A stretch of 64,000 nt of DNA from Mesostigma viride (taxonomy: Eukaryota; Streptophyta; Mesostigmatophyceae; Mesostigmatales; Mesostigmataceae): assembly GCA_009746045.1 (NCBI GenBank), contig RPFO01000389.1, forward strand, positions 1,790,482-1,854,481. Direction: 5' to 3'. Position 1 is the stretch's first letter. Each line of letters starts with the position of its first letter. Below are positions 1 to 64,000 of the stretch, in pieces. Both the position numbers and the translations under genes were made by a program. The notes below the pieces were generated by a model. The model worked only from the letters and a program-made list of their open reading frames with translations, had not been told where the DNA came from and did not search any database.

Positions 1-1
1 T

Positions 2-1477
2 GTGGAGCCAGTGGACCTAGTCCCAAGGGATGGCCGGTTGCTTCGTTTCAAATGGACCTTCCAGATGAAGCCGGTTCCCGGCACTGACAGGAAAGTAGAG
101 TTTGCTAGACCTGTGGTGCTAGAATTTTCTGGATCTTCTGACCTGCCCTCCTCAGCCCTGACTGCCCCGGGCTTAAATAAAGACACTTGGCGATTGTTAG
201 TGTGCTTTCATCTCGGGCGCCTCAACAAAGGCTTGCCGCATGGCTCCGTGGTGCTGGATTTTTCTAAGGCCTTCCTTAACGGGGATTCAGATGAGACGGC
301 TAAATTGTGGGAGGGCACCACACCGCTGTATGTTAGGACACCCAAGATGTGGGAACCTATTGTGGGCAAGAAGTTCATGAGGTTGGTGAAGGCTGTGGAT
401 GGGACCGTGGCCGGGCCGCGGGCGTGGCGCAAGAGTTTAGAGCGCCTTCTTCTTAACCGCGCACGCATGATGTACAGCGACCTGGACCCCTCCTTGTTTG
501 TTGGTGTCTGGAAGGGGGAGCTCGTGTTTGTTTTCGTGCATGCCGATGACTGTGACTGCCTGGGGCCACGGGAGTGGATTGTGTGGTTCCATTCGCTCGT
601 GCACTCAGTGTACCCTGTGGGCAAGCTCGTCTTTAGGGAGCCGGGCAAGATCGTGCCCTTCATGGGCATGGACACTATTCTCGATCACGATGAGCAAGGG
701 CAGCGGGTCATGTTGCTGCATCCTAAGGGTAGCTATGTCCCCGACCTGGTCAAGGAGGTCATGGCCCGCACTGGGCCTATCCTTCCCTCTGAGTGTGGTG
801 CGCTGCGTGGCAAACTCAATTGGCTTGCGTGTACCACGAGCCCTGACTTGGCTGTCCTTAGTCGGTTGACAGACGATGTTCTCTGCTTGTTGGCCCGCCC
901 GGTTGTAGCTGAGTATGTGCAGGCCTCACCGGGGTTGGTCCTGCAGGGTGTTGACTGGGACAAGCCCATCGAGCTAGGGGCTTATTGTGACAGTTCTTTG
1001 CATGCGCGGGTGCTCACCAAGATGCGTGGTAGGTGTGCGGCTGTTAGCTATATCTCAAACGCTGAACAATCTGCGCCATCCTCCATCTTTGCGTGGTTCT
1101 CACGTCTCCACCGCCGTGTGTATGTGGGGTCGGACACCGCCGAGGCGCGTGCGTACTGCGAGGCTGCAAGTGAGCTCGCGTATTTCCACGCGCTACTCTG
1201 CTGGATCCTCAAGCTGGGCGGTCTCACCACACGCATCGATCGCGTCATGCGCACCGACAGCCAAGCGCTGGTGGACTTCATTGAGAACCCCTACGCTCGC
1301 ACGAGAGACCTTGACTTCCTCCGGGTGAAGGAATTTTCTGATGCGCTCCATACCGAGCACGTGGCAGGCGACCAGCATTGCTCGGATGCTCTTACCAAGC
1401 TCTATAGCTCCGCCAAGGCATATACTCTTCTTAGGCACCAAATGAACAATATGTCGCTGGGTCAGCCACAGCACTAG
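2..1477 (+). CDS. pol: Copia-like pol, reverse transcriptase plus RNase H (5' cut by window edge)
   Basis: This 491-codon open frame has no break and is the C-terminal part of a Pol polyprotein. Reverse transcriptase runs to about residue 300. It has the first catalytic Asp at residue 86 in VVLDFSKAFLNGD, and the catalytic box HADD at 180-183 where copia elements usually have YVDD. The conserved copia segment before RNase H is seen as LNWLACTTSPDLAVLSRLTD. RNase H follows, with acidic residues in YCDSS, DTAEARAY, RTDSQ and SDALTK. The frame ends at a TAG about 220 bp before the 3' LTR. An intact frame suggests a young copy. It would copy element RNA into DNA and degrade the RNA strand inside virus-like particles. 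Confidence 0.88.
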   Translation: MEPVDLVPRDGRLLRFKWTFQMKPVPGTDRKVEFARPVVLEFSGSSDLPSSALTAPGLNKDTWRLLVCFHLGRLNKGLPHGSVVLDFSKAFLNGDSDETAKLWEGTTPLYVRTPKMWEPIVGKKFMRLVKAVDGTVAGPRAWRKSLERLLLNRARMMYSDLDPSLFVGVWKGELVFVFVHADDCDCLGPREWIVWFHSLVHSVYPVGKLVFREPGKIVPFMGMDTILDHDEQGQRVMLLHPKGSYVPDLVKEVMARTGPILPSECGALRGKLNWLACTTSPDLAVLSRLTDDVLCLLARPVVAEYVQASPGLVLQGVDWDKPIELGAYCDSSLHARVLTKMRGRCAAVSYISNAEQSAPSSIFAWFSRLHRRVYVGSDTAEARAYCEAASELAYFHALLCWILKLGGLTTRIDRVMRTDSQALVDFIENPYARTRDLDFLRVKEFSDALHTEHVAGDQHCSDALTKLYSSAKAYTLLRHQMNNMSLGQPQH

Positions 1478-1677
1478 TTGAGATGTCGTGGAGTGTGAAT
1501 GGCCCCTTGACTCGGGTTTTACCTTGGTAGGTTTTCCCGGTAGCGATGCTCTGGTGTAATTTGTTTGGCTGGGGATTATACCCTCCAAAACCATGTGGGG
1601 CCTAAGGTGCGTTCATGATGGCAAGGCCTGCGCGGCCGTAGTTCTTACAGATTTGAGTACGCAGTCCTATTGCCACA

Positions 1678-1696
1678 TGAAAAAAGAAAGGGCTGG
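1678..1696 (+). other. Polypurine tract of element A
   Basis: An A/G-rich run ending GGGCTGG sits directly before the LTR start AGTTGC. The purine tracts of B, C, E and F sit in the same place and also end in GG. In LTR elements this tract primes plus-strand DNA synthesis. Confidence 0.7.
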
Positions 1697-2207
1697 AGTT
1701 GCAATCTGTTGCTTGCATGACCGAAATGCGTGTATAAACTGGTGCATGCATAATGGAATGTAAATAAACTCTGTTGAAACAATACTCACAATTGCTGCAC
1801 ACAGCTTGTGTGCATGACCATGGTGGCAGTATAGCCAAGTTGATGCATTATAATTAGTGGTCACGCTGACTGTCGAGCACTGACTGTCGGTCAGGCTGTT
1901 GAAGTCGTGCCAAGGATTGATGAGATAAAACACCCCTTCAGCGGGCAGAAAAATACGGCAATATTCCCTGCTAATGGATATTTGTAAATGGTTCTAGAAG
2001 CGTCTAGAAGCATTGTGCAACGCTGGCGTAACGCTAGTTCAGTGTGCCTCTTGGAAATCGCTAATGCACATGAAATGTGATTGGTGCAATGTCGATAAGG
2101 CCTATCGCAATCTTGGGGTTGCACACATGACTTGTAAACATATAAATTGATAATAAACCCAGGCACCTAGTGCCGCATTCTTGCAAACATCATTCTCATT
2201 CTCAACT
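1697..2207 (+). repeat. 3' LTR of element A (511 bp)
   Basis: The boundaries are inferred from the purine tract on the left and the switch to element C LTR sequence on the right. It starts AGTTG and ends CAACT, a perfect 5-bp inverted terminal repeat. An AATAAA-like signal occurs near 2150. The partner LTR is outside the window, so identity cannot be measured. Confidence 0.75.
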
Positions 2208-2615
2208 TCCACTGGCATCAGTGCAGAGCCAGGACGAGCTGGATTTGCCTAGACTCACTAGTTAGTAGCTGTCTCCTGCAACCTAGGAAGTACAGGACCT
2301 GTCACAAGCCTGCAAGGTCTAGTATCCTTGCAGTCCTGTGCCAGCTCCAGTACCCCACCAGTCACAGGCTGCTGCTCCTCCTGGTCTACGTGGACCACAG
2401 TCACGTGATAGACAGGCTAAGCCTGTGCAGGCACGGCCTGCCACGTGTCCTGTCCACTATACCAGAGGACTGCACCTTAGTCAGCCACGGACGGCTAGGA
2501 CTTCGGGACCTCATATCTTTCTTGTCCCTTGTCTGTTTCAGGCGGTCAGCATGGCGTTGGAAAGGTCTTTCCAAACTGTGTCCACTTAGCATATTGGTTG
2601 CCCAAAATGCTAACT
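2208..2615 (-). repeat. 3' LTR of element C, truncated by element A
   Basis: It matches the right-hand C LTR (22108-22757) from its TCCACTGGCATCAG segment to the terminal CTAACT, in the same orientation. About 240 bp of the LTR are missing because A interrupts it. On the minus strand it starts AGTTAGCATTTTGGG. A purine tract (minus-strand GAAGAAAGGGTCGG) abuts it at 2616-2632. Confidence 0.85.
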
Positions 2616-3602
2616 CCGACCCTTTCTTCTTTTGGAGCTGGACCAGCTTGAAACAAGCCTAACTTAGCTTGTGCCCACTCAGCCACAGACCGCTTGGTCC
2701 CTTGAGGTTGATCAGACCTGTTAGGGCCCAGGTTCCTGCCCCCTTTTGGGTAACAACATATATGCCCTTGGACCAGGCTAGGTGTACTGGCCAGTGAATC
2801 AGAGGTCACCCCAGGTTATCCCCTGACCCCTTGGTCAGCTCCCAACCTTTCCTTGGGAACTTGGTGCTAGATTAAAGTCAAGGCACATTACCTAGTCCAA
2901 TGGCCGGGATTAAAGGATGCCAAGAACGTACTATTGTGAGTTCCTGATCTTTCACAGTTATCACAGGCGCCCGTTCTTATGGCGCCCGCCTTGGCCAGCC
3001 TTTCCCTTTTATGCTCAAAGAGACTCAGGTAGCACCCATGCAAATACTGCCTTATTGGAGAGCCCATGTCTTCACTGGGTGTTAAGCCCAGGAATCACTC
3101 ATGCCAGGCTGTGGCTCTGCTGGGGAATTGAACCCCACCCCAATCTCCAGGTTTATAGGTGACCTGGAACTTTTGAACAAGACAAACATCACAACCATGA
3201 GAACAACATGAGAATGACATGATTATGTTTTGTTCAAGCATTATATAACACAGAATGTGGCTCCCTGGCAACCATGTGCCACATGGTAACACAACAACCA
3301 GGTTCTTTATTAGCAACAGGTTTAACACAAGCACTAGAAAACATATATACAGCAACCTGTAAGAACCAGCATTCGGGTTGCCCTTGCATGGCCTAACTGT
3401 TTGAGGCCATAGGCGTCGACTTAAGTCCTGGCGACTCTTCTGAAACCCCGTGGGGAGGGCCAGGCATGATTCTCAGCTGGTAGGAGTGCATTCCTAACCA
3501 ACTCCTGTCCAGGAGGGTGTACCTAACCCTGAAGGACCGGTTGTCAACCAGTAAGCACCAGTCACCACTTGGTACTTTGGTCAAACAACCCACTGGGGAC
3601 AC
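2616..3602 (-). other. 3' untranslated region of element C
   Basis: About 1 kb without a credible gene. It is homologous, reversed, to the 3' UTR of element B (10697-11628); for example the segments around CCTGGCAACCA and GGCGCCCG...GGGCGCC correspond. Small ORFs here are not conserved between the copies and I do not annotate them. Confidence 0.7.
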
Positions 3603-3903
3603 CCAAGCTGAAGCAAGGCCTGGTCTCTATGGCCGCCCGTGTATGTAAGGGGTCCATGAGCCCACGGAGCAGGGGGTACTGCCGCTCCGCCTTCTCCTCC
3701 AGCTTGGTGAGGGCATCTGCAGGGTTGTCCACACCAGGCACATGTTCAATGTGAGCTAGGTACAGTAGGACATCTCCTTGAGCAGCAGATAATCAAGATC
3801 CCTGCTCCTGGCCAGCTGCCTGTGCACAAATTGCACCATGCCCATGCTATCAGTCCTCACCAGTGTGTGCAGCTGCAACCTACAGGAAGCCACTTGACGT
3901 AGC
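3603..3903 (-). pseudogene. pol: C-terminal RNase H fragment of element C pol
   Basis: On the minus strand this matches residues of about 1110-1190 of the B pol, including the RTDSMGMVQF and NPADALTKLEEKAE segments. The fragment ends exactly at the 5-bp GTAGC that flanks element B. The missing upstream part of the gene continues at 12288 on the far side of B. Confidence 0.85.
3899..3903. other. Target-site duplication of element B, left copy (GTAGC)
   Basis: GTAGC at 3899-3903 is repeated at 12283-12287. Joining the flanks with a single copy restores the RNase H reading of element C (compare ACATAGCTGG in the antisense of B pol), which fixes the LTR ends to the base. Confidence 0.93.
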
Positions 3904-4557
3904 AGTTAGCATATTGGGGCACCAATGTGCTAGATGGATGCAGGTTGAGGAGACCTTTCCAACGCCGTGTCAACCGCCTAGAACAGACAAGGGACTAGAA
4001 AGTTATCAAGTCCCGAAGTACTGCCGACCGGTGGGCGAGGGCGGTGCACACTCAGGACATAGTGGACAGGACACGTGGCAGGCCGTGCCTGCACAGGCTT
4101 AGCCTGGACTCTCACGTGACTGGGACACAGTGTGCTGAGGGCTCAACGGTACTGTGGCTAGTAGAAGCCAGTAACCAGCCAGCAGGTCTGCAAGGATGTA
4201 AGTCCTTGCAGGACTGTGGCAGGTCCTGTGCTGTCCTAGACACAGGATAGCCAGAGATTCCTGTATGCTGCCTGCAACGAGGATGCAAGGCAGCGATACG
4301 AGGCTCTGGCAATGTAGCGTTGCCCAGCGTTGCTCATGACCGAGGAACAAGGATGGAACGAGGTTGCATATAGCTCGAGGCTCAACGAGGCAACGAGCGT
4401 CTTCACACACGAACCTTGGTCGTCACGACGAGTGGCGAGCCTATCGAGGGTCGTAGGCCTGGTGTGAGGATAAAGGTTGCTAGCCAGCAGCCTAGGGTCA
4501 TTCCAGCCGGCAAGGACCAGGAGCTCACAAGCTCTGCTGACGAGTTGCTGCGCAAAT
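3904..4557 (+). repeat. 5' LTR of element B (654 bp)
   Basis: It starts AGTTAGCATATTGGGG and ends TGCGCAAAT. It is the same as 11629-12282 except for about four substitutions, such as GGACAT against GGGCAT and TGCGCAAAT against TGTGCAAAT. Its left half matches the C LTR, but its right end has lost the CTAACT terminus found in C. It should hold the promoter and the RNA start. Confidence 0.92.
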
Positions 4558-4574
4558 CGTACTATTGCTTCCAC
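4558..4574 (+). other. Putative primer binding site of element B
   Basis: CGTACTATTGC directly follows the 5' LTR. The same decamer CGTACTATTG follows the 5' LTR of element C on the minus strand (22098-22107). Conservation at this exact place supports a primer binding site, but it does not match the initiator-Met tRNA 3' end (TGGTATCAGAG type), and I cannot name the tRNA. Confidence 0.5.
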
Positions 4575-4580
4575 GCTTTC

Positions 4581-6080
4581 ATGTCTGGTTCATCGTCAAG
4601 CAGCCACGGTGCTGGTGAGGCGAACGAGCAGAGAGACGCGCAAGCGTTTTTCCCCTACCGTAACCAAGCAAACGCTCCTACATTCGTGCAAGCGGCCTAC
4701 GTAGCGAGGCACTTGGCAGAAGAGGGGTGGGTGGCGGTGAGTGGGGGAGGCAGCAGGCCAGCGGCGGCGGACCCGATTATTCAACGGGCTCGCGTCGTGA
4801 TTTCTCCAGGTGAGACGGGGCGAGTGGCGGTGGAAGAGTTGGTGCGCTACGTGACGCGCTAGCTGAAACTGCTAATCGTGTGGAGGTCGCTATCAGGGCG
4901 CCCATATCACTCTAGCCGGTCTCGACCTAGCCAGGGAGGCGCTTAGCCAGATTGTGGCAACAGCGCTCGGCAGCACCCGGCTGTTTAACCACTGGGTGGC
5001 GACAGCGGTGCTAGGAGAGGGGGTACCAGACGCCGACATCATCCGGAACGCGCGTGCTCGGGAGACGGTAAATCCTTGGAGCACGGCAGAGGTATTTGCC
5101 CAAACATTGAGAATCTTGTTGCTGTCCTTTTGCAAGAGTCGAGAGGGTACGCAGACAGGTTCTTTATCACCACACAGCCTTTCGGGGTATACTCAAGGCT
5201 TGATACACCGAGGCCGGAAACCACCAGTGCGTGGGGTCCGGAGGTGGAATTGTCACGGGGGTCGAGAAGACGCCTGAAGACGTCCATTTCGAGTGGACTG
5301 ACAAGCCAGAGGGCTCCGTAAAGCGCTCTGCCCAGCAGATAAACGAGGGCGACGGCACTACCGCGACCTACGAGGAAGGCAGAGAGCTGATCTGCATTCC
5401 CTCGTGAGGTGACTCACGAGTACGACCGTTACGGCCGAGGCGAGCAGAACGAGCTGGTCGGCGGCGGTAAGCGGTGGGTGCGCGACCTTGCTTGGCATCG
5501 CAACCCAGGTGAGACAACATCCAGTCGAACGCAAGGAGACGGGCGACCTGTGACCTGCGTTCTGGGAGAGTTTAACCCAAGCCTCCAGATAGTCGCAGCG
5601 GCAGCAGCAGCCACACCGGTTGCTGAGGGTGTTGAGGAGCGTCCAGACCGTGAGGAGGGGCAGGCGAGTGCAAGCCAGGAGGCGGCCTCGTCTGGAGTAA
5701 GTGCGTGAGCCTGAGGGGTTCCAGCAGCCATATCTGCGTGTGTTTTCTGTGGTATTCTATAATGCTTCGTAACACGCGCGGGGCGGCAGCGGGAGCGGGG
5801 CAGCGGGGGATGGCGGGGGTGAGGCAAGGGCAGACACGGGAGGCCCCGCCAACGTCGTGCCAGAGGGACAGGCGATCCCAACGGCAGAGGGCGTCAATGG
5901 CAGGAGGGCTTCCAACCGGAAGAGGAAAGAGGTGGCACAAGGGGAGGAGCGTGCAGGGTGGCCAACCGACGGCGTGGTGCTGACGGGGGAGGGCCAGAAT
6001 GATGCTGAACGTCAAGCACCTGGTAAGAGACCATGTGTGCCTGCGTCTGGTGTTCCTGCAGCTATGTTCCTGCGCCATTA
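4581..6080 (+). pseudogene. Broken N-terminal gag or captured coding region of element B
   Basis: An ATG 24 bp after the 5' LTR opens a 94-codon frame (4581-4862) with NAPTFVQAAYVARHLAEEGW. A similar segment, FVQAAYLARGLAKKGW, lies at the Gag start of element C. After the stop, protein-like sequence continues in other frames to about 6080: a helical stretch at about 4905-5080, then RGYADRFFITTQPFGVYSRL (5137-5196), TPEDVHFEWTDKPEGSV (about 5270-5320) and HEYDRYGRGEQNELVGGGKR (5415-5474), with single-base shifts between them. Donor-like GTGAGA and GTAAGA sites also occur, so introns are possible. I do not recognise the product. It may be a long N-terminal Gag domain damaged by indels, or a host gene fragment picked up by the element. 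Confidence 0.5.
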
Positions 6081-6084
6081 GCAC

Positions 6085-7102
6085 CTGTAGGAGCTGCTGT
6101 CATTGGCAGTGACCCTCGTGCTTTGCCTGGGACTAGACCTCATATGAGTGCTGTGGCTGTGATGAATGGCCAGAAGCCTCTCAAGCCTCCTGTGGGACAG
6201 GAAGAGCTAGACAAGTGGTTGGAGGATATGGAGCTAGTTTCATGCTCTGTAGATCCCACTGTCAACCTTGTGCAGGTATTCCACACATCCACGACTAATA
6301 GGGATTCAGTGAGCGTGTGAGGGACAAGGCTAGGCAGCTGTCAAGGACAAGCTGACTTGGTCTCAGTTCCTAGAGGGCCTACGTCAGGAGTTCTGATAAG
6401 GTACTCAACCTCACTAATCACTATAAGCTCAGCTATGATACCTTTGAGATCAAGGGCACAATAGCTGAGGAGCTGCAGCGGCTCACACGCATCAGGGAGA
6501 AGGGGGCCAAGCATGGCTTCAATCTGACTGACAGAGCAGTGGCAGATTACTTCCTGGATCGCATGGGGCTGAGTGTGGATGGGAGAAATGCAGCTAGGAT
6601 GTTTGCTGATCAGACAGATGGGACGTGGCCAGCCTTGCAAAAGGTTATTTTCAATATCCGTCCATCTGACAATGCTGCTTGCAAGGCAATCCAGGTGACT
6701 GGTGCCCCTTCAGCCTCCGCTCATCAGGTCCATGGTGACGCCCCTGGGCAGGGTGCTCAGGGAGAAACCAGACCTAGTAGGCGTCAGAGGGCTAACAGGC
6801 GCAGGCAGAATGGTAACCAGGGTGGCAAGGGCCAGCAGCAGGGATCCAAAGGCAAGGGTCAGCAGCAGGCTGGTGGTCACCAGGGTGGTCAGCAGAACAA
6901 GGGTGGCCAAGGGCAAGGCAAGAGCCAGGGCCAGGGCACCCAGGCCAGTCAGAGCAGCCAGAACCAGGGTGGCCTGAAGAAGGCTGCTGCTGGGAAGGAT
7001 GACAAGTGCTTTGGATGTGGCAGGACGGGTCATTGGCGACGTGACTGCCCAGACCAGGCCAAGTCTGCTGGAGCAGGCTCTGGCCAGGTGGGTAAGCCAT
7101 GA
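6085..7102 (+). pseudogene. gag: Gag C-terminal part of element B with zinc knuckle
   Basis: From about 6130 the frame resembles copia Gag: an N-terminal GQEELDKWLEDMELVS segment, broken by stops and a shift near 6320-6420, then an open frame to 7102. The last 187 codons (from 6539) hold a helical capsid-like part, a basic stretch rich in Gln, Gly and Lys, and one zinc knuckle CFGCGRTGHWRRDC (CX2CX4HX4C) that would bind element RNA. The stop is 6 bp before the pol ATG, and pol lies in a different frame. The breaks make a full-length Gag from this copy unlikely unless assembly errors explain them. Confidence 0.75.
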
Positions 7103-7108
7103 CTTGAG

Positions 7109-10100
7109 ATGTTGTCCCCTGTAAATAGTCAATCACCCCTAGTGGGACGAACAGTTGTACATAGTAATGGGGGTGTCCCTCTTGTGCAGCAGCAAGGGGT
7201 TGGGAATGATGAGGTGCTTCCACTCAATGATTGCAATAACGCTGCTGCAGCAGTGGAATTCCCTGTGCCTGTGGCAGGTGCAGGGTCTCCAGTTGTTGGG
7301 GTTGACTCTGGGAGTCAAGCCGCCAGACTGGAAGGACCTGCAGCTTCTGTGGGAACCGGGGCTGGCTCTGGGAGCCGAGCTACCTTGGAGGAGGTCCCTG
7401 GAGCAAGAGAACAGCAGGTGGGTCGTGCTATCCCAAGCACACAGTCTTTGTCACGTTCCTCTCTGTGCAGCCAGGCTGACAGGGGGTTGAGCTATGCTCA
7501 GGCTGGAAACACTCTACACCATATCTTTGGCCACTCTAAGCAGGCAGAGATGTTTGCTTGGAAGATTGGCAAGGAGCCTTTGCTAGAGGCCTGCAGTGCA
7601 GCTGCTCAGAATTGTGTCTGTCAGGAGAATGCTGTTCGCCTCCCACAGTCCCATGCCAGAGAACCTGCTAGAGAGCGGGGGGATATCCAGGTGGACATCC
7701 AACACATCAGGGGCATGTATCTGTTGGTGGGGGTGGATAGGTTTAGCAGATATAGGTTGCTGACCATTCTTCCTGGAATGCAGGAGCATCAGCTGTTGAT
7801 GGGTCTCCAGTCTTTGTTGCCAGGCTTTGGGGTGTACACCAAGGTGCAAGCTGACTTGCAGTTTGACTGCTTGATCAAGCTGGCTGACCAGCTTCCTTGT
7901 AAGTTGGTAGTGGTCCCTAGGGAATCCCATGGGCAGCAGGGAGCTGTAGAGAGATCTATACGTGAAGTAAAAACAGTGGTGCTAGCAGCTAGGAGTGTGC
8001 CTGTTGTGGCATCAGCTCTAGAGAAAGCAGCTTGGTGTAAGGGGATTGAGGAGCAGCTTAACCACAGGGTAACCTATTACTATGATGGTGTGGCAGTCTC
8101 TCCCCTGGCATTGCAGTTTGGTATGCTATCACAGGACGTGGTGGCAGCCTGCCTGAAGAAGGCAGACAGGGTGTTTTCCAGATTGAGGCGTAAGGACAAG
8201 GGTTGGAAAATGCTGAGGCCCCAGGTGGGACTGAGGGTCAGGATGTGGAAGGAACCGTCATTACCAGGCAAGCGTGGCAAGTGGCAAGATGGGCAGGTAA
8301 CCCATGTTGAGGAAGCTAACCATTCTTGTCTGGTGGCTTTGGAGAGTAATCCCAAGCACGTGTACAGGCTATCCTGGGCTCACGTCAAGGAGAGAAGGCC
8401 AACTGCAATCTGGCCTGAAGACGGCCCTGATCCTCCCTTGGAGGGAGATGAGCAGGATGAGAGCCAGGCAGCAGATGCTAACCCACCATGCTTGGATTAT
8501 GGTCTGTCCTGGATGGATGAGGGTGAGCAGGAGTCTGCTGAGACGTCTGTCACAAGGCCAGAGGTGGCCAGGGCTGCACCACAGTCCAGGGGGCTGCTTA
8601 TGGCGGACATCATTCGAGCTCTGCAGAACAGCAAGCGTGATCCCAAGGTATCTAAGCTCACGGGATGGGGGTCATGTGGGGCACCAGCACTAGAAGTGGA
8701 TACCAACTCACAGGTGTCCATTCTAAGGGTAGAGGATGCTGCAGGCTTGCAGTGGTCATCCCCTAGCTGCCTAGCTGTGTCTGATTTCTCTGGGAATGTG
8801 TCCATGAAGATCTTGGGAGAAGTGAGTGTGCCTATCCTGGGGGTGCCCACCACGTTCAGTGTGGTTGAAGGGTATCAGGGGCCTGCCATTCTAGGTCAGA
8901 ACTTCTTGTGCTTACCAGGGGTGAGGATATCCTCTGAGGAGCTAGCATTAGAAGGGCAGGGCCGCCTTCCCTTGCAGAGATATCGCTACTCCCAGGGTCT
9001 TAGTGTGGCTGTAAGGGCTGTGAGGGGTCTAGAGGCAGAGGGTCCTGATACAAAGGAGCCCATTGCTGGGGACCTGCTGATCCTCCCTACTACGTTTGAC
9101 CCACGTGAGTTGGGTGTGCAGAGGTACCAGATCCCAGGAACGAGTCCTGTACCTTGGCGCAAGCTAGTGGAGATGATGCAAAGCCCCAAGATGGCTAAGG
9201 CATGGACTCTTGGCTTTGTTGCTTCTGGGCATGAGTGGATAGTTGCCAACTGTGCAGAGCCTGTGGATGTCCTCCCTGAGGATCACCAGCTGCTCAGATT
9301 GATGTTTGTCCTCAAGCTCAAGGAGGTAGATGGCGTGCAGGTGCCACATGTTAGACCAGTTGTGACTGAGTACCATGGCACTGGACAGTTAGCAGATGAG
9401 GAGCTTTACACACCAGGGATGCTGCATGATACATGGAGGATTTTGTTGTGCATTTATTTGTCTTTTCTGCAGAAGGGGATACCCTATAGCTCTGTGTTGG
9501 TAGATTTCAAGAGGGCTTTTCTTAAGGGTGATCAGCAGGAAGCACAGGATACTTGGCGCACAATACCCCCTTTCTTTGTTAAGGTGCCTGCAGTGTGGAG
9601 GGCAGAGCTGAAGACGAGGTATTTGAGGATTCTCAAAGGCGTGGAAGGCCTTAGATCGAGTCCCATCATCTGGAGGAAGAGCTTGGAGAAGTACCTCAGG
9701 TCTGTCTGTGGTCTCTCAGTCTCTCCAGTTGATCCTTGTCTGTTTCAGGGTAGCTATGAGGGGCTGCCAGCGTTTGCCTCCCTGCATGGTGATGATCTGC
9801 ATCTCCTGGGCCATCCCACTTGGCAAGAGTTGACTCTGGCCAGGATCCAGAAACGGTTTGAACTGGGTAAGATCCAGTACATGGTTGAGAATGAGCCCAT
9901 GGTGTTTTGTGGAATGCAGGCGACCTTGGTCCATCAGCAGGGTACATGGTCCATCCAGCTGGAGGGTGGTAAGGATTATCCTCAGCAGATCATAGATGCC
10001 TTGCAGGAGCCCATCACCCAGGCCAGATGTGCAACAATACGAGGTATGTTGGCATGGCTGGCCAGCATTTGTGCTCCTGACCTGTTGGTACTGAGTCGGT

Positions 10101-10696
10101 TGACCGATTCCCAACTGGTTGAGGTGGGTGCTGAGAGAGTGGTAGAGGCTGTTCGCATGTCTCCCCCTCTCATGCTGGGTCCTTTGGATTTGTACAGGCC
10201 TTTTGACATGATGCTCTATGTGGACAGTTCTATGGATAGTAGGAAGGTCACAGAGGTCAGGGGCCGTGCAGCAGCATTAATATCCCTGGTGCAGGAACAG
10301 TCCTCTCTGGTCTGCTGGTACAGTCGGTTGCAGAACAGGGTAACTCCCAGCAGTGACATTGCTGAGTGCAGGGCAATCTGTGAAGGGCTTCATACTGCTC
10401 TTTACTTGAGGGAGCTATTTTACCAGCTATGTCAAGTGGCTTCCTGTCGGTTGCAGATGCACACACTGGTAAGAACTGACAGCATGGGCATGGTGCAGTT
10501 TGTGCACAGGCAGCTGGCCAGGAGCAGGGACCTTGATTATTTGTTGCTCAAGGAAATGTCTTGCTTAGCTAACATTGAACATGTGGCTGGCGTGGACAAC
10601 CCTGCAGATGCTCTCACCAAGCTGGAGGAGAAGGCTGAGCTGCAATACCCTTTGCTTCGTGGGCTCATGGCCTCCAAGGGGGGAGGGCCAGAGTAG
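7109..10696 (+). CDS. pol: Intact copia-like Pol with order INT-PR-RT-RH (1195 aa)
   Basis: One uninterrupted frame. Residues 125-171 hold a His/Cys zinc region (HHIFGH, CVC). The integrase core is 190-290 with D196, D249 and E281 (HGQQGAVERS). A C-terminal integrase part (GKRGKWQDGQV, VYRLSWAHVK) ends near 430. The retropepsin-like domain is 520-620: D531-T-N, then VPILGVPTTFSVVEGYQG and ILGQNFL, matching the DTG...ILG layout but with N for G. Reverse transcriptase follows (about 700-1000) with D799 in VLVDFKRAFLKGD and HGDD at 893-896. RNase H has D1039, E1086, D1124 and D1167. Standard copia Pol has protease before integrase, so this order is unusual. A short DSG at 66-68 near the N terminus lacks a following flap or ILG motif and is not conserved in C. 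Confidence 0.93.
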   Translation: MLSPVNSQSPLVGRTVVHSNGGVPLVQQQGVGNDEVLPLNDCNNAAAAVEFPVPVAGAGSPVVGVDSGSQAARLEGPAASVGTGAGSGSRATLEEVPGAREQQVGRAIPSTQSLSRSSLCSQADRGLSYAQAGNTLHHIFGHSKQAEMFAWKIGKEPLLEACSAAAQNCVCQENAVRLPQSHAREPARERGDIQVDIQHIRGMYLLVGVDRFSRYRLLTILPGMQEHQLLMGLQSLLPGFGVYTKVQADLQFDCLIKLADQLPCKLVVVPRESHGQQGAVERSIREVKTVVLAARSVPVVASALEKAAWCKGIEEQLNHRVTYYYDGVAVSPLALQFGMLSQDVVAACLKKADRVFSRLRRKDKGWKMLRPQVGLRVRMWKEPSLPGKRGKWQDGQVTHVEEANHSCLVALESNPKHVYRLSWAHVKERRPTAIWPEDGPDPPLEGDEQDESQAADANPPCLDYGLSWMDEGEQESAETSVTRPEVARAAPQSRGLLMADIIRALQNSKRDPKVSKLTGWGSCGAPALEVDTNSQVSILRVEDAAGLQWSSPSCLAVSDFSGNVSMKILGEVSVPILGVPTTFSVVEGYQGPAILGQNFLCLPGVRISSEELALEGQGRLPLQRYRYSQGLSVAVRAVRGLEAEGPDTKEPIAGDLLILPTTFDPRELGVQRYQIPGTSPVPWRKLVEMMQSPKMAKAWTLGFVASGHEWIVANCAEPVDVLPEDHQLLRLMFVLKLKEVDGVQVPHVRPVVTEYHGTGQLADEELYTPGMLHDTWRILLCIYLSFLQKGIPYSSVLVDFKRAFLKGDQQEAQDTWRTIPPFFVKVPAVWRAELKTRYLRILKGVEGLRSSPIIWRKSLEKYLRSVCGLSVSPVDPCLFQGSYEGLPAFASLHGDDLHLLGHPTWQELTLARIQKRFELGKIQYMVENEPMVFCGMQATLVHQQGTWSIQLEGGKDYPQQIIDALQEPITQARCATIRGMLAWLASICAPDLLVLSRLTDSQLVEVGAERVVEAVRMSPPLMLGPLDLYRPFDMMLYVDSSMDSRKVTEVRGRAAALISLVQEQSSLVCWYSRLQNRVTPSSDIAECRAICEGLHTALYLRELFYQLCQVASCRLQMHTLVRTDSMGMVQFVHRQLARSRDLDYLLLKEMSCLANIEHVAGVDNPADALTKLEEKAELQYPLLRGLMASKGGGPE

Positions 10697-11611
10697 ACCA
10701 AACAGCCTTGCTCTAGGTGGGAGGCATCCCAGTGGGCTGGGCAGCCACGTGGTGGCTGACAGCAGGTCCTTCAGAGTTCAGACACACTCTGCTGGACAGG
10801 GGTCAGGGTGGAGTCACTCCCCTGGCTGAGAATTTCGCCTGGCTCTGTCATGGAGCTGCAGAAGAGTCTTAAGGACTTTGTAATGGGCCTTGGGTCTTCA
10901 TGGAATGGACCCTGCAAGGGCAGCCCAAGTGTTGGCTCTAACAGGTTGCTGTACATTTGTATATATTCTCTGTAACCAACCTGTTGCATGCTAATAAAAT
11001 CCCTGGTTGTGTGACCATGTTGGACGTGGTTGCCAGGGGCCTCACTATGGGTTATACTCTTTATAATAAAACATAATCTTGTTATTGTCATGTCTTGTTG
11101 TTTGTGATGCTCAGTTCCAGGAGCTGATCCAAACCTGGAGGATATGGGGTGGGGTTCGATTCCCCAGCTGACCTCAGCCTGGCATGTATGAATCCTGAGT
11201 GAGACTCAGTGAGGACATGGGCTCCCCATGTGTTGGCTAACATTTGTCAGGGCTCTCTCAGTCTTTGGAAGGATTTAAAAGATAAAGGAGGCTCCGTGGC
11301 GGGCGCCATATGAACGGGCGCCTGTGATAACTGGATGACCAGGAACTCACAATAGTACGTTCATGGACTCCTCTATCCAAACTCCTCTGACTAAGTGAAG
11401 ACCTAACTTTAATCTACACCAGGTTCCCAAAGAAAGGGTTGGGATGTCATGTGGGTCAGAGGGCAACCTTTGAACCAATGAGCAGGCCTAGCTAATATTT
11501 GGAGGCACCTCAGGTTCCAAAAGAAAAGGCAGGTCTGGTCTCTGGGAGGGATCAGATGTCAAGGCTTGTGGGGACAGTGGCTGATAGGTTCTCAGGCTGG
11601 TCCAAGCTCCA
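10697..11611 (+). other. 3' untranslated region of element B
   Basis: No credible gene. AATAAAA motifs occur near 10991 and 11063. An inverted segment GGCGGGCGCCATATG...GGGCGCCTGTG lies at about 11297-11325. The region is homologous to the reversed 2616-3602 of element C, so it belongs to the family and is not a private insertion. Confidence 0.7.
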
Positions 11612-11628
11612 AAACAAGAAAGGGTTGG
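11612..11628 (+). other. Polypurine tract of element B
   Basis: AAACAAGAAAGGGTTGG abuts the 3' LTR start AGTTAGC. It has the same form as the tracts of A, C, E and F and supports the LTR boundary. Confidence 0.75.
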
Positions 11629-12282
11629 AGTTAGCATATTGGGGCACCAATGTGCTAGATGGATGCAGGTTGAGGAGACCTTTCCAACGCCGTGTCAACC
11701 GCCTAGAACAGACAAGGGACTAGAAAGTTATCAAGTCCCGAAGTACTGCCGACCGGTGGGCGAGGGCGGTGCACACTCAGGGCATAGTGGACAGGACACG
11801 TGGCAGGCCGTGCCTGCACAGGCTTAGCCTGGACTCTCACGTGACTGGGACACAGTGTACTGAGGGCTCAACGGTACTGTGGCTAGTAGAAGCCAGTAAC
11901 CAGCCAGCAGGTCTGCAAGGATGTAAGTCCTTGCAGGACTGTGGCAGGTCCTGTGCTGTCCTAGACACAGGATAGCCAGAGATTCCTGTATGCTGCCTGC
12001 AACGAGGATGCAAGGCAGCGATACGAGGCTCTGGCAATGTAGCGTTGCCCAGCGTTGCTCATGACCGAGGAACAAGGATGGAACGAGGTTGCATATAGCT
12101 CGAGGCTCAACGAGGCAACGAGCGTCTTCACACACGAACCTTGGTCGTCACGACGAGTGGCGAGCCTATCGAGGGTCGTAGGCCTGGTGTGAGGATAAAG
12201 GTTGCTAGCCAGCAGCCTTGGGTCATTCCAGCCGGCAAGGACCAGGAGCTCACAAGCTCTGCTGACGAGTTGCTGTGCAAAT
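11629..12282 (+). repeat. 3' LTR of element B (654 bp)
   Basis: The near-identical partner of 3904-4557, followed by the second copy of the GTAGC duplication (12283-12287). Confidence 0.92.
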
Positions 12283-12287
12283 GTAGC

Positions 12288-13136
12288 TGGTAGAAGAGCT
12301 CCCTCAAGTAAAGAGCAGTATGCAGCCCTTCACAGATTGCCCTGCCCTCAGCAATATCACTGCTGGGTGTAACCCTGTTCTGCAACCGACTGTACCAGGT
12401 AACAAGTGAGGTGTGATCTTGCTCCAGGGTAACTAATGCTGCTGCCCTGCCCCTAACCTCTGTGACCTTCCTATTGTCCATAGAACTGTCTACATAGAGA
12501 ATCATGTCAAGGGGCTTGTACAAATCCACAGGACCCAGTATAAGAGGGGGAGACATCATGACAGCCTGCACCACACTCTCAGCACCCACCTCAACTAGCT
12601 GGGAATCAGTAAGTCGACTCGATACCAGCAAGTCAGGGGCACATATACTTGCAAGCCATGCCAGCATGCCCCTGATGGTAGCACACCTAGCCTGCGTGAT
12701 GGGCTCCTGCAATGCATCTACAATCTGCTGTGGATAGTCCTTACCACCCTCCATCTTGATGAACCACGAGCCCTTGGCCTGGAATAACGTAGCCTGCATG
12801 CCACAGAAGACCATAGGCTCATTCTCCACCATGTGCTGTATCTTACCCAGCTCAAACCGCTTCTGGATCTTGGCCAAAACAGCCTCAACCCAGTCTGGTG
12901 GACCTAGGAGATGCAGGTCATCACCATGCAGTGAGGCAAAGACAGGGAGGCCATTGTGGGACCCTTGGACTCGGAACAAACAGGGATCCACTGGAGACAC
13001 AGAAAACCCACAGGTACTCTTCAAGAATTTCTCTAGGCTCTTTCTCCAGATGATGGGACTGGACCTGAGACCTTCCAACCCTTTGAGAATTCTCAGGTAC
13101 CTGGCCTTTATCTCTGCTCTCCATACAGCAGGTACA
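12288..13136 (-). pseudogene. pol: Reverse transcriptase/RNase H segment of element C pol
   Basis: The minus strand encodes about 280 codons homologous to B pol. They include EGLRSSPIIWRKSLEK, the catalytic ASLHGDDLHLLG (about 12912-12947), APDLLVSSRLTD, and the RNase H start YVDSSMDNRKVTEV and PSSDIAEGRA. The apparent ORF runs on into the LTR of B only by chance. The left edge is the GTAGC target and the right edge the GTACA target, so this is C sequence trapped between insertions B and E. The RNase H Glu segment reads DIAEGRA where B has DIAECRA, leaving the acidic residue intact. Confidence 0.9.
13132..13136. other. Target-site duplication of element E, left copy (GTACA)
   Basis: GTACA at 13132-13136 recurs at 19269-19273. 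Removing E and one copy rejoins the element C reverse transcriptase: the sequence either side matches the antisense of B pol near 9575-9600. Confidence 0.93.
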
Positions 13137-13565
13137 AGTTGTGCTCCCGAGTGGCATCTATCCGCTGGCCGGTAGTCGCCGGCCTGGGCGCCTAGTCAGG
13201 TGGGCATCAAAGATTGGTGTCTAGATGCTAGTCGGTGCCTAAGCAAGGTACGGAAGCCAGTGCGCGCCGGGACGGTCAGAGAACCGTCGCCCTCGGTAGC
13301 ACAGATCCGCTGAGTGCCGGTAGTCTCGGGTTAGAGGCTCGAGCATGCACTATCGGGTAGCCTACCGGTAGTCTCGGGTTAGAGGCTCGAGCATGCCTTA
13401 TCGGTTAGCGCCGCGCCGCTGAGCTCCTTGCGGCCTGGCCAGCTGCAAGGGTTCAATAGCAATCAGTGGCGGCTGCGGGCTCAGCCTCCCACAATCGGTT
13501 CCCCAAACAACAAAAATCCCGTCTCCATCGCCGGCGTGCTAGCCAGCGGTGAAGGGCATTCAACT
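13137..13565 (+). repeat. 5' LTR of element E (429 bp)
   Basis: It starts AGTTGTGCTCCCG and ends GGGCATTCAACT. An internal direct repeat of about 50 bp (GGTAGTCTCGGGTTAGAGG at about 13318 and 13367) is present in both LTRs. The base after it is TGTATTCACAACAG, unlike the primer site of B and C, so the primer differs or is not recognised. Confidence 0.93.
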
Positions 13566-13611
13566 TGTATTCACAACAGTCAACATTACCGTTGACCATT
13601 TTTCTGGGCTC

Positions 13612-14817
13612 ATGGCGCGTGGCGCGGAGCGAACGCCAGCTGCAACCCAGGACCAGGGAACGCAAGCATCAACTCCGGCGGATGGGAGTGGCGCAGCCAC
13701 CGTGGCGACTGAGCCAGCTGGTGGCTCGGTCAGCACAGCTCCGGGGCAGCAGTCAGCACCAACTGCCCGGAAAGTTTTCAAGAAAGAAGAGCTGCCAAGT
13801 AAGCTGCCAGAAGTTCTGACGCCGTCCGCCGTGGAGGAGTTTATTAACAGCCTGGGCGAGCTCCGGCAGGACTACAACGAACTGTCCGACGCAGTTTTCC
13901 TCACCAAGCTGCGCCGGTCAGAGGTATGCAACGAGGCTACGGGTAATGCGGACGTGCGAGGGGTCATTATCAACGCCAGCAAAGAGGCGTGGACCTGGCC
14001 CGACACAGTGAAGGCCCTGCAAGAGGTGCTCGACACCTCAAGCTTTCCTGACAAGGAAAAGGAGGGGCAGGCGCTGGTGCGCAACCTGTCGCTTGACCCG
14101 AATTACCTCAGCTCGGACATGGCCAGATTCGCGGCCCAGGTCCGGAGCAAGGGTGTCTTGAAGCACATGAGTAGCGAATATTTACTCAGCGCAGTTCTGG
14201 ATGCGCTGGGGCTGACGCCAGAGAGCCGTGCCAATGTCAAGGCCGGTCTCGGCATGAAAATTGCGCTAGCTTCTTCCGTGGTAGTGGGCACCCCGGACGA
14301 CCAGAAACGGTTCAACGCAGCCATGGCGCACCTCCGAGAGATGTTCAAGGACCGGGGCGGCCCCAGGCGTAACAACAAGCTGCCGACAGTTGCTCAGGTA
14401 AACCCTGTTCCTGCCTCGACCCCGCCAGCAGCTTCTCTGTCGGACTTGACCACTCTTGTTACCCAGCTGTCCACGACGGTGGCCGACAACGTGGTGCGAA
14501 TGTTGGGTGGCAAACGCCGAGCTCGCGGTGGTCGGCACAACCAGAACGCGTCCAGCAAACGCGGGCCGGGAGGCGGTCAGGGCAAGCAGCCTCGACAGGA
14601 GGGCGGCGCTGGCAGGCAGCAACAGCAGCAGGGTGGCGTCCCCAAGGAGAAGGTCGTCTGCGAGCGGTGCACCGGCGTGGGGCACACCGAGGCCAACTGC
14701 ACGCTGCGGCTGGACCTCGGCAAGGCGACTCGAGTGTGCCGGCGCTGCTGGGCGGTTCGGCTTCCTGGACACGACCCCAACACATGCCGCGCCCCACGGC
14801 CAGCCATGCCCAAGTGA
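13612..14817 (+). CDS. gag: Gag of element E with two zinc knuckles
   Basis: The frame is open from within the LTR; I choose the ATG at 13612 (MARGAERTP), 46 bp after the LTR, giving 401 residues. The N-terminal 60 residues are low in complexity. The helical capsid-like part spans about 60-270 (KLPEVLTPSAVEEFINSL, then NLSLDPNYLSSDMARFAAQV). A basic Gly/Gln/Arg-rich stretch comes next, then a classic knuckle CERCTGVGHTEANC (CX2CX4HX4C) and a second, longer one, CRRCWAVRLPGHDPNTC (CX2CX7HX4C). It should form the particle shell and bind RNA. The frame is unbroken, in contrast to pol downstream. Confidence 0.85.
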   Translation: MARGAERTPAATQDQGTQASTPADGSGAATVATEPAGGSVSTAPGQQSAPTARKVFKKEELPSKLPEVLTPSAVEEFINSLGELRQDYNELSDAVFLTKLRRSEVCNEATGNADVRGVIINASKEAWTWPDTVKALQEVLDTSSFPDKEKEGQALVRNLSLDPNYLSSDMARFAAQVRSKGVLKHMSSEYLLSAVLDALGLTPESRANVKAGLGMKIALASSVVVGTPDDQKRFNAAMAHLREMFKDRGGPRRNNKLPTVAQVNPVPASTPPAASLSDLTTLVTQLSTTVADNVVRMLGGKRRARGGRHNQNASSKRGPGGGQGKQPRQEGGAGRQQQQQGGVPKEKVVCERCTGVGHTEANCTLRLDLGKATRVCRRCWAVRLPGHDPNTCRAPRPAMPK

Positions 14818-14832
14818 CGTCATAGAGGTGAT

Positions 14833-15171
14833 GTGTGTCGCGGTGAGTCGGCTAGGCGTGAGGATGCTGTGCCTTGTAGTCCTAATGTTCCCACGTCCGT
14901 GGTTCAGAATGGAAGTGCAAGTGCTGCAGCTGATCAGGAGTGCGTGCCCAGCGTGGTCGCAATAGAGCCTGAACACGCCCTTCCGGAGCTCACCCCTTCA
15001 GGTGAGATAGTGCCGGCAGATGCCGAGGTAGCCCCTCACGTAGACGTGGAGTTGGGTCGCCGCCTCAGTAAGGCCTCACTAGAGCACATTGCCGACAGGA
15101 ATGCACATGCAGAGAGCTTGGCGGGGCAGGTGCCTAGCATAGAAGGGGATGGCACCACCCCCCGGCCATAG
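14833..15171 (+). pseudogene. pol: N-terminal pol segment of element E
   Basis: A 112-codon frame starts 15 bp after the gag stop and ends at a run of six C (about 15158-15163). Past it, the integrase zinc region continues in another frame from 15174. The segment is acidic and shows no protease motif, which matters because standard copia protease would lie here. Confidence 0.6.
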
Positions 15172-15173
15172 GA

Positions 15174-16901
15174 TTGCGGATGCTTGCTCACCAGATTCAC
15201 CTTGCGGTGGGTCATGTGGCGGGGCAAACGCTAGACTGGGCGACTAGGCTTATGGGGGCGCCGGGGTTGAAGGTCGCTCAGGCGGAGTTAGAGGAGTGCC
15301 ACGCATGCGCAAGTGTCAGGAAGAAGCGTAGGCGCTGGCATGCTAAGACTCCTTCCCCGTACCGGGGGAGGTTAGTGGGGGATGTCATGCATTTGGAGGA
15401 GGGGGACTATTATTTGGTCTTGATGGATCGCTATACCAAGTTCCTAGCCATCGAGCCCCTGCCAAGCATGGTAGAGGAGTCCTTGTGGCGGGGGCTGCGC
15501 ATTGCCATGTCTCACTTCTTTCCCATTTCTGAGGTCATGTTGGACCAACAATTTGATTGCATTGTGGGGCGGGAGGGCTGTGAGATGGTGGTTATTGCTG
15601 GGCGGCAGGACCATGGCAACTTGGGGCTGATTGATAGGCACATCAGCAGCGTAAAGGGCATGGCAGCCAAGCAGCAGGCCAGCGGGTTAGGATTCAAGCC
15701 CGCGGGGCAGCCTTATGCACAACGCGCGCTGTGGTGCCGCTTGCTCATGGACAAGTACAACAGCCAGGTGCTTTTCAAGCTGCCCCAGGGACTAGGTCTT
15801 ATTACCGCGCGGGGGCTGCAGTCGGGCATTTACCCTCCGGACGTGGCAGACCATTGGGAGGCCCACCTCGCTACCACCGCTGAGGTTAGGCGGCAGTTAG
15901 ACCGCACCCAGCCTGACTTGTCGCAGGAGTGGGAGCTGGGGGAGTTGGTCTTGTTTCACAAGGAGAATTCCTTTGGCAAGCGGGGGCAGATGCAAGGGCC
16001 AGGCATGGTGGTGGATTTGGACTGGGTGCATAGGCGGGTGAAGGTGCACTGGGAGCATAGGGACTATCTCATCCCGTGGGATAAGGTGTATCGGTACAAG
16101 GCGTCCGATGCCCAGGTCCAGGCGGCCAAGGAGCACAGCCGCCAGCTCGGTTGGGATGTGGATAGCCGGCCGGCCAAGCGGGCCCGGCTGGAACCTGTCC
16201 TACCCACCCCACTTGGGGTGGCTGTGCATGATGCGCTTGTTGCCCACCCCCCTGCAGGCGCCGCGCCGGAGCAAGTCCCCGGGGTCGACGCGGGGGCGCT
16301 ACCTCAGCCCCTCCCCGCGACCCCAGCAGCGCCCACCGTGGCGGCGCCGGACACATCGTCAGGCGCGGGCGTGGGCTCCCAGCTGGCCCACGTCCTCCGA
16401 CAGCTGCTCAAGGCGGACAAGCTCAAGGCGGCGGCAGCGGGGGGTGCGGCACAAGTCAGCCGCGTCATGCCAGATAAGTGCCCCACCGTTGTGACTGAAG
16501 CTCATGATGTTCCCTCTAGGCATATTGCGGCCATAGATACCATGGCAGGCGTGTCTATCACGAGCCCGGCGGCGGCCGAGGCCTATTACCCTTTGCTGCC
16601 CAGTAGTTGGAAGGAAGTTGCGGGGTTTGACGGGCAGCGGGCCTATAAGGTGGCTGGGCAGGTGCTCATGCCCATCCTAGGGGTAGATGTCCCTGTGCAA
16701 GTGCTAGAGGGTTACAAGGGGATCACCCTCATAGGTAACCCTTTTGTTTCCCTCCCCGGGTTTTCTGTGTCAGCCGGCTTGGTGACCCTCGAGGGGGTGG
16801 GGAGCATAGGCTTGTACCAATATCACGTAGCGCTTGCAGCCCTCACGGGCCGGGGTCCCCCGAGGCTATTAATCACCCTGAGGATTATGCCACTGCAGTA
16901 G
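15174..16901 (+). pseudogene. pol: Integrase and protease-like part of element E pol
   Basis: 575 open codons. The first 45 residues hold the His/Cys zinc region (HQIHLAVGH, ECHAC). The integrase core follows with D70 (GDVMHLE) and D124 (MLDQQFDC). At the place of the third catalytic residue, QDHGNLGLIDRHISSVKG has D154 where B has Glu. The integrase C-terminal part contains GELVLFHKENSFGKRGQ. The retropepsin-like domain is at about 445-545: D455-T-M, MPILGVDVPVQVLEGYKG, LIGNPFVSLPG. The frame is lost at a CCCCC run near 16857, and reverse transcriptase continues in another frame. This confirms the INT-PR order in a second family. Confidence 0.85.
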
Positions 16902-18504
16902 GGGCCATTCGCGGGGCGGAATATACGGCAGAGCCGCTGGTAGCCGATGTCACGCAGCCGCAGAAGTGTCACCCCAGCAGTCTTGGCATTTTTCCCTGGA
17001 GCATCGCCACTAAATCTCCTGTTAGTTATCCGCAGTTTAAGGAGGACTGCCGTGACCCTGTCAAGTTCCATAAGTGGCGCGCGGCTTTCTTGCGCGCGCA
17101 GCTGGAGTGGGCGATGTATGGGGTGTATGGGGAGTTGATGGAGGTGCCGCAAGGGGCGGTAAAGCTGAACTTGAAGTTTGTGCTCAAGTATAAGCAGGTC
17201 CTCCCCACTGACCCTGTCACATTTCATGTACGGCCCTGTGTCACGGAGTTTAGGGGCTCGTCTGAGTTGTCGGAGGAGGAAATCGGGGGTTGGACTATGC
17301 CATGGCCTGCTCAGATTTTCAGCGGGCCTTTCTCCACAGCGACCCGGCAGTGGCCGAGGAAGTGTGGCGTGGCACGGTGTATGTGGTCAAGGTCCCTTTG
17401 GTGTGGCAGGGGGAGCTGCGGTGTGTGTACTTGCGGCTTCTCCTTGGTGTGGAGGGCCTGCAGTCTAGCCCTATCATCTTTCGCAAGACGGCTGAACGCA
17501 TCTTTGCTAGCATGGGGGCGGTGTTTTCCCGCATCGATAGCAACCTCTTTCACATCCACACACCCCACCCACACGAGCCCGCGTTCATGCACTGATGGCA
17601 TGGGGATGACTGGCGGCTTATTGGACCCCGGGCGTGGGTCCGGCAGTTCATAACCGCTGTGGCCAAGCTTTTGCCCACTAGCCGCACGTTGTGGCTGGAC
17701 CCCGACACCCCCGTCCCTTTCTGTGGCCTATGTAACCTACACTTTGCACCGCACACCGGTTGGCTGGTGCATTGACATGGCGGCCAAGCAGGAATACGCC
17801 GACAAGCTCGCGCAATCGCTGCCTGAGCGGCTGGATGCGTCCGCGGGACCGCACTTGCGCGGCCAGCTGGGGTGGCTCGCGGGCACGGTGCGACCCGACC
17901 TGTCCATCTACGCGCGTGCGCCCGACGCCGTGCTTGCGGGCATGGGAGCGCAGCATCTTCGGACGCAAGTCTTGGCGTCACCGGGCCTGCGCGTGTGGGG
18001 GTTGATATCACCCGCCCGGTGGCAATGACCATTTACTCTGACGCGAACCTGGAGTCGCGTACCATCACGCAGCTGCGCGCGCGGGAGGCGGCCATCTTTT
18101 TTCTTGATAGCCCCACTGGGCAGCCCACTATTGTCGACTGGTATAGCCGCATCCATCAGCGGGTAGTGGTAGACAGCAATCGCGCGGAGTGTCGCGCGTT
18201 CATTTCCGCTGTCGACCATGCGTGTTATGTGCAGCATCTTTTGCAATGGATTGCGGATAAGGCCCGCGTGGCGCTGTCGCTCCGCATGCGGCTGTGCACA
18301 GATAGCAAGTCAATAATTGAGTTTCTGAATAACCCGCTCGCCTCCACCACCAAACTAGATTACCTTGTGTTGGCCGAGTCCGCCACGGTGTTGGATGAGC
18401 GGCGGTGGATCCCTGAGAGCGAGAATATTGCCGATGCCTTGACCAAGCCCGCGATGCTGTCGGGGCCTCAGTACAAGCTGCTGCGGCAGCTCATGATGAC
18501 ATGA
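16902..18504 (+). pseudogene. pol: Reverse transcriptase and RNase H part of element E pol, frameshifted
   Basis: Homology to the B pol runs across several frames. 16902-17285 holds the linker and fingers (VKLNLKFVLKYKQVLP). 17290-17595 holds YAMACSDFQRAFLHSD and GVEGLQSSPIIFRK. A TGA at 17593-17595 comes just before WHGDDWRLIG, the catalytic box. 17723-18028 holds LRGQLGWLAGTVRPDLS, and 17985-18504 holds RNase H (YSDANLESR, SNRAECRAF, CTDSKSIIEF, NIADALTK). The shifts near 17286 and 17997 fall at runs of five G. Either this copy is dead or the assembly has homopolymer errors. Confidence 0.85.
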
Positions 18505-18821
18505 GTTTTTTTTTTACCGTGTGACCTGTCGTCTTTTTGCATGGGAATGCTTCTTTCATCTGTGAATACATTTCCCTAGACCTGACAGGCGGCCAGTGTG
18601 CCTAATAATGATGCATGTGGTGCAGTTGCACCCAAGTATAAAAGGAGGCCGGGAGCAAAGCCCGGGTGTTTTTGGCGTGCTCAGATCCCAGCGTAGGGCA
18701 CCCTCCTTGGGGTTTAGGATTTGGGGACGGCGAGTGTGCCGTTACGTGTTTCTCTACTTGAACGTACGTAGGGTCAGTGCTACCCTATTGCCCCACGCTT
18801 TAAAAAATTTATGATAATTAT

Positions 18822-18839
18822 TTAAAAAGAAAGTATGGG
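18822..18839 (+). other. Polypurine tract of element E
   Basis: TTAAAAAGAAAGTATGGG abuts the 3' LTR start AGTTG. The stretch from the pol stop (18504) to here is the short 3' UTR and contains no gene. Confidence 0.65.
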
Positions 18840-19268
18840 AGTTGTGCTCCCGAGTGGCATCTATCCGCTGGCCGGTAGTCGCCGGCCTGGGCGCCTAGTC
18901 AGGTGGGCATCAAAGATTGGTGTCTAGATGCTAGTCGGTGCCTAAGCAAGGTACGGAAGCCAGTGCGCGCCGGGACGGTCAGAGAACCGTCGCCCTCGGT
19001 AGCACAGATCCGCTGAGTGCCGGTAGTCTCGGGTTAGAGGCTCGAGCATGCACTATCGGGTAGCCTACCGGTAGTCTCGGGTTAGAGGCTCGAGCATGCC
19101 TTATCGGTTAGCGCCGCGCCGCTGAGCTCCTTGCGGCCTGGCCAGCTGCAAGGGTTCAATAGCAATCAGTGGCGGCTGCGGGCTCAGCCTCCCACAATCG
19201 GTTCCCCAAACAACAAAAATCCCGTCTCCATCGCCGGCGTGCTAGCCAGCGGTGAAGGGCATTCAACT
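18840..19268 (+). repeat. 3' LTR of element E (429 bp)
   Basis: It appears identical to 13137-13565 and is followed by the second GTACA (19269-19273). Confidence 0.93.
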
Positions 19269-19273
19269 GTACA

Positions 19274-20586
19274 GTCACAAAGAAAGGAGGGATATCTCTC
19301 CAAGTCTGCCTAGCCTGATCCTGGTCACCTTAAGAAAAGCCCTCTTGAAATCAATCAGCACAGAGCTATAGGGCACACCCTTAACCAGAAAAGACAGAAA
19401 TATACACAGCAGAATCCTCCACGTGTCATGCAGCATCCCTGGAGTATAGAGCTCCTCATCTAACAACTGGCCAGTGCCATGATACTCGGTTACAACTGGT
19501 CTGACATGTGGCACCTGGACACCATCTACTTCCTTGAGCTTGAGGACAAACATCAATCTGAGCAGCTGGTGAACTTCTGGCAGCTCATCCACAGGTTCTG
19601 CACAGTTGGAAACTATCCACTCATGCTTAGAAGCAACAAAGCCAAGAGTCCATGCCTTAGCCATCTTGGGGCTTTGCATCATCTCGACTAGCTGGCGCCA
19701 GGGAATAGGACTGTGAGCAGCTATCTGGTACCTGTTTACCCCTAACTGCCGTGGATCAAAGGTGGTTGGGATGATCAACAGGTCCTCAGCTATGGGCTCC
19801 TGACCTTGGGGACCCTCAGCATGCTGACTCTGCCTTCTACTCAGCAGCCTTGACCGCCACTGCAAGACCCTGGGAATAGTGATATCTTTCAAGGGGGAGG
19901 CTGCCTCTGCCTTCTAGTGCCAACTCATCAGAGGTCAAAGTAACCCCTGGCATGCACAAGAAGTTCTGACCCAGTATGGCAGGCCCCTGATAGCCCTCTA
20001 CCACACAGAACGTGGTGGCCACCCCTAAGATAGGCACACTCACTTCCCCTAGGATCTTCATGGACACCTTTCCTGAGAAATCAGACACAGCAAGGCAACT
20101 GGGATGGGACATCTGCAAGCCTACAGCATTCTCTTCCCTGATGACAGACACCTGTGAGTTGGTATCTACCTCCATTGTAGCTGCCCAGCACGACCCCCAC
20201 CCCGTGAGCTTGGATACCTTGGGATCATGTTTGCTGCGCATGAGTGCCCGGATGACGTCCGCCATGAGAGGCCCCCGGGCCTTAGGTGGCTGCCCCGTCC
20301 CCTCTGGCCTTGTGACAGTTGCTTCAGCAGCCTCTTCCTGCTCGTCATCCTCCAGCAGGGACAGACCCTCATCCACCACCAGAGGATTGTTAGCTGCTGC
20401 TGCCTGGCTCTGGCCTGCATGGCTCCTCAACCCAGCTGGGAGGGCCTGGCCCGTCTGCAGGCCAGATTGCATGTGGCCTTCTCTCCTTGACATGAGCCCA
20501 GGACAACCTGTACACGTGCCTTGGATCCTTTTCCAAAGCCACCAGGCAAGATCTGTTAGCTTCTTCCACACGAGTGACCGCCCCAT
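19274..20586 (-). pseudogene. pol: Protease-like domain and start of reverse transcriptase, element C pol
   Basis: Two minus-strand frames (20586-19837 and 19892-19275) match B pol residues of about 410-810. The first carries the protease-like domain: MEVDTNSQVSVIREENAVGL, VPILGVATTFCVVEGYQG and ILGQNFLCMPG. The second starts in LLSRRQSQHAEG and runs through QEPIAEDLLIIPTTFDPRQL to SSVLIDFKRAFLK, which holds the first catalytic Asp of reverse transcriptase. A frame break near 19865 separates them. The right-hand break near 20450 separates this part from integrase. The DTN triad is the same as in B. Confidence 0.88.
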
Positions 20587-21715
20587 CCTGCCACTTCCCC
20601 CGCTTGCCTGGAATAGATGGTTCCTTCCACATCCTGACCTTCCGCCCCACCTGAGGCCTCAGCACATTCCAGTTCTTGTCCTTACGCCTCAGCTGGGCAA
20701 ACAATCTGTCTGCCTTCCTAAGACTGGCCTGCACCACGTTTTCAGGTAATAAGCTATACTGCAGGGCCAGGGGAGAGACATCCACACCATCAAAGTAATA
20801 ATTAACCCTGTGGTTCAGCTGCTCCTCTATCCCCTTACACCAGGCTGCCCTCTCTAAGGCAGATGCCACAAGTGGCACTGTCTCTGCTGCTAGCACCACT
20901 GTCTTCACTTCACGTATGGATCTCTCTACAGCCCCTTGCTGCCCATGACTCTCTCTGGGGACTACTACCAGCTTACAAGGCAGCTGGTCCTGATGCTTGA
21001 GCAAACAGTCAAACTGCAAGTCTGCCTGCACACTCTTGCACACCCCAAAGCCTGGGACCAGGGCCTTCATACCCAACAACAAGTGATGCTCCTGCATACC
21101 AGGCAGAACGTCTATCAGTCTGTATCTACTGAACCTGTCCACCCCCACCAATATATACAAGCCCCTGATATGCTGGATATCCATCTGGATGTCGCCACGC
21201 TCCCTAGCAGGCTCCCTAGCATGGGACTGGGGTGGGTGAACAGCATTCTCCTGGCAACCACAGTTCTCAGCAGCAGCCTGGCACGCCTCCCATAAAGGCT
21301 CCCTTCCTAGCTTCCAAGCAAACATTGCAGCCTGCCCAGAATGCCCAAACATGTGATGCAACCTATGGCCAGCCTCAGCATAGCTCAGCACTCTCTCAGT
21401 ACTGACCTGGCGAGACGTCTGAACCGTGTGTGGGGACACATGATCCACTCCTGAGGTTCCAGGGCTTAATTCCCTGCAAGCCTTCCTGACTCCCCAAGCC
21501 AGGTCCTGCACCCTGGACCGCTCCAGGCCCTTCCAGCAAGGTCCTTTGGCCCTCCAGGCCAGCACCTGCTGGAGACCCACCACCTGCATGAGGAATAGGG
21601 AATTCAGCTGCAGCATTGTTATTGCAATCCAGTGGAAGAACAGCATCTTTACACCCTTGGTGCTGCACAAGGGGCACACCCCCATCCTTATGTACATCCA
21701 GCACACCTTCCCCAA
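20390..21715 (-). pseudogene. pol: Integrase part of element C pol
   Basis: The minus-strand frame matches B pol from residue 120 to about 430: LSYAEAGHRLHHMFGHSGQA, NCGCQENAVHPPQSHA, RGDIQMDIQHIRGLYILVGV, QADLQFDCLLK, HGQQGAVERSIREVKTVVLA and KRGKWQDGAVTRVEEA. The catalytic D, D and E are all present. The first 80 codons before the homology are in a wrong frame; the natural start lies in the overlapping frame at 21704 (MLDVHKDGGVPLVQHQG), like MLSPVNS...GGVPLVQQQG in B. That N-terminal part lacks the DSG seen in B, so the DSG is not a protease site. Confidence 0.88.
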
Positions 21716-21752
21716 GGGGTGATTGACTATTTACAGGGGATGGCGCAACTAG

Positions 21753-22079
21753 TCACTGCTGCCCAGACTGGCCCCCTGCCCCAGCAGGCTTGGCCTTCCT
21801 GTCAGGGCACTCACGACGCCAGTGACCTTCCTTGCCACACACAAAGCATGCCCCACCCTCTTTTGTCCAACTGAGTAAACTTACGGCCACCGACTCCACC
21901 CAGCCCTTCTTGGCCAAACCTCTCGCCAGGTACGCCGCCTGGACGAAGGTCGACGCACTGCTCGGATGAGCGTATGGATGAAAAGGCCTCGATCGCTCCG
22001 GTGCTCTCACCTGGAGCGGCGGCTGCGAGCTTTGGCTTTCTGAAGGCTCAATGGCCCGCACCGTTGGCACGTGGGACAT
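21753..22079 (-). pseudogene. gag: Shortened Gag of element C
   Basis: From the ATG at 22079 (MSHVPTV) the minus strand encodes 108 residues. FVQAAYLARGLAKKGW near residue 50 corresponds to the Gag start of B. Shortly after comes the zinc knuckle CFVCGKEGHWRREC and a basic tail. The capsid region of about 700 residues' worth of sequence seen in B (4750-6950) is missing, so C was deleted or is a naturally short-Gag form. A TTG-initiated extension to 22100 is possible but would overlap the primer site. Confidence 0.7.
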
Positions 22080-22097
22080 GAAGATGGAAAGGAAGCG

Positions 22098-22107
22098 CAA
22101 TAGTACG
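22098..22107 (-). other. Putative primer binding site of element C
   Basis: The minus strand reads CGTACTATTG directly after the LTR terminus CTAACT, the same decamer as in B at 4558-4567. Confidence 0.5.
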
Positions 22108-22757
22108 AGTTAGGAAGAGCTCCCAGCGATTGTGAGCTCTTGATCCTTCACAGCACGGCTAAGCCAAAGTTGCGAGGCAGCAACCTTAAATCTGTGCACC
22201 AAGCCACGACCACGGTGGTCACTTCCACGTCCAATGTGGGCGCCCACGGTTCGTGCTTTCCAAGATAGCTGGTCATCCCCATGACCAAGCTATATCCTCT
22301 TCGTTGTTCCTCGTTCCCATCGGCGTGACGAGGCACGTGCAGGCGTATAGGCAAATCCCCAACGTCCACTGGCATCAGCGCAGTGCCAGGACGAGCTGGA
22401 TTTGCCTAGACTCCTGCAACCTAGGAAGTACAGGACCTGTCACAAGCCTGCAAGGTCTAATATCGATCCTTGCAGTCCTGTGCCAGCTCCAGTACTCCAC
22501 CAGTCACAGGCTGCTGCTCCTCTTGGTCCACGTGGACCACAGTCACGTGATGGACAGGCTAAGCCTGTGCAGGCACGGCCTGCCACGTGTCCTGTCCACT
22601 ATACCAGAGGACTGCACCCTAGTCGGCCACGGACGGCTAGGACTTCGGGACCTCATATCTTTCTTGTCCCTTGTCTGTTTCAGGCGGTCAGCACGGCGTT
22701 GAAAAGTTCTTTCCAAACTGCATCCACTTAGCATATTCGTTGCCCAAAATGCTAACT
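22108..22757 (-). repeat. 5' LTR of element C (650 bp)
   Basis: On the minus strand it runs from AGTTAGCATTTTGGG to CTTCCTAACT, so the termini AGTTAG/CTAACT form a perfect 6-bp inverted repeat. The gag region lies at its left. The base after it on the right (GCGGC, 22758-22762) should be the target duplication, whose other copy lies left of the window. Confidence 0.88.
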
Positions 22758-23148
22758 GCGGCAACTGTGGTCGCGGCTGTGGTTGTTGCTGCTGCTGTAG
22801 TTGCTGCTGCTGCTGCGGTTGCTGCTGCTGCTGCTGCTGCTGCGGTTGCTGCTGCGGCTGCGGTTGCTGATGCTGGACTTCCCCCTGGGGCATCTCTTGG
22901 CCATGGCTGTCTCCCCCGCGTTCCACCCTATCTCCTGGACTGTCATCATCTGATGAGCCTCCGCGGCTCTGGTCGCTAGGTCGTGGTGAACCTTCCGCAG
23001 GTCTCGCCTCGACTTCACCTGTCCCTACTTGGACATGTGTGTGTACCCCTACCACCTGTGCACCTTGCTCATGGTTGTCTTCCAGTTCTATCTCTCTGTT
23101 CTCGGGTTCTATCTCTCTGTTGTCGGGTTCTGTTCTCCGTCGTGGCAT
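22758..23148 (-). pseudogene. Glutamine-rich ORF start, interrupted by element C
   Basis: From an ATG at 23148 the minus strand encodes MPRRRTEPDNREIEPENREI, an acidic linker and a Gln/Pro run of about 45 residues, ending in PQPRPQLPQ at the LTR edge. The 66 codons that follow in frame are LTR sequence. It could be the first exon of a host gene or the Gag start of another element; I do not recognise it. The GCN/CAG array (about 22780-22870) is the coding repeat. Confidence 0.4.
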
Positions 23149-24742
23149 GATGCTCGTACCGATACCTTACACTGCAGGCAACACCTCCCCAGTGAGAGTG
23201 AGAAAGAGGGAGATAGAGAGAGGGAGAGCAACCAAGTAATATATAATAGGGGTATAAGGCATGAGTAATGATACTATGTGCCCTAGGTACTGGAATCCCC
23301 TTATTGCCTGCTTGGGCTAATAGTCAGCTGGGAAAAGGTGACTGTCACTGCTAGCCCCGTCTCTTGGCTGCTGTCTACTTTGTTCTTGGTGATTAGACTT
23401 TGCCGCGAGTGTGGATATTAGGGCAATCGCGAGTGGTATGCAGGCCTTCAGGCAATGGCATGTGTTCCTTAATAAACTTATCTGCATCTTCTAGATTATC
23501 AAATCCCTTCCACCACCTAGCAGTAGAGTCCTTGGAAATTATTTTATCCTCACACGCCATCCAGCTATATAGAATATGGCAGGCCTACCATCCCCCCCGT
23601 CATGAGCCACAGCATAATAAAGATGTCCAGATTGCCCTCCTTTATTAATTCTTCGTTTTCCCCGTAAGGACATAATGCATTTATTTAGTGAAAATAATTA
23701 CTTAAGTAAGCTTGCAGGAAAGGAAAAGGGGATCCCAGAAATACCTCTACGTGCTGTGCAGTTACCACATGACTCAACGAGGAAGAAAACGGAGTCTACC
23801 ACAGCACACACACTATGTAGCTCTCCGCGAGCAAGTGCACAAAACTCTCCTCCCCTCCGCGGGGCACACAGAGGCAGACACCGTCAACACAGTCGGCAAC
23901 AGCCAGACGGTATCCACCCCCACGACGTGGTGTAGGCCAGCCCTCCGCGGACTAGTCTACAGCCAGGTCAAACAGAATGAGCGTCTCCGCGACGTCCATT
24001 AACACGAACGACATATACACACCTATAGAGAGCATGACATGTAACACTTAACATAAAGCCCCCTTGTCTACGCGCGTGGGTAAGACAGGAAGGACAAGAA
24101 GGACTTGTATATATTTTGCTTTACCGATGCCTTACTGCCGTCAGTATCGTTGAAAAACCTGAGTTCTCAGTGGCCGCCACCTGGTGTCGTTGAAAGCCGG
24201 ATCGAGCTCTTTCCGCCACCGGGTGTCGTTGAAAACTGGAGTTTAGCCGCTACCGTCAACAGCCCAACACCACGGGATCGCTGCTGACCCCGCCGAGTAT
24301 TCCTTACTGGCCGCTCGCCATCTAGGTCGTCGTTGAATTCCTTGCGGACTGTCCGCCGACCTGTCCAGCGGTCGTTGAATAAAGGAACCTCTATCTACAC
24401 CAAGCTCCGCCTTGGTTTCCTAACTGGCTACACTAGCTCTATCCGCGAGAGTTAGCCAACCTTGCCAGCAACATTTCCTTCCGATAACCAGTGTTACGTC
24501 CCAGGATTTACACTTCTAACCTGAGCTACGTAGCGAAAGATCAACCATGCCGGTATTAGGAAGATTCAAGGTGGCCTAATGCAGATTGCGCTTCACGACG
24601 TGAATCGTGAGATGTCTGGCACCGCGACTTGATGCCAAGCTAATTGATACACACCTATAAAGGCTAGCAAGACCAATTACAAATGGATAGTTGCCCCAGG
24701 TTCAATGTGAAGGCTTCATCGCACTTAATGACGGGACATGCC
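23149..24742. other. No gene seen; repeated GTCGTTGAA motifs
   Basis: I see no coding region that I can support. At 24140-24380 the motif GTCGTTGAA or a close variant recurs five times at irregular spacing, twice with the preceding CCACCxGGT. A GAGA-rich stretch lies at 23195-23230. The motif-bearing part could be a degenerate LTR or regulatory repeat. Confidence 0.3.
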
Positions 24743-24768
24743 CGAATTTTTTGGCGCCAAAAAATTCG
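24743..24768. repeat. Perfect 26-bp palindrome
   Basis: The two 13-base arms, CGAATTTTTTGGC and its reverse complement, meet without a spacer. A partial copy GAATTTTTTGG recurs near 24998. It may be an end of a small inverted-repeat element. The surrounding 24769-26806 holds no gene that I can support. Confidence 0.6.
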
Positions 24769-26946
24769 CGCCGGAACCGAAGGTCGTAAATTTCACGTGC
24801 ACGGTGCGCGCGCCCCTCGCGGAAGTGGCCATGGCGACTGCGTTCAGGCGAAACTACCACACCAGTGCAGGCGAAATGCAAAATTTTTACTCGAATCTAA
24901 AAGACGATGCGTTTATGATGTTAGTTTGAGGCGGAAATCAGCTGGTTGACAATATCGCTGTTGTTTTTTTATGCCATCGGCATGGGGGGTAATCTGAATT
25001 TTTTGGTCGCGCGGCATGAAATAGAATTCATGATAGCGGCTGTAAAATCGCGGTTTTAAGGGTTGTTCTGACCGTGAAGCAGGCGTTAATATCGGTTGCA
25101 TCGAATTCTAAACCGATCTGGTGCTTTTTGCCAGATTTTCGGCCATTATCGGTAAGTGATTGTTCAGACCTGCGCAGTGCGTGTCTGACCTGTCCATGGA
25201 AGAACGGCTGTTGTTGCGCGCCTGGGCGAGGGATTTACGAGGGCGAGGTACAAATTTGTCTCGAATGTTATCGCAAATGCTATCAGTGCTTTCTTCTATG
25301 AGCTCATCGTTCGAGTTTTTTTGCGTTCTTTTTGGGCAGTTTCCGCCAGCTAGCTCGCCGTCGCTTGCCGTTGTGTTGTCGAATACCTGGCAGCTTTAGA
25401 TTGTTTTCGTTGATGCCGTGATCAGGGCCGCTTCAGTCGCAGCCTATAGCTCTTTGGGAAGGTATAAGGCATTTCATAAAACGCGTTCCGGCAAGGATGT
25501 TGTGCGTATGGACGCTTCTTGTTGTTTGAGAGTGACGCACCCTCTCTTCGCAGGCCACCGCGGCATCACAGCGCTCATGCGCTGAAGGGCCGCCAGTGGT
25601 TTCTTTGCATTTTATCGTGCAGGTATGGAAGTGTTTTAGTGATGATGATGTTGGAGATATTGCATTTGTGTGACTGCATGTAGATAGCTGGCACCAATGG
25701 TTGTTTGAGCTTTCCTTTGCCATGATGATGTGACAAGACTACAATGTGCTGAGCCAACCATGGTTGACATGCATGACTGCATGCAAGCTATATATACCAT
25801 GTTCCTGCTTGGTTCCTCGCCCTCCATAGTCCCAGTTTGTCATCCATGCCGGGGAGGACAGTTTAGGAGGTGTTGTTGAGTTGATTAGCTTGGTTGGCAT
25901 CAACCTTACACTCTAGCCTGGGAGAAACATAGGAAATGCTGCTGATGCGTATTATTAGGGCTACCATCGTCAAGGCTATGAACATATTTACAAGGCTGGC
26001 CATGCTGGAGGGATGATGAAGACATATGAGGTGCGTGGCCACCCCTTTGTACATTGTAAACATACTCAGCATGGTTTTGGTGCATGTTGGATGGCATTAG
26101 AAGTGGCACTGTGGGGTTACTAACTTACTGGGTGGTCCTTAGCGCCTTGTCAGGTGGTCATATAGGAAACCCATCAACTTGAGTAGTTCTTGTCACAATG
26201 ACCCCCACGTTGAGCATGCGTTGCCGTCAGCGTGAAAGAGTTAATTATGTGTGCTTTGGTCAGTTTGCAGATGTCTTTGATGAAGAAGGAAGTGCTAGTG
26301 TGGCTGAATGGTTACTATAATTTCCTTGTATAGTGTCTACATGGGTGGCCTTCTTGGAATGGTTGTAACTTGGGCAGTTCTTGTCGGACCGTCGTCAAAC
26401 CTGGAACATAGGAGGTACCATATGTGCATAGGATGGTAGTGTGTGGTTTGGCCAGTTTTCACGTGGCTTAGATGTATAAAGGGGTGCTAGCTAAAACCTC
26501 CGTCAGCGTCATCACAGGTGGCAATCTAGGAATATCATCAAATAGGGCTGCGCTTGTCAGAATGACCTGAAATTAATTTGGGGCTGCATGTCCCCCCCTC
26601 TCTAGTATTTGAAAATATAAGATATGGCATGATTCTATGTGTTTATGATTTGTTTCATTTTTTTGGTTGAAAAAAAGTACCCTTTTTGCGAGAAAATCCA
26701 TCAATGTGTCTAAACATCATTATTTTGTGCTCAAAATTAGGCAGACTTTCTCAAAAGTGGGGGAACTATATGGAAATATATGATTTGGTCCAAATATGTT
26801 TGCCCATTAAATTAAAATCTAATTATAACATGCCTCCGTTGGGAGATCATGTAGCACATATTCCTTGATGGTGGTGGAAAGGAGAGAGCCGCGTAATCTA
26901 ACTATCCTAACGCTAATCTACCTAGTCTAGAAAAATCCTAACTGCC

Positions 26947-27048
26947 CTACTCGTCAAAACGCCTCCTCCTCTTGGGGGGAGGGGGTTTGCCCACAGGGTC
27001 GGGCGTGTGAGCCTTGACAATCTTCTGCCACCGCGTCTTGTTCTGCAT
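26947..27048 (-). CDS. Short exon or ORF in the left inverted end
   Basis: The minus strand encodes 33 residues, MQNKTRWQKIVKAHTPDPVG then KPPPPKRRRRFDE, ending in a TAG. The right end encodes the same pattern (MQNKKRW..VPAHTP..VGKPPPPKR). Conservation of the reading frame between two inverted copies suggests a real basic C-terminal peptide, perhaps a nuclear-localisation tail joined by splicing to an upstream exon. Confidence 0.4.
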   Translation of the reverse strand: MQNKTRWQKIVKAHTPDPVGKPPPPKRRRRFDE

Positions 27049-27565
27049 GGCAGTCCAAAGAAGGGACACTATACTTTTCGTCCGAGGGTGGTAAAAAGCA
27101 TCCGAGGCGTAAATTACGAGGTCTTATCTTACTACCTAGATCCGAGGCGTGAGATCCAAGGCCGTAATCATTACGACGTAGGGTGATAGGTAGTAATTTT
27201 ACTAGCCGTAACTAAAAGTAACGTTACGACTGCACATCTTTGGTAGTACATTACCGATGGAGTAAATTACCGCGACGGGTTTTGGTTGGTAATCTACCAC
27301 CTGTAGATTAGGTGCCAGTGATCCGATGCTGTAAGATACGTTTCAGTAAGTTACTTCGGGGATCTTTGCCTGTACACGGCCAGATGGATAATTATATTGA
27401 AGTGGGAGAACGTGCGTGTCTAATAGCAAATGCAGCGAAATATAAAAATGTAGTTATCAGCCTTTTTTGCCTATTCAGCAGTTGTCGTTGTCGGCCGTTG
27501 TCAGTAAGCGGCTATAGATTATGTGTGCTGGGGCCGGTGAAAAGACGCTAGCAAAGTTCGTCTGA

Positions 27566-28674
27566 ATGGCGTCCAATAGAGGGGATTTTATTCTTAGTGG
27601 ATTGTTGGACGAGGAGAAGGCGAGGTTGCTGGCGGAGAATGCGAAAGAGCAGAGGGAAGCAGCGGAAGCCGTGCGTGGAAGATGAGGTAACGGGATGGAG
27701 TGTGGGCCCTGGCTTCTGGTTATGAAATGATGGCGGTTGCAGGCCAGCCGTGCTCGCTGGTAATGGGTGCGTGGTGTTGTAATCCAAGTTCTGCGCATAT
27801 TCTGTTTTTGGTCAATGATTGAAGGGATGTCGCCTTGTTTTATTTTTGTGCATCTGCGTCCCGTCGTGACTGCCTCGTCATGGACGCCCAGGGTAGAAGT
27901 TCGAACGAGGGAATGATTTTTCAAACGCCTGGATATGTTATGATAGTACGAATAAATGGTAATGGGTAGAGGCGGCCAAAATTTTGTTGGAAGTGTGCCA
28001 ACGCCGCACATACGACTTGAACAACCCTAGGTATCTTAGGAAAAGGAAACACGGATACGTCGGAGTGGAGGAAGAGGAAGACGATGACGATGGTGAAGAC
28101 GGAGAGGTTTACAATGGAGGCCTTGAGAATGGGGAGACATTGAAGCAGGAGAGCAGGGTAGCGGTGAGTGGCCCGTCATGAATTACATTGTGGTTGCAGT
28201 TGTTAGCGAGGCGTGTTGATTGCTTCTTGCCGCGGGTAATCGCTAGCGTGCATAACCTTCTTTTTTCAACAGGTGTTCTGGTGCATTGACTGCCGCAAAG
28301 CAATTAATGGGACTGATTATGTGCCTATCATGCCGTTTGGGAATCATACATTGCCAACATTTCGTGTTTAGAAGGCGCGCCTTCAGAAGCATATTCAGCA
28401 CCGCACGAGCCAGGTGCTGAAGGCGTGCTTGGAGAGGAAGGGGTATAAAGTGCGCATGACCGCATCGAAGAAGAAGAAGCAGCAGGAATCGGGCAAGACC
28501 ATGATAACCGAGCCAGGATTGGCTTTCGTGCATGCAGTACATGGTGCGGCGCAGGCAGTGAATGCTGCATCGATTGCAGCGGTGCAGCCTGTGGCCATGG
28601 CGGTGCAGGGCGCGGGTCCTGAAGTGTGGGCGTTGGCGAAGCAGATTCACGATGCTGTCATGGCCACGTTGTGA
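27566..28674 (+). pseudogene. Candidate three-exon gene with CxxC...H finger, one in-frame stop
   Basis: Exon 1 starts at ATG 27566 (MASNRGDFILSGLLDEEKAR, a helical acidic/basic stretch). Exon 2 ends at a GTGAGT donor (28163/28164) and encodes RTYDLNNPRYLRKRKHGYVG followed by an acidic run. Exon 3 starts after CAACAG at 28273 in phase with exon 2: VFWCIDCRKAINGTDY...NHTLPTF, then a TAG, then KARLQKHIQHRTSQVLKACL in the same frame to 28674. The CxxC and the later HxxxH spacing resemble a BED-type zinc finger, a common DNA-binding part of transposases. The TAG makes this copy a likely pseudogene. The exon 1 to 2 junction is uncertain. Confidence 0.4.
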
Positions 28675-28742
28675 AGCCAAGGAATGGGTGTTGGTTCCAG
28701 TCAGGTGCCTCGCCCGGAGGAAGCTTTTCTGCTGTAAGCAGA

Positions 28743-28853
28743 GGTGCGGCATCAAGCATTTGCAATCGCCATGAGAGCAGTGGAGATGTCAGCGGCATGA
28801 AGCATTTGCAATCGCCATGAGAGCAGTGGAGATGTCTGCGGCATTGGGAGATC
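28743..28853 (+). repeat. Two tandem copies of a 54-bp unit
   Basis: The segment containing AAGCATTTGCAATCGCCATG and the following GAGAGCAGTGGAGATGTC occurs twice in succession with one or two changes. It lies just downstream of the exon 3 stop. Confidence 0.75.
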
Positions 28854-29776
28854 TGCAGACAATTGCAGGAGGACATTGTGCGGTACGCTTGTAGGGTGTA
28901 GCTGTGTTGTTCCGCTCGCTAATGGACATGTGCCCCTGTAACCTCTTCCAGGCTAGTATCTGCTATCCACCTCTTCAGGCTTGAAAAGTAAATTGCTGTA
29001 CGGTTCACAATTGGCATGGCTTGACATGCACGCGTCCTTGACTGTGGTCTGCATGGGTTTGGGGTTTAGCGGTTTACATCAGACTCTGCTGTGTATCTGC
29101 TTAATCAGCCGACGTGTCACATGGGGACAGCAACGGCGCTGGGATGCAGCCCGGTGTGAATGCGAGTAAGGTACGCGCTGTCATGCATGGCGGATGGGGC
29201 GTGGAAGCCACGACCCACGTTTTTGTGTGTGCACGGGGGGCTAGGGGGCAAGTCGTTGTGTTGCTGCCATCCATATGGCCATGGATATGCGGGAAGCTTT
29301 CCCTGTACCCATACTTAATGATGCATGGACTGGTTGTGACAGCCAAGGGTTTAGCTGTCGTGGGTTTGCTGAGTGATCATGGCAGTCTGCTAGGCTGGTG
29401 CTAGAACAGCCATAGCGCGGTTACTGCTATGTCTTGCCCGTGCTAACTGATGCTGCAGCCATGCGTGGAGCGCGAATCGTCCCGTGAGGAGAAGGAGGAG
29501 GCGGGGCCGGTGCACCCATGGGCAGGGCCGGAGAAGAAGGACGCGGAGCACCCAGTGTGGGAGAAGGAGAAGGCGGGGAAGCACTGAAGCTCCACCCCAT
29601 GTCAGGCCTCTAGTATAGGTGCCAGTTAACTAAACCCATGCACGTGCAGGTTGTAGCTCAGAATGTATTTAAAATCATATGCCCCTTTTCAGGTATATGT
29701 GTAACAGTGACTCCCAACGGATATATGTTCCTAATTTATTAAATTCTTACTGAATAATTGTTGTCTTTATGAACCC

Positions 29777-29974
29777 ATGAAGAGCAAAGCCCGGTGGGGA
29801 GTACATGTAACGCATTACCACGAGAAGGGGTCCCCACACCGCATTTCTTCGCTCTCTGTTCCTATGCAGAACAAGAAGAGGTGGAAGACCAATGTCCCGG
29901 CTCACACGCCAGCCCATGTGGGTAAGCCCCCTCCCCCAAAGCGGAAGGGGCGCTTTGGGGAGAAGTGTAGTTAG
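29777..29974 (+). CDS. Basic C-terminal exon in the right inverted end
   Basis: This frame encodes KARWGVHVTHYHEKGSPHRI, then MQNKKRWKTNVPAHTPAHVG and KPPPPKRKGRFGEKCS before the stop. The second half is the inverted partner of 27048-26947. A separate acidic/basic stretch at 29460-29587 (VEREESSREEKEE-type) may be another exon, since GCTGCAG precedes it. Confidence 0.4.
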   Translation: MKSKARWGVHVTHYHEKGSPHRISSLSVPMQNKKRWKTNVPAHTPAHVGKPPPPKRKGRFGEKCS

Positions 29975-30452
29975 GATTTTGTAGACTAGATAGCTTAGAG
30001 TTAGCTTATTTCGATGTCGCGGCTTGACCCACCTCTACCCATTCAGCAAGGAATATGCATGTGCTGCATGATCTCCCAACGGAGGCATGTTATAATTTTA
30101 TTTGATTCTTTAATGTAGTGTCTTGGGGCATGATGCAGATGAGATTTGTAACTTCCGTGTAATTATGTTTCTAAAGAGATTAGCATAGTACTCTAAACAT
30201 GCCCATGCGCATGACACGCAAGTACTAACTTACTTACACCAGACCTGGCAATAAACAAGCATTGATGGGATGGACCCAGCGATACATAATGGGCGTGCAT
30301 GCGTAAAAAATATACACTATGCATGGCCCAATGGGCATGCATTCAAATAATTACAAATGAAGGCCGCATGAGAGCACTGAAGCTAAACCAGACCGGGCCA
30401 CAATTAACCCTCCAGCACCAAAGTTCCACTGCATCATGTAAGACAAGCCTGA

Positions 30453-31050
30453 CATCCATCCATCCATCCATCCATCCATCCATCCATCCATCCATCCATC
30501 CATCCATCCATCCATCCATCCATCCATCCATCCATCCATCCATCCATCCATCCATCCATCCATCCATCCATCCATCCATCCATCCATCCATCCATCCATC
30601 CATCCATCCATCCATCCATCCATCCATCCATCCATCCATCCATCCATCCATCCATCCATCCATCCATCCATCCATCCATCCATCCATCCATCCATCCATC
30701 CATCCATCCATCCATCCATCCATCCATCCATCCATCCATCCATCCATCCATCCATCCATCCATCCATCCATCCATCCATCCATCCATCCATCCATCCATC
30801 CATCCATCCATCCATCCATCCATCCATCCATCCATCCATCCATCCATCCATCCATCCATCCATCCATCCATCCATCCATCCATCCATCCATCCATCCATC
30901 CATCCATCCATCCATCCATCCATCCATCCATCCATCCATCCATCCATCCATCCATCCATCCATCCATCCATCCATCCATCCATCCATCCATCCATCCATC
31001 CATCCATCCATCCATCCATCCATCCATCCATCCATCCATCCACCCATCCA
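30453..31050. repeat. (CATC)n microsatellite, about 598 bp
   Basis: An almost pure tetranucleotide array of about 149 units with one variant unit (CACC) at the right end. It starts 15 bp before the outer edge of the F LTR. The encoded IHPS and WMDG repeats in several frames are artefacts of the array. The true length may differ from the assembly. Confidence 0.97.
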
Positions 31051-31064
31051 TTGATCGGGGTATA

Positions 31065-31534
31065 AGTTGCAAATAAACGGAATGCGATGGAAATCAGAAA
31101 GCATGGAATGAACGTTATCTTTATTGTTCTCATACGTTATTGCTGTTGTTCATAATTCGTCTTCGTTGCGCATAAGAACTTGTTGCGCTTGGCACCTTCA
31201 TCAGTCTTGCTGAATCCTACGTGGACATGCATTCCATGTAGTTCAGTGCATGCCGCGTGTTAGATACTTCTAGAATCCTCAAGAAGGTTCCAAGGCATGG
31301 ATGCGCATATGATTGGACGATAGTCGGCTCAGTCCTCTTGACAGGACTACACCGGCCCTAGACCAGCCGGTGACGTGGAGGCCAGGGAGACGCCCACACA
31401 TTCTACGTGGCGTTATCCCACTGGCTGATACTAGTGAAGTATAGCCATTGGTCCAATACTACAATAAAGTATATTGTAGTAATCTGTACAAGATCCTCTA
31501 TCTCTGAGGACCCTAGATTGATCTCCAACCAACT
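31065..31534 (-). repeat. LTR of element F (470 bp, minus strand)
   Basis: On the minus strand it starts AGTTGGTTGG directly after the purine tract CACAAAGGAAAGAATGGCTGG (31535-31555) and ends TTTATTTGCAACT. Its placement downstream of the minus-strand RNase H makes it the 3' LTR. I did not find a second copy. Confidence 0.65.
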
Positions 31535-31802
31535 CCAGCCATTCTTTCCTTTGTGAAAGTGATGAGGCTTAGATGTATTCATTGATGTTCGGCCGCACCT
31601 GGCCAGTTCACTTTCACATGTGAGGGCAATGGAGACTCACTTGGGTCTTATGGAGCTTGCATCTCATCATTGCATGGTTGGTGTAACCTGCTGTAAGGAA
31701 AACCCAAATCTGAAGGAAAACCTCTTCTCCAGAGAGGACAAAACCTCCAGGGGGATAAAAACCTACAGGAGGAGCATTAGGCTCAGGCTCCCAGATTACT
31801 CC

Positions 31803-32501
31803 TTATGACAAGGGTTTCCCAGTCATCATGGACCGCAGCAACTGGTACCCATTAAGGGCCAGTCGTGGAAGCTTGGTCATAGCATCAGCAGGATTTGAAT
31901 GTCCTGGCAGATGTATGGTCATACAGTGGCTGGACAACTCTTTTGCCACAAGGTAGTCCAAGTCAGTAGTAGTGGCCCTCTCATTCTTGATAAAAGAGAC
32001 CACGGGCTTATTATCACAATAAACCCTGACATCAATCACAGGTTGAGGTCTTATCTGACTCAGACACCATAAGAGTAGCTCTCTTATGTACATGGCGTCG
32101 CGAATGCACATGGCGTATGCCCTGCACTCGGCTGAGTCAATGCCAGCAAACCGCCTCCTCTGAAGGTTACTGGACCAGTATACCAACGAGGGCTGTTTGC
32201 CTTCATTCCTGATGGTGATCAGGCATCCGGCTCTGGCACCAGTCTTGTTGGCAGATCTAGACTCTTGGCTAGCATCTGTGTAGGCGTCTATGATGATACG
32301 CCTAATATGCCAGTCTACACCAGACAACACCAAGTCAGGAGATTCATTGAGGCAGCTTTCCAGGCGCCTCCTTCCTTCTCCTACAATAACAGAGTCTGGC
32401 ATCCTACTCTGTACTGCCAGGTCAGGGTTAGTTGTGGCAGCCAGCCAACCCAGTTGACCTTTAACCGTAGGGGCATTCTCCTCAGTTACTCTCTTGGGCA
32501 A
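31803..32501 (-). pseudogene. pol: RNase H fragment of copia-like element F
   Basis: The minus strand encodes 232 residues: the end of reverse transcriptase (VKGQLGWLAATTNPDLAVQS) and RNase H with YTDASQESRS, GIDSAECRAYA, YCDNKPVVSFI and NPADAMTKL. The reverse transcriptase core is missing. The frame starts only 9 bp after the Gag stop, so integrase, protease and the polymerase were deleted from this strand. Confidence 0.85.
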
Positions 32502-32509
32502 CTGAGTTA

Positions 32510-33061
32510 TTAGTTTTTCTGCTGCTGCTTCCTCTTGCGGCCATGAGAGCTACTGCCACCACGCGGCTGAGAAGCATCACTACCACGCGGGTGGGAAGCG
32601 TCACCACCACGCGGCTGAGAAGCGTCACCACCACGAAGGGCACCGCTCTTGACGGCTTGGGAGATCTGCTGCAGCAGCTTGAGCACTTCCATCTGGGTAT
32701 CCTTAGGTCCAGCGCCAGCCTTGCTCCTGCAGGCAGACGCAACATGACCAGGACTGGCACAAGACTTGCACTTGTGAAAGTAGCAATCCTTAGCCAGATG
32801 GTTAGTCTTGTTACAAAAAGTGCAAGGAGGGAAGGACTCAGAATTAGCGACAACCTTACCCTTACATGCGCGGCGTGTGTGCCCGGGCTGCCCGCAGTTG
32901 TAGCAGAAGATTTCCCTTTGCTGCTCCATCACCATGGCGACACGAGGTACCTCCGCGGCACCTCCTTCTCTGGAAACACGGGTTTGGTTCGTCAAGAGCT
33001 CCTTGAGGTGAGCTCTGCATCGATGAGTGTCGCTCAGGTAACCGCGGCAGTTGGCGACTAA
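32510..33061 (-). pseudogene. gag: Gag C-terminal part of element F with three zinc knuckles
   Basis: The minus frame holds LSDTHRCRAHLKELLTNQTR upstream. It then has three CX2CX4HX4C knuckles in a row: CYNCGQPGHTRRAC, CTFCNKTNHLAKDC and CKSCASPGHVASAC. After a linker, an RGGDASQPRG-type repeat of four units and a basic tail precede the stop. B and C have one knuckle and E two, so knuckle number varies across these families. The right edge (about 33061-33100) is a break where plus-strand integrase sequence starts. Confidence 0.8.
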
Positions 33062-33102
33062 ATTCCGCTTCTCGGACTAAGATAAAGCACATACCTATCT
33101 AT

Positions 33103-33993
33103 ATGGGTTTATATAGTGCGTGGTGTTCCATGGCTGGACTAGCAGGTGGCCTCTACCCTGATGACATCATGCAGACATGGAGTAAGCAGAGGTGGACACA
33201 GTATGCTCACCTCTGTGAAAAGGATAAACAGAGGGGAGAATCATTAAAATTTAAGGTGGGAGACCAGGTGATCTTCCACAAAGAAAATGCTCCTGGTAAA
33301 CGCGGTTATTGGCAGGGTCCAGGGACCATAACCTCAGTTGACCCGGAGATGAAAACTGCTGATGTGGTCTGGAATGGTACCACTTATCATCTGGCTTGGA
33401 ATAGATTGAAGAGAGATCCAATGAACGTTCAAGTTAATGAAGAAAATCCCCTGGTGAATATGGCCCCTGAAGAGGCATCTGGATCTCCCAATCTTTCCTG
33501 TCCACCTTTGGCCAGTGAACAGGCTGAACTCCAACTACCAGAAAGGGCGGCCTCCCATCAACTGGAGCCTACTACTCAGCAAGCTCAGCCTAAGACATTG
33601 ACTGGGATATCACAGGATGATATATTTGAAGCTGACTTGTTGGATAATAGGGTGTCTGATCAGCACCGGAAGCTCCGGCCGTTGGAACATGGGCTTGAGA
33701 CCCCTGGGCAGGTGGATAACATATTTCAGTCTGAACAGCCAAAGATTGGATTCAATTACCCTGGTGATAAGCCAATGCCCTTGGAGACTGATGGGAAAAT
33801 ACCAGCCCAAGGAAGACAGGCTGAGGAGGGGTTGTCCAGGTTGAACACTCAGCTCGGCAAGAGGGGCAATCCTCAAGAGCTTCAAGATATTGTAAAGAAG
33901 CTCAAGCCTTCACCAAAGATTGCCAAAATAACTTCTCTTCTAGAGAAGGGCATGGACCTTGATGGCTTTGATGTGGATACCAAAGCAGTATAG
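33103..33993 (+). pseudogene. pol: Integrase C-terminal part up to the protease edge, element F (plus strand)
   Basis: 296 open codons. They start in an integrase segment like that of E (AGGLYPDDIMQTWSKQRW, then VGDQVIFHKENAPGKRGYWQ and VVWNGTTYHLAWNRLKRDP). A low-complexity linker of about 160 residues follows, then ELQDIVKKLKPSPKIAKITS, which matches the pre-protease segment of B. The last residues, GFDVDTKAV, correspond to the DTN site of B, where the frame stops. This is independent support for integrase being followed by protease, in a third family. Its strand is opposite to gag and RNase H of F, so the locus was inverted or assembled from two insertions. Confidence 0.75.
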
Positions 33994-35279
33994 TCCTAGT
34001 ACAGCCATGCTACGTCCTGGCTATGATGAGATTACTTGCCCACGCTCCTAGTGTTATGCCATGCTCACATGGGTCTTATTGCACCCACAGATTGCCGGAT
34101 CGTTAGCGTGTCCGTTTAGCTAGCGTTCCCGAATGCAGCTGTGGCATGGCTTAGGCATGAAGAAGACTGGGGGTCTCTGCCCTTTCTCCTGTTGTGCACA
34201 CACAGGGATTAAAAGCACTTCGGTGCTCCGTGACTCCCCAACGGGAGCACGTGTTTAATTATGAATGAATGAATGAATCGGGGTTAACTTATGCTCCTTG
34301 ACTCCCTAATGGGGGCATGAGTTTAATAAATGAATTAAGTAGTTAGTTAATAAATCAGGTTGATTCAGATGAGGTCCCTACTGGTTCCTTGTGGACTGGC
34401 CAGCCAGGGAGATATCTTCTTACATGGTCAGGCCCTTGCCGACCATGTAAGAACGTACCTGTTAGGCGACGCAGTGGCCAACATTGGACATACCGCCATA
34501 TGTTTGTCTCCGCTATATGATTTTAGCTGACATGCAGAGCACAGACACTGTTGGCGTCATCCGCTCAACCCCTCTTATTCAGACATGGGACCTCGGATAT
34601 GTAGGATTAGTAGCGTTGCCCAGGCGGACATTGTCAAAGACTACGACCCCCCAGTTGTGGGTCCTAGGAAATTTAACAAGCATGATTGTCTCCTTGTTGA
34701 TAGGCATTAATTAATCCTTGATGATAGGCATTGCTTGCGTGCAAGATTAGCTCGAGGCCCATATTTTAGACTACTAGCTGAGCTGTGGACATACATGTAG
34801 TTATTGACGTCTTGACGGATATTGACGTCTTGGGGTGACTTCCACTATATCTTCTTTGGGGAATTCAGAGATCCCGGTCCCCCAACATGGACATGAGACT
34901 AATTAAAATCAATTAATCAATGTCATGAATAGAGCGCGTTCATGACGTTCAGTCATGAACAGAGCCCTAACCTTAAACACATAAGAAAACAATGATGGCG
35001 GGCCATGTGACTTGGAATGTAAGAAGCTTAGCCCCCAAACATATTGTTGTCTCACGTAATGAATCACTTGCTGATCAACAAATCGATGGTTATCTCATAG
35101 GCACAATGTACCTCTGACCATCATTGCTGGCCCATGCATGCATGCACCAATGGCAGCCTACATGACACATACATCGCTTATTTGCCATGTAAAAAATGCG
35201 ACAAAGTGTCCATATAGGTACTCATAGATTAGCACAAATTCCTTAGCACGATGTGGACAACTTTACGGTGAAAGCCTGT
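33994..35279. other. No gene seen
   Basis: I see no supported coding region. A short GAAT array lies at 34262-34278, and ACTCCCxAACGGGAGCA-type segments recur at about 34230 and 34297. Confidence 0.4.
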
Positions 35280-35454
35280 CTCGCCCTTATTGCCTTGAGG
35301 GTTCCCGGCGATAGGTCCTGTCTGTTGGTCGACATTTTTCTTTTGCAGATGGCCATCGTCGGTAGGTTTGAATGATCTCGATGCTAGCAATTACGATGAT
35401 GATACCCGAGGTAGTCTATACCTAGGATCGAGAGCTTCTTCTTGTATGGCAATG

Positions 35455-36095
35455 CCGGCAGGGTGATGACGGTGACGGCCGTCACCGTCATCGCTCTCGA
35501 CGGGCGTGATGGAAAGGACCTGTTTGATAGGCGGCAGCTATTGGTAATATAGGTCGTTTACTATTACTCCCAATAAAGAGTTCAGAGGTTGGCCCTCGGC
35601 ATGGCGATGATCACGGGGCGATGACGGGGCGTTGACGCGCGTGATGAATAGGATCTGTTTGATAGGCGGCGGCTATTGGTAATATAGTTTGTTGATTAAG
35701 AGAAGAGTTTAGATGTTGGCCCGTCGAGGGCGATGACGGTGACGCCGTCACCGTCATCGCCCTCGACGGGCGTCGTGAATACGACCTTTTTTATATGCGG
35801 CGGCTATTGGTAATATAGGTCGTTGACTATTACTCCGAATAAAGAGTTAAGAGGTTGGCCCTCGGCATGGCGATCACGGGGCGATGACGGGGCGATGACG
35901 GGGCGTTAACGCGCGCGATGAATAGGATCTGTTTGATAGGCGGCGGCTATTGGTAATATAGATTGTTGAGAAGAGTTTAGATGTTGGCCCGTCGAGGGCG
36001 ATGACGGTGACGGCGTCACCGTCATCGCCCTCGACGGGCGTCATGAATACGACCTGTTTGATATGCGGCGGCTATTGCATGGTAATATAGGTCGT
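35455..36095. repeat. Tandem block with three long perfect hairpins
   Basis: Units of about 260 bp alternate two half-units that share the segment TAGGCGGCGGCTATTGGTAA. Three palindromes are embedded: 35465-35492 (14-base arms, no loop), 35720-35770 (24-base arms, 3-base loop) and 35988-36038 (24-base arms, 3-base loop). The two larger ones have the same arms, beginning CCCGTCGAGGGCGATGACGG. No coding potential is evident. Confidence 0.85.
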
Positions 36096-36171
36096 TGATT
36101 ATGCCCGTCGGTCTTTACATGTAGGGATTAAGAGGTGGGCCCTCGGGAATTACATCGGGCTGTACTAGGCC

Positions 36172-36456
36172 GGTATACCGTAGTTGTGTACCACCCCCCT
36201 CCTTCCCACGGCAGGACCCGCTGTTGTACTGGCGGCAGTTGTGTACCACCTGTACGGTATTTGTGTACCACCCCCCTCCTTCCCACGGCAGGTACGCAGC
36301 GCCCGGCTGTTGTCCTGGCTGCAGTTGTGTACCACCTGTACGGTATCTGTGTACCACCCCCCTCCTTCCCACGGCAGGTACGCAGCGCCCGGCGGTTGTC
36401 CTGGCTGCAGTTGTGTACCACCTGTACGGTATTTGTGTACCACCACCCTCCATGGC
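36172..36456. repeat. Minisatellite, about 85-bp unit, 3.5 copies
   Basis: The unit contains ACCCCCCTCCTTCCCACGG, then GTACGCAGCGCCCGGC, then TTGTGTACCACCTGTACGG. Copies differ by a few bases. ORFs on both strands here follow the repeat and are not genes. The stretch 36457-37440 shows nothing that I can support. Confidence 0.85.
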
Positions 36457-37447
36457 CCATGCAGCCCGGCCCGGCATCGTGCCGTCGCCGACCCGACAAC
36501 GTTTTCTCGAACAACACGAATTTGAATTTTAGGGACTGGAGCGGCTGGCACGCTAGCGGCGCGACCAACGGAACAAGAGAACCGAGAAACTGTGGCCGCC
36601 AGGAGGATAAAGGTTTCAAGGCGCATGCGTTTGAGGCTAGCCAGAACCGAATGCGAGGTTTTACTTTATCAAACCGATGTATATCAATGTGGCCAGAATT
36701 CTTTTCCAGTTGCGGGGTCGTGTGTCGCCAATTTGTTGTTGGGCCGGGCACTTTAATCGTGATTGCAAGAAGTCAGTTCACGACGCCGTTAGCGTGGCAT
36801 TTATGTACAGCAATTCATCGTTCGGCTTCTTTATCCTATCGGCAACTCCTCACGACGTGTGAGCGTGAGTCGGTTGTCGTGTGAATGGACACTTTCTGGG
36901 AAAGTAAGTCACTAGAGTGCCAATTTCACCGATCGCAAAACATTTACCCAGTTTGGGCAGATAGACCTGGCTAAATACGAGGGCGAGCGGAAGTAATTGT
37001 TGATGCATAGCCATCTGCTTCCTGCGCTTTGTAATTGTAATGAGTTGTTCGCAAATTGGCGTCTCTAGCGGTTACTCCTCTGTGCACAGCTGGCGACCAA
37101 GAAGACTTCATTGGCAGCCGAACTGCGGATGCGCGTCGTTGGAATATTAGCAACGTTAACATGTTTGCTGCGTTTTTTGTGAAGCTTGTCTAGCCGACTG
37201 CATTTGGGAGACTTGGCAAGGTTGCCTCCAATCGTTGAAGTCACAACCTGGGTGTCAATTCACGTTTACTAGCCACGGTCATAGTAACATTCTAATGGCA
37301 TTTGTCCCAGTTTCAACATGGGTTTTCACTCTGATCTGATGGAGTTAAGGGCCTAGCTCCGTGGTTTTGTGTCATTGTAGCAGTGTAGTCGCCTGCTAAC
37401 GCAGTGAATCTTCCATCCCACCTCTCCCACCCCCACCCGCACTTCTC

Positions 37448-37543
<96 letters not shown>

Positions 37544-37772
37544 CTCCCCCTCTCTCTCCCCTCTCTTTCCCCCCTCTCTTTCCCCCCTCTCTCCCCCCTC
37601 TTTCCCCCCTCTCTCTCCCCCTCTCTCTCCCCCTCTCTCTCCCCCCTCTCTCTCCCCCCTCTCTCTCCCTCTCTCTCCCCCTCTCTTTCCCCCTCTCTCT
37701 CCCCCTCTCTCTCCCCCTCTCTTTCCCCCCTCTCTCTCCCCTCTCTCTCTCCTCTCTCTCCTCTCTCTCCCT

Positions 37773-37862
<90 letters not shown>
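37448..37862. repeat. (CT)n array with interrupted centre, about 415 bp
   Basis: Pure CT dinucleotide blocks at 37448-37538 and 37781-37862 flank a pyrimidine-only centre of CTCTCTCCCC-type units. The whole stretch is pyrimidine on one strand and could form triplex DNA. The encoded Arg/Glu and Ser/Leu repeats are artefacts. Confidence 0.95.
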
Positions 37863-37867
<5 letters not shown>

Positions 37868-38604
37868 CCTTCCCACCCCCCGCTCTCTTGTCCCTCCCGC
37901 ACCCCTCCTCTCTCTTTCCCTTTCCCTTGGCTGTTGAGAAGGACTGGGGTGAAAAATCCAGACCCTTGGTGGCTGCCTTCAAGCAGGAAGTTTCAAGGAT
38001 CAACAAGTTTTTGTGAGCTGTCTGATATGGTCACTGCTGCGACAAAGGTGAGTTATCTTGTTTTTCATGCAATTTTTTTGCTGTAGCTAGGTAAGCCGGC
38101 CGTTTTGTACTCCTCTTTCTTTTGCTCTCACGATTATTCTTCTTGTGGTTTATATGGTCCCGTTAAGTGGCATGCATTATCATTATCCACATTAGTGTGA
38201 GAAACCATCAGCAGTGTTGTAGCTTGCATCTACAACAACAGTTTTTGCTGCCGCCACCACTGCTATTACCAACATAAAGTCATTCTTGCTTTCTAAGCAC
38301 TCTTTTTCCTCTTGGGCTGTTGGTTGGGATACCAGCCACCCTTGCACGCATAAATTCAAGCACCGGGTGCATGTGAAAACACAACCAAGGCAAGAATGTC
38401 CCCCTATCGCAATATCCCACCCACGCAACGCACCCAACGCAGCAAGAATGGGACCACCTTGTTGCCATGAGCTCTAGCACCGTTGCCACCTGTAGCTTTC
38501 TATTGTTCCCGTCCATCCTTATTCACACTGGCTGCTTTGCTTGCATTCCTGGCTCAGTGCCAGTTTGCACTTGCTAGCTTGCTAAGACAATAATGCAGCT
38601 TGCA

Positions 38605-38960
38605 AACGGCAAGGGCAAGCACCCGAGTAAGAGCAAAGGCAACCGCACGAGCAAAGGAAAGGGAAACTGGAAGAGCAAGCACAAGGCCAAGGAAAGGACA
38701 AAGGCACTTGTGCTTGCCAAAAGGGCAGGCTCAAGGGAAATGACAAGGGCAGGGGCAGGCACAAGGGAAGCGGATAAGGGCAAGGGCAGGCGCAAGGGAA
38801 AGAGATTAGGACAAGTCAAGCACGAGGGAACGGACAAGGGCAAGGGCAGGCACCAGGGAAAAGATGAAGACAAGGGCAGGCACTAGGGGAAGGATGAGGG
38901 CAACGGCAAACACTGGGGATCAAAGGATAGGGGCAAGGGCAGATGCTAGGGTAACAGTTA
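38605..38960. repeat. Purine-rich minisatellite
   Basis: Irregular units containing AAGGGCAAGGGCAGGCACNAG recur at about 20 to 30-bp spacing. Strand-asymmetric (A/G on plus). No gene; the plus-strand Lys/Gly ORF merely follows the repeat. Confidence 0.8.
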
Positions 38961-39214
38961 GGGCAAAGGCAGGCACAAGAGAAGAATAAGGGGCCGTGAA
39001 GTATAAGTGGAAATGCGGGTGGCGACATGGGGTTCGATCGGGCCTGCTGATGCAAATGCAGATTTCAACTGCAGTGACAAACACAAGCGTAGACATAGGC
39101 AACGACAAATTCCTTGCATGCGTGCCCTGCTCTTAACCGGCTGGCTCGTTTGCTAGTTGTCTAACAGTTTCTACCGATAAACATCACTTGCCATTGTAAG
39201 GTCTGCCTTGCTGC

Positions 39215-39410
39215 CGTGCTAGTGGGTAGCTGGGTGATCGTGCTTGTTCCTTGTCAAGGGAGGGATGCATGTGGAGTAGGTGGGTGGGTGTGCTTGTTCC
39301 TTGCCAAGGAAGGGATGCACAAAGGTTAGATAGGTGCACGTGCTTGTTTCTTGTCAAGGGAGGGACGCACAAAGGGTAGGTGGGGGCACATGGTTGTGCC
39401 TCGTCAAGCC
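39215..39410. repeat. Minisatellite, about 60-bp unit, 3 copies, interrupted by the 39415-48490 element
   Basis: Units contain TGCTTGTTCCTTGTCAAGGG then AGGGATGCACAAAGGGTAGG. A further unit in the same orientation occurs at 48497-48548, on the other side of the 39415-48490 block. This suggests that the block inserted into this array. Confidence 0.75.
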
Positions 39411-39532
39411 CTAGGCACACCTGGAATTGTACTACATTTTTCAAATTGTACTTCAGTTTTGAAAGTTGCATTTTCATGCATTTAAAGTTTCAACTAAAGT
39501 CTTTGAGGAAAAAAAAGTTCGTCGGCGGCCGT

Positions 39533-40250
39533 GGCACCGTTGCACCGTTGCACCGTTGCACCGTTGCACCGTTGCACCGTTGCACCATTGCACCGTTGCA
39601 CCGTTGCACCGTTGCACCGTTGCACCTCAAATTGCATATATGCACACACCTTTGCACATGCAGTTGTTATCCATGGGATTTATGTAGGTGGATGGGTCAT
39701 GCAAGGGTTACCTAGATGCTCATGACACCGTGCCACCGTGGCGCCGTTGCACCGTTGCACCGTTGCACCGTTGCACCGTTGCACCTCAAATTGCATATAA
39801 ACACACACCTTTGCACATACAATGGTTATCCATTGGGATTTATCAAGGGTAATGGGTCATGCAAGGGTTACCTAGACATGCTCATGACACCGTTGCATCG
39901 TGGCATCGTGCCACCGTGGCACCGTGGCACCGTGGCACCGTTGCACCGTTGCACCGTTGCACCGTTGCACCTCAAATTGCATATAAACACACACCTTTGC
40001 ACATGCAATTGTTATCCATGGGTTTTATGTAGGTGGATGGGTCATGCAAGGGTTACCTAGATGCTCATGACACCGTGCCACCGTGGCACCGTTGCACCGT
40101 TGCACCGTTGCACCGTTGCACCGTTGCACCGTTGCACCGTTGCACCGTTGCACCGTTGCACCGTTGCACCGTTGCACCGTTGCACCGTTGCACCGTTGCA
40201 CCGTTGCACCGTTGCACCGTTGCACCGTTGCACCGTTGCACCGTTGCACC
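39533..40250. repeat. Left octamer array block (CACCGTTG)n with four higher-order units
   Basis: Four runs of CACCGTTG (about 39533-39625, 39747-39784, 39930-39970 and 40086-40248) are separated by a conserved 110 to 150-bp spacer. The spacer contains CTCAAATTGCATATAAACAC and GGGTTACCTAGATGCTCATG. The last run has about 20 octamers. Because 8 is not a multiple of 3, every frame reads HRCTVAPL, which is not a protein signal. Confidence 0.93.
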
Positions 40251-40537
40251 TCAAATTGCATATAAACACACATCTTTGCACGTGCATTGGTTATCATGGG
40301 GTATATTGCATGGATCAACCAAAATAATCACATGTCATTGAATCACATACTGAACGTAAATCCATTTCTGTGAAAAACATGGCCACTAGCAAACACATGT
40401 ATCTTATGCCCACCATTATGCAACATGACCATGCATGGACAGTTGGCATGTTGGGCTTCATTCTTGCAACAAGACTAGCATGCTTGACAGGACAAAGAGA
40501 CGCCTTTACTCCTATCGAAGCTTTCACACATTCCCCA

Positions 40538-43500
40538 TCATTCCCATGCTTCCTCCTCCTCATCATCGCTACTCTCGCTACTCTCACAAACAAAAGAAAG
40601 TTGGGGCTCTTCCGCCCCCGTCTCAGCGTCGGCCGCGGCACCATCCTGAAAAAACTTTTCGCGGCCAAAGGCATTAGCCGCATGAGGGCACCCGCAGATG
40701 AACTTTAAGACTTCCTCCAACGTGGTGTACGTCGCTCCCTTGCCGTCGGACCAAACCGTCTCGATCTTCAAAGCCCCGCCATTCTCATGTACTTCTGTGA
40801 CCCACCCGTGAAAACGGGTCTTGGCAGCACCCCACAAGGCGCACAGCCTTCTCCCTTTCAGCGCATGCAGCCCGTGCTCAACAAAGTGTGCCGCACATGC
40901 AGCTTTTGACGTCGCTGCAGCAGCTTGCTGCGTTTGAAAACCAGCAAAGTGCACGTGTGGATGGTCATCTAAGGCCTGGAGGGTTGCACGAGATAGCTTA
41001 CGTGCTGCTGTCAGCGACGGAGTGTGGACAGCCTGCCCTGATGCACCAACTGTTCAGTGTTGAACGATGATTTCCGATGCCGACACCGTCAGGCCCGGCC
41101 CACCGCCTGCGAGCGAGAGCTTGTTAAACTGCCCTTCCCAGGAGGGTGAGTAAAACACGGAAACAGTCAGAGTCCCGCGTGAACGAACAGTAGACGCATC
41201 CATGAACTTCACCAAGAGCTCCTCTGGCCAGGGCATGCCTTCCCCGCACGTCACCGCAGGTCTCTTGATGATGAGAAAGTCTCCGCGGGAGATAATGCCG
41301 GGATTTACGGAAAAAATATGATCCGCAGTCGCAATGGTCCGTGCACCACCGGTGGCATCCGCAGGAGAATTGGAGGCAACTCCAGTAGGAGGATTGGAGG
41401 CAAGCGTGGCAGGCGTGGCAGATGCGGCCGGCAGGCGCTCAGCCTCGCGTCGCGCCCGGTGAATGGCAGTTTGCACCTCATGCCGGCGGTGGCCTGCATG
41501 GCTGATAATTGGGTGCAGCGGCGCTTCCAAAGCACGGGCAGCCCGCATCACCGCCTGATCCCCTGCACTGTGGAGGCAAAAAGGGAGGGGCTTGTGTTTT
41601 TTCTGCTCCCTGCACTCCGTCAGAGCTTGGATCATGCGGTCAAACACCGACGCTTCTTCTTCCACTTGCTCCGGCTCAGCGGGGAAGCCGCGGATCTCCT
41701 CGTTGATCTCTGCTTGCTTTGCATCCGTCATGATGTCTGGAAACACTCGGTTGAGTTTAGAGCAATGACGGCGGATTGCGCGATCGCCATCCCAATCCGC
41801 AAACGCGGCAACACCTGGGCTGCCCTTGGGCGCCTTGGTCGCCTCCATGACTAGCACGCCGCGGAGCTCTTTGCCATCACTCACACGCTTCGAAGAGACA
41901 GTAACCATGTCGCATGGCTCCTCGTTCGGCCCAAGAGGCCTCCAACAGTTGGCGGGCACATCAGCTAACGCCTCTGCCGTGGCAAGTCGGTAGCGCAAAA
42001 AGCAGTCATCACCAACGTCCGCCCCTGCCCCTTCATCGTGATGGCCGAATAGCTCGATATCAAATATCTTGCTGACCGGCCGATGCTCCACCACAGGTTG
42101 GTTGGTTGACGCGTCCATAACCACGTCAGCAGACTTGACCCAACGCCCAAGATCTGGGTCCATGCAGCCTCGAAGCCACGTTGTGAAGTCCAGCGCTGCA
42201 TTGACGAGCTGCAAGCAACAAGCATAGAACAAACAGTTGCAATAAGAGGCGAGTAAGCAAGGTGATTATTGGTTAACTATGGCATGCTAAATGACAAAGC
42301 CCCCACCTACAAACACGCTCTATATATATAAAATCATGTACCCTATAAATATATGTAGAATGTATGGGTATATATTCTCAGAGAATGATAAATCACAGGG
42401 GCGAGATTGGCATGCTACATATGGAAAAGAAGAAGAACCCGGAAGAAATTCATAGAATTTTAAAGAAAACCAACCTTGGCAGATGGCGGCAGTGGGCTTA
42501 TTGTCGCCATGCTCCCGGATGGGCCTTGCTCGTTGAAGTGTGCAAAGGCACGCGTCAGCCCTTGCAACACATCTTGAAATGTCAGCATGAGCACCGGTGC
42601 GAGATCTGACACGCGGTTCTTCATCCCGTTGTACCACCGGATAAACCAACCAAATCTCTGATCAGCGTCATTATGGGTGTGCCCCGGGGGCAGGCGGCAC
42701 ACCCTGATGAGAGAAAAGAGACGGCGGTTAATGAGAACCGCTAGAAAGCCCAATAGCTCGCTATTCATGTTGTCCCCACCCCCGTCCACTTGAAGGACGA
42801 GTGTCGTGGCAAGGCCAAACTCGCGGATCTCAGGATTGTGGGACCTTTCCCATGGTCGCTCAACCACCACTTCCAACAATTGGTGTGTGAGCAGCGTCGC
42901 AGTGACACGCCCTGAATTACCAGAAACCTCAGAATTGGCTACCCAAGGCATAATCACCCAGAAGTACGTCCTCACTCCGTGCAAAATCGAGCAAACCAGC
43001 TGGTAGGGTATATGTAGCTTGCGGCTGCTAAGCCACTCTTTCGAGGCGCTGCCCCTGGTTGGAACCGCCGTCTTCATTTTCGCCAGACCATCGATGACTA
43101 TGGAAACAAAATAGTGCTTGGCGCCCTCAAACCTTCGTTGCAGGTAAGCCATCTGTTCCCCATTAAAGAAGTCGGTGTGATCAGCTAACTTCTCTTTGAA
43201 AGCCTCCCACCGGGCCCGGTCAGTGGTCCGATAAGACAAGATGGCATCCTTTAACTTCCGGCAGCGGGAGCACTCACCCATAATTTTCGTGCGATATTTC
43301 TCAATCCGGACTCGCATGCTTACTCTCACTGCTTCAAAAATTGTCCTGAAAAGCGAAATGCTAACTACAGGTGTTCCGTAGTCCTGCTGCTCTGCAGTGT
43401 AGTCCGAGTATAAAGTCTTCTTGCACGGTTGCTCAATGATGCTGGCGCCATCCCGGGGATCCTTCTCAACTGCTGGGCAGAACCAACGCCGAATCCACAG

Positions 43501-44106
43501 CTCACAAAGCGCCTTGGCCTCCCCAATCTTGGCAGACAATGACCGGGATACCCCAATGCGCCGTCCAGCAGTGCTACCCAAGCCGGACTCCAAATCACGA
43601 TCGCCAGGCAAAGGTCGAGGGCGGGTTGTCTCCTTGACAGCCGCGTGCCACATATTGGGGTTGATATACAAAGCACGGCGGAAAGCGGCTTCACACATGC
43701 GATGCCGAAACGGGGTTGCCGACTCTGGCTGATGCCTGTCAGCTGGGTAAGTAACGTAGCCATCCACTGCGAAAAGGAAGCCCTCGTCTCGACTGCGTTT
43801 GTGACGCAAGCTCCCCGGAATTTCATCTTCTTTCTGACCCGCTTGGTAAAGCTGGTTCGATATCAAATGTTTCCGATCCGCCTGCTTCGGCTTGGACCAA
43901 AAGTCTGCCCTCATCGCTCTTATCTCCTCGAAATGCACGCTTCGCAAACAATGGCGGCCACACCCACAGTCCCAGTCCCTGCTAAGTGCCGCAGCACAGG
44001 ACGCATCCGTGGTGCATTTCGCTAAGACGGCGGCAGCGCTAAGACGGAGCCCTCGTCTCGCCATGACGAGCAACACGACCACCAGGACAAGCAGCGAGAA
44101 TAGCAT
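40538..44106 (-). CDS. DUF7869-like two-exon gene, putative transposase-type protein
   Basis: Exon 1 is 44106-42475. A GT donor at 42474 and a TTGCAG acceptor give exon 2 from 42208 to the stop at 40538, in phase. The start may be Met15 (44064), as the first 14 residues are hydrophobic. Residues 31-53 are Cys-rich (C31, C37, C47, C49, C53). The core has VIDGLAKM (D339), LVLQVDGGGDNMNSE (D441) and LPPGHTHNDADQRFGWF (475-488), the pattern that I associate from memory with DUF7869 proteins. The three acidic sites suggest an RNase H-like fold (inference). Exon 2 has a Pro/Ala linker, an in-frame TGA at 41056-41054, and beyond it 170 more codons ending in an acidic tail (SSDDEEEEAWE). So this copy yields a shortened protein unless the stop is read through. 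Confidence 0.65.
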
Positions 44107-44189
44107 TCAAAAAACCTGCGCCCCCGCATCGGGCTCCATAATGCCCAGGCCCTTCATGGCTTTAGGAACTGCGTAATATTATACGGTCG

Positions 44190-44945
44190 CTTGCTTTTTT
44201 TTTTTTTCATCATCTACACCTGTCTCCACGGATACAGGGCCTGTATCCATGGTCAGGTTCTCTTGCCCCGGTGGTGCAGGGCCGGGATCCATGGTGTCCC
44301 TTTCCATCGCTGGTGCTTCCATCGCTTCCATCGCTGGTGCTTCCATCGCTGGTTCATTATCATAATTATCATTTACATGTAAAGACAGGGCATTCTGGAG
44401 TAAAATTTGGTGGTGCAACGGTGCAACGGTGCAACGGTGCAACGGTGCAACGGTGCAACGGCCAGTGATTGGCCCGTTCCTGATTTGCTGACATGCAGCC
44501 TAGTAAAAATTGGCCGCAAATTCGTCCGGCCGCACGTGGGCACAAGATTTGCGGCCAATTTTTACTAGGCGCATATCACAAAATCAGCAACGGGCCAATC
44601 ACTGGCCGTTGCACCGTTGCACCGTTGCACCGTTGCACCGTTGCACCGTTGCACCGTTGCACCGGCACACCGTGCCACCACCAAATTGTACTCCACCGGT
44701 GTGCGGCGTGGGACACAACAACAACAACAACAATGGCGGCGTGCCACCACCATTAATTTTGTACTCCGTGCCACCACCATTTGGTCTTTACATGTAGGGG
44801 ATATCGGAAAGCACCAGCGATGGAAAAGGACGCAGTAGCCCCACCAGACACAATGGATCCCGGCCATGCACCACCGGGGCAAGAGAAGCAGACAAATGAT
44901 ACAGGCCCTGTATCCGTGACAGGTGTAGATTATGAAGAAAGGAAG
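44190..44945. repeat. Large imperfect palindrome with octamer arrays
   Basis: The arms are about 44190-44510 and 44550-44945. Matching pieces in order from the centre are: AGTAAAAATTGGCCGCAAAT, GGCCAGTGATTGGCCCGTT, (GCAACGGT)n, CAATTTGGTGG/GGAGTA, and then the start of a coding exon. That exon reads ERDTMDPGPAPPGQE on minus (about 44325-44281) and DTMDPGHAPPGQE on plus (about 44850-44888). The right arm has an extra segment with (CAA)5 and CCACCACCAT copies. Confidence 0.85.
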
Positions 44946-47614
44946 AAAATGCAAGCGGCCGTGTATCACAAGGGCGCAGTGAATGAACTTGAGAGAATAC
45001 TTGCCTCTGGTGCTTCGGATGATGAAGCCGACCGTGTCACTGGGAAATCTCAGGTAAATTTATGACAGGGGAAATCCGGCTGTTATTTTACCAAAGGTAT
45101 ATTACAATAAGTGCAGTTCTTGGCGTTTGGAATCATGACATTGCTTGTGCTATTGCTCTTGAATTGCATTTTACCAAAGGAATATTACAATAAGAGCAGT
45201 TCTTGGCGTTTGGAATCATGTGACATTGCTTGTGCTATTGCTCTTGAACTGCATTTTACCAAAGGAATATTACAATAAGTGCAGTTCTTGGCGTTTGGAA
45301 TCATGACATTGCTTGTGCTATTGCTCTTGAACTGCATTTTACCAAAGGAATATTACAATAAGTGCAGTTCTTGGCGTTTGGAATCATGACATTGCTTGTG
45401 CTATTGCTCTTGAATTGCAACAGGCACCATCGCAGGACCCAGTTGCGCAGAAGTGCCTCGTCAAGTATCTGGGATATTTGGGGGTGCTCGTGAAGGGAGC
45501 CGGCAGCCTCTCGATTGCATCCCGGGGTGCTACTGCGGCCAAGCCAGTTGTGCTTCACATGCTCGACGTGGGCAAGGGTTTTCCAACCAACAGCAGGTTC
45601 ATCAACGGTATTCCTCAGATAACCGTTCCAGAGCACAACATCACACGAGCTCACAACTTCTACACGCTGTCTGATGAAAAGGATTCCCTGGCCCAACTAG
45701 ACACCAAGAGTGACTGGCCTCCGCTGTATGTTTCGTGCAAAAAGGCTGGCTCTCGTAGCACCGCCAAGGTGACGTCGTTCTCCATCGGTGACATCTGCAG
45801 TCATGCGGATCCTGAGCTAATGCGTGACCTGCGTGCCACTCCCACGGGCAACACTGCTGTGCGGCTTGTCATCCTCGGACTCGCTTGTGTGAGGGCAGCC
45901 AGCACTGGCCATGAGTACCAGTCCTTTGTGGCGTTGGTGCGTCCCATTTACAGCTGCGAGGAAGGAGAATGGAAGGTTACCTCATTCGCCTCCGGTGAAA
46001 TCCGTGTAGCGTGGTGCCGACCATATAACTTGACGGTTGACCCTGTCGCCACCGCCGAATTACATTGCAATTCGAGTACTACCTTGGCGGATGCCATGGC
46101 GGACATCACGTCAGTGTTTACCCGCCAGGAGTCGCGCATCAACCAGTTAAGGAGCGCGACCAACAAGACCACCGGGCAGGGCTATCTTAATTGTAAGTAT
46201 CTCAGATCGGTTTTGCATTGTTGACATTCATACGCTAGAACATGCCATGCGCAATCCAACCGCAGCCGAGCGCAAACCACACTGGCGCATATGATCAATG
46301 TGCATACTAGAAGACACCATCAGGAGCACTCTATTTGTAAGCACCATAAAACATTAATTTCCAAGTATTGTTGATGTAAAATGTCAATTTCTGTATGCGT
46401 GCATGTTTACAATTCAGGTGCTCGCTGTCGTCCCGCCTGCTCCATCCGATGAAGATGAAGATGAAGATGAAAGCGGGGGCGATGCCAGCTATGACCTGGA
46501 CGATTAAGAGGAGGTGGAGGAGGAGCACAATGATGGGGAAGGGGGGGGTGACGATGGCAGCGAGGAACAAACATCACCCGTCAAGCCCAAGAAGCGCGCC
46601 TTGAAGGCGGCGGGGGGGGGGGTCCAGCGGAGCTTGCGCCCTGCACGCCAGCTTGAATACCAGGGCGGGAAGGCACTGCCGCCTCGCGCAGGAAAGTCAG
46701 CACCGTCCGAGAGTGCGATGCCAGCAGCTCCCCCGGCAGCTCCCCCGGCAGGGTGGCTAGCGCCCCTTACTCAGGGGTTGCAAGCAGCACAGGCAGCAAT
46801 CGCAGAGCTGAAGGACTGGGTGGGGTTTCAAGCGAAGCAAGGGAGGAAGAAGGCGCCGCCGTCTGTGGCTATGCAGATCGCTGATTTGAATGCAAAGGTT
46901 CCCAAGTGCCAATCATCATTGGCAGCGCGTGCAAAGCCGGCTGCCGCCCCAGAGAACCCCGCGACTGCGAAGCTGAAGGAACATGTCAAATCCCTGACGG
47001 AGAGGGTTGATGCTTTGGAAAGGGAACGAGTGCCATGCACGCCTGTTGAATGTGCTCCAACCTCAAGCCGCGGCACGGAGTTTCACCGGCCGACCATTCC
47101 TGCTGCGCCTCCCACATTGCGGCAACGTGAAGGCTTCACCGGCATGCAGGGGGCAGAATGGCAGCCGGCAAGCCGCGAGCCAGAGCCGCGCAAGGGCGCA
47201 CCCGCGATCGATGGGGCAAGGAAGCTGGATTGGCAAGATGAGCCAGAGCCGCGCACGCGCGCACCCGCGATCGATGAGGCAAGGAAGCTGGATTGGCAAG
47301 ATGAATCGCATGGCCTGTACGAGCCTTATGACTCCTATTATATGGCCCACGGTGAGCCCTTGCAGGGCGCTTACCGTTATGCCGCCATGAGGGAGCCAGA
47401 TAGGCCACATTATGCTGAGAGACATTATGCAGCAACTCAGCATACTCGTCTCACGACTCACAGCAACTTTGATGATGAACGCATGCGTGCTCGCAGCGCC
47501 CCCGCCCCCCGCCCCCCGCCCACCGCCCCTCCATCGCGGAAAAGGCATCAGTCGTACTCGCAAGATGCAAATGAGCGAGGGGAACCAGTTTATTATGGTT
47601 CATGTTCATATTGA
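44820..47614 (+). CDS. Unknown three-exon gene of the octamer element
   Basis: Exon 1 (44820-45053) starts MEKDAVAPPDTMDPGHAPPG and ends at GTAAAT. Exon 2 (45424-46192) follows GCAACAG in phase: a compact domain of about 256 residues with CLVKYLGYLGVLVKGAGSLS, SDWPPLYVSCKKAGSRSTAK and ALVRPIYSCEEGEWKVTSFA. Exon 3 begins at 46418 after TTCAG and reads VLAVVPPAPSDEDEDEDESG and an acidic run, then a TAA (46505-46507), then 369 open codons in the same frame. That last part is basic, Pro/Ala-rich, with a coiled-coil candidate (AKLKEHVKSLTERVDALERE) and a repeated ARKLDWQDE unit. Exon 2 ends one base out of phase with this frame, so the junction is uncertain. I do not recognise the family. Sharing its first exon with the palindrome suggests that it belongs to the element. 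Confidence 0.5.
45085..45418 (+). repeat. Intronic minisatellite, four copies of an 83-bp unit
   Basis: Units contain TTTTACCAAAGGAATATTAC, CAGTTCTTGGCGTTTGGAAT and TTGTGCTATTGCTCTTGAA, with few changes. They fill almost the whole first intron of the downstream gene. The last unit runs into the CAACAG acceptor at 45418-45423. Confidence 0.92.
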
Positions 47615-47877
47615 TCGTGTTTGCACCTCTTTGTCAGTTTTCAGCCATTTATTCAGCTTTTTTATGCTGTGATGTATTAGTTGGCGAACAAAGGAATTGT
47701 GGTTGCGATCACGTAGTACTTGCTTCTCCATATGTTACATGTAGGAGACATTGGAGACAATGCTGATAATCAATCAATATTTGTCTCAAGTAATCATCAA
47801 TATTTTATTTTGCCACGTGCTTGCATTACTTGCGTAGGAAAAGTCAAAAAATGATGTGTCAAGACATGTCACGGTGG

Positions 47878-48376
47878 CACGGTGCAACGGTGCAACGGTG
47901 CGACGGTGCAACGGTGCAACGGTGCAACGGTGGCACAGCGGCACCCCACGTTGGGCAGTGCTTGTGGGCAATATAACATTAGTATTGGACGTTATGTTAC
48001 CTCGTGACACCATACAGCATCATAAAATGGTAGTTTTATGGTGCAACGGTGCAACGGTGCAACGGTGCAACGGTGCAACGGTGGCACAGTGGCACCCCAC
48101 TTTAGGCAGTGCTTGTGGACATTATAACATTAGTATTGGACGTTAGGTTACCTCGTGACACCATACAAAATCATAAAATGGTAGTTTTATGGTGCAACGG
48201 TGCAACGGTGCAACGGTGCAACGGTGCAACGGTGCAACGGTGCAACGGTGGCACAGTGGCACCCCACTTTAGGCAGTGCTTGTGGACATTATAACATTAG
48301 TATTGGACGTTAGGTTACCTCGTGACACCATACAAAATCATAAAATGGTAGTTTTATGGTGCAACGGTGCAACGGT
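47878..48376. repeat. Right octamer array block, inverted relative to the left
   Basis: Four runs of GCAACGGT (about 47881-47930, 48040-48080, 48193-48248 and 48360-48376) are separated by a conserved spacer of about 105 to 115 bp. The spacer has GGCACCCCACTTTAGGCAGT and GACGTTAGGTTACCTCGTGA. GGTTACCT followed by TGACACC also occurs in the left block spacer. Confidence 0.93.
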
Positions 48377-48639
48377 GTCAAAACATGATGAGACACTTAC
48401 CTCCTAGCTTTGGACCTAAGAGAGGTACAAAATAACAAAGTTGAAAAAAAGTCAAATTGTACTAGTGCTGGAGTACAATTCCAGGTGTGCTTATTAGGGA
48501 AGGGCGGGATGCACGAAGGGTAGGTGGGGGCATGTGGTTGGTCCTTGTCTTTTCACCGCCCAAGCGATGGCGATGTAGCATGCATTATACATTTATTCGT
48601 GCATTAAAAATCACTTTCCTTACAGGGGCAGCTCACGTA

Positions 48640-48860
48640 GGTGGAACAGTGTTCCAACTCCGGTAGGTGGGACAAATTCAGCAAAGCGGGACATGTTCAG
48701 GTGTCCCACCTAACTGAAATTATGTCCCACCTTGTTGAATTTGGAAAAACATGGTGTCCCACCTACCGGCATTTGTGATACAGGTCTGTCTCACCTACCC
48801 GAACTTGAAGCTGTGTCCCACCTAACTGTATATTTCTATGTGTCCCACCTTCCTGAATGT
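48640..48860. repeat. Degenerate GTCCCACCTA repeat
   Basis: The motif GTCCCACCT recurs about seven times in both orientations at 20 to 40-bp spacing. A similar CCCACCTTG motif dominates 59610-59890. 48491-49125 has no gene that I can support. Confidence 0.7.
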
Positions 48861-49125
48861 AGTGGCTACGCACATATGGGCTCTATGTGTCATACTCCTA
48901 CATATGTTATACATACATGTCCCTATTACTCCTATGGGGCATGCTACCTATTCTGCACGTTTGCTCATGGCGTAGGGACACTTGATCTGTGTGCAACCGA
49001 TAATACGCTGGAAATTAAATCAATCAAGTGCAAATATGGTAGTTCTTGCAGATTTGTATGACAACATTGTTATTGTTATATGGTGCATGGGGGTGGGGTT
49101 AGAAACCCCCACCCCCACCCCACTT

Positions 49126-49411
49126 CACCGCACTTCACCCCACTTCACCCCACTTCACCCCACTTCACCCCACTTCACCCCACTTTACCCCACTTCACCC
49201 CACTTCACCCCACTTCACCCCACTTCACCCCACTTCACCCCACTTCACCCCACTTCCCACCCCCCACCCCCACCCACCCCCACCCCCCCCCCCCACCCCC
49301 ACCCCCACCCCCACCCCACCCCACCCCCACCCCCACCCCACCCCCACCCCACCCCCACCCCCACCCCACCCCCACCCCCACCCCACCCCCACCCCACCCC
49401 ACCCCCACCAT
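49126..49411. repeat. CACCCCACTT decamer array followed by C-rich CCCCCA array
   Basis: About 13 copies of CACTTCACCC-type decamers (49126-49255) are followed by about 155 bp of CCCCCACCCCA units. The minus strand carries many GGGG(G) tracts at short spacing, so G-quadruplex formation is plausible. Open frames on both strands follow the repeat and are not genes. Confidence 0.95.
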
Positions 49412-49707
49412 ATAACAACAACATAACAACACCACGATAAGAAATGACATCGTGGTGCAGTCGCCACCGCCGTCATCAAGGAGACAACCTGCGCAGGCCA
49501 GAAATCGGGAGAATTCGGGCAATCATGTACAAGACAACAGGCTCCAGGTCAGCCAAGCGCTCGTACATGCGAAACTTGATGACTGGGTCTGCAATCGCCA
49601 TAATCCAAGTGATGCACATGTACAACCACGTCATAACTCGGAAGCTTTGGATTAGGATCATAAAAGATTGACTCAAACAATTACCGTGCTAGCAAGATGT
49701 GGGCAAG

Positions 49708-49712
49708 AGAAT
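49708..49712. other. Target-site duplication of the chromovirus, left copy (AGAAT)
   Basis: AGAAT precedes the 5' LTR and recurs directly after the 3' LTR at 58176-58180. Confidence 0.85.
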
Positions 49713-50446
49713 TGTTGCACGGATGCAACATGCCATTTGTGGTATTAAATTATCCGTCCCGGTCGATCGGCGCCGACCGTAATCCGGCGCCAGTGCCGAG
49801 GCCATAGTATAGTTGGCAGCCGAGGCAATCCGTGTGGAAGTAAGTGTAGAAGTTTTGCTGACGAACTCGGCCTTTGCGCCGTAGGCAGACCTAGCGCCTG
49901 AACGGGAGTTACCGGACAGCCAAGTGGCACTGCACATGCGTTATGATGGTACCTACGGACATTTGGATATTTTTCAGGAGAGGCCTCTAGCCGTACTGGT
50001 CTTTAACGTGTTCTAGACGGTTCGAGAAGCCCGTCCCCGCGGACCTCACGTCATGCCTGGTTGGCAGCGCCAGGCGCAGCCACCAACGGGGACGAAGGGA
50101 CAAAATAGGAAGGCACGAGCTATGCCAGCAATCCGGACCTTGTATCGTAATTTACCACGTTGCTCTACAGATTATTTACCATCGCTTAATCCTGGAGTGT
50201 AAATCTCCTGTGGGCTCGAGTGTGAATCCCTCGCCTACTGGGTGTAAGTCTTCCCGCATTGAGTGTTTTAATCTGTGTGGTAACATTGTAATATACGAAA
50301 CCGGTTTTCCGGGTTTGAGCTTATTCGTATTGTGTGACGAGTATTCTTAAGCCACCATCGTGCGCTGTGACGCATAGGAAGTCAAAGGTCTTTCGCATTC
50401 GTTCTCAATCCTTAAGGCGCTATTTTAAATAGCCATACGTGTTAAA
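49713..50446 (+). repeat. 5' LTR of the chromovirus (734 bp)
   Basis: It starts TGTTGCACGGATGCAACA, which itself contains a short inverted repeat, and ends ACGTGTTAAA. The sequence just after, CTGGACTCGGAGGAA, could be the primer binding site with TGG at 50448, but I cannot name the tRNA. Confidence 0.9.
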
Positions 50447-50916
50447 CTGGACTCGGAGGAAACTTTCCTAGTGGCCTCTATCCCGTCCCGTTTTTCTGTA
50501 ATCTGATCCGGATCAGCAACGGAATTATATAAGGGCCGGAACCCTTACTAATTCCGCTTGCAGTAATTCATTGTGGGGGTCGGATCCCCACAATCCTAAC
50601 TGCCCATACCCGTTACCCATATTGCGGTTCCTGCATGCCCCAACCTGGCCTTGTCCGGTTGACCTAAGGGATTCGTCCGGAAACGAATCTCCTTATATTG
50701 CGTGCTTTAAACGGAAACGCTTTGTGGGTTGCAATTTCACGCATTAGTTGGCGTCTTGGCCATTGCCCCATACCCTATATCTGGGATACATACTGTCAGC
50801 TCCGGCAAGCTGCAGTAATATCTCACGTCCTTTAATTGACGTATTTTTGTGCTTAATTTGTCATCCCGCCAAGGTGACTAGAGGCACATTGTTCACACTT
50901 TACCAGCCACCACGCG

Positions 50917-52791
50917 ATGGCTGACGGTGTTGAGCGAGGGCGACGAGAGGCCCATCGCTTCTCTCCTGCCCCTTCCCTCGTGGCAGCACTCGAGGCGGCA
51001 GAGAGAGCTACCCAAAATCACTCACGCCCGAGTAGTGAGCGTGGCTCTAGGGGGTCATCCCCAGCACAAACCCCACGTTTGGGAGGGAATTCCTCGGCGG
51101 CTGCCGGTGCACCACCTGGTAGCCCTGTAGTGAATCCCCTTAATGGACCACCAAGTGGAACATCCATCGCGGGATTGTCGGCGGGTCCGGCCCTTGGTGT
51201 AGGAGCCGGCGCGGGGGCGCAGGGGAATAATGTTACCCTGCACTACGGTAGGAGTGGGGCCCTGCCTACGGTGCTGCCGCAACCTACATTGGCCACTTGG
51301 CCCAGCAGCGCCCCGGCGCCACCCTTGTATGATAGCCGATCGCGGTCTCGCCGAGCTGCGCATCGGGCGTCCTATCATGCGCCTGGACCCCTTGGGGCTA
51401 GCCCCTTCGGCCATGCCTCGCCAAATATGGCTGGGCAGGGCCAGGGCACCGCACGGACCGGTCGGTCTTCCTTCGGGGTCGCAGGGGAGGCGATTCCCCT
51501 CCCCAACTCAGCATACGACCGCCTGGCTCCGGGTGACCCACGAGCGCAGCACCCAGCGGCCACCGCCGCCCATCATTATGCAAGCCGCGCCCACTACCCA
51601 CATGGGTATGAGCACCCGGGTGAGGATGAGTGCAGCCCCCCGGCAGGTTACCCGCGTGGGCACACCTCGCAAGGTGTGGCCGGGCCCGGGAGACCCGCGA
51701 GTATCATGGGCCATCATGACGATGATACTCACAATGCAGGGCGACTACCACCGTTGCCCAAGCTGTCGGATATTCCCAAGTTTAAACCCGACTGCTCGTA
51801 CCAAGAGTTTGAGGCTTGGGAGATTGCAGTGTCTCAGAAGATCGACATCTGGGAGACATACAATCGCAAGCTCTTGGACGAGGATATCAAGGTCAAGCTG
51901 GTGTCCAGCGAGGCACTGGCTCCCGATGTGAGACAAGCTCTCCATTGCGAAAGCGCCCTGGCCAATGGCTTCCCCAGCAGCTTGGCTGAATTATTTCGGC
52001 GAGCACGGGCCAAGTACCTGCCACCCGACCAAGACAAGCTGGACCGGGAGGCTTTTGGGGCGTTCAAGCAGGGGAACCTGAGCTATCGGGAATATATGAC
52101 CAAGTTCGAGCTTCTAGCTGGGCGGGTTGATGACCTGATGGGCCCAGAAGCCTTGGCAAGGTTCTATGAGGGCTTGCAACCCGAATTCCGGGATGAGGTG
52201 AAGCGGAAATTCGCCCACCTCTCCTGGGCTCAATGGAACCTGCAGGACATCAAGACCTACCTAGCGGAGATAGCTCCCTTGGTGCAGCGGACCCCAAAAC
52301 CCCGCGTGAATGCACTGGAACTCAATGAGCTGGGATTCGCCCCCGTGTGGGTGGATGAGCTACAGTGCGAGGTCCTGGACATTAATGCCTTGGACACTTC
52401 CCGGATTCAGTGCTACCACTGCAACCGCGTGGGGCACATCAAACGTGAGTGCCCTGATCTCCCTCCGCTGGACCAGGCCCCGCCTGTGCAACGCAACAAT
52501 TTCCAAGCGGCCTCCCCGCAAATGGCCTCGAGGCCACCACCGGCGCGAAATATGCGCACAGCTCCCAGTGCGGGTGAGCGTGCCCGACGCTTGCAACAAG
52601 CGCGCCAACAGCCCCGGCTGTACCAACAACCCAAGGCGCCCCCAAGCTCCTACCAGCAAGCTGGGCATGCCCTCAACCAACTGGATGCCGCAGACGCGGC
52701 CGAGCCTGATGATGGCTCTTCCGCGGCCGCATCCGGCCACCTGCGAGGCACACCGGTGGACGAGGGGCCTGCAGGAGAGGCGTTGGACTGA
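50917..52791 (+). CDS. gag: Gag of the chromovirus (624 aa)
   Basis: Intact frame. Residues 1-280 are Pro/Ala/Gly-rich and probably disordered. The retrotransposon Gag domain spans about 285-470 (PKLSDIPKFKPDCSYQEFEA, AFKQGNLSYREYMTKFELLA and ARFYEGLQPEFRDEVKRKF). A single zinc knuckle CYHCNRVGHIKREC (CX2CX4HX4C) lies near residue 505, before a Gln/Pro-rich tail. The stop is 59 bp before the first Met of pol, and pol is in a different frame, so pol expression needs a frameshift, re-initiation or a separate message. Confidence 0.92.
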   Translation: MADGVERGRREAHRFSPAPSLVAALEAAERATQNHSRPSSERGSRGSSPAQTPRLGGNSSAAAGAPPGSPVVNPLNGPPSGTSIAGLSAGPALGVGAGAGAQGNNVTLHYGRSGALPTVLPQPTLATWPSSAPAPPLYDSRSRSRRAAHRASYHAPGPLGASPFGHASPNMAGQGQGTARTGRSSFGVAGEAIPLPNSAYDRLAPGDPRAQHPAATAAHHYASRAHYPHGYEHPGEDECSPPAGYPRGHTSQGVAGPGRPASIMGHHDDDTHNAGRLPPLPKLSDIPKFKPDCSYQEFEAWEIAVSQKIDIWETYNRKLLDEDIKVKLVSSEALAPDVRQALHCESALANGFPSSLAELFRRARAKYLPPDQDKLDREAFGAFKQGNLSYREYMTKFELLAGRVDDLMGPEALARFYEGLQPEFRDEVKRKFAHLSWAQWNLQDIKTYLAEIAPLVQRTPKPRVNALELNELGFAPVWVDELQCEVLDINALDTSRIQCYHCNRVGHIKRECPDLPPLDQAPPVQRNNFQAASPQMASRPPPARNMRTAPSAGERARRLQQARQQPRLYQQPKAPPSSYQQAGHALNQLDAADAAEPDDGSSAAASGHLRGTPVDEGPAGEALD

Positions 52792-52850
52792 GAGGCCGGG
52801 AGGGCACTCCGGGCGACACCTTACCCGGCCATGCACAAGTCGCCCAAGTT

Positions 52851-55800
52851 TTGTTACCATGTAATGTGGTGACAGAGACCCAGGAATGGCAAGCGGAGCC
52901 TAGCGAAGGCCCGCGGCAACTACTCCTCTTCACTGGAAGCCTACCAGACCCCCAGGGCTCTGGGCGTTGTTTGGAGGGCATCAAGGTCCTCATTGACAGT
53001 GGTGCGGCTACCACCTTCATCAGTGAGGCCATAGTGCAGCGCCTGGGAGTAACCCCGACTCCCCATACCATTGCTCGGCGCGTGCGATACTCGGATGGCT
53101 ACACTCAGCCATCCCCGGGCTATGTGGACTTGGCCCCTATCGTACAAGGCACCAGCGTGCCCATTCGCGCCACGGTCATTCCCTTACAAGCGGCTGATAT
53201 CATCCTAGGGATTGACTGGCTGCACATCTCCAAGGTGACCGTCTCTTTTGGTACCATGGTTACCCACTTCCCAGATGGGTCATTCTGGTTACCTGAGCGG
53301 CAGTATGCGGCCAACGGCATGACCATCACCGATGACACGCCTGCCCTCAAGAGTGACCGTCGTCGCCTTGCGGACATTCTCATGTCCAAAAGGGAGTTCA
53401 AGCGGATGATGAGAGCCCGGCAGCCTCCTCCCGTTTACTCCATTCGTCTGGACGCCCTTGCCCACGTGCGCGGGCCCAGCGCCCAGCATGCACAGGCTGG
53501 AGTTTCGTTAAACTCGCTTGGCATGGACTTGTCGGAAGACGAGGTGAAACGACTCAACGCAGTGCTCGATCAGTATTCAGCCGTGTTTGAGGAGAAAACA
53601 CCTACGTTTCCCCCGGCCAGACCGGTGCTCCACCGCATTCATTTGCAGGAGGGGCACCCACCTACCACCTCACCCATTTTTCGCATGGGACCCGTGGAGT
53701 TGGCAGAGCTCAAGAAGATCTTGGTCGGCTTGTTGGAGGCCGGCTTGATCGAGCCCAGCAATAGCCCTTACAGCGCGGGCGTGTTGCTGGTGCCCAAACC
53801 CAATGGGAAGTGGCGTCTGGTTACGGATTATCGCAAACTCAATGCGATCACCGTGAAGTCCAAGTATCCCCTCCCCCGCATCGATGATATATTTAATAAG
53901 GTGGAGGGCGCAAAGTACTTTACGGTGCTCGATTGTGCAGACGGTTTTTGGCAACTTCGGATCGCCCCCGAAGATTGCCATAAAACAGCCTTTGCCACGC
54001 CTTTTGGCCATTACCAATTCCGCGTGGCGGCCATGGGCTTGTGTAACAGCCCTGCCTCTTTTCAGATGCTCATGAACCACCTCTTTAGGTCGGTGATGGG
54101 CACTAGTCGGCTGCCCCAGGTCTCGGCAGACCTGCGCGACCCGACTATCCCGTGGGACCCGGGGACGCAGCCGTACAAACGCACCTGCGTGGCCATCTAC
54201 TTGGATGACATCCTCATTTTCTCTCGCACGTTCGAGGAGCACTTGGAGGATGTTGCCGCGGTTCTGCAGATCATGGCGGATAATAAACTGTCCGCCCGCC
54301 GCAGCAAGGTAGAATCAGGCCGCAGCGTCCCCTTTCTAGGCCACATTCTCTCGGACAAGGGCGTGTCCACGGACCCCGATAAGGTCGCCGCCGTCCAACA
54401 GTGGCCTGTTCCCGCGAATGTTCGCGCCTTGCGCAGCTTCTTGGGCTTGGTATCGTATTATCGCCGCTTCATCCCGCGTTTCGCGACCATTGCGGCCCCG
54501 CTTACTCACCTCCTCAAGAAGGACGTACCGTGGGAATGGTCAGGCCTGTGTCAACAGGCCTTTGACCTGCTGAAGGCCAGGCTCGCCACTGCGCCTGTCC
54601 TCATCCTTCCGGATCCCACCAAGCCATTCGTGGTCAATAGCGATTCTAGCAAGGTTGCTATTGGCGGTGTGCTGCTCCAAGACCATGGTCTCGGTCTCCA
54701 ACCGGTCGAGTATATCTCCCGGACGATGATCCCGGCCGAAAGAAATTACCCGGTCCATCAGCAAGAGTTGTTGGCCGTGGTGTACTGTTGCCATACTTGG
54801 CGGCACCATCTTCTGGGTGCTCAGTTCAACGTGGCCATGGCCGAACCCGACCCTGCGGACCCGTACCGCTTGATCATCCAGACCGACCATCGGCCCCTCA
54901 CGCACTTGTTGACGCAGCCCACGCTTACGCCACGCCAAGCCCGTTGGCTTGAATATTTGGCACAGTTCGGTCCGTTCAAGATCGAATATGTCAAGGGCCT
55001 TGACAACACGGTCCCTGACGCCCTGTCGCGTCGCCCCGACTATTGGTTTTATGAGGATCTTGACGTTTTGGCCACGACGTTGATCCCCTCCCATGGTCCC
55101 GTCGCCCCCTTTGGCGACCGCTTGAGCGACCCGATGAGCCCCTTCCTCTTCTGTGGCGCCACAACCGCGGAGGTTGACACTGTTGACCATTCCGTGCGCC
55201 TCGCCGGCAGCACCCCTGCACGTGAGGGCACGTGCGCAGCCGCAGGGGGGGAAGGACTTCGGCCCCGTACAGCCATATGGTGCCGGCGACAGGAGTCTAC
55301 CCTCCAATGCAGCCCGTTGGAGAGGCATTCACGTTGGCAAATACTGCAACAACGGTCGTCATCAGCTCGGACCTAGAGCGCCTCATCTCGCGCTTCACGG
55401 TCACTGAGGGTAAGGCAAATGAAGCCATAGCTGCCCGCCCTCAGAGCATGGACGGCTACCCAGCCAAGTTTCAAAACGGGTTCCTTTACGTGAATGTCAG
55501 TGGCCAGGCGGCCCGTCAAGACTCATGGCGCTTGTATGTCCCCCAAATATGCCGCGCTGAGGTATTATTTGAGTTACATGACTCCGTCTTGGGGGGACAC
55601 CAAGGCCAGGACAGGCTGTTAGCGAGGGCCCGGAGGTCCTACTATTGGCCTAAGATGGCTCGGGATGTGCGGGAGTATGTCAGTACCTGTGACAGCTGCC
55701 AGCACATGAAGCCACGGAATACGGGCAAACAGGGCGTTCCAAAGGAAATTCCAGACCCCATGTTCCCTTGGGACTCGGTGATGATGGATTTCATTGGGCC

Positions 55801-56890
55801 CTTGCCAGAGACCAAGGCGGGCAATGCTCAGATCCTGGTAGTGGTGGACCGGCTCACGCGGAGATGCCATTTAATCCCCTGCAAGGCCACCCTGACGGCG
55901 GAAGAGTGTGCCCACTTGTTCCTAAACAATGTGTTCCGGCTCCATGGCATGCCCCGACAATTTATCACCGACAAGGACAAGCTGTTCACGTCGAAATTTT
56001 GGACCTCATTTTTTCAGGTCGTCGGGACTAAGTTGTCTATGGGTACGGCCTATCACAGTAGCTCTTCTCACATGGTGGAGAGAGTGAATCGGGTGGTGGA
56101 AGAGGCACTGCGGCACTACCTGGATCGAGACGGGAGGAATTGGGACGAAGTGCTGGGATTCATTGAGTTTTCACTCAATAATGCCCCCCATTCTGCCCAC
56201 GGGTATACCCCGTTCTTTCTTGATACAGGCAGGCATCCCCTTACCCCCACCGATCTCTTGACCGCCCCAGCCATCACCACGACAACGGAGCTACGCTCCA
56301 CAGTCGCAGGGGCGCGGGAGCTGGTACAACGGATGGTGCAAGCTCATTCCAGCGCCATAAGTGGCCTACGGCAGGCGCGTGCCAAGTACATGGCGCGAGT
56401 CCAAAGTACCCTGGACAGGCGCACCCCTGCAATCGAAGCAGGTGACTTGGTTTTAATTGAGGGCCCCCACCAAGGCCGCTTCTCGCACAAGTTCGAGGAC
56501 AGCCTGAAGGTCAAGCTCCGCCCCTTATTCCTTGGACCGTATCTGGTGGAGAAGGTGTTCAATGAGGTGATGGTGTCTGTCGCCATCCCGGACTCGTGGC
56601 AGCTGAAGTCCAATGTTTTCCACGTTGACCAGCTGAAGCTTTACCGCAAGAGCACCTTCCCAGGTCGTGTCATGGCACCCGCCCCCTTGGAGTTCAACCC
56701 CGAGACGGGCGAGCCCGAGGATGAGGTCGAGGACATTGTAGCCCACCGCAATCGAGGCCGCCGCCGCGAGTACCTCCTTAAGTGGAAGTTCTCCCAAACA
56801 GAGCTAGAGCACTCATGGGTAGCTGAGGCTGGACTCACGGGCTGTGCACGCTTGCTACAGGAGTATAAAGCCCGGGCAGGGTTGGCATAA
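52851..56890 (+). CDS. pol: Pol of the chromovirus: PR-RT-RH-INT-chromodomain, one frame break
   Basis: The first frame is 52851-55376 and the second continues to 56890. The switch falls at a run of seven G near 55245. Protease: VLIDSGAATTFIS and ADIILGIDWL. Reverse transcriptase: VTDYRKLNAITVKSKYPLPR, FTVLDCADGFWQLRIAPED and the YLDDIL box. RNase H: VVNSDSSKVAIGGVLLQ, ERNYPVHQQELLAVVY, TDHRPLTHLL and PDALSRRPD. Integrase: zinc region ELHDSVLGGHQGQDR with CDSCQHMKP, catalytic MDFIGPLPE, TDKDKLFTS and SSSHMVERVNR. A GPY-type end (FLGPYLVEKVF) leads to a chromodomain (VEDIVAHRNRGRRREYLLKW...LTGCARLLQEY). The chromodomain would steer integration to marked chromatin. An extra or missing G, real or from sequencing, explains the break. 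Confidence 0.93.
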
Positions 56891-56991
56891 TTCCGGCCCT
56901 TCTCCTACCTTTTGCGTAATGCTCCTTGCATGTGCATTGGCAGCCTTGATGCAGGCCGCCCCGCCCCAGGGGTCCATGGGCGAGTTATTCG

Positions 56992-57312
56992 GTGCGGTAT
57001 CGTTTGGACAGGAGGTTCGGTGTCCCTCACCCGACACAAGTTCCTCGCCGCCTTCTTGAGCGTTTTCCCATGGAGGCGCTGCGGGATGTCAACCTGGCCA
57101 AACGCCATGATGCACGCGCCGGCGAGCGGCAACTCACCTTCCAGCCCGCCCTAGTCCAGGCCAATGGCCTGCCTCTTCCCGAGCCGGCTGAGGCCGCGCC
57201 GGCTGAGCGTGTCCACCGGCGTCAACGCCCGGCCGCACCTCTGCGCGGGCATGGCCGTGGGGGCTCCACTCGTGGGGGACACCGCCCGAGCCCTTACCGC
57301 CCGGCGCCGTAA
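56992..57312 (+). CDS. Possible small 3' ORF of the chromovirus
   Basis: 106 codons between pol and the 3' LTR. The middle, ERFPMEALRDVNLAKRHDAR and ERQLTFQPALVQANGLPLPE, looks protein-like, and the end is Arg/Pro/Gly-rich. I do not recognise it, and no conserved start is clear. It could be an accessory ORF or chance in a GC-rich 3' UTR. Confidence 0.25.
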   Translation: MRYRLDRRFGVPHPTQVPRRLLERFPMEALRDVNLAKRHDARAGERQLTFQPALVQANGLPLPEPAEAAPAERVHRRQRPAAPLRGHGRGGSTRGGHRPSPYRPAP

Positions 57313-57430
57313 ACCATCGCCAACGGACGGTGACAATTGGCACGATCGATGCGTGCCCTGGAAGGGAACAGTGACCATGTATACAGTCATTTATAAGTCC
57401 CGGCTACAGGAGTAGCCGCCTCTTTTGTTG

Positions 57431-57442
57431 GGGGGGGAGGAG
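57431..57442 (+). other. Polypurine tract of the chromovirus
   Basis: GGGGGGGAGGAG directly before the 3' LTR start TGTTGCAC. Confidence 0.7.
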
Positions 57443-58175
57443 TGTTGCACGGATGCAACATGCCATTTGTGGTATTAAATTATCCGTCCCGGTCGATCGG
57501 CGCCGACCGTAATCCGGCGCCAGTGCCGAGGCCATAGTATAGTTGGCAGCCGAGGCAATCCGTGTGGAAGTAAGTGTAGAAGTTTTGCTGACGAACTTGG
57601 CCTTTGCGCCGTAGGCAGACCTAGCGCCTGAACGGGAGTTACGGACAGCCAAGTGGCACTGCACATGCGTTATGATGGTACCTACGGACATTTGGATATT
57701 TTTCAGGAGAGGCCTCTAGCCGTACTGGTCTTTAACGTGTTCTAGACGGTTCGAGAAGCCCGTCCCCGCGGACCTCACGTCATGCCTGGTTGGCAGCGCC
57801 AGGCGCAGCCACCAACGGGGACGAAGGGACAAAATAGGAAGGCACGAGCTATGCCAGCAATCCGGACCTTGTATCGTAATTTACCACGTTGCTCTACAGA
57901 TTATTTACCATCGCTTAATCCTGGAGTGTAAATCTCCTGTGGGCTCGAGTGTGAATCCCTCGCCTACTGGGTGTAAGTCTTCCCGCATTGAGTGTTTTAA
58001 TCTGTGTGGTGACATTGTAATATACGAAACCGGTTTTCCGGGTTTGAGCTTATTCGTATTGTGTGACGAGTATTCTTAAGCCACCATCGTGCGCTGTGAC
58101 GCATAGGAAGTCAAAGGTCTTTCGCATTCGTTCTCAATCCTTAAGGCGCTATTTTAAATAGCCATACGTGTTAAA
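57443..58175 (+). repeat. 3' LTR of the chromovirus (733 bp)
   Basis: Matches 49713-50446 except for ACTTGG/ACTCGG, GGTGAC/GGTAAC and a missing C in GAGTTACCGGAC. Followed by AGAAT (58176-58180). Confidence 0.92.
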
Positions 58176-58180
58176 AGAAT

Positions 58181-58717
58181 GCACCCATGGTTGTTGTAAT
58201 GGTGTAAAAAGGGTGCCAGATTTTCAAGTAAGGAATCATGAATAACCATGCCGCACCTCATGGCCATGCATATACATGGTGGCAAAAAATTTCACATCAT
58301 CCACACGGCCATGTGTGTGCCTGCACGTGTATGGTTGTGAAAATTGACAGCATTTTTACTATGCACACGCCCATGTATGCATGATTGCCTATGACGTCCA
58401 CGCAGGCATTAAAATTCACAAGGCCTCGCATTCGATCGTGCTTGCAAAAAACTGTCCATCAACACAATACGCCTAGCCTGCAGCCTGCATGTAGTGCATG
58501 GTTGCACAAAACAGAACTACATGAACACAATGAATGAATGCACAAACTTTGTGCCCACACTTGGAATTACCCCAAACTGAACAACGCGGTTATAATGCAC
58601 ATGGCCTCACATTTACTCATGCGAAAACCCTTTAAGCATCAGCACAATGGCCATCATGGGGAACCCAGCAACGGGATTCGTGATTGGAAGGATTCTGAAT
58701 CACGCACCTATGTTCAG
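58181..58717. other. No gene seen
   Basis: About 540 bp without supported coding sequence. CATGGCCATG-like and ACACAATG-like short motifs recur but form no regular array. Confidence 0.4.
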
Positions 58718-59239
58718 TCATATTTGCAAAGAACCGACATCGGGTTGACCAGAGCTGACGTCCACGGACCACTCTTCGTCACTGGAATTCCCTTCATTAT
58801 CCTCAGAACTTGAATCGCTGGGCTCAGAGCTTGAACCAGCTGCGACGTGTAGAAACTGCCCCGGCTTCTTGGTCGGTAAGAGAATGCCTTTCTGGGTGCG
58901 CACCAGCTTCCAAAACTTCTCCGAATCCCCGGAATCTGAAGACCCCCCGGAATCTGTTCTTGCCAAAACGGCCTCCGCTTCATTCCCTTGCCGGTTGTGA
59001 GTCTCAGAAGCCAAGGATGCAGAAGCTGGTTGTTCTTCCTGGATCACTGTAAGACCTGAAGGCGATGCCTTGGTACTTATGTCCTCATCATTTGTAGAGG
59101 ACGCTAGGTCTGGGGTGGAGTTCAACTCATCATCAACATCAGCGCTGGGCTGGACCTTCACCGGTGTAGAGGCCCCGGAAGCTGCCTCATAAGCAGCCTC
59201 CGAATCTGCCTCTGAACCATGATGAAGCGCTTTATCCAT
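58718..59239 (-). CDS. Acidic Ser-rich hypothetical protein (173 aa)
   Basis: A complete minus-strand frame starts MDKALHHGSEADSEAAYEAA. It is rich in Ser, Glu and Asp, with runs such as TDSGGSSDSGDSEKFWKLVR and SSSEPSDSSSEDNEGNSSDE. The only non-biased part is FWKLVRTQKGILLPTKKPGQ near residue 110. No membrane segment or known domain is seen. It could be a single-exon gene, one exon of a larger gene, or a piece of a mobile element. Confidence 0.4.
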   Translation of the reverse strand: MDKALHHGSEADSEAAYEAASGASTPVKVQPSADVDDELNSTPDLASSTNDEDISTKASPSGLTVIQEEQPASASLASETHNRQGNEAEAVLARTDSGGSSDSGDSEKFWKLVRTQKGILLPTKKPGQFLHVAAGSSSEPSDSSSEDNEGNSSDEEWSVDVSSGQPDVGSLQI

Positions 59240-59459
59240 CGTTTCAAGAAGAAAAACAAGCTATATGTACCGCTAGCTGCTCACGTAGTGTAAGTATTTA
59301 TGCAGTTAACGATACTTGATAATAAAGCCACGTCGAATTATATACAATACGTATGTGCGGTGTAGTGAAATATAGGTCTTGGTAGTGATATGTGACCACT
59401 TGTGTGTACATGTACACAGTACAGTACACCGCCTCACGGGTACGTGGGCTGTTCCCACA

Positions 59460-59905
59460 CCACGTGGAAGTGGGACGTTTGCGTACTACGTAGCCGTGAA
59501 AGTGGGACGGTTCGCGTACCACTTAGCCGTGAAAGTGGGACGGTTCGCGTACCACGTAGCCGTGGAAGTGGGCTGTATGCGCCTGTGGGACGGTCTCAAC
59601 CACAATCTGAGTACGTGGAACAGGTGCCCCACCTTGCCGCGTAGGTGGGACAGTCCCATCCAAAATCCGAGTACGTGGAACATGTGGCCCACCTTGCTGC
59701 GTAGGTGGAACAGTCCCATCCAAAATCTGAGTACGAGGAACAGGTGCCCCACCTTGCTGCGTAGGTGGAACAGTCCCCATCCAAAATCTGAGTACGTGGA
59801 ACAGGTGCCCCACCTTGCTGCGTTGAGTTGCTGCGTTGGTGGGACTGGCTCTTCCAAAATCTGAGTACGTGGAACAGGTGGCCCACCTTGCTGTGTTGGT
59901 CGGTG
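59460..59905. repeat. Two adjacent minisatellites upstream of the pogo-like gene
   Basis: 59460-59580 has about three units of 37 bp containing GTAGCCGTGAAAGTGGGACG. 59600-59905 has about five units of 60 to 66 bp containing AATCTGAGTACGTGGAACAG and GCCCCACCTTGCTGCGTAGG. ORFs on both strands here repeat with the units and are not genes. A CCACCTT/GGTGGGAC theme links both arrays and 48640-48860. Confidence 0.88.
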
Positions 59906-60168
59906 GGCTGTCGCATCCACAATAACCGTACATCAGTACACGTGGCACTGTAGGCGCCCCACCTTATGAATTCCCCTTCTGCCGGCGTAATTAACATGGT
60001 ATACTGTAAGGAGGTGAGAGGAGGTGAGAGAGGCACACGCTGGCTACGTACAGTACGTGGCACGTGACTTTTGTTAGAGAGTGCATCAGTTAATGATCAA
60101 TTAACTAATTATTGAACACGTGACTGCATCCGTGGTCTGAGGACTCTAACTATATACGGTGAGCCGCT

Positions 60169-62131
60169 ATGGCGAGCGGCTCAGGCGAGCCGGAGTGCAG
60201 TCCATCATCCGCAGGGCCAGCTGTCGGCGGCTCGGGTGATGCGGCCCCCGCAGGTCTGGACCTGCAAGCTTTCTTGTGCCGCATGTCACCGAGGACGAGG
60301 GAAAAGCAACTACGACAGGCAGGGCTAACCACGGCATCAGAAGCGGGGCTGGTAAACTCCGACAAACCAGCTGACAAGGGCGAAAAAGTAAGCCGTGCGC
60401 CGCGAGATGAAATTACGTTCAGGGATATGCGCACCAAGCGGAAGATTCTGGACGCCTTTCACGAGAGCGGATTGTCGCAGCGCCAATTCTGCAAAACTAG
60501 CGACCCCCCCATCCCGATTTCAACCTTCAGCCGCATGCTCACAGAGGAGGCGGCCATCAAGGCTGCAGCAGACAACCCCAAGCTAGCGGGGAAGAAGTGC
60601 CCAAGTCGTGTCAGAAACCCGACTACGGCCAAGTTTCCCTTGGTGGAGAAAGAGGTGGCCACTGAGATTCGCGAGTATCGGAGCAAGGGGTACATGGTCA
60701 ACCGCGCGCTTGTGCGCGTAAGTTTATTTCCATCATAATTGTCGGTATTTTTCCTGCTGCATTTTGTACATGTCGCACTAGTTTGCTGAGTTTCGATTGT
60801 TTCATGAGTATGCATGCAGCCCGGCCCCGTGAGTATTTGACGTGGAAGAGCCGAAAGTATGTAATGGTCTTCTTCGTTGCATGCAGCCAAATGATGCAGC
60901 GTAACCACCCAGCAACGGGTGATCATGAATTATGTAAGGGTTGGAAACTAGCAGTCTTGCTCATTTCTTGGCGATATCCCAGCTGCCCCCCCTTTATTTG
61001 AAAGATATTGCTCATGATGCAGGGCAGTGTCACGAGATAATCAGTTGGGCTTAAGCAGCTACCTGCACCAAAGAAACCTTTTTTGCTGCCTAAAATGTTC
61101 TTCTTGTCCTGTTTTAATATTTGTTTGTGCAATGCATGTTGTGCAGAACATGATGTTCAAGTCCATGCGCAAGCTTCACCCTGAGAACGCGAAAATTTTC
61201 GTGTGCAGCGACGGCTTCTTGACCAAGTTTCGGCTCAGGCACGGCTTCACAACCCGCCTTCGCACCAATGTGAAGTCCCAGGCACGCTCAGCTGAGGAGA
61301 AGATGGCGACCATGCAAGGGTTCGTCGAGAGGGTGCAAGGCTACCTCGTGTCCATGCCTCACAAGGGCAGCGCGGACCATCCGGTCAACGAATTCGACGA
61401 GTTGTGGGGCAACTTCCCATCGTGGCTCAGATGGTGCTTCGATGAAACTCCCGCAACTTTCAACAACCCTGCGAGAGAGACGTGGGACGAGAAGGGGAAA
61501 AAGGAGGTGTGGGTGGCAGGCCAGGCGGGTTCAGCATCGGACAAACGCTGGTGCACATTCATCATCCCCTACAGCGCAGGGAAGGGCCCACACTCACCCG
61601 TCATGCAGCCACGCCCCGCAGTGATCTTCGGCGGCGCAGGGAACGTCATGGCTTCAGAGAAGGACAGCTACCATCCCGACGTGGACGTCTATTTCCAGGC
61701 ATGTCCGCCTTCATGTTATAATTATATGTGCATTATTATTTTATTCATTATTACGTACATTCAGACTGTGTACCACTCATCTGAAAATATTGTACGTATG
61801 CCAACCTCACCTCCAGCATTTTTTTCGTCTAGCAGTATGTAGGGTAATTTTATATTTTCACTATTACTACTACTCTTATATTTTAGCTAATAAAGTAATA
61901 TTTATTAGTTTACTCTAATACTGTACATAAATAAACTGATTCAAATAAATATATTGGTTACGTTTGATTATAGTGTCTTCCTTCCTTCCTTCCTTCCTTC
62001 CTTCCTTCCTTCCTTCCTTCCTTCCTTCCTTCCTTCCTTCCTTCCTTCCTTCCTTCCTTCCTTCCTTCCTTCCTTCCTTGCTTCCTTCCTTCCTTCCTTC
62101 CTTCCTTCCGTCTTTAGCATAGTCCTCAACA

Positions 62132-62164
<33 letters not shown>

Positions 62165-63891
62165 TGTATGTATGTATGTATGTATGTATGTATGTATGTA
62201 TGTATGTATGTATGTATGTATGTATGTATGTATGTATGTATGTATGTATGTATGTATGTATGTATGTATGTATGTTTGTTTGTTTGTTTGTTTAATTGCT
62301 CAATTAATTGTTTGTTTGGTTGACAGTGCGTAGTCACCACTTTGTCCACTGCACGCCACACTTAACTGCACTTGTCACTTCACAATTCCTATTCATTGTG
62401 CTGGCGTTTCTTAGACATCTTGCCTGACTGGCTTGCCGCAGGTTAGCTTGCCAGCTAGCCGCATATATTTGATTTATCTCTATTAATGCAATGTCATGTG
62501 CCCAACCTCTTAGTAGGGATTATTGGTGCTTTTCTAAGCTCAATTACATGCAATTGTGATTAATTGTAAGTAGTAGTAAACTAATGGAACATGGTAGTGT
62601 TGGATTTATGACTTCTTTCATGTAATGCTTGTGCCTCATTTGCAGGCTCACGCTTGGAATGATACACCGACCATGTTGGACATCATCGAGTGCACCATCA
62701 AGCCCTACGTGGAAGCGGTGGGCAACAAGGGCACGCAGTTTCTTCTCTTCCTCGATAACCTTGCATCCCACGTCGACAAGGAAGTGCTCGCGGCTTTCTG
62801 GAAGTTGAACATCCGGGTCGTCCTGGGCCCACCTGGGCTCACGGACGCCTGGCAGCCCGGTGACCTGCATGTTCAGAATGAGGTCAAGAAGGCCACCTAC
62901 CGCAAGCAGGATGCCTGGCTGCAGGAGGGAGACAACATGGCAGCGTGAGTTTACTTAAGTTAGACCGAGGTCATACGTTTTTTCCTTCCCCATGTGGATG
63001 TCTTTGATTTTGCAGCATGCCCGCCGGCTGGCCTGCCTTTCAATTCCACATGTGTGTGCATTAATTTTGCTACGACTGATGAGGTAGAATGACCACGCCT
63101 TTATTGTGTACTTGTCACAGTACTTACATCATTCTTTCGTTTGCCTTTGCCCCACGTATGGTGCTGCCATCCATGCATGCAATTGGGGGACATAGATGGA
63201 CTGGTGCGGACGGGTTCAAGATGAGTGCGAGGACACGGCGGGTGTTGACGACACAATGGCTGGGGGAGGCCTGGAAAGAATATCAAGTCGAGCACCAGCA
63301 AGTGTTGTGGAGTTCTTTTTTGAAGACAGGCTGCCTCGTGACAGCCAATGGCCACGGGGACAGCGACATCAAGCCTCAGGGCATGCCGGGATTCACCTTC
63401 AAACGCATGGATGCGAGCAAGATCGTGTATGACAAGAGGCTGGTAAGCACTTTCAAGTCACATTATTATGGGACACGATAGCGGTTCATTGACAGTATAA
63501 AGCACGGAAGGGCGATTTGGTGACAATGCTATGTGCAGGTGTTGGTCTTTTGTGATCACCAACAACAGATGCTTTTATATTACTACGCCCAAGCAAGCTG
63601 ACCCCATTCCGTAACATGAGTCTCTCTACTTGTATTTTGTTGTTGTCATAATAATGTAAAATATGAATGCAGATCAACAAGGCCTGCTTCGTGAACCTGG
63701 ACGACGCACAGGCTGTGCCAGTGGCCGGGGACGGCCAAGATGCCCACGACGATTTCACGCACAAGCTGGGGCACAACATGGATAGCGATGAGTGGTTTTT
63801 GAGCTCCGAAGCGCCGCCCCCTGAGCCTGAGCCCGAGCCTGAGCCGGGTGCTGCGGGCCGCTCCAAGATGCGCAAGTCTTTCAAACGCAAT
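60169..63891 (+). CDS. Pogo/Tigger-type DDE gene, five exons, 3' end beyond window
   Basis: Exons 60169-60717, 61147-61698, 62646-62944, 63196-63442 and 63673-63891 join in one open frame of 622 codons. Introns have GT-AG ends except the second, which reads GC-AG (GCATGT at 61699). Exon 1 holds a helix-turn-helix (KRKILDAFHESGLSQRQFCK) after a Ser/Gly/Pro-rich start. A second, CENP-B-like, helix-turn-helix spans exons 1-2 (EVATEIREYRSKGYMVNRAL, then AKIFVCSDGFLTKFRLRHGF). The DDE core has RWCFDETPATF, FLLFLDNLASHV and DAWQPGDLHVQNEVKK, with 35 residues between the second and third Asp (DD35D). Exon 5 is acidic with a Pro-Glu repeat (PEPEPEPEPG). It is either an active transposon or a domesticated copy; terminal repeats were not seen at its 5' side. 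Confidence 0.8.
61978..62294. repeat. Microsatellites inside the second intron: (TTCC)n, (TATG)n, (TTTG)n
   Basis: 61978-62107 is a TTCC array with one variant unit, 62135-62273 a TATG array, and 62273-62294 a short TTTG array. They lie in the GC-AG intron (61699-62645) of the pogo-like gene. Encoded LPSF and MYVC repeats are artefacts. Confidence 0.95.
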
Positions 63892-64000
63892 GTAAGTAAT
63901 ATCTGTCGAAGCCTGAGTTTTGACGAGTTCTTAGGGTCATGTGTAGTCACACAGTGGGCGCTGTCGCCATAATTTTTGCACGCATCATTGGGACAATGAG

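Follow-up and report, generated by a model that had tools for sequence, protein, structure and literature searches.

A clade of LTR retrotransposons that is high in copy number and recently active in the genome of Mesostigma viride carries its Pol domains in the order integrase, retropepsin, reverse transcriptase, RNase H (INT-PR-RT-RH), and several of its members lie in the 64,000-nucleotide stretch of DNA analyzed here, referred to as the window. In the reading we prefer, at a probability of roughly 0.7, Gag-Pol of these elements would be made by recoding and cut by its own centrally placed protease. The element designated B is laid out in the window as follows:

3904..4557, + strand: 5' LTR, flank GTAGC, ends read by eye
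6374..7099, + strand: 3' open piece of gag with a CCHC zinc knuckle, TGA at 7100-7102
7100..7108, + strand: in-frame gag/pol junction TGACTTGAG, candidate readthrough site
7103..10696, + strand: pol open frame, first ATG at 7109
7505..8041, + strand: integrase, HHCC and DDE core (D196, D249, E281), residues 133-311 (hhalign)
8648..8986, + strand: retropepsin-like domain, DTNS at 8699-8710, ILGQNF from 8888 (hhalign, AlphaFold2, Foldseek and VIA matches)
9260..10087, + strand: copia-type reverse transcriptase, HGDD box at 9785, residues 718-993 (hhalign and HMM)
10163..10627, + strand: copia-type RNase H, residues 1019-1173 (hhalign)
11629..12282, + strand: 3' LTR, ends by eye
12284..13135, - strand: B-family reverse transcriptase fragment, 84% to B 826-1107

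The pol frame of B (7109-10696) is intact over 1195 amino acids and runs from integrase through the retropepsin-like domain and the reverse transcriptase into RNase H. Domains were placed by scanning an 8-Pol profile against domain profiles with hhalign, which located the integrase (against 30 copia integrases, E 1.4e-4), the retropepsin (residues 530-609), the copia reverse transcriptase (E 1.1e-14) and the copia RNase H (E 2.6e-6). A sequence-only reading of this DNA had put a retropepsin-like domain between integrase and reverse transcriptase and had named D196, D249, E281, D531-T-N and an ILGQNF motif of B pol; all of these residues were recovered, ILGQNF at residue 594, and the profile bears out the placement. 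The LTRs of B are identical at 645 of 649 ungapped positions (3905-4553 versus the 3' LTR), and GTAGC represents a 5-bp duplication, read by eye from the printed flanks. The other members in the window are:

2..1477, + strand: A, a further family, reverse transcriptase-RNase H with HADD box
13137..13565, + strand: E, 5' LTR (repeat 13137-13565), AGTTG...CAACT, flank GTACA
13549..14817, + strand: gag of E, carrying zinc knuckles; the stop starts TGACGTCAT and pol goes on in the same frame
15174..16901, + strand: E pol piece, integrase D70, D124 and D154, retropepsin-like DTM at 16536
18840..19268, + strand: E, 3' LTR, ends by eye
19278..21752, - strand: C, a degraded relative; integrase 20393-21730, retropepsin-like DTNS 19864-20274, start of reverse transcriptase 19278-19913
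31806..32519, - strand (opposite to the next): F fragment, C-terminus of reverse transcriptase and RNase H, 96% to F pol 1108-1344
33103..33993, + strand: F fragment running from the C-terminus of integrase as far as DTKA in the retropepsin-like domain, 93% to residues 391-670 of F pol

The E copy of the window is frame-disrupted, its LTRs are identical at 422 of 422 ungapped positions (13140-13561 versus the 3' LTR), and open E copies are present elsewhere in the genome. The earlier assignment of D70 and D124 to the E integrase and of DTM to residues 455-457 was reproduced, and the view that E and C share the order of B and that F breaks at the same junction also held, the frame of the F fragment ending just past D-T-K-A (33976-33993). 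The integrase and the DTQA domain of A lie just beyond the window edge (locus L042), with frame breaks. The integrase-retropepsin-reverse transcriptase order is common to A, B, C, E and F as well as to additional families, all in one 440 Mb genome.

These elements had been taken for a copia lineage, which stands with regard to the similarity of reverse transcriptase, RNase H and integrase and falls with regard to domain order; as judged from sequence comparison, the lineage appears copia-like in the former respect only. Run on a set of 11 sequences, an HMM built from 30 copia reverse transcriptase-RNase H sequences matched all 10 lineage rows at E <=5.9e-5 and gypsy at 0.05. Pfam RVT_2 matched the lineage protein P0017 at 1.6e-12, the sole one above the cut-off, with B and P0011 below it and B2, E and F not listed, and no RVT_1 match was among those listed for the lineage. 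The RNase H is of copia type and the integrase of HHCC-DDE type by the hhalign values given above, the third acid of the integrase being D in E and F. Further features in common with Ty1/copia (Pseudoviridae) are a zinc-knuckle gag, a gag-pol organization with LTRs and 5-bp target duplications (B, E and one F copy, by eye). In contrast to Ty1/copia, where the protease comes first, as the sequence-only reading stated and as we found in 86/86 ordinary copia Pols (PR-INT-RT), the protease of the lineage follows the integrase; it has DTN, DTD, DTM, DTK or DTQ in place of D-S/T-G, the reverse transcriptase carries HGDD, and the LTR ends are AGTT.. instead of TG..CA. Because the copia domain order fails, we do not file the lineage as ordinary Ty1/copia. 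Neither does it show the PR-RT-RH-INT order and the RVT_1 reverse transcriptase of Ty3/gypsy, for which the window's own gypsy element (P0005) provides the contrast. A protease directly before the reverse transcriptase is reminiscent of gypsy, whereas reverse transcriptase and RNase H match copia instead. Integrase before protease is not the order of gypsy and is not known from Gmr1. Gmr1 is the known precedent in which, according to PMC3587641, the integrase has moved upstream of the reverse transcriptase. Among the papers listed in searches of an open-access library on domain order, no element with the INT-PR-RT order was found, in line with the earlier statement that no such lineage was known.

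It is possible, though on balance doubtful, that this is no rearranged copia but a lineage of superfamily rank, branching off before the copia root or close to it, with INT-PR-RT-RH being either ancestral or the outcome of an integrase placed in front of a gypsy PR-RT-RH block. In the reverse transcriptase tree, calculated for a sample without named lineages, the clade has a support of 100/100, and the stem branch joining it to the copias in the sample measures 8.0 changes per column, near the 10 of the single gypsy row; the protease is nearer to gypsy and DDI1 retropepsins (E 3.9e-5) than to the copia protease (E 0.025), and its gypsy-like adjacency to the reverse transcriptase as well as the HGDD box point in the same direction. 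However, the matches of reverse transcriptase-RNase H to the copia HMM, of P0017 to RVT_2, with no RVT_1 match listed for the lineage, and of RNase H and integrase to copia all argue against such a split, and copia proteases are divergent anyway, as gypsy and DDI1 retropepsins match them at only E 0.0053. The tree was rejected as proof of copia membership, with its long branches, the gypsy row fallen among the copias and the bootstrap not settled. Equally tentative is the proposal that this early-diverging streptophyte harbors a superfamily-level lineage with INT-PR-RT-RH as its own order, the protease of which would have been gained from a gypsy/DDI1-type retropepsin, not moved from its place in copia, and would work without the active-site glycine.

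Both its predicted fold and the profile comparison make the middle domain a retropepsin, as had been proposed from the motifs. Its AlphaFold2 model has a pLDDT of 85.5 and a pTM of 0.80, 50 of 50 PDB rows among the matches listed for the predicted fold are retropepsins, and the retropepsin profile scores 33.2 versus a maximum of 19.65 over 200 column shuffles (0/200 as good). A PDB sequence search with the four-row alignment A1 gave 0 matches at E 10, and an AlphaFold run on three sequences reached a pLDDT of 41 only. Like DDI1 and retroviral retropepsins, the domain combines the predicted fold with D-T, a flap glycine and the second motif [IL][LI]G; it differs in the third active-site residue. 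Within the clan AA motif D-[ST]-G-[AS], D, T and [AS] are kept and the glycine is replaced by N, D, M, K or Q, such that D-[ST]-G is absent from every family read. Since the replacement, which the sequence-only reading had passed over, extends to all of these families, protease activity is something that we infer. A retropepsin fold kept merely as a structural or dimerization module, with maturation left to a host protease or dispensed with, would explain the missing glycine, all the more as 82/86 ordinary copia proteases have D-S/T-G by pattern (the remaining four comprise, on inspection, one DSGT, one DCG and two matches that leave the motif uncovered). We consider this unlikely: loss of the catalytic Asp is what one would expect of a pseudo-enzyme, yet Asp and Thr are kept although the families share only about one third to one half of the domain, flap glycine and [IL][LI]G are likewise retained, and the constraint on the domain is close to that on the integrase (0.298 and 0.296 between B and B2) and comparable to that on the reverse transcriptase.

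A true protease upstream of the integrase, with the central domain as an extra, is very improbable. The sequence-only reading had seen none between gag and integrase, and we found no credible protease match there in ORF pieces from eight element copies of seven families (746 pieces when the gypsy control is counted in), a scan that is weak alone because, on single sequences, HMMs of known proteases fail even for the central domain, so that an equally divergent copy could escape. The lineage's own protease HMM, however, gave a credible score for the central copy only in all eight element copies, and the sole match listed for the 8-Pol profile besides its best one at 530-609 has E 0.39 over 17 columns. 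Moreover, the gag-integrase linker is low in complexity and unconserved, with 10-32% identity between families (45% for H1-H3) and dN/dS of 0.50-0.76. A D-S-G in the B linker (residues about 67-69), considered as a protease remnant, was rejected; it shows no conservation in B2, P0011, E, F or H.

Many near-identical copies retain open frames. The B frame is covered from 1 to 1195 without a stop in 26/39 listed genome matches, B2 has an open pol frame in 38/38 listed rows, the 1249-aa frame of E is found in 13/78 listed rows and the 1344-aa frame of F in 46/133 listed rows; one open E copy (L033) was read into RNase H up to the end of the fetched stretch and one open F copy (L037) over its full length. 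The 5-bp duplications of B, E and one F copy were read by eye, that of F sitting in a repeat. A protein search with alignment A3 listed four relatives, P0011 (ENA), P0015 (source 'lgn') and the Mesvir1 gene models P0016 and P0017. Nothing was found in favor of an artefact of assembly or annotation, or of a single copy rearranged by chance. Open frames at many loci in five groups of families, together with these relatives from other sources, render both negligible; against a chance rearrangement, the sequence-only reading had already cited the order shared by three or more families. For deepening the alignment, L043 alone was used of six small pieces; L044 and L046 (stops in the printed frames), L048 (frame-broken) and the near-copies L045 and L047 were left out. 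Viral contigs scanned with A3 gave 119 pattern matches, 0 of them confirmed, and searches of viral contigs with P0012 and of a phage collection with B2 pol yielded nothing useful.

Gag and pol are separated by an in-frame UGA in B, B2, E and H1-3 and by a -1 frame in F. Among 30 fetched B copies, the junction reads TGACTTGAG in 26 and TGACTTGAA in 3, with 1 not read, and B2 carries the same nine bases. In H1-3 the junction is UGA CUA G, described as a high-readthrough motif (PMC12233894). A UGA likewise separates gag and pol in Tca2 of Candida albicans, where, however, the junction by itself did not direct readthrough in yeast (PMC2194720). Readthrough was therefore not accepted as demonstrated, Tca2 being an example in which the context of a gag UGA does not suffice for it; Gag-Pol would probably be formed by UGA readthrough and, in F, by -1 frameshifting.

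In the reading with a working central protease, the element would be transcribed from its LTR and Gag would be made, with a fraction of ribosomes passing the gag UGA in frame, or slipping by -1 in F, to yield Gag-Pol. Within the particle, the central retropepsin domain would dimerize and, despite the lost glycine, cleave Gag-Pol, thereby freeing the integrase on its upstream and reverse transcriptase-RNase H on its downstream side, and the integrase would then insert the new copy with a 5-bp duplication.

LTR retrotransposon superfamilies are defined by use of domain order. As noted by Neumann et al., an element whose domains are ordered differently may be dropped by survey pipelines. A high-copy, recently active INT-PR-RT-RH clade illustrates that domain-order filters can hide real lineages, and with it the natural rearrangement of Pol takes a second form besides that of Gmr1. 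Its retropepsins, a naturally occurring collection that lacks D-S/T-G, make the need for the active-site glycine directly testable.

The pol gene of B, the intact copia-like element of the window (7109-10696, plus strand), is a 1195-residue frame without a break, as the sequence-only reading had claimed, and all residue positions given there for the integrase (INT) and for the DTN and DTM motifs were found again. The placement of a retropepsin-like domain (PR) between INT and reverse transcriptase (RT) likewise held for the elements B, E and F, and also for the degraded C and A. For profile comparison, we aligned eight Pol proteins with open frames: B, its relatives B2 and P0011, copies of E (L033, incomplete because the stretch ends within RNase H) and F (L037), and H1-H3 (L039-L041), B2 and H1-H3 being further families of the lineage in the same genome. 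We set the resulting profile against those of retropepsins and of the domains of ordinary copia elements.

Domains of the lineage's Pol, in residues of B (profile comparison; E-values are those of single comparisons)
133-311: INT, copia type, E 1.4e-4
530-609: retropepsin, E 1.6e-3
718-993: RT, copia type, E 1.1e-14
1019-1173: RNase H (RH), copia type, E 2.6e-6

The copia protease profile gave a weak match to the eight-Pol profile (residues 528-586, E 0.1). As a control, the order PR-INT-RT was found in all 86 full-length ordinary copia Pols, three of them placed by Pfam as well; these are the proteins of at least 1200 residues among the best 120 of 4622 matches and represent a single copia neighbourhood.

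To judge from its low dN/dS and its identity between families, the retropepsin-like domain is a working part of the element and no relic. Between H1 and H2, dN/dS was 0.107 in PR and 0.067 in RT-RH, with 0.44 and 0.76 in the linkers (INT saturated for dS); between H1 and H3, it was 0.096 in INT, 0.079 in RT-RH and 0.47 and 0.60 in the linkers (PR saturated for dS); and between B and B2, it was 0.298 in PR, 0.296 in INT, 0.178 in RT-RH and 0.50 in the linker before INT (second linker saturated). Between families, 33-45% of PR is identical, compared with 35-58% of RT and 10-26% of the linker that precedes PR. The active site itself is unusual. It reads DTN in B, C, B2, P0011 and H1, DTD in H2 and H3, DTM in E, DTK in F, DTQ in A and NTD in a degraded H copy (L044), such that glycine at the third place of the motif is absent from every family read. 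DTNS is kept in 30/30 B loci; the other families were mostly read from one copy each. Passages of a paper on the Ty1 protease give D-S/T-G-A as the consensus (PMC6952103), and D-S/T-G was found by pattern in 82 of the 86 copia controls (79 with a looser pattern), the remaining four comprising one DSGT, one DCG and two matches that stop short of the motif. Since no family has lost the aspartate and constraint on the domain is strong, we infer that the enzyme probably works and is not dead. The lineage further carries HGDD (HADD in A) as its RT box, which is usually YxDD, and the third acid of INT is aspartate in E and F.

Seven families were searched in eight element copies, two of them from E and several lacking their ends, together with a gypsy control, as 746 ORF pieces in all. 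This yielded one strong match to the lineage's protease HMM in each of the eight copies, located between INT and RT. Upstream of INT, no credible match to retropepsin or copia-protease HMMs was obtained in these copies (best E about 2), in agreement with the earlier observation that no protease motif is seen between gag and INT in B, C or E. The retropepsin HMM finds the gypsy control with E 7e-37, that element belonging to its training set, and since both known-protease HMMs also miss the central domains of the lineage, the upstream test is weak on its own. The gag-INT linker shows 10-32% identity between families and a dN/dS of 0.50-0.76.

An HMM of 30 copia RT-RH sequences matched all ten lineage rows (E 8.5e-16 to 5.9e-5) and gypsy with E 0.05 only, in a set of 11. 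P0017, a 544-residue Mesvir1 gene model matching the assembly at 100% over its full length, lies above the Pfam RVT_2 cut-off (E 1.6e-12); P0016, a second Mesvir1 gene model, shares 85% identity with B. An RT-RH tree of 40 rows sets the nine lineage rows on one side of a branch (100/100), the stem being 8.0 changes per column long (10 for the single gypsy row). As gypsy is placed among the copias and the bootstrap is unsettled, the tree shows the unity of the lineage and not its placement. By the membership rule, the lineage is called copia-like and is not classed as Ty1/copia. INT upstream of RT also occurs in Gmr1, a gypsy element, according to passages on it (PMC3587641). No INT-PR-RT-RH element was met in titles and abstract beginnings among the open-access papers listed for domain order, nor among those listed for Mesostigma; passages of two M. 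viride genome papers (one being PMC6947507) describe LTR elements as abundant and contain no domain-order analysis. Literature on LTR groups was consulted in excerpts (Troyka, PMC12440569; Gypsy Database network, PMC2774666; Neumann 2019, PMC6317226; Tca2, PMC2194720).

As to origin, the evidence leans towards loss of the copia protease, with a gypsy/DDI1-type protease captured next to RT: the lineage's PR profile is closer to gypsy and DDI1 retropepsins (E 3.9e-5) than to the copia protease (E 0.025). However, these two groups are themselves far apart (just E 0.0053), so the similarity leans to capture and does not decide. Moving of copia's own protease and setting of INT in front of a PR-RT-RH block are the alternative routes.

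Copy searches covered the whole assembly (439.9 Mb, 2243 contigs), and all counts are lower bounds. Among the matches listed, B was stop-free over residues 1-1195 in at least 26 of 39, B2 in at least 38 of 38 (1196-residue frames), E in at least 13 of 78 (1249), F in at least 46 of 133 (1344) and H in at least 15 of 80 (1320). Also among the matches listed are eight E-like copies of equal score and 88% identity to E (e.g., C1413:4402507-4404231), each with one TGA and six TAG stops in the INT-PR frame; perhaps they form a stop-bearing subfamily that still multiplied, be it by trans-mobilisation or by C-to-T decay followed by duplication. Complete LTR pairs are identical at 645/649 positions in B, 422/422 in E and 483/483 in the F copy, and 5-bp duplications seen by eye are GTAGC, GTACA and GGTGG (the last within a repeat), respectively. 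The LTRs of E and F end in AGTTG..CAACT (window 13137-13565 and 18840-19268; L037 916-1397), the usual TG..CA sitting three bases further in. In B, the LTR has GCAAAT at its end.

Other features of the window
49707-58171: gypsy element, almost complete, its LTRs agreeing at 526/527 positions, with a protease-RT-RNase H frame and a separate integrase frame, the end of which we take to be chromodomain-like
30293-31104: long array of 8-bp tandem repeats, several overlapping frames staying open
39489-40409: long array of 8-bp tandem repeats
42460-44106, minus strand: ORF of 548 residues
41054-42232, minus strand: ORF of 392 residues

At the gag-pol junction of B, B2, E and H1-H3, a single UGA is followed by pol in gag's own frame (gag is broken in the H1 copy L039). 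The context is UGACUUGAG in B and B2, UGACGUCAU in E and UGACUAG in H1-H3.

Junction UGA sites
Window 7100-7108
Genome stretch L031 3944-3952
H1 copy L039 1381-1387
H2 copy L040 1659-1665
H3 copy L041 1503-1509

Of 30 B copies, 29 carry the stretch UGACUUGA[GA], the remaining one being unread. UGA CUA G is described for human genes as a high-readthrough motif (PMC12233894). The conserved in-frame UGA is a candidate for programmed readthrough. In family F, gag and pol overlap, with pol in the -1 frame (L037 2586-2652), and gag ends in a slip-like G AAA AAC UAG; set against the in-frame UGA elsewhere, this suggests that sister families of the lineage seem to differ in their recoding.
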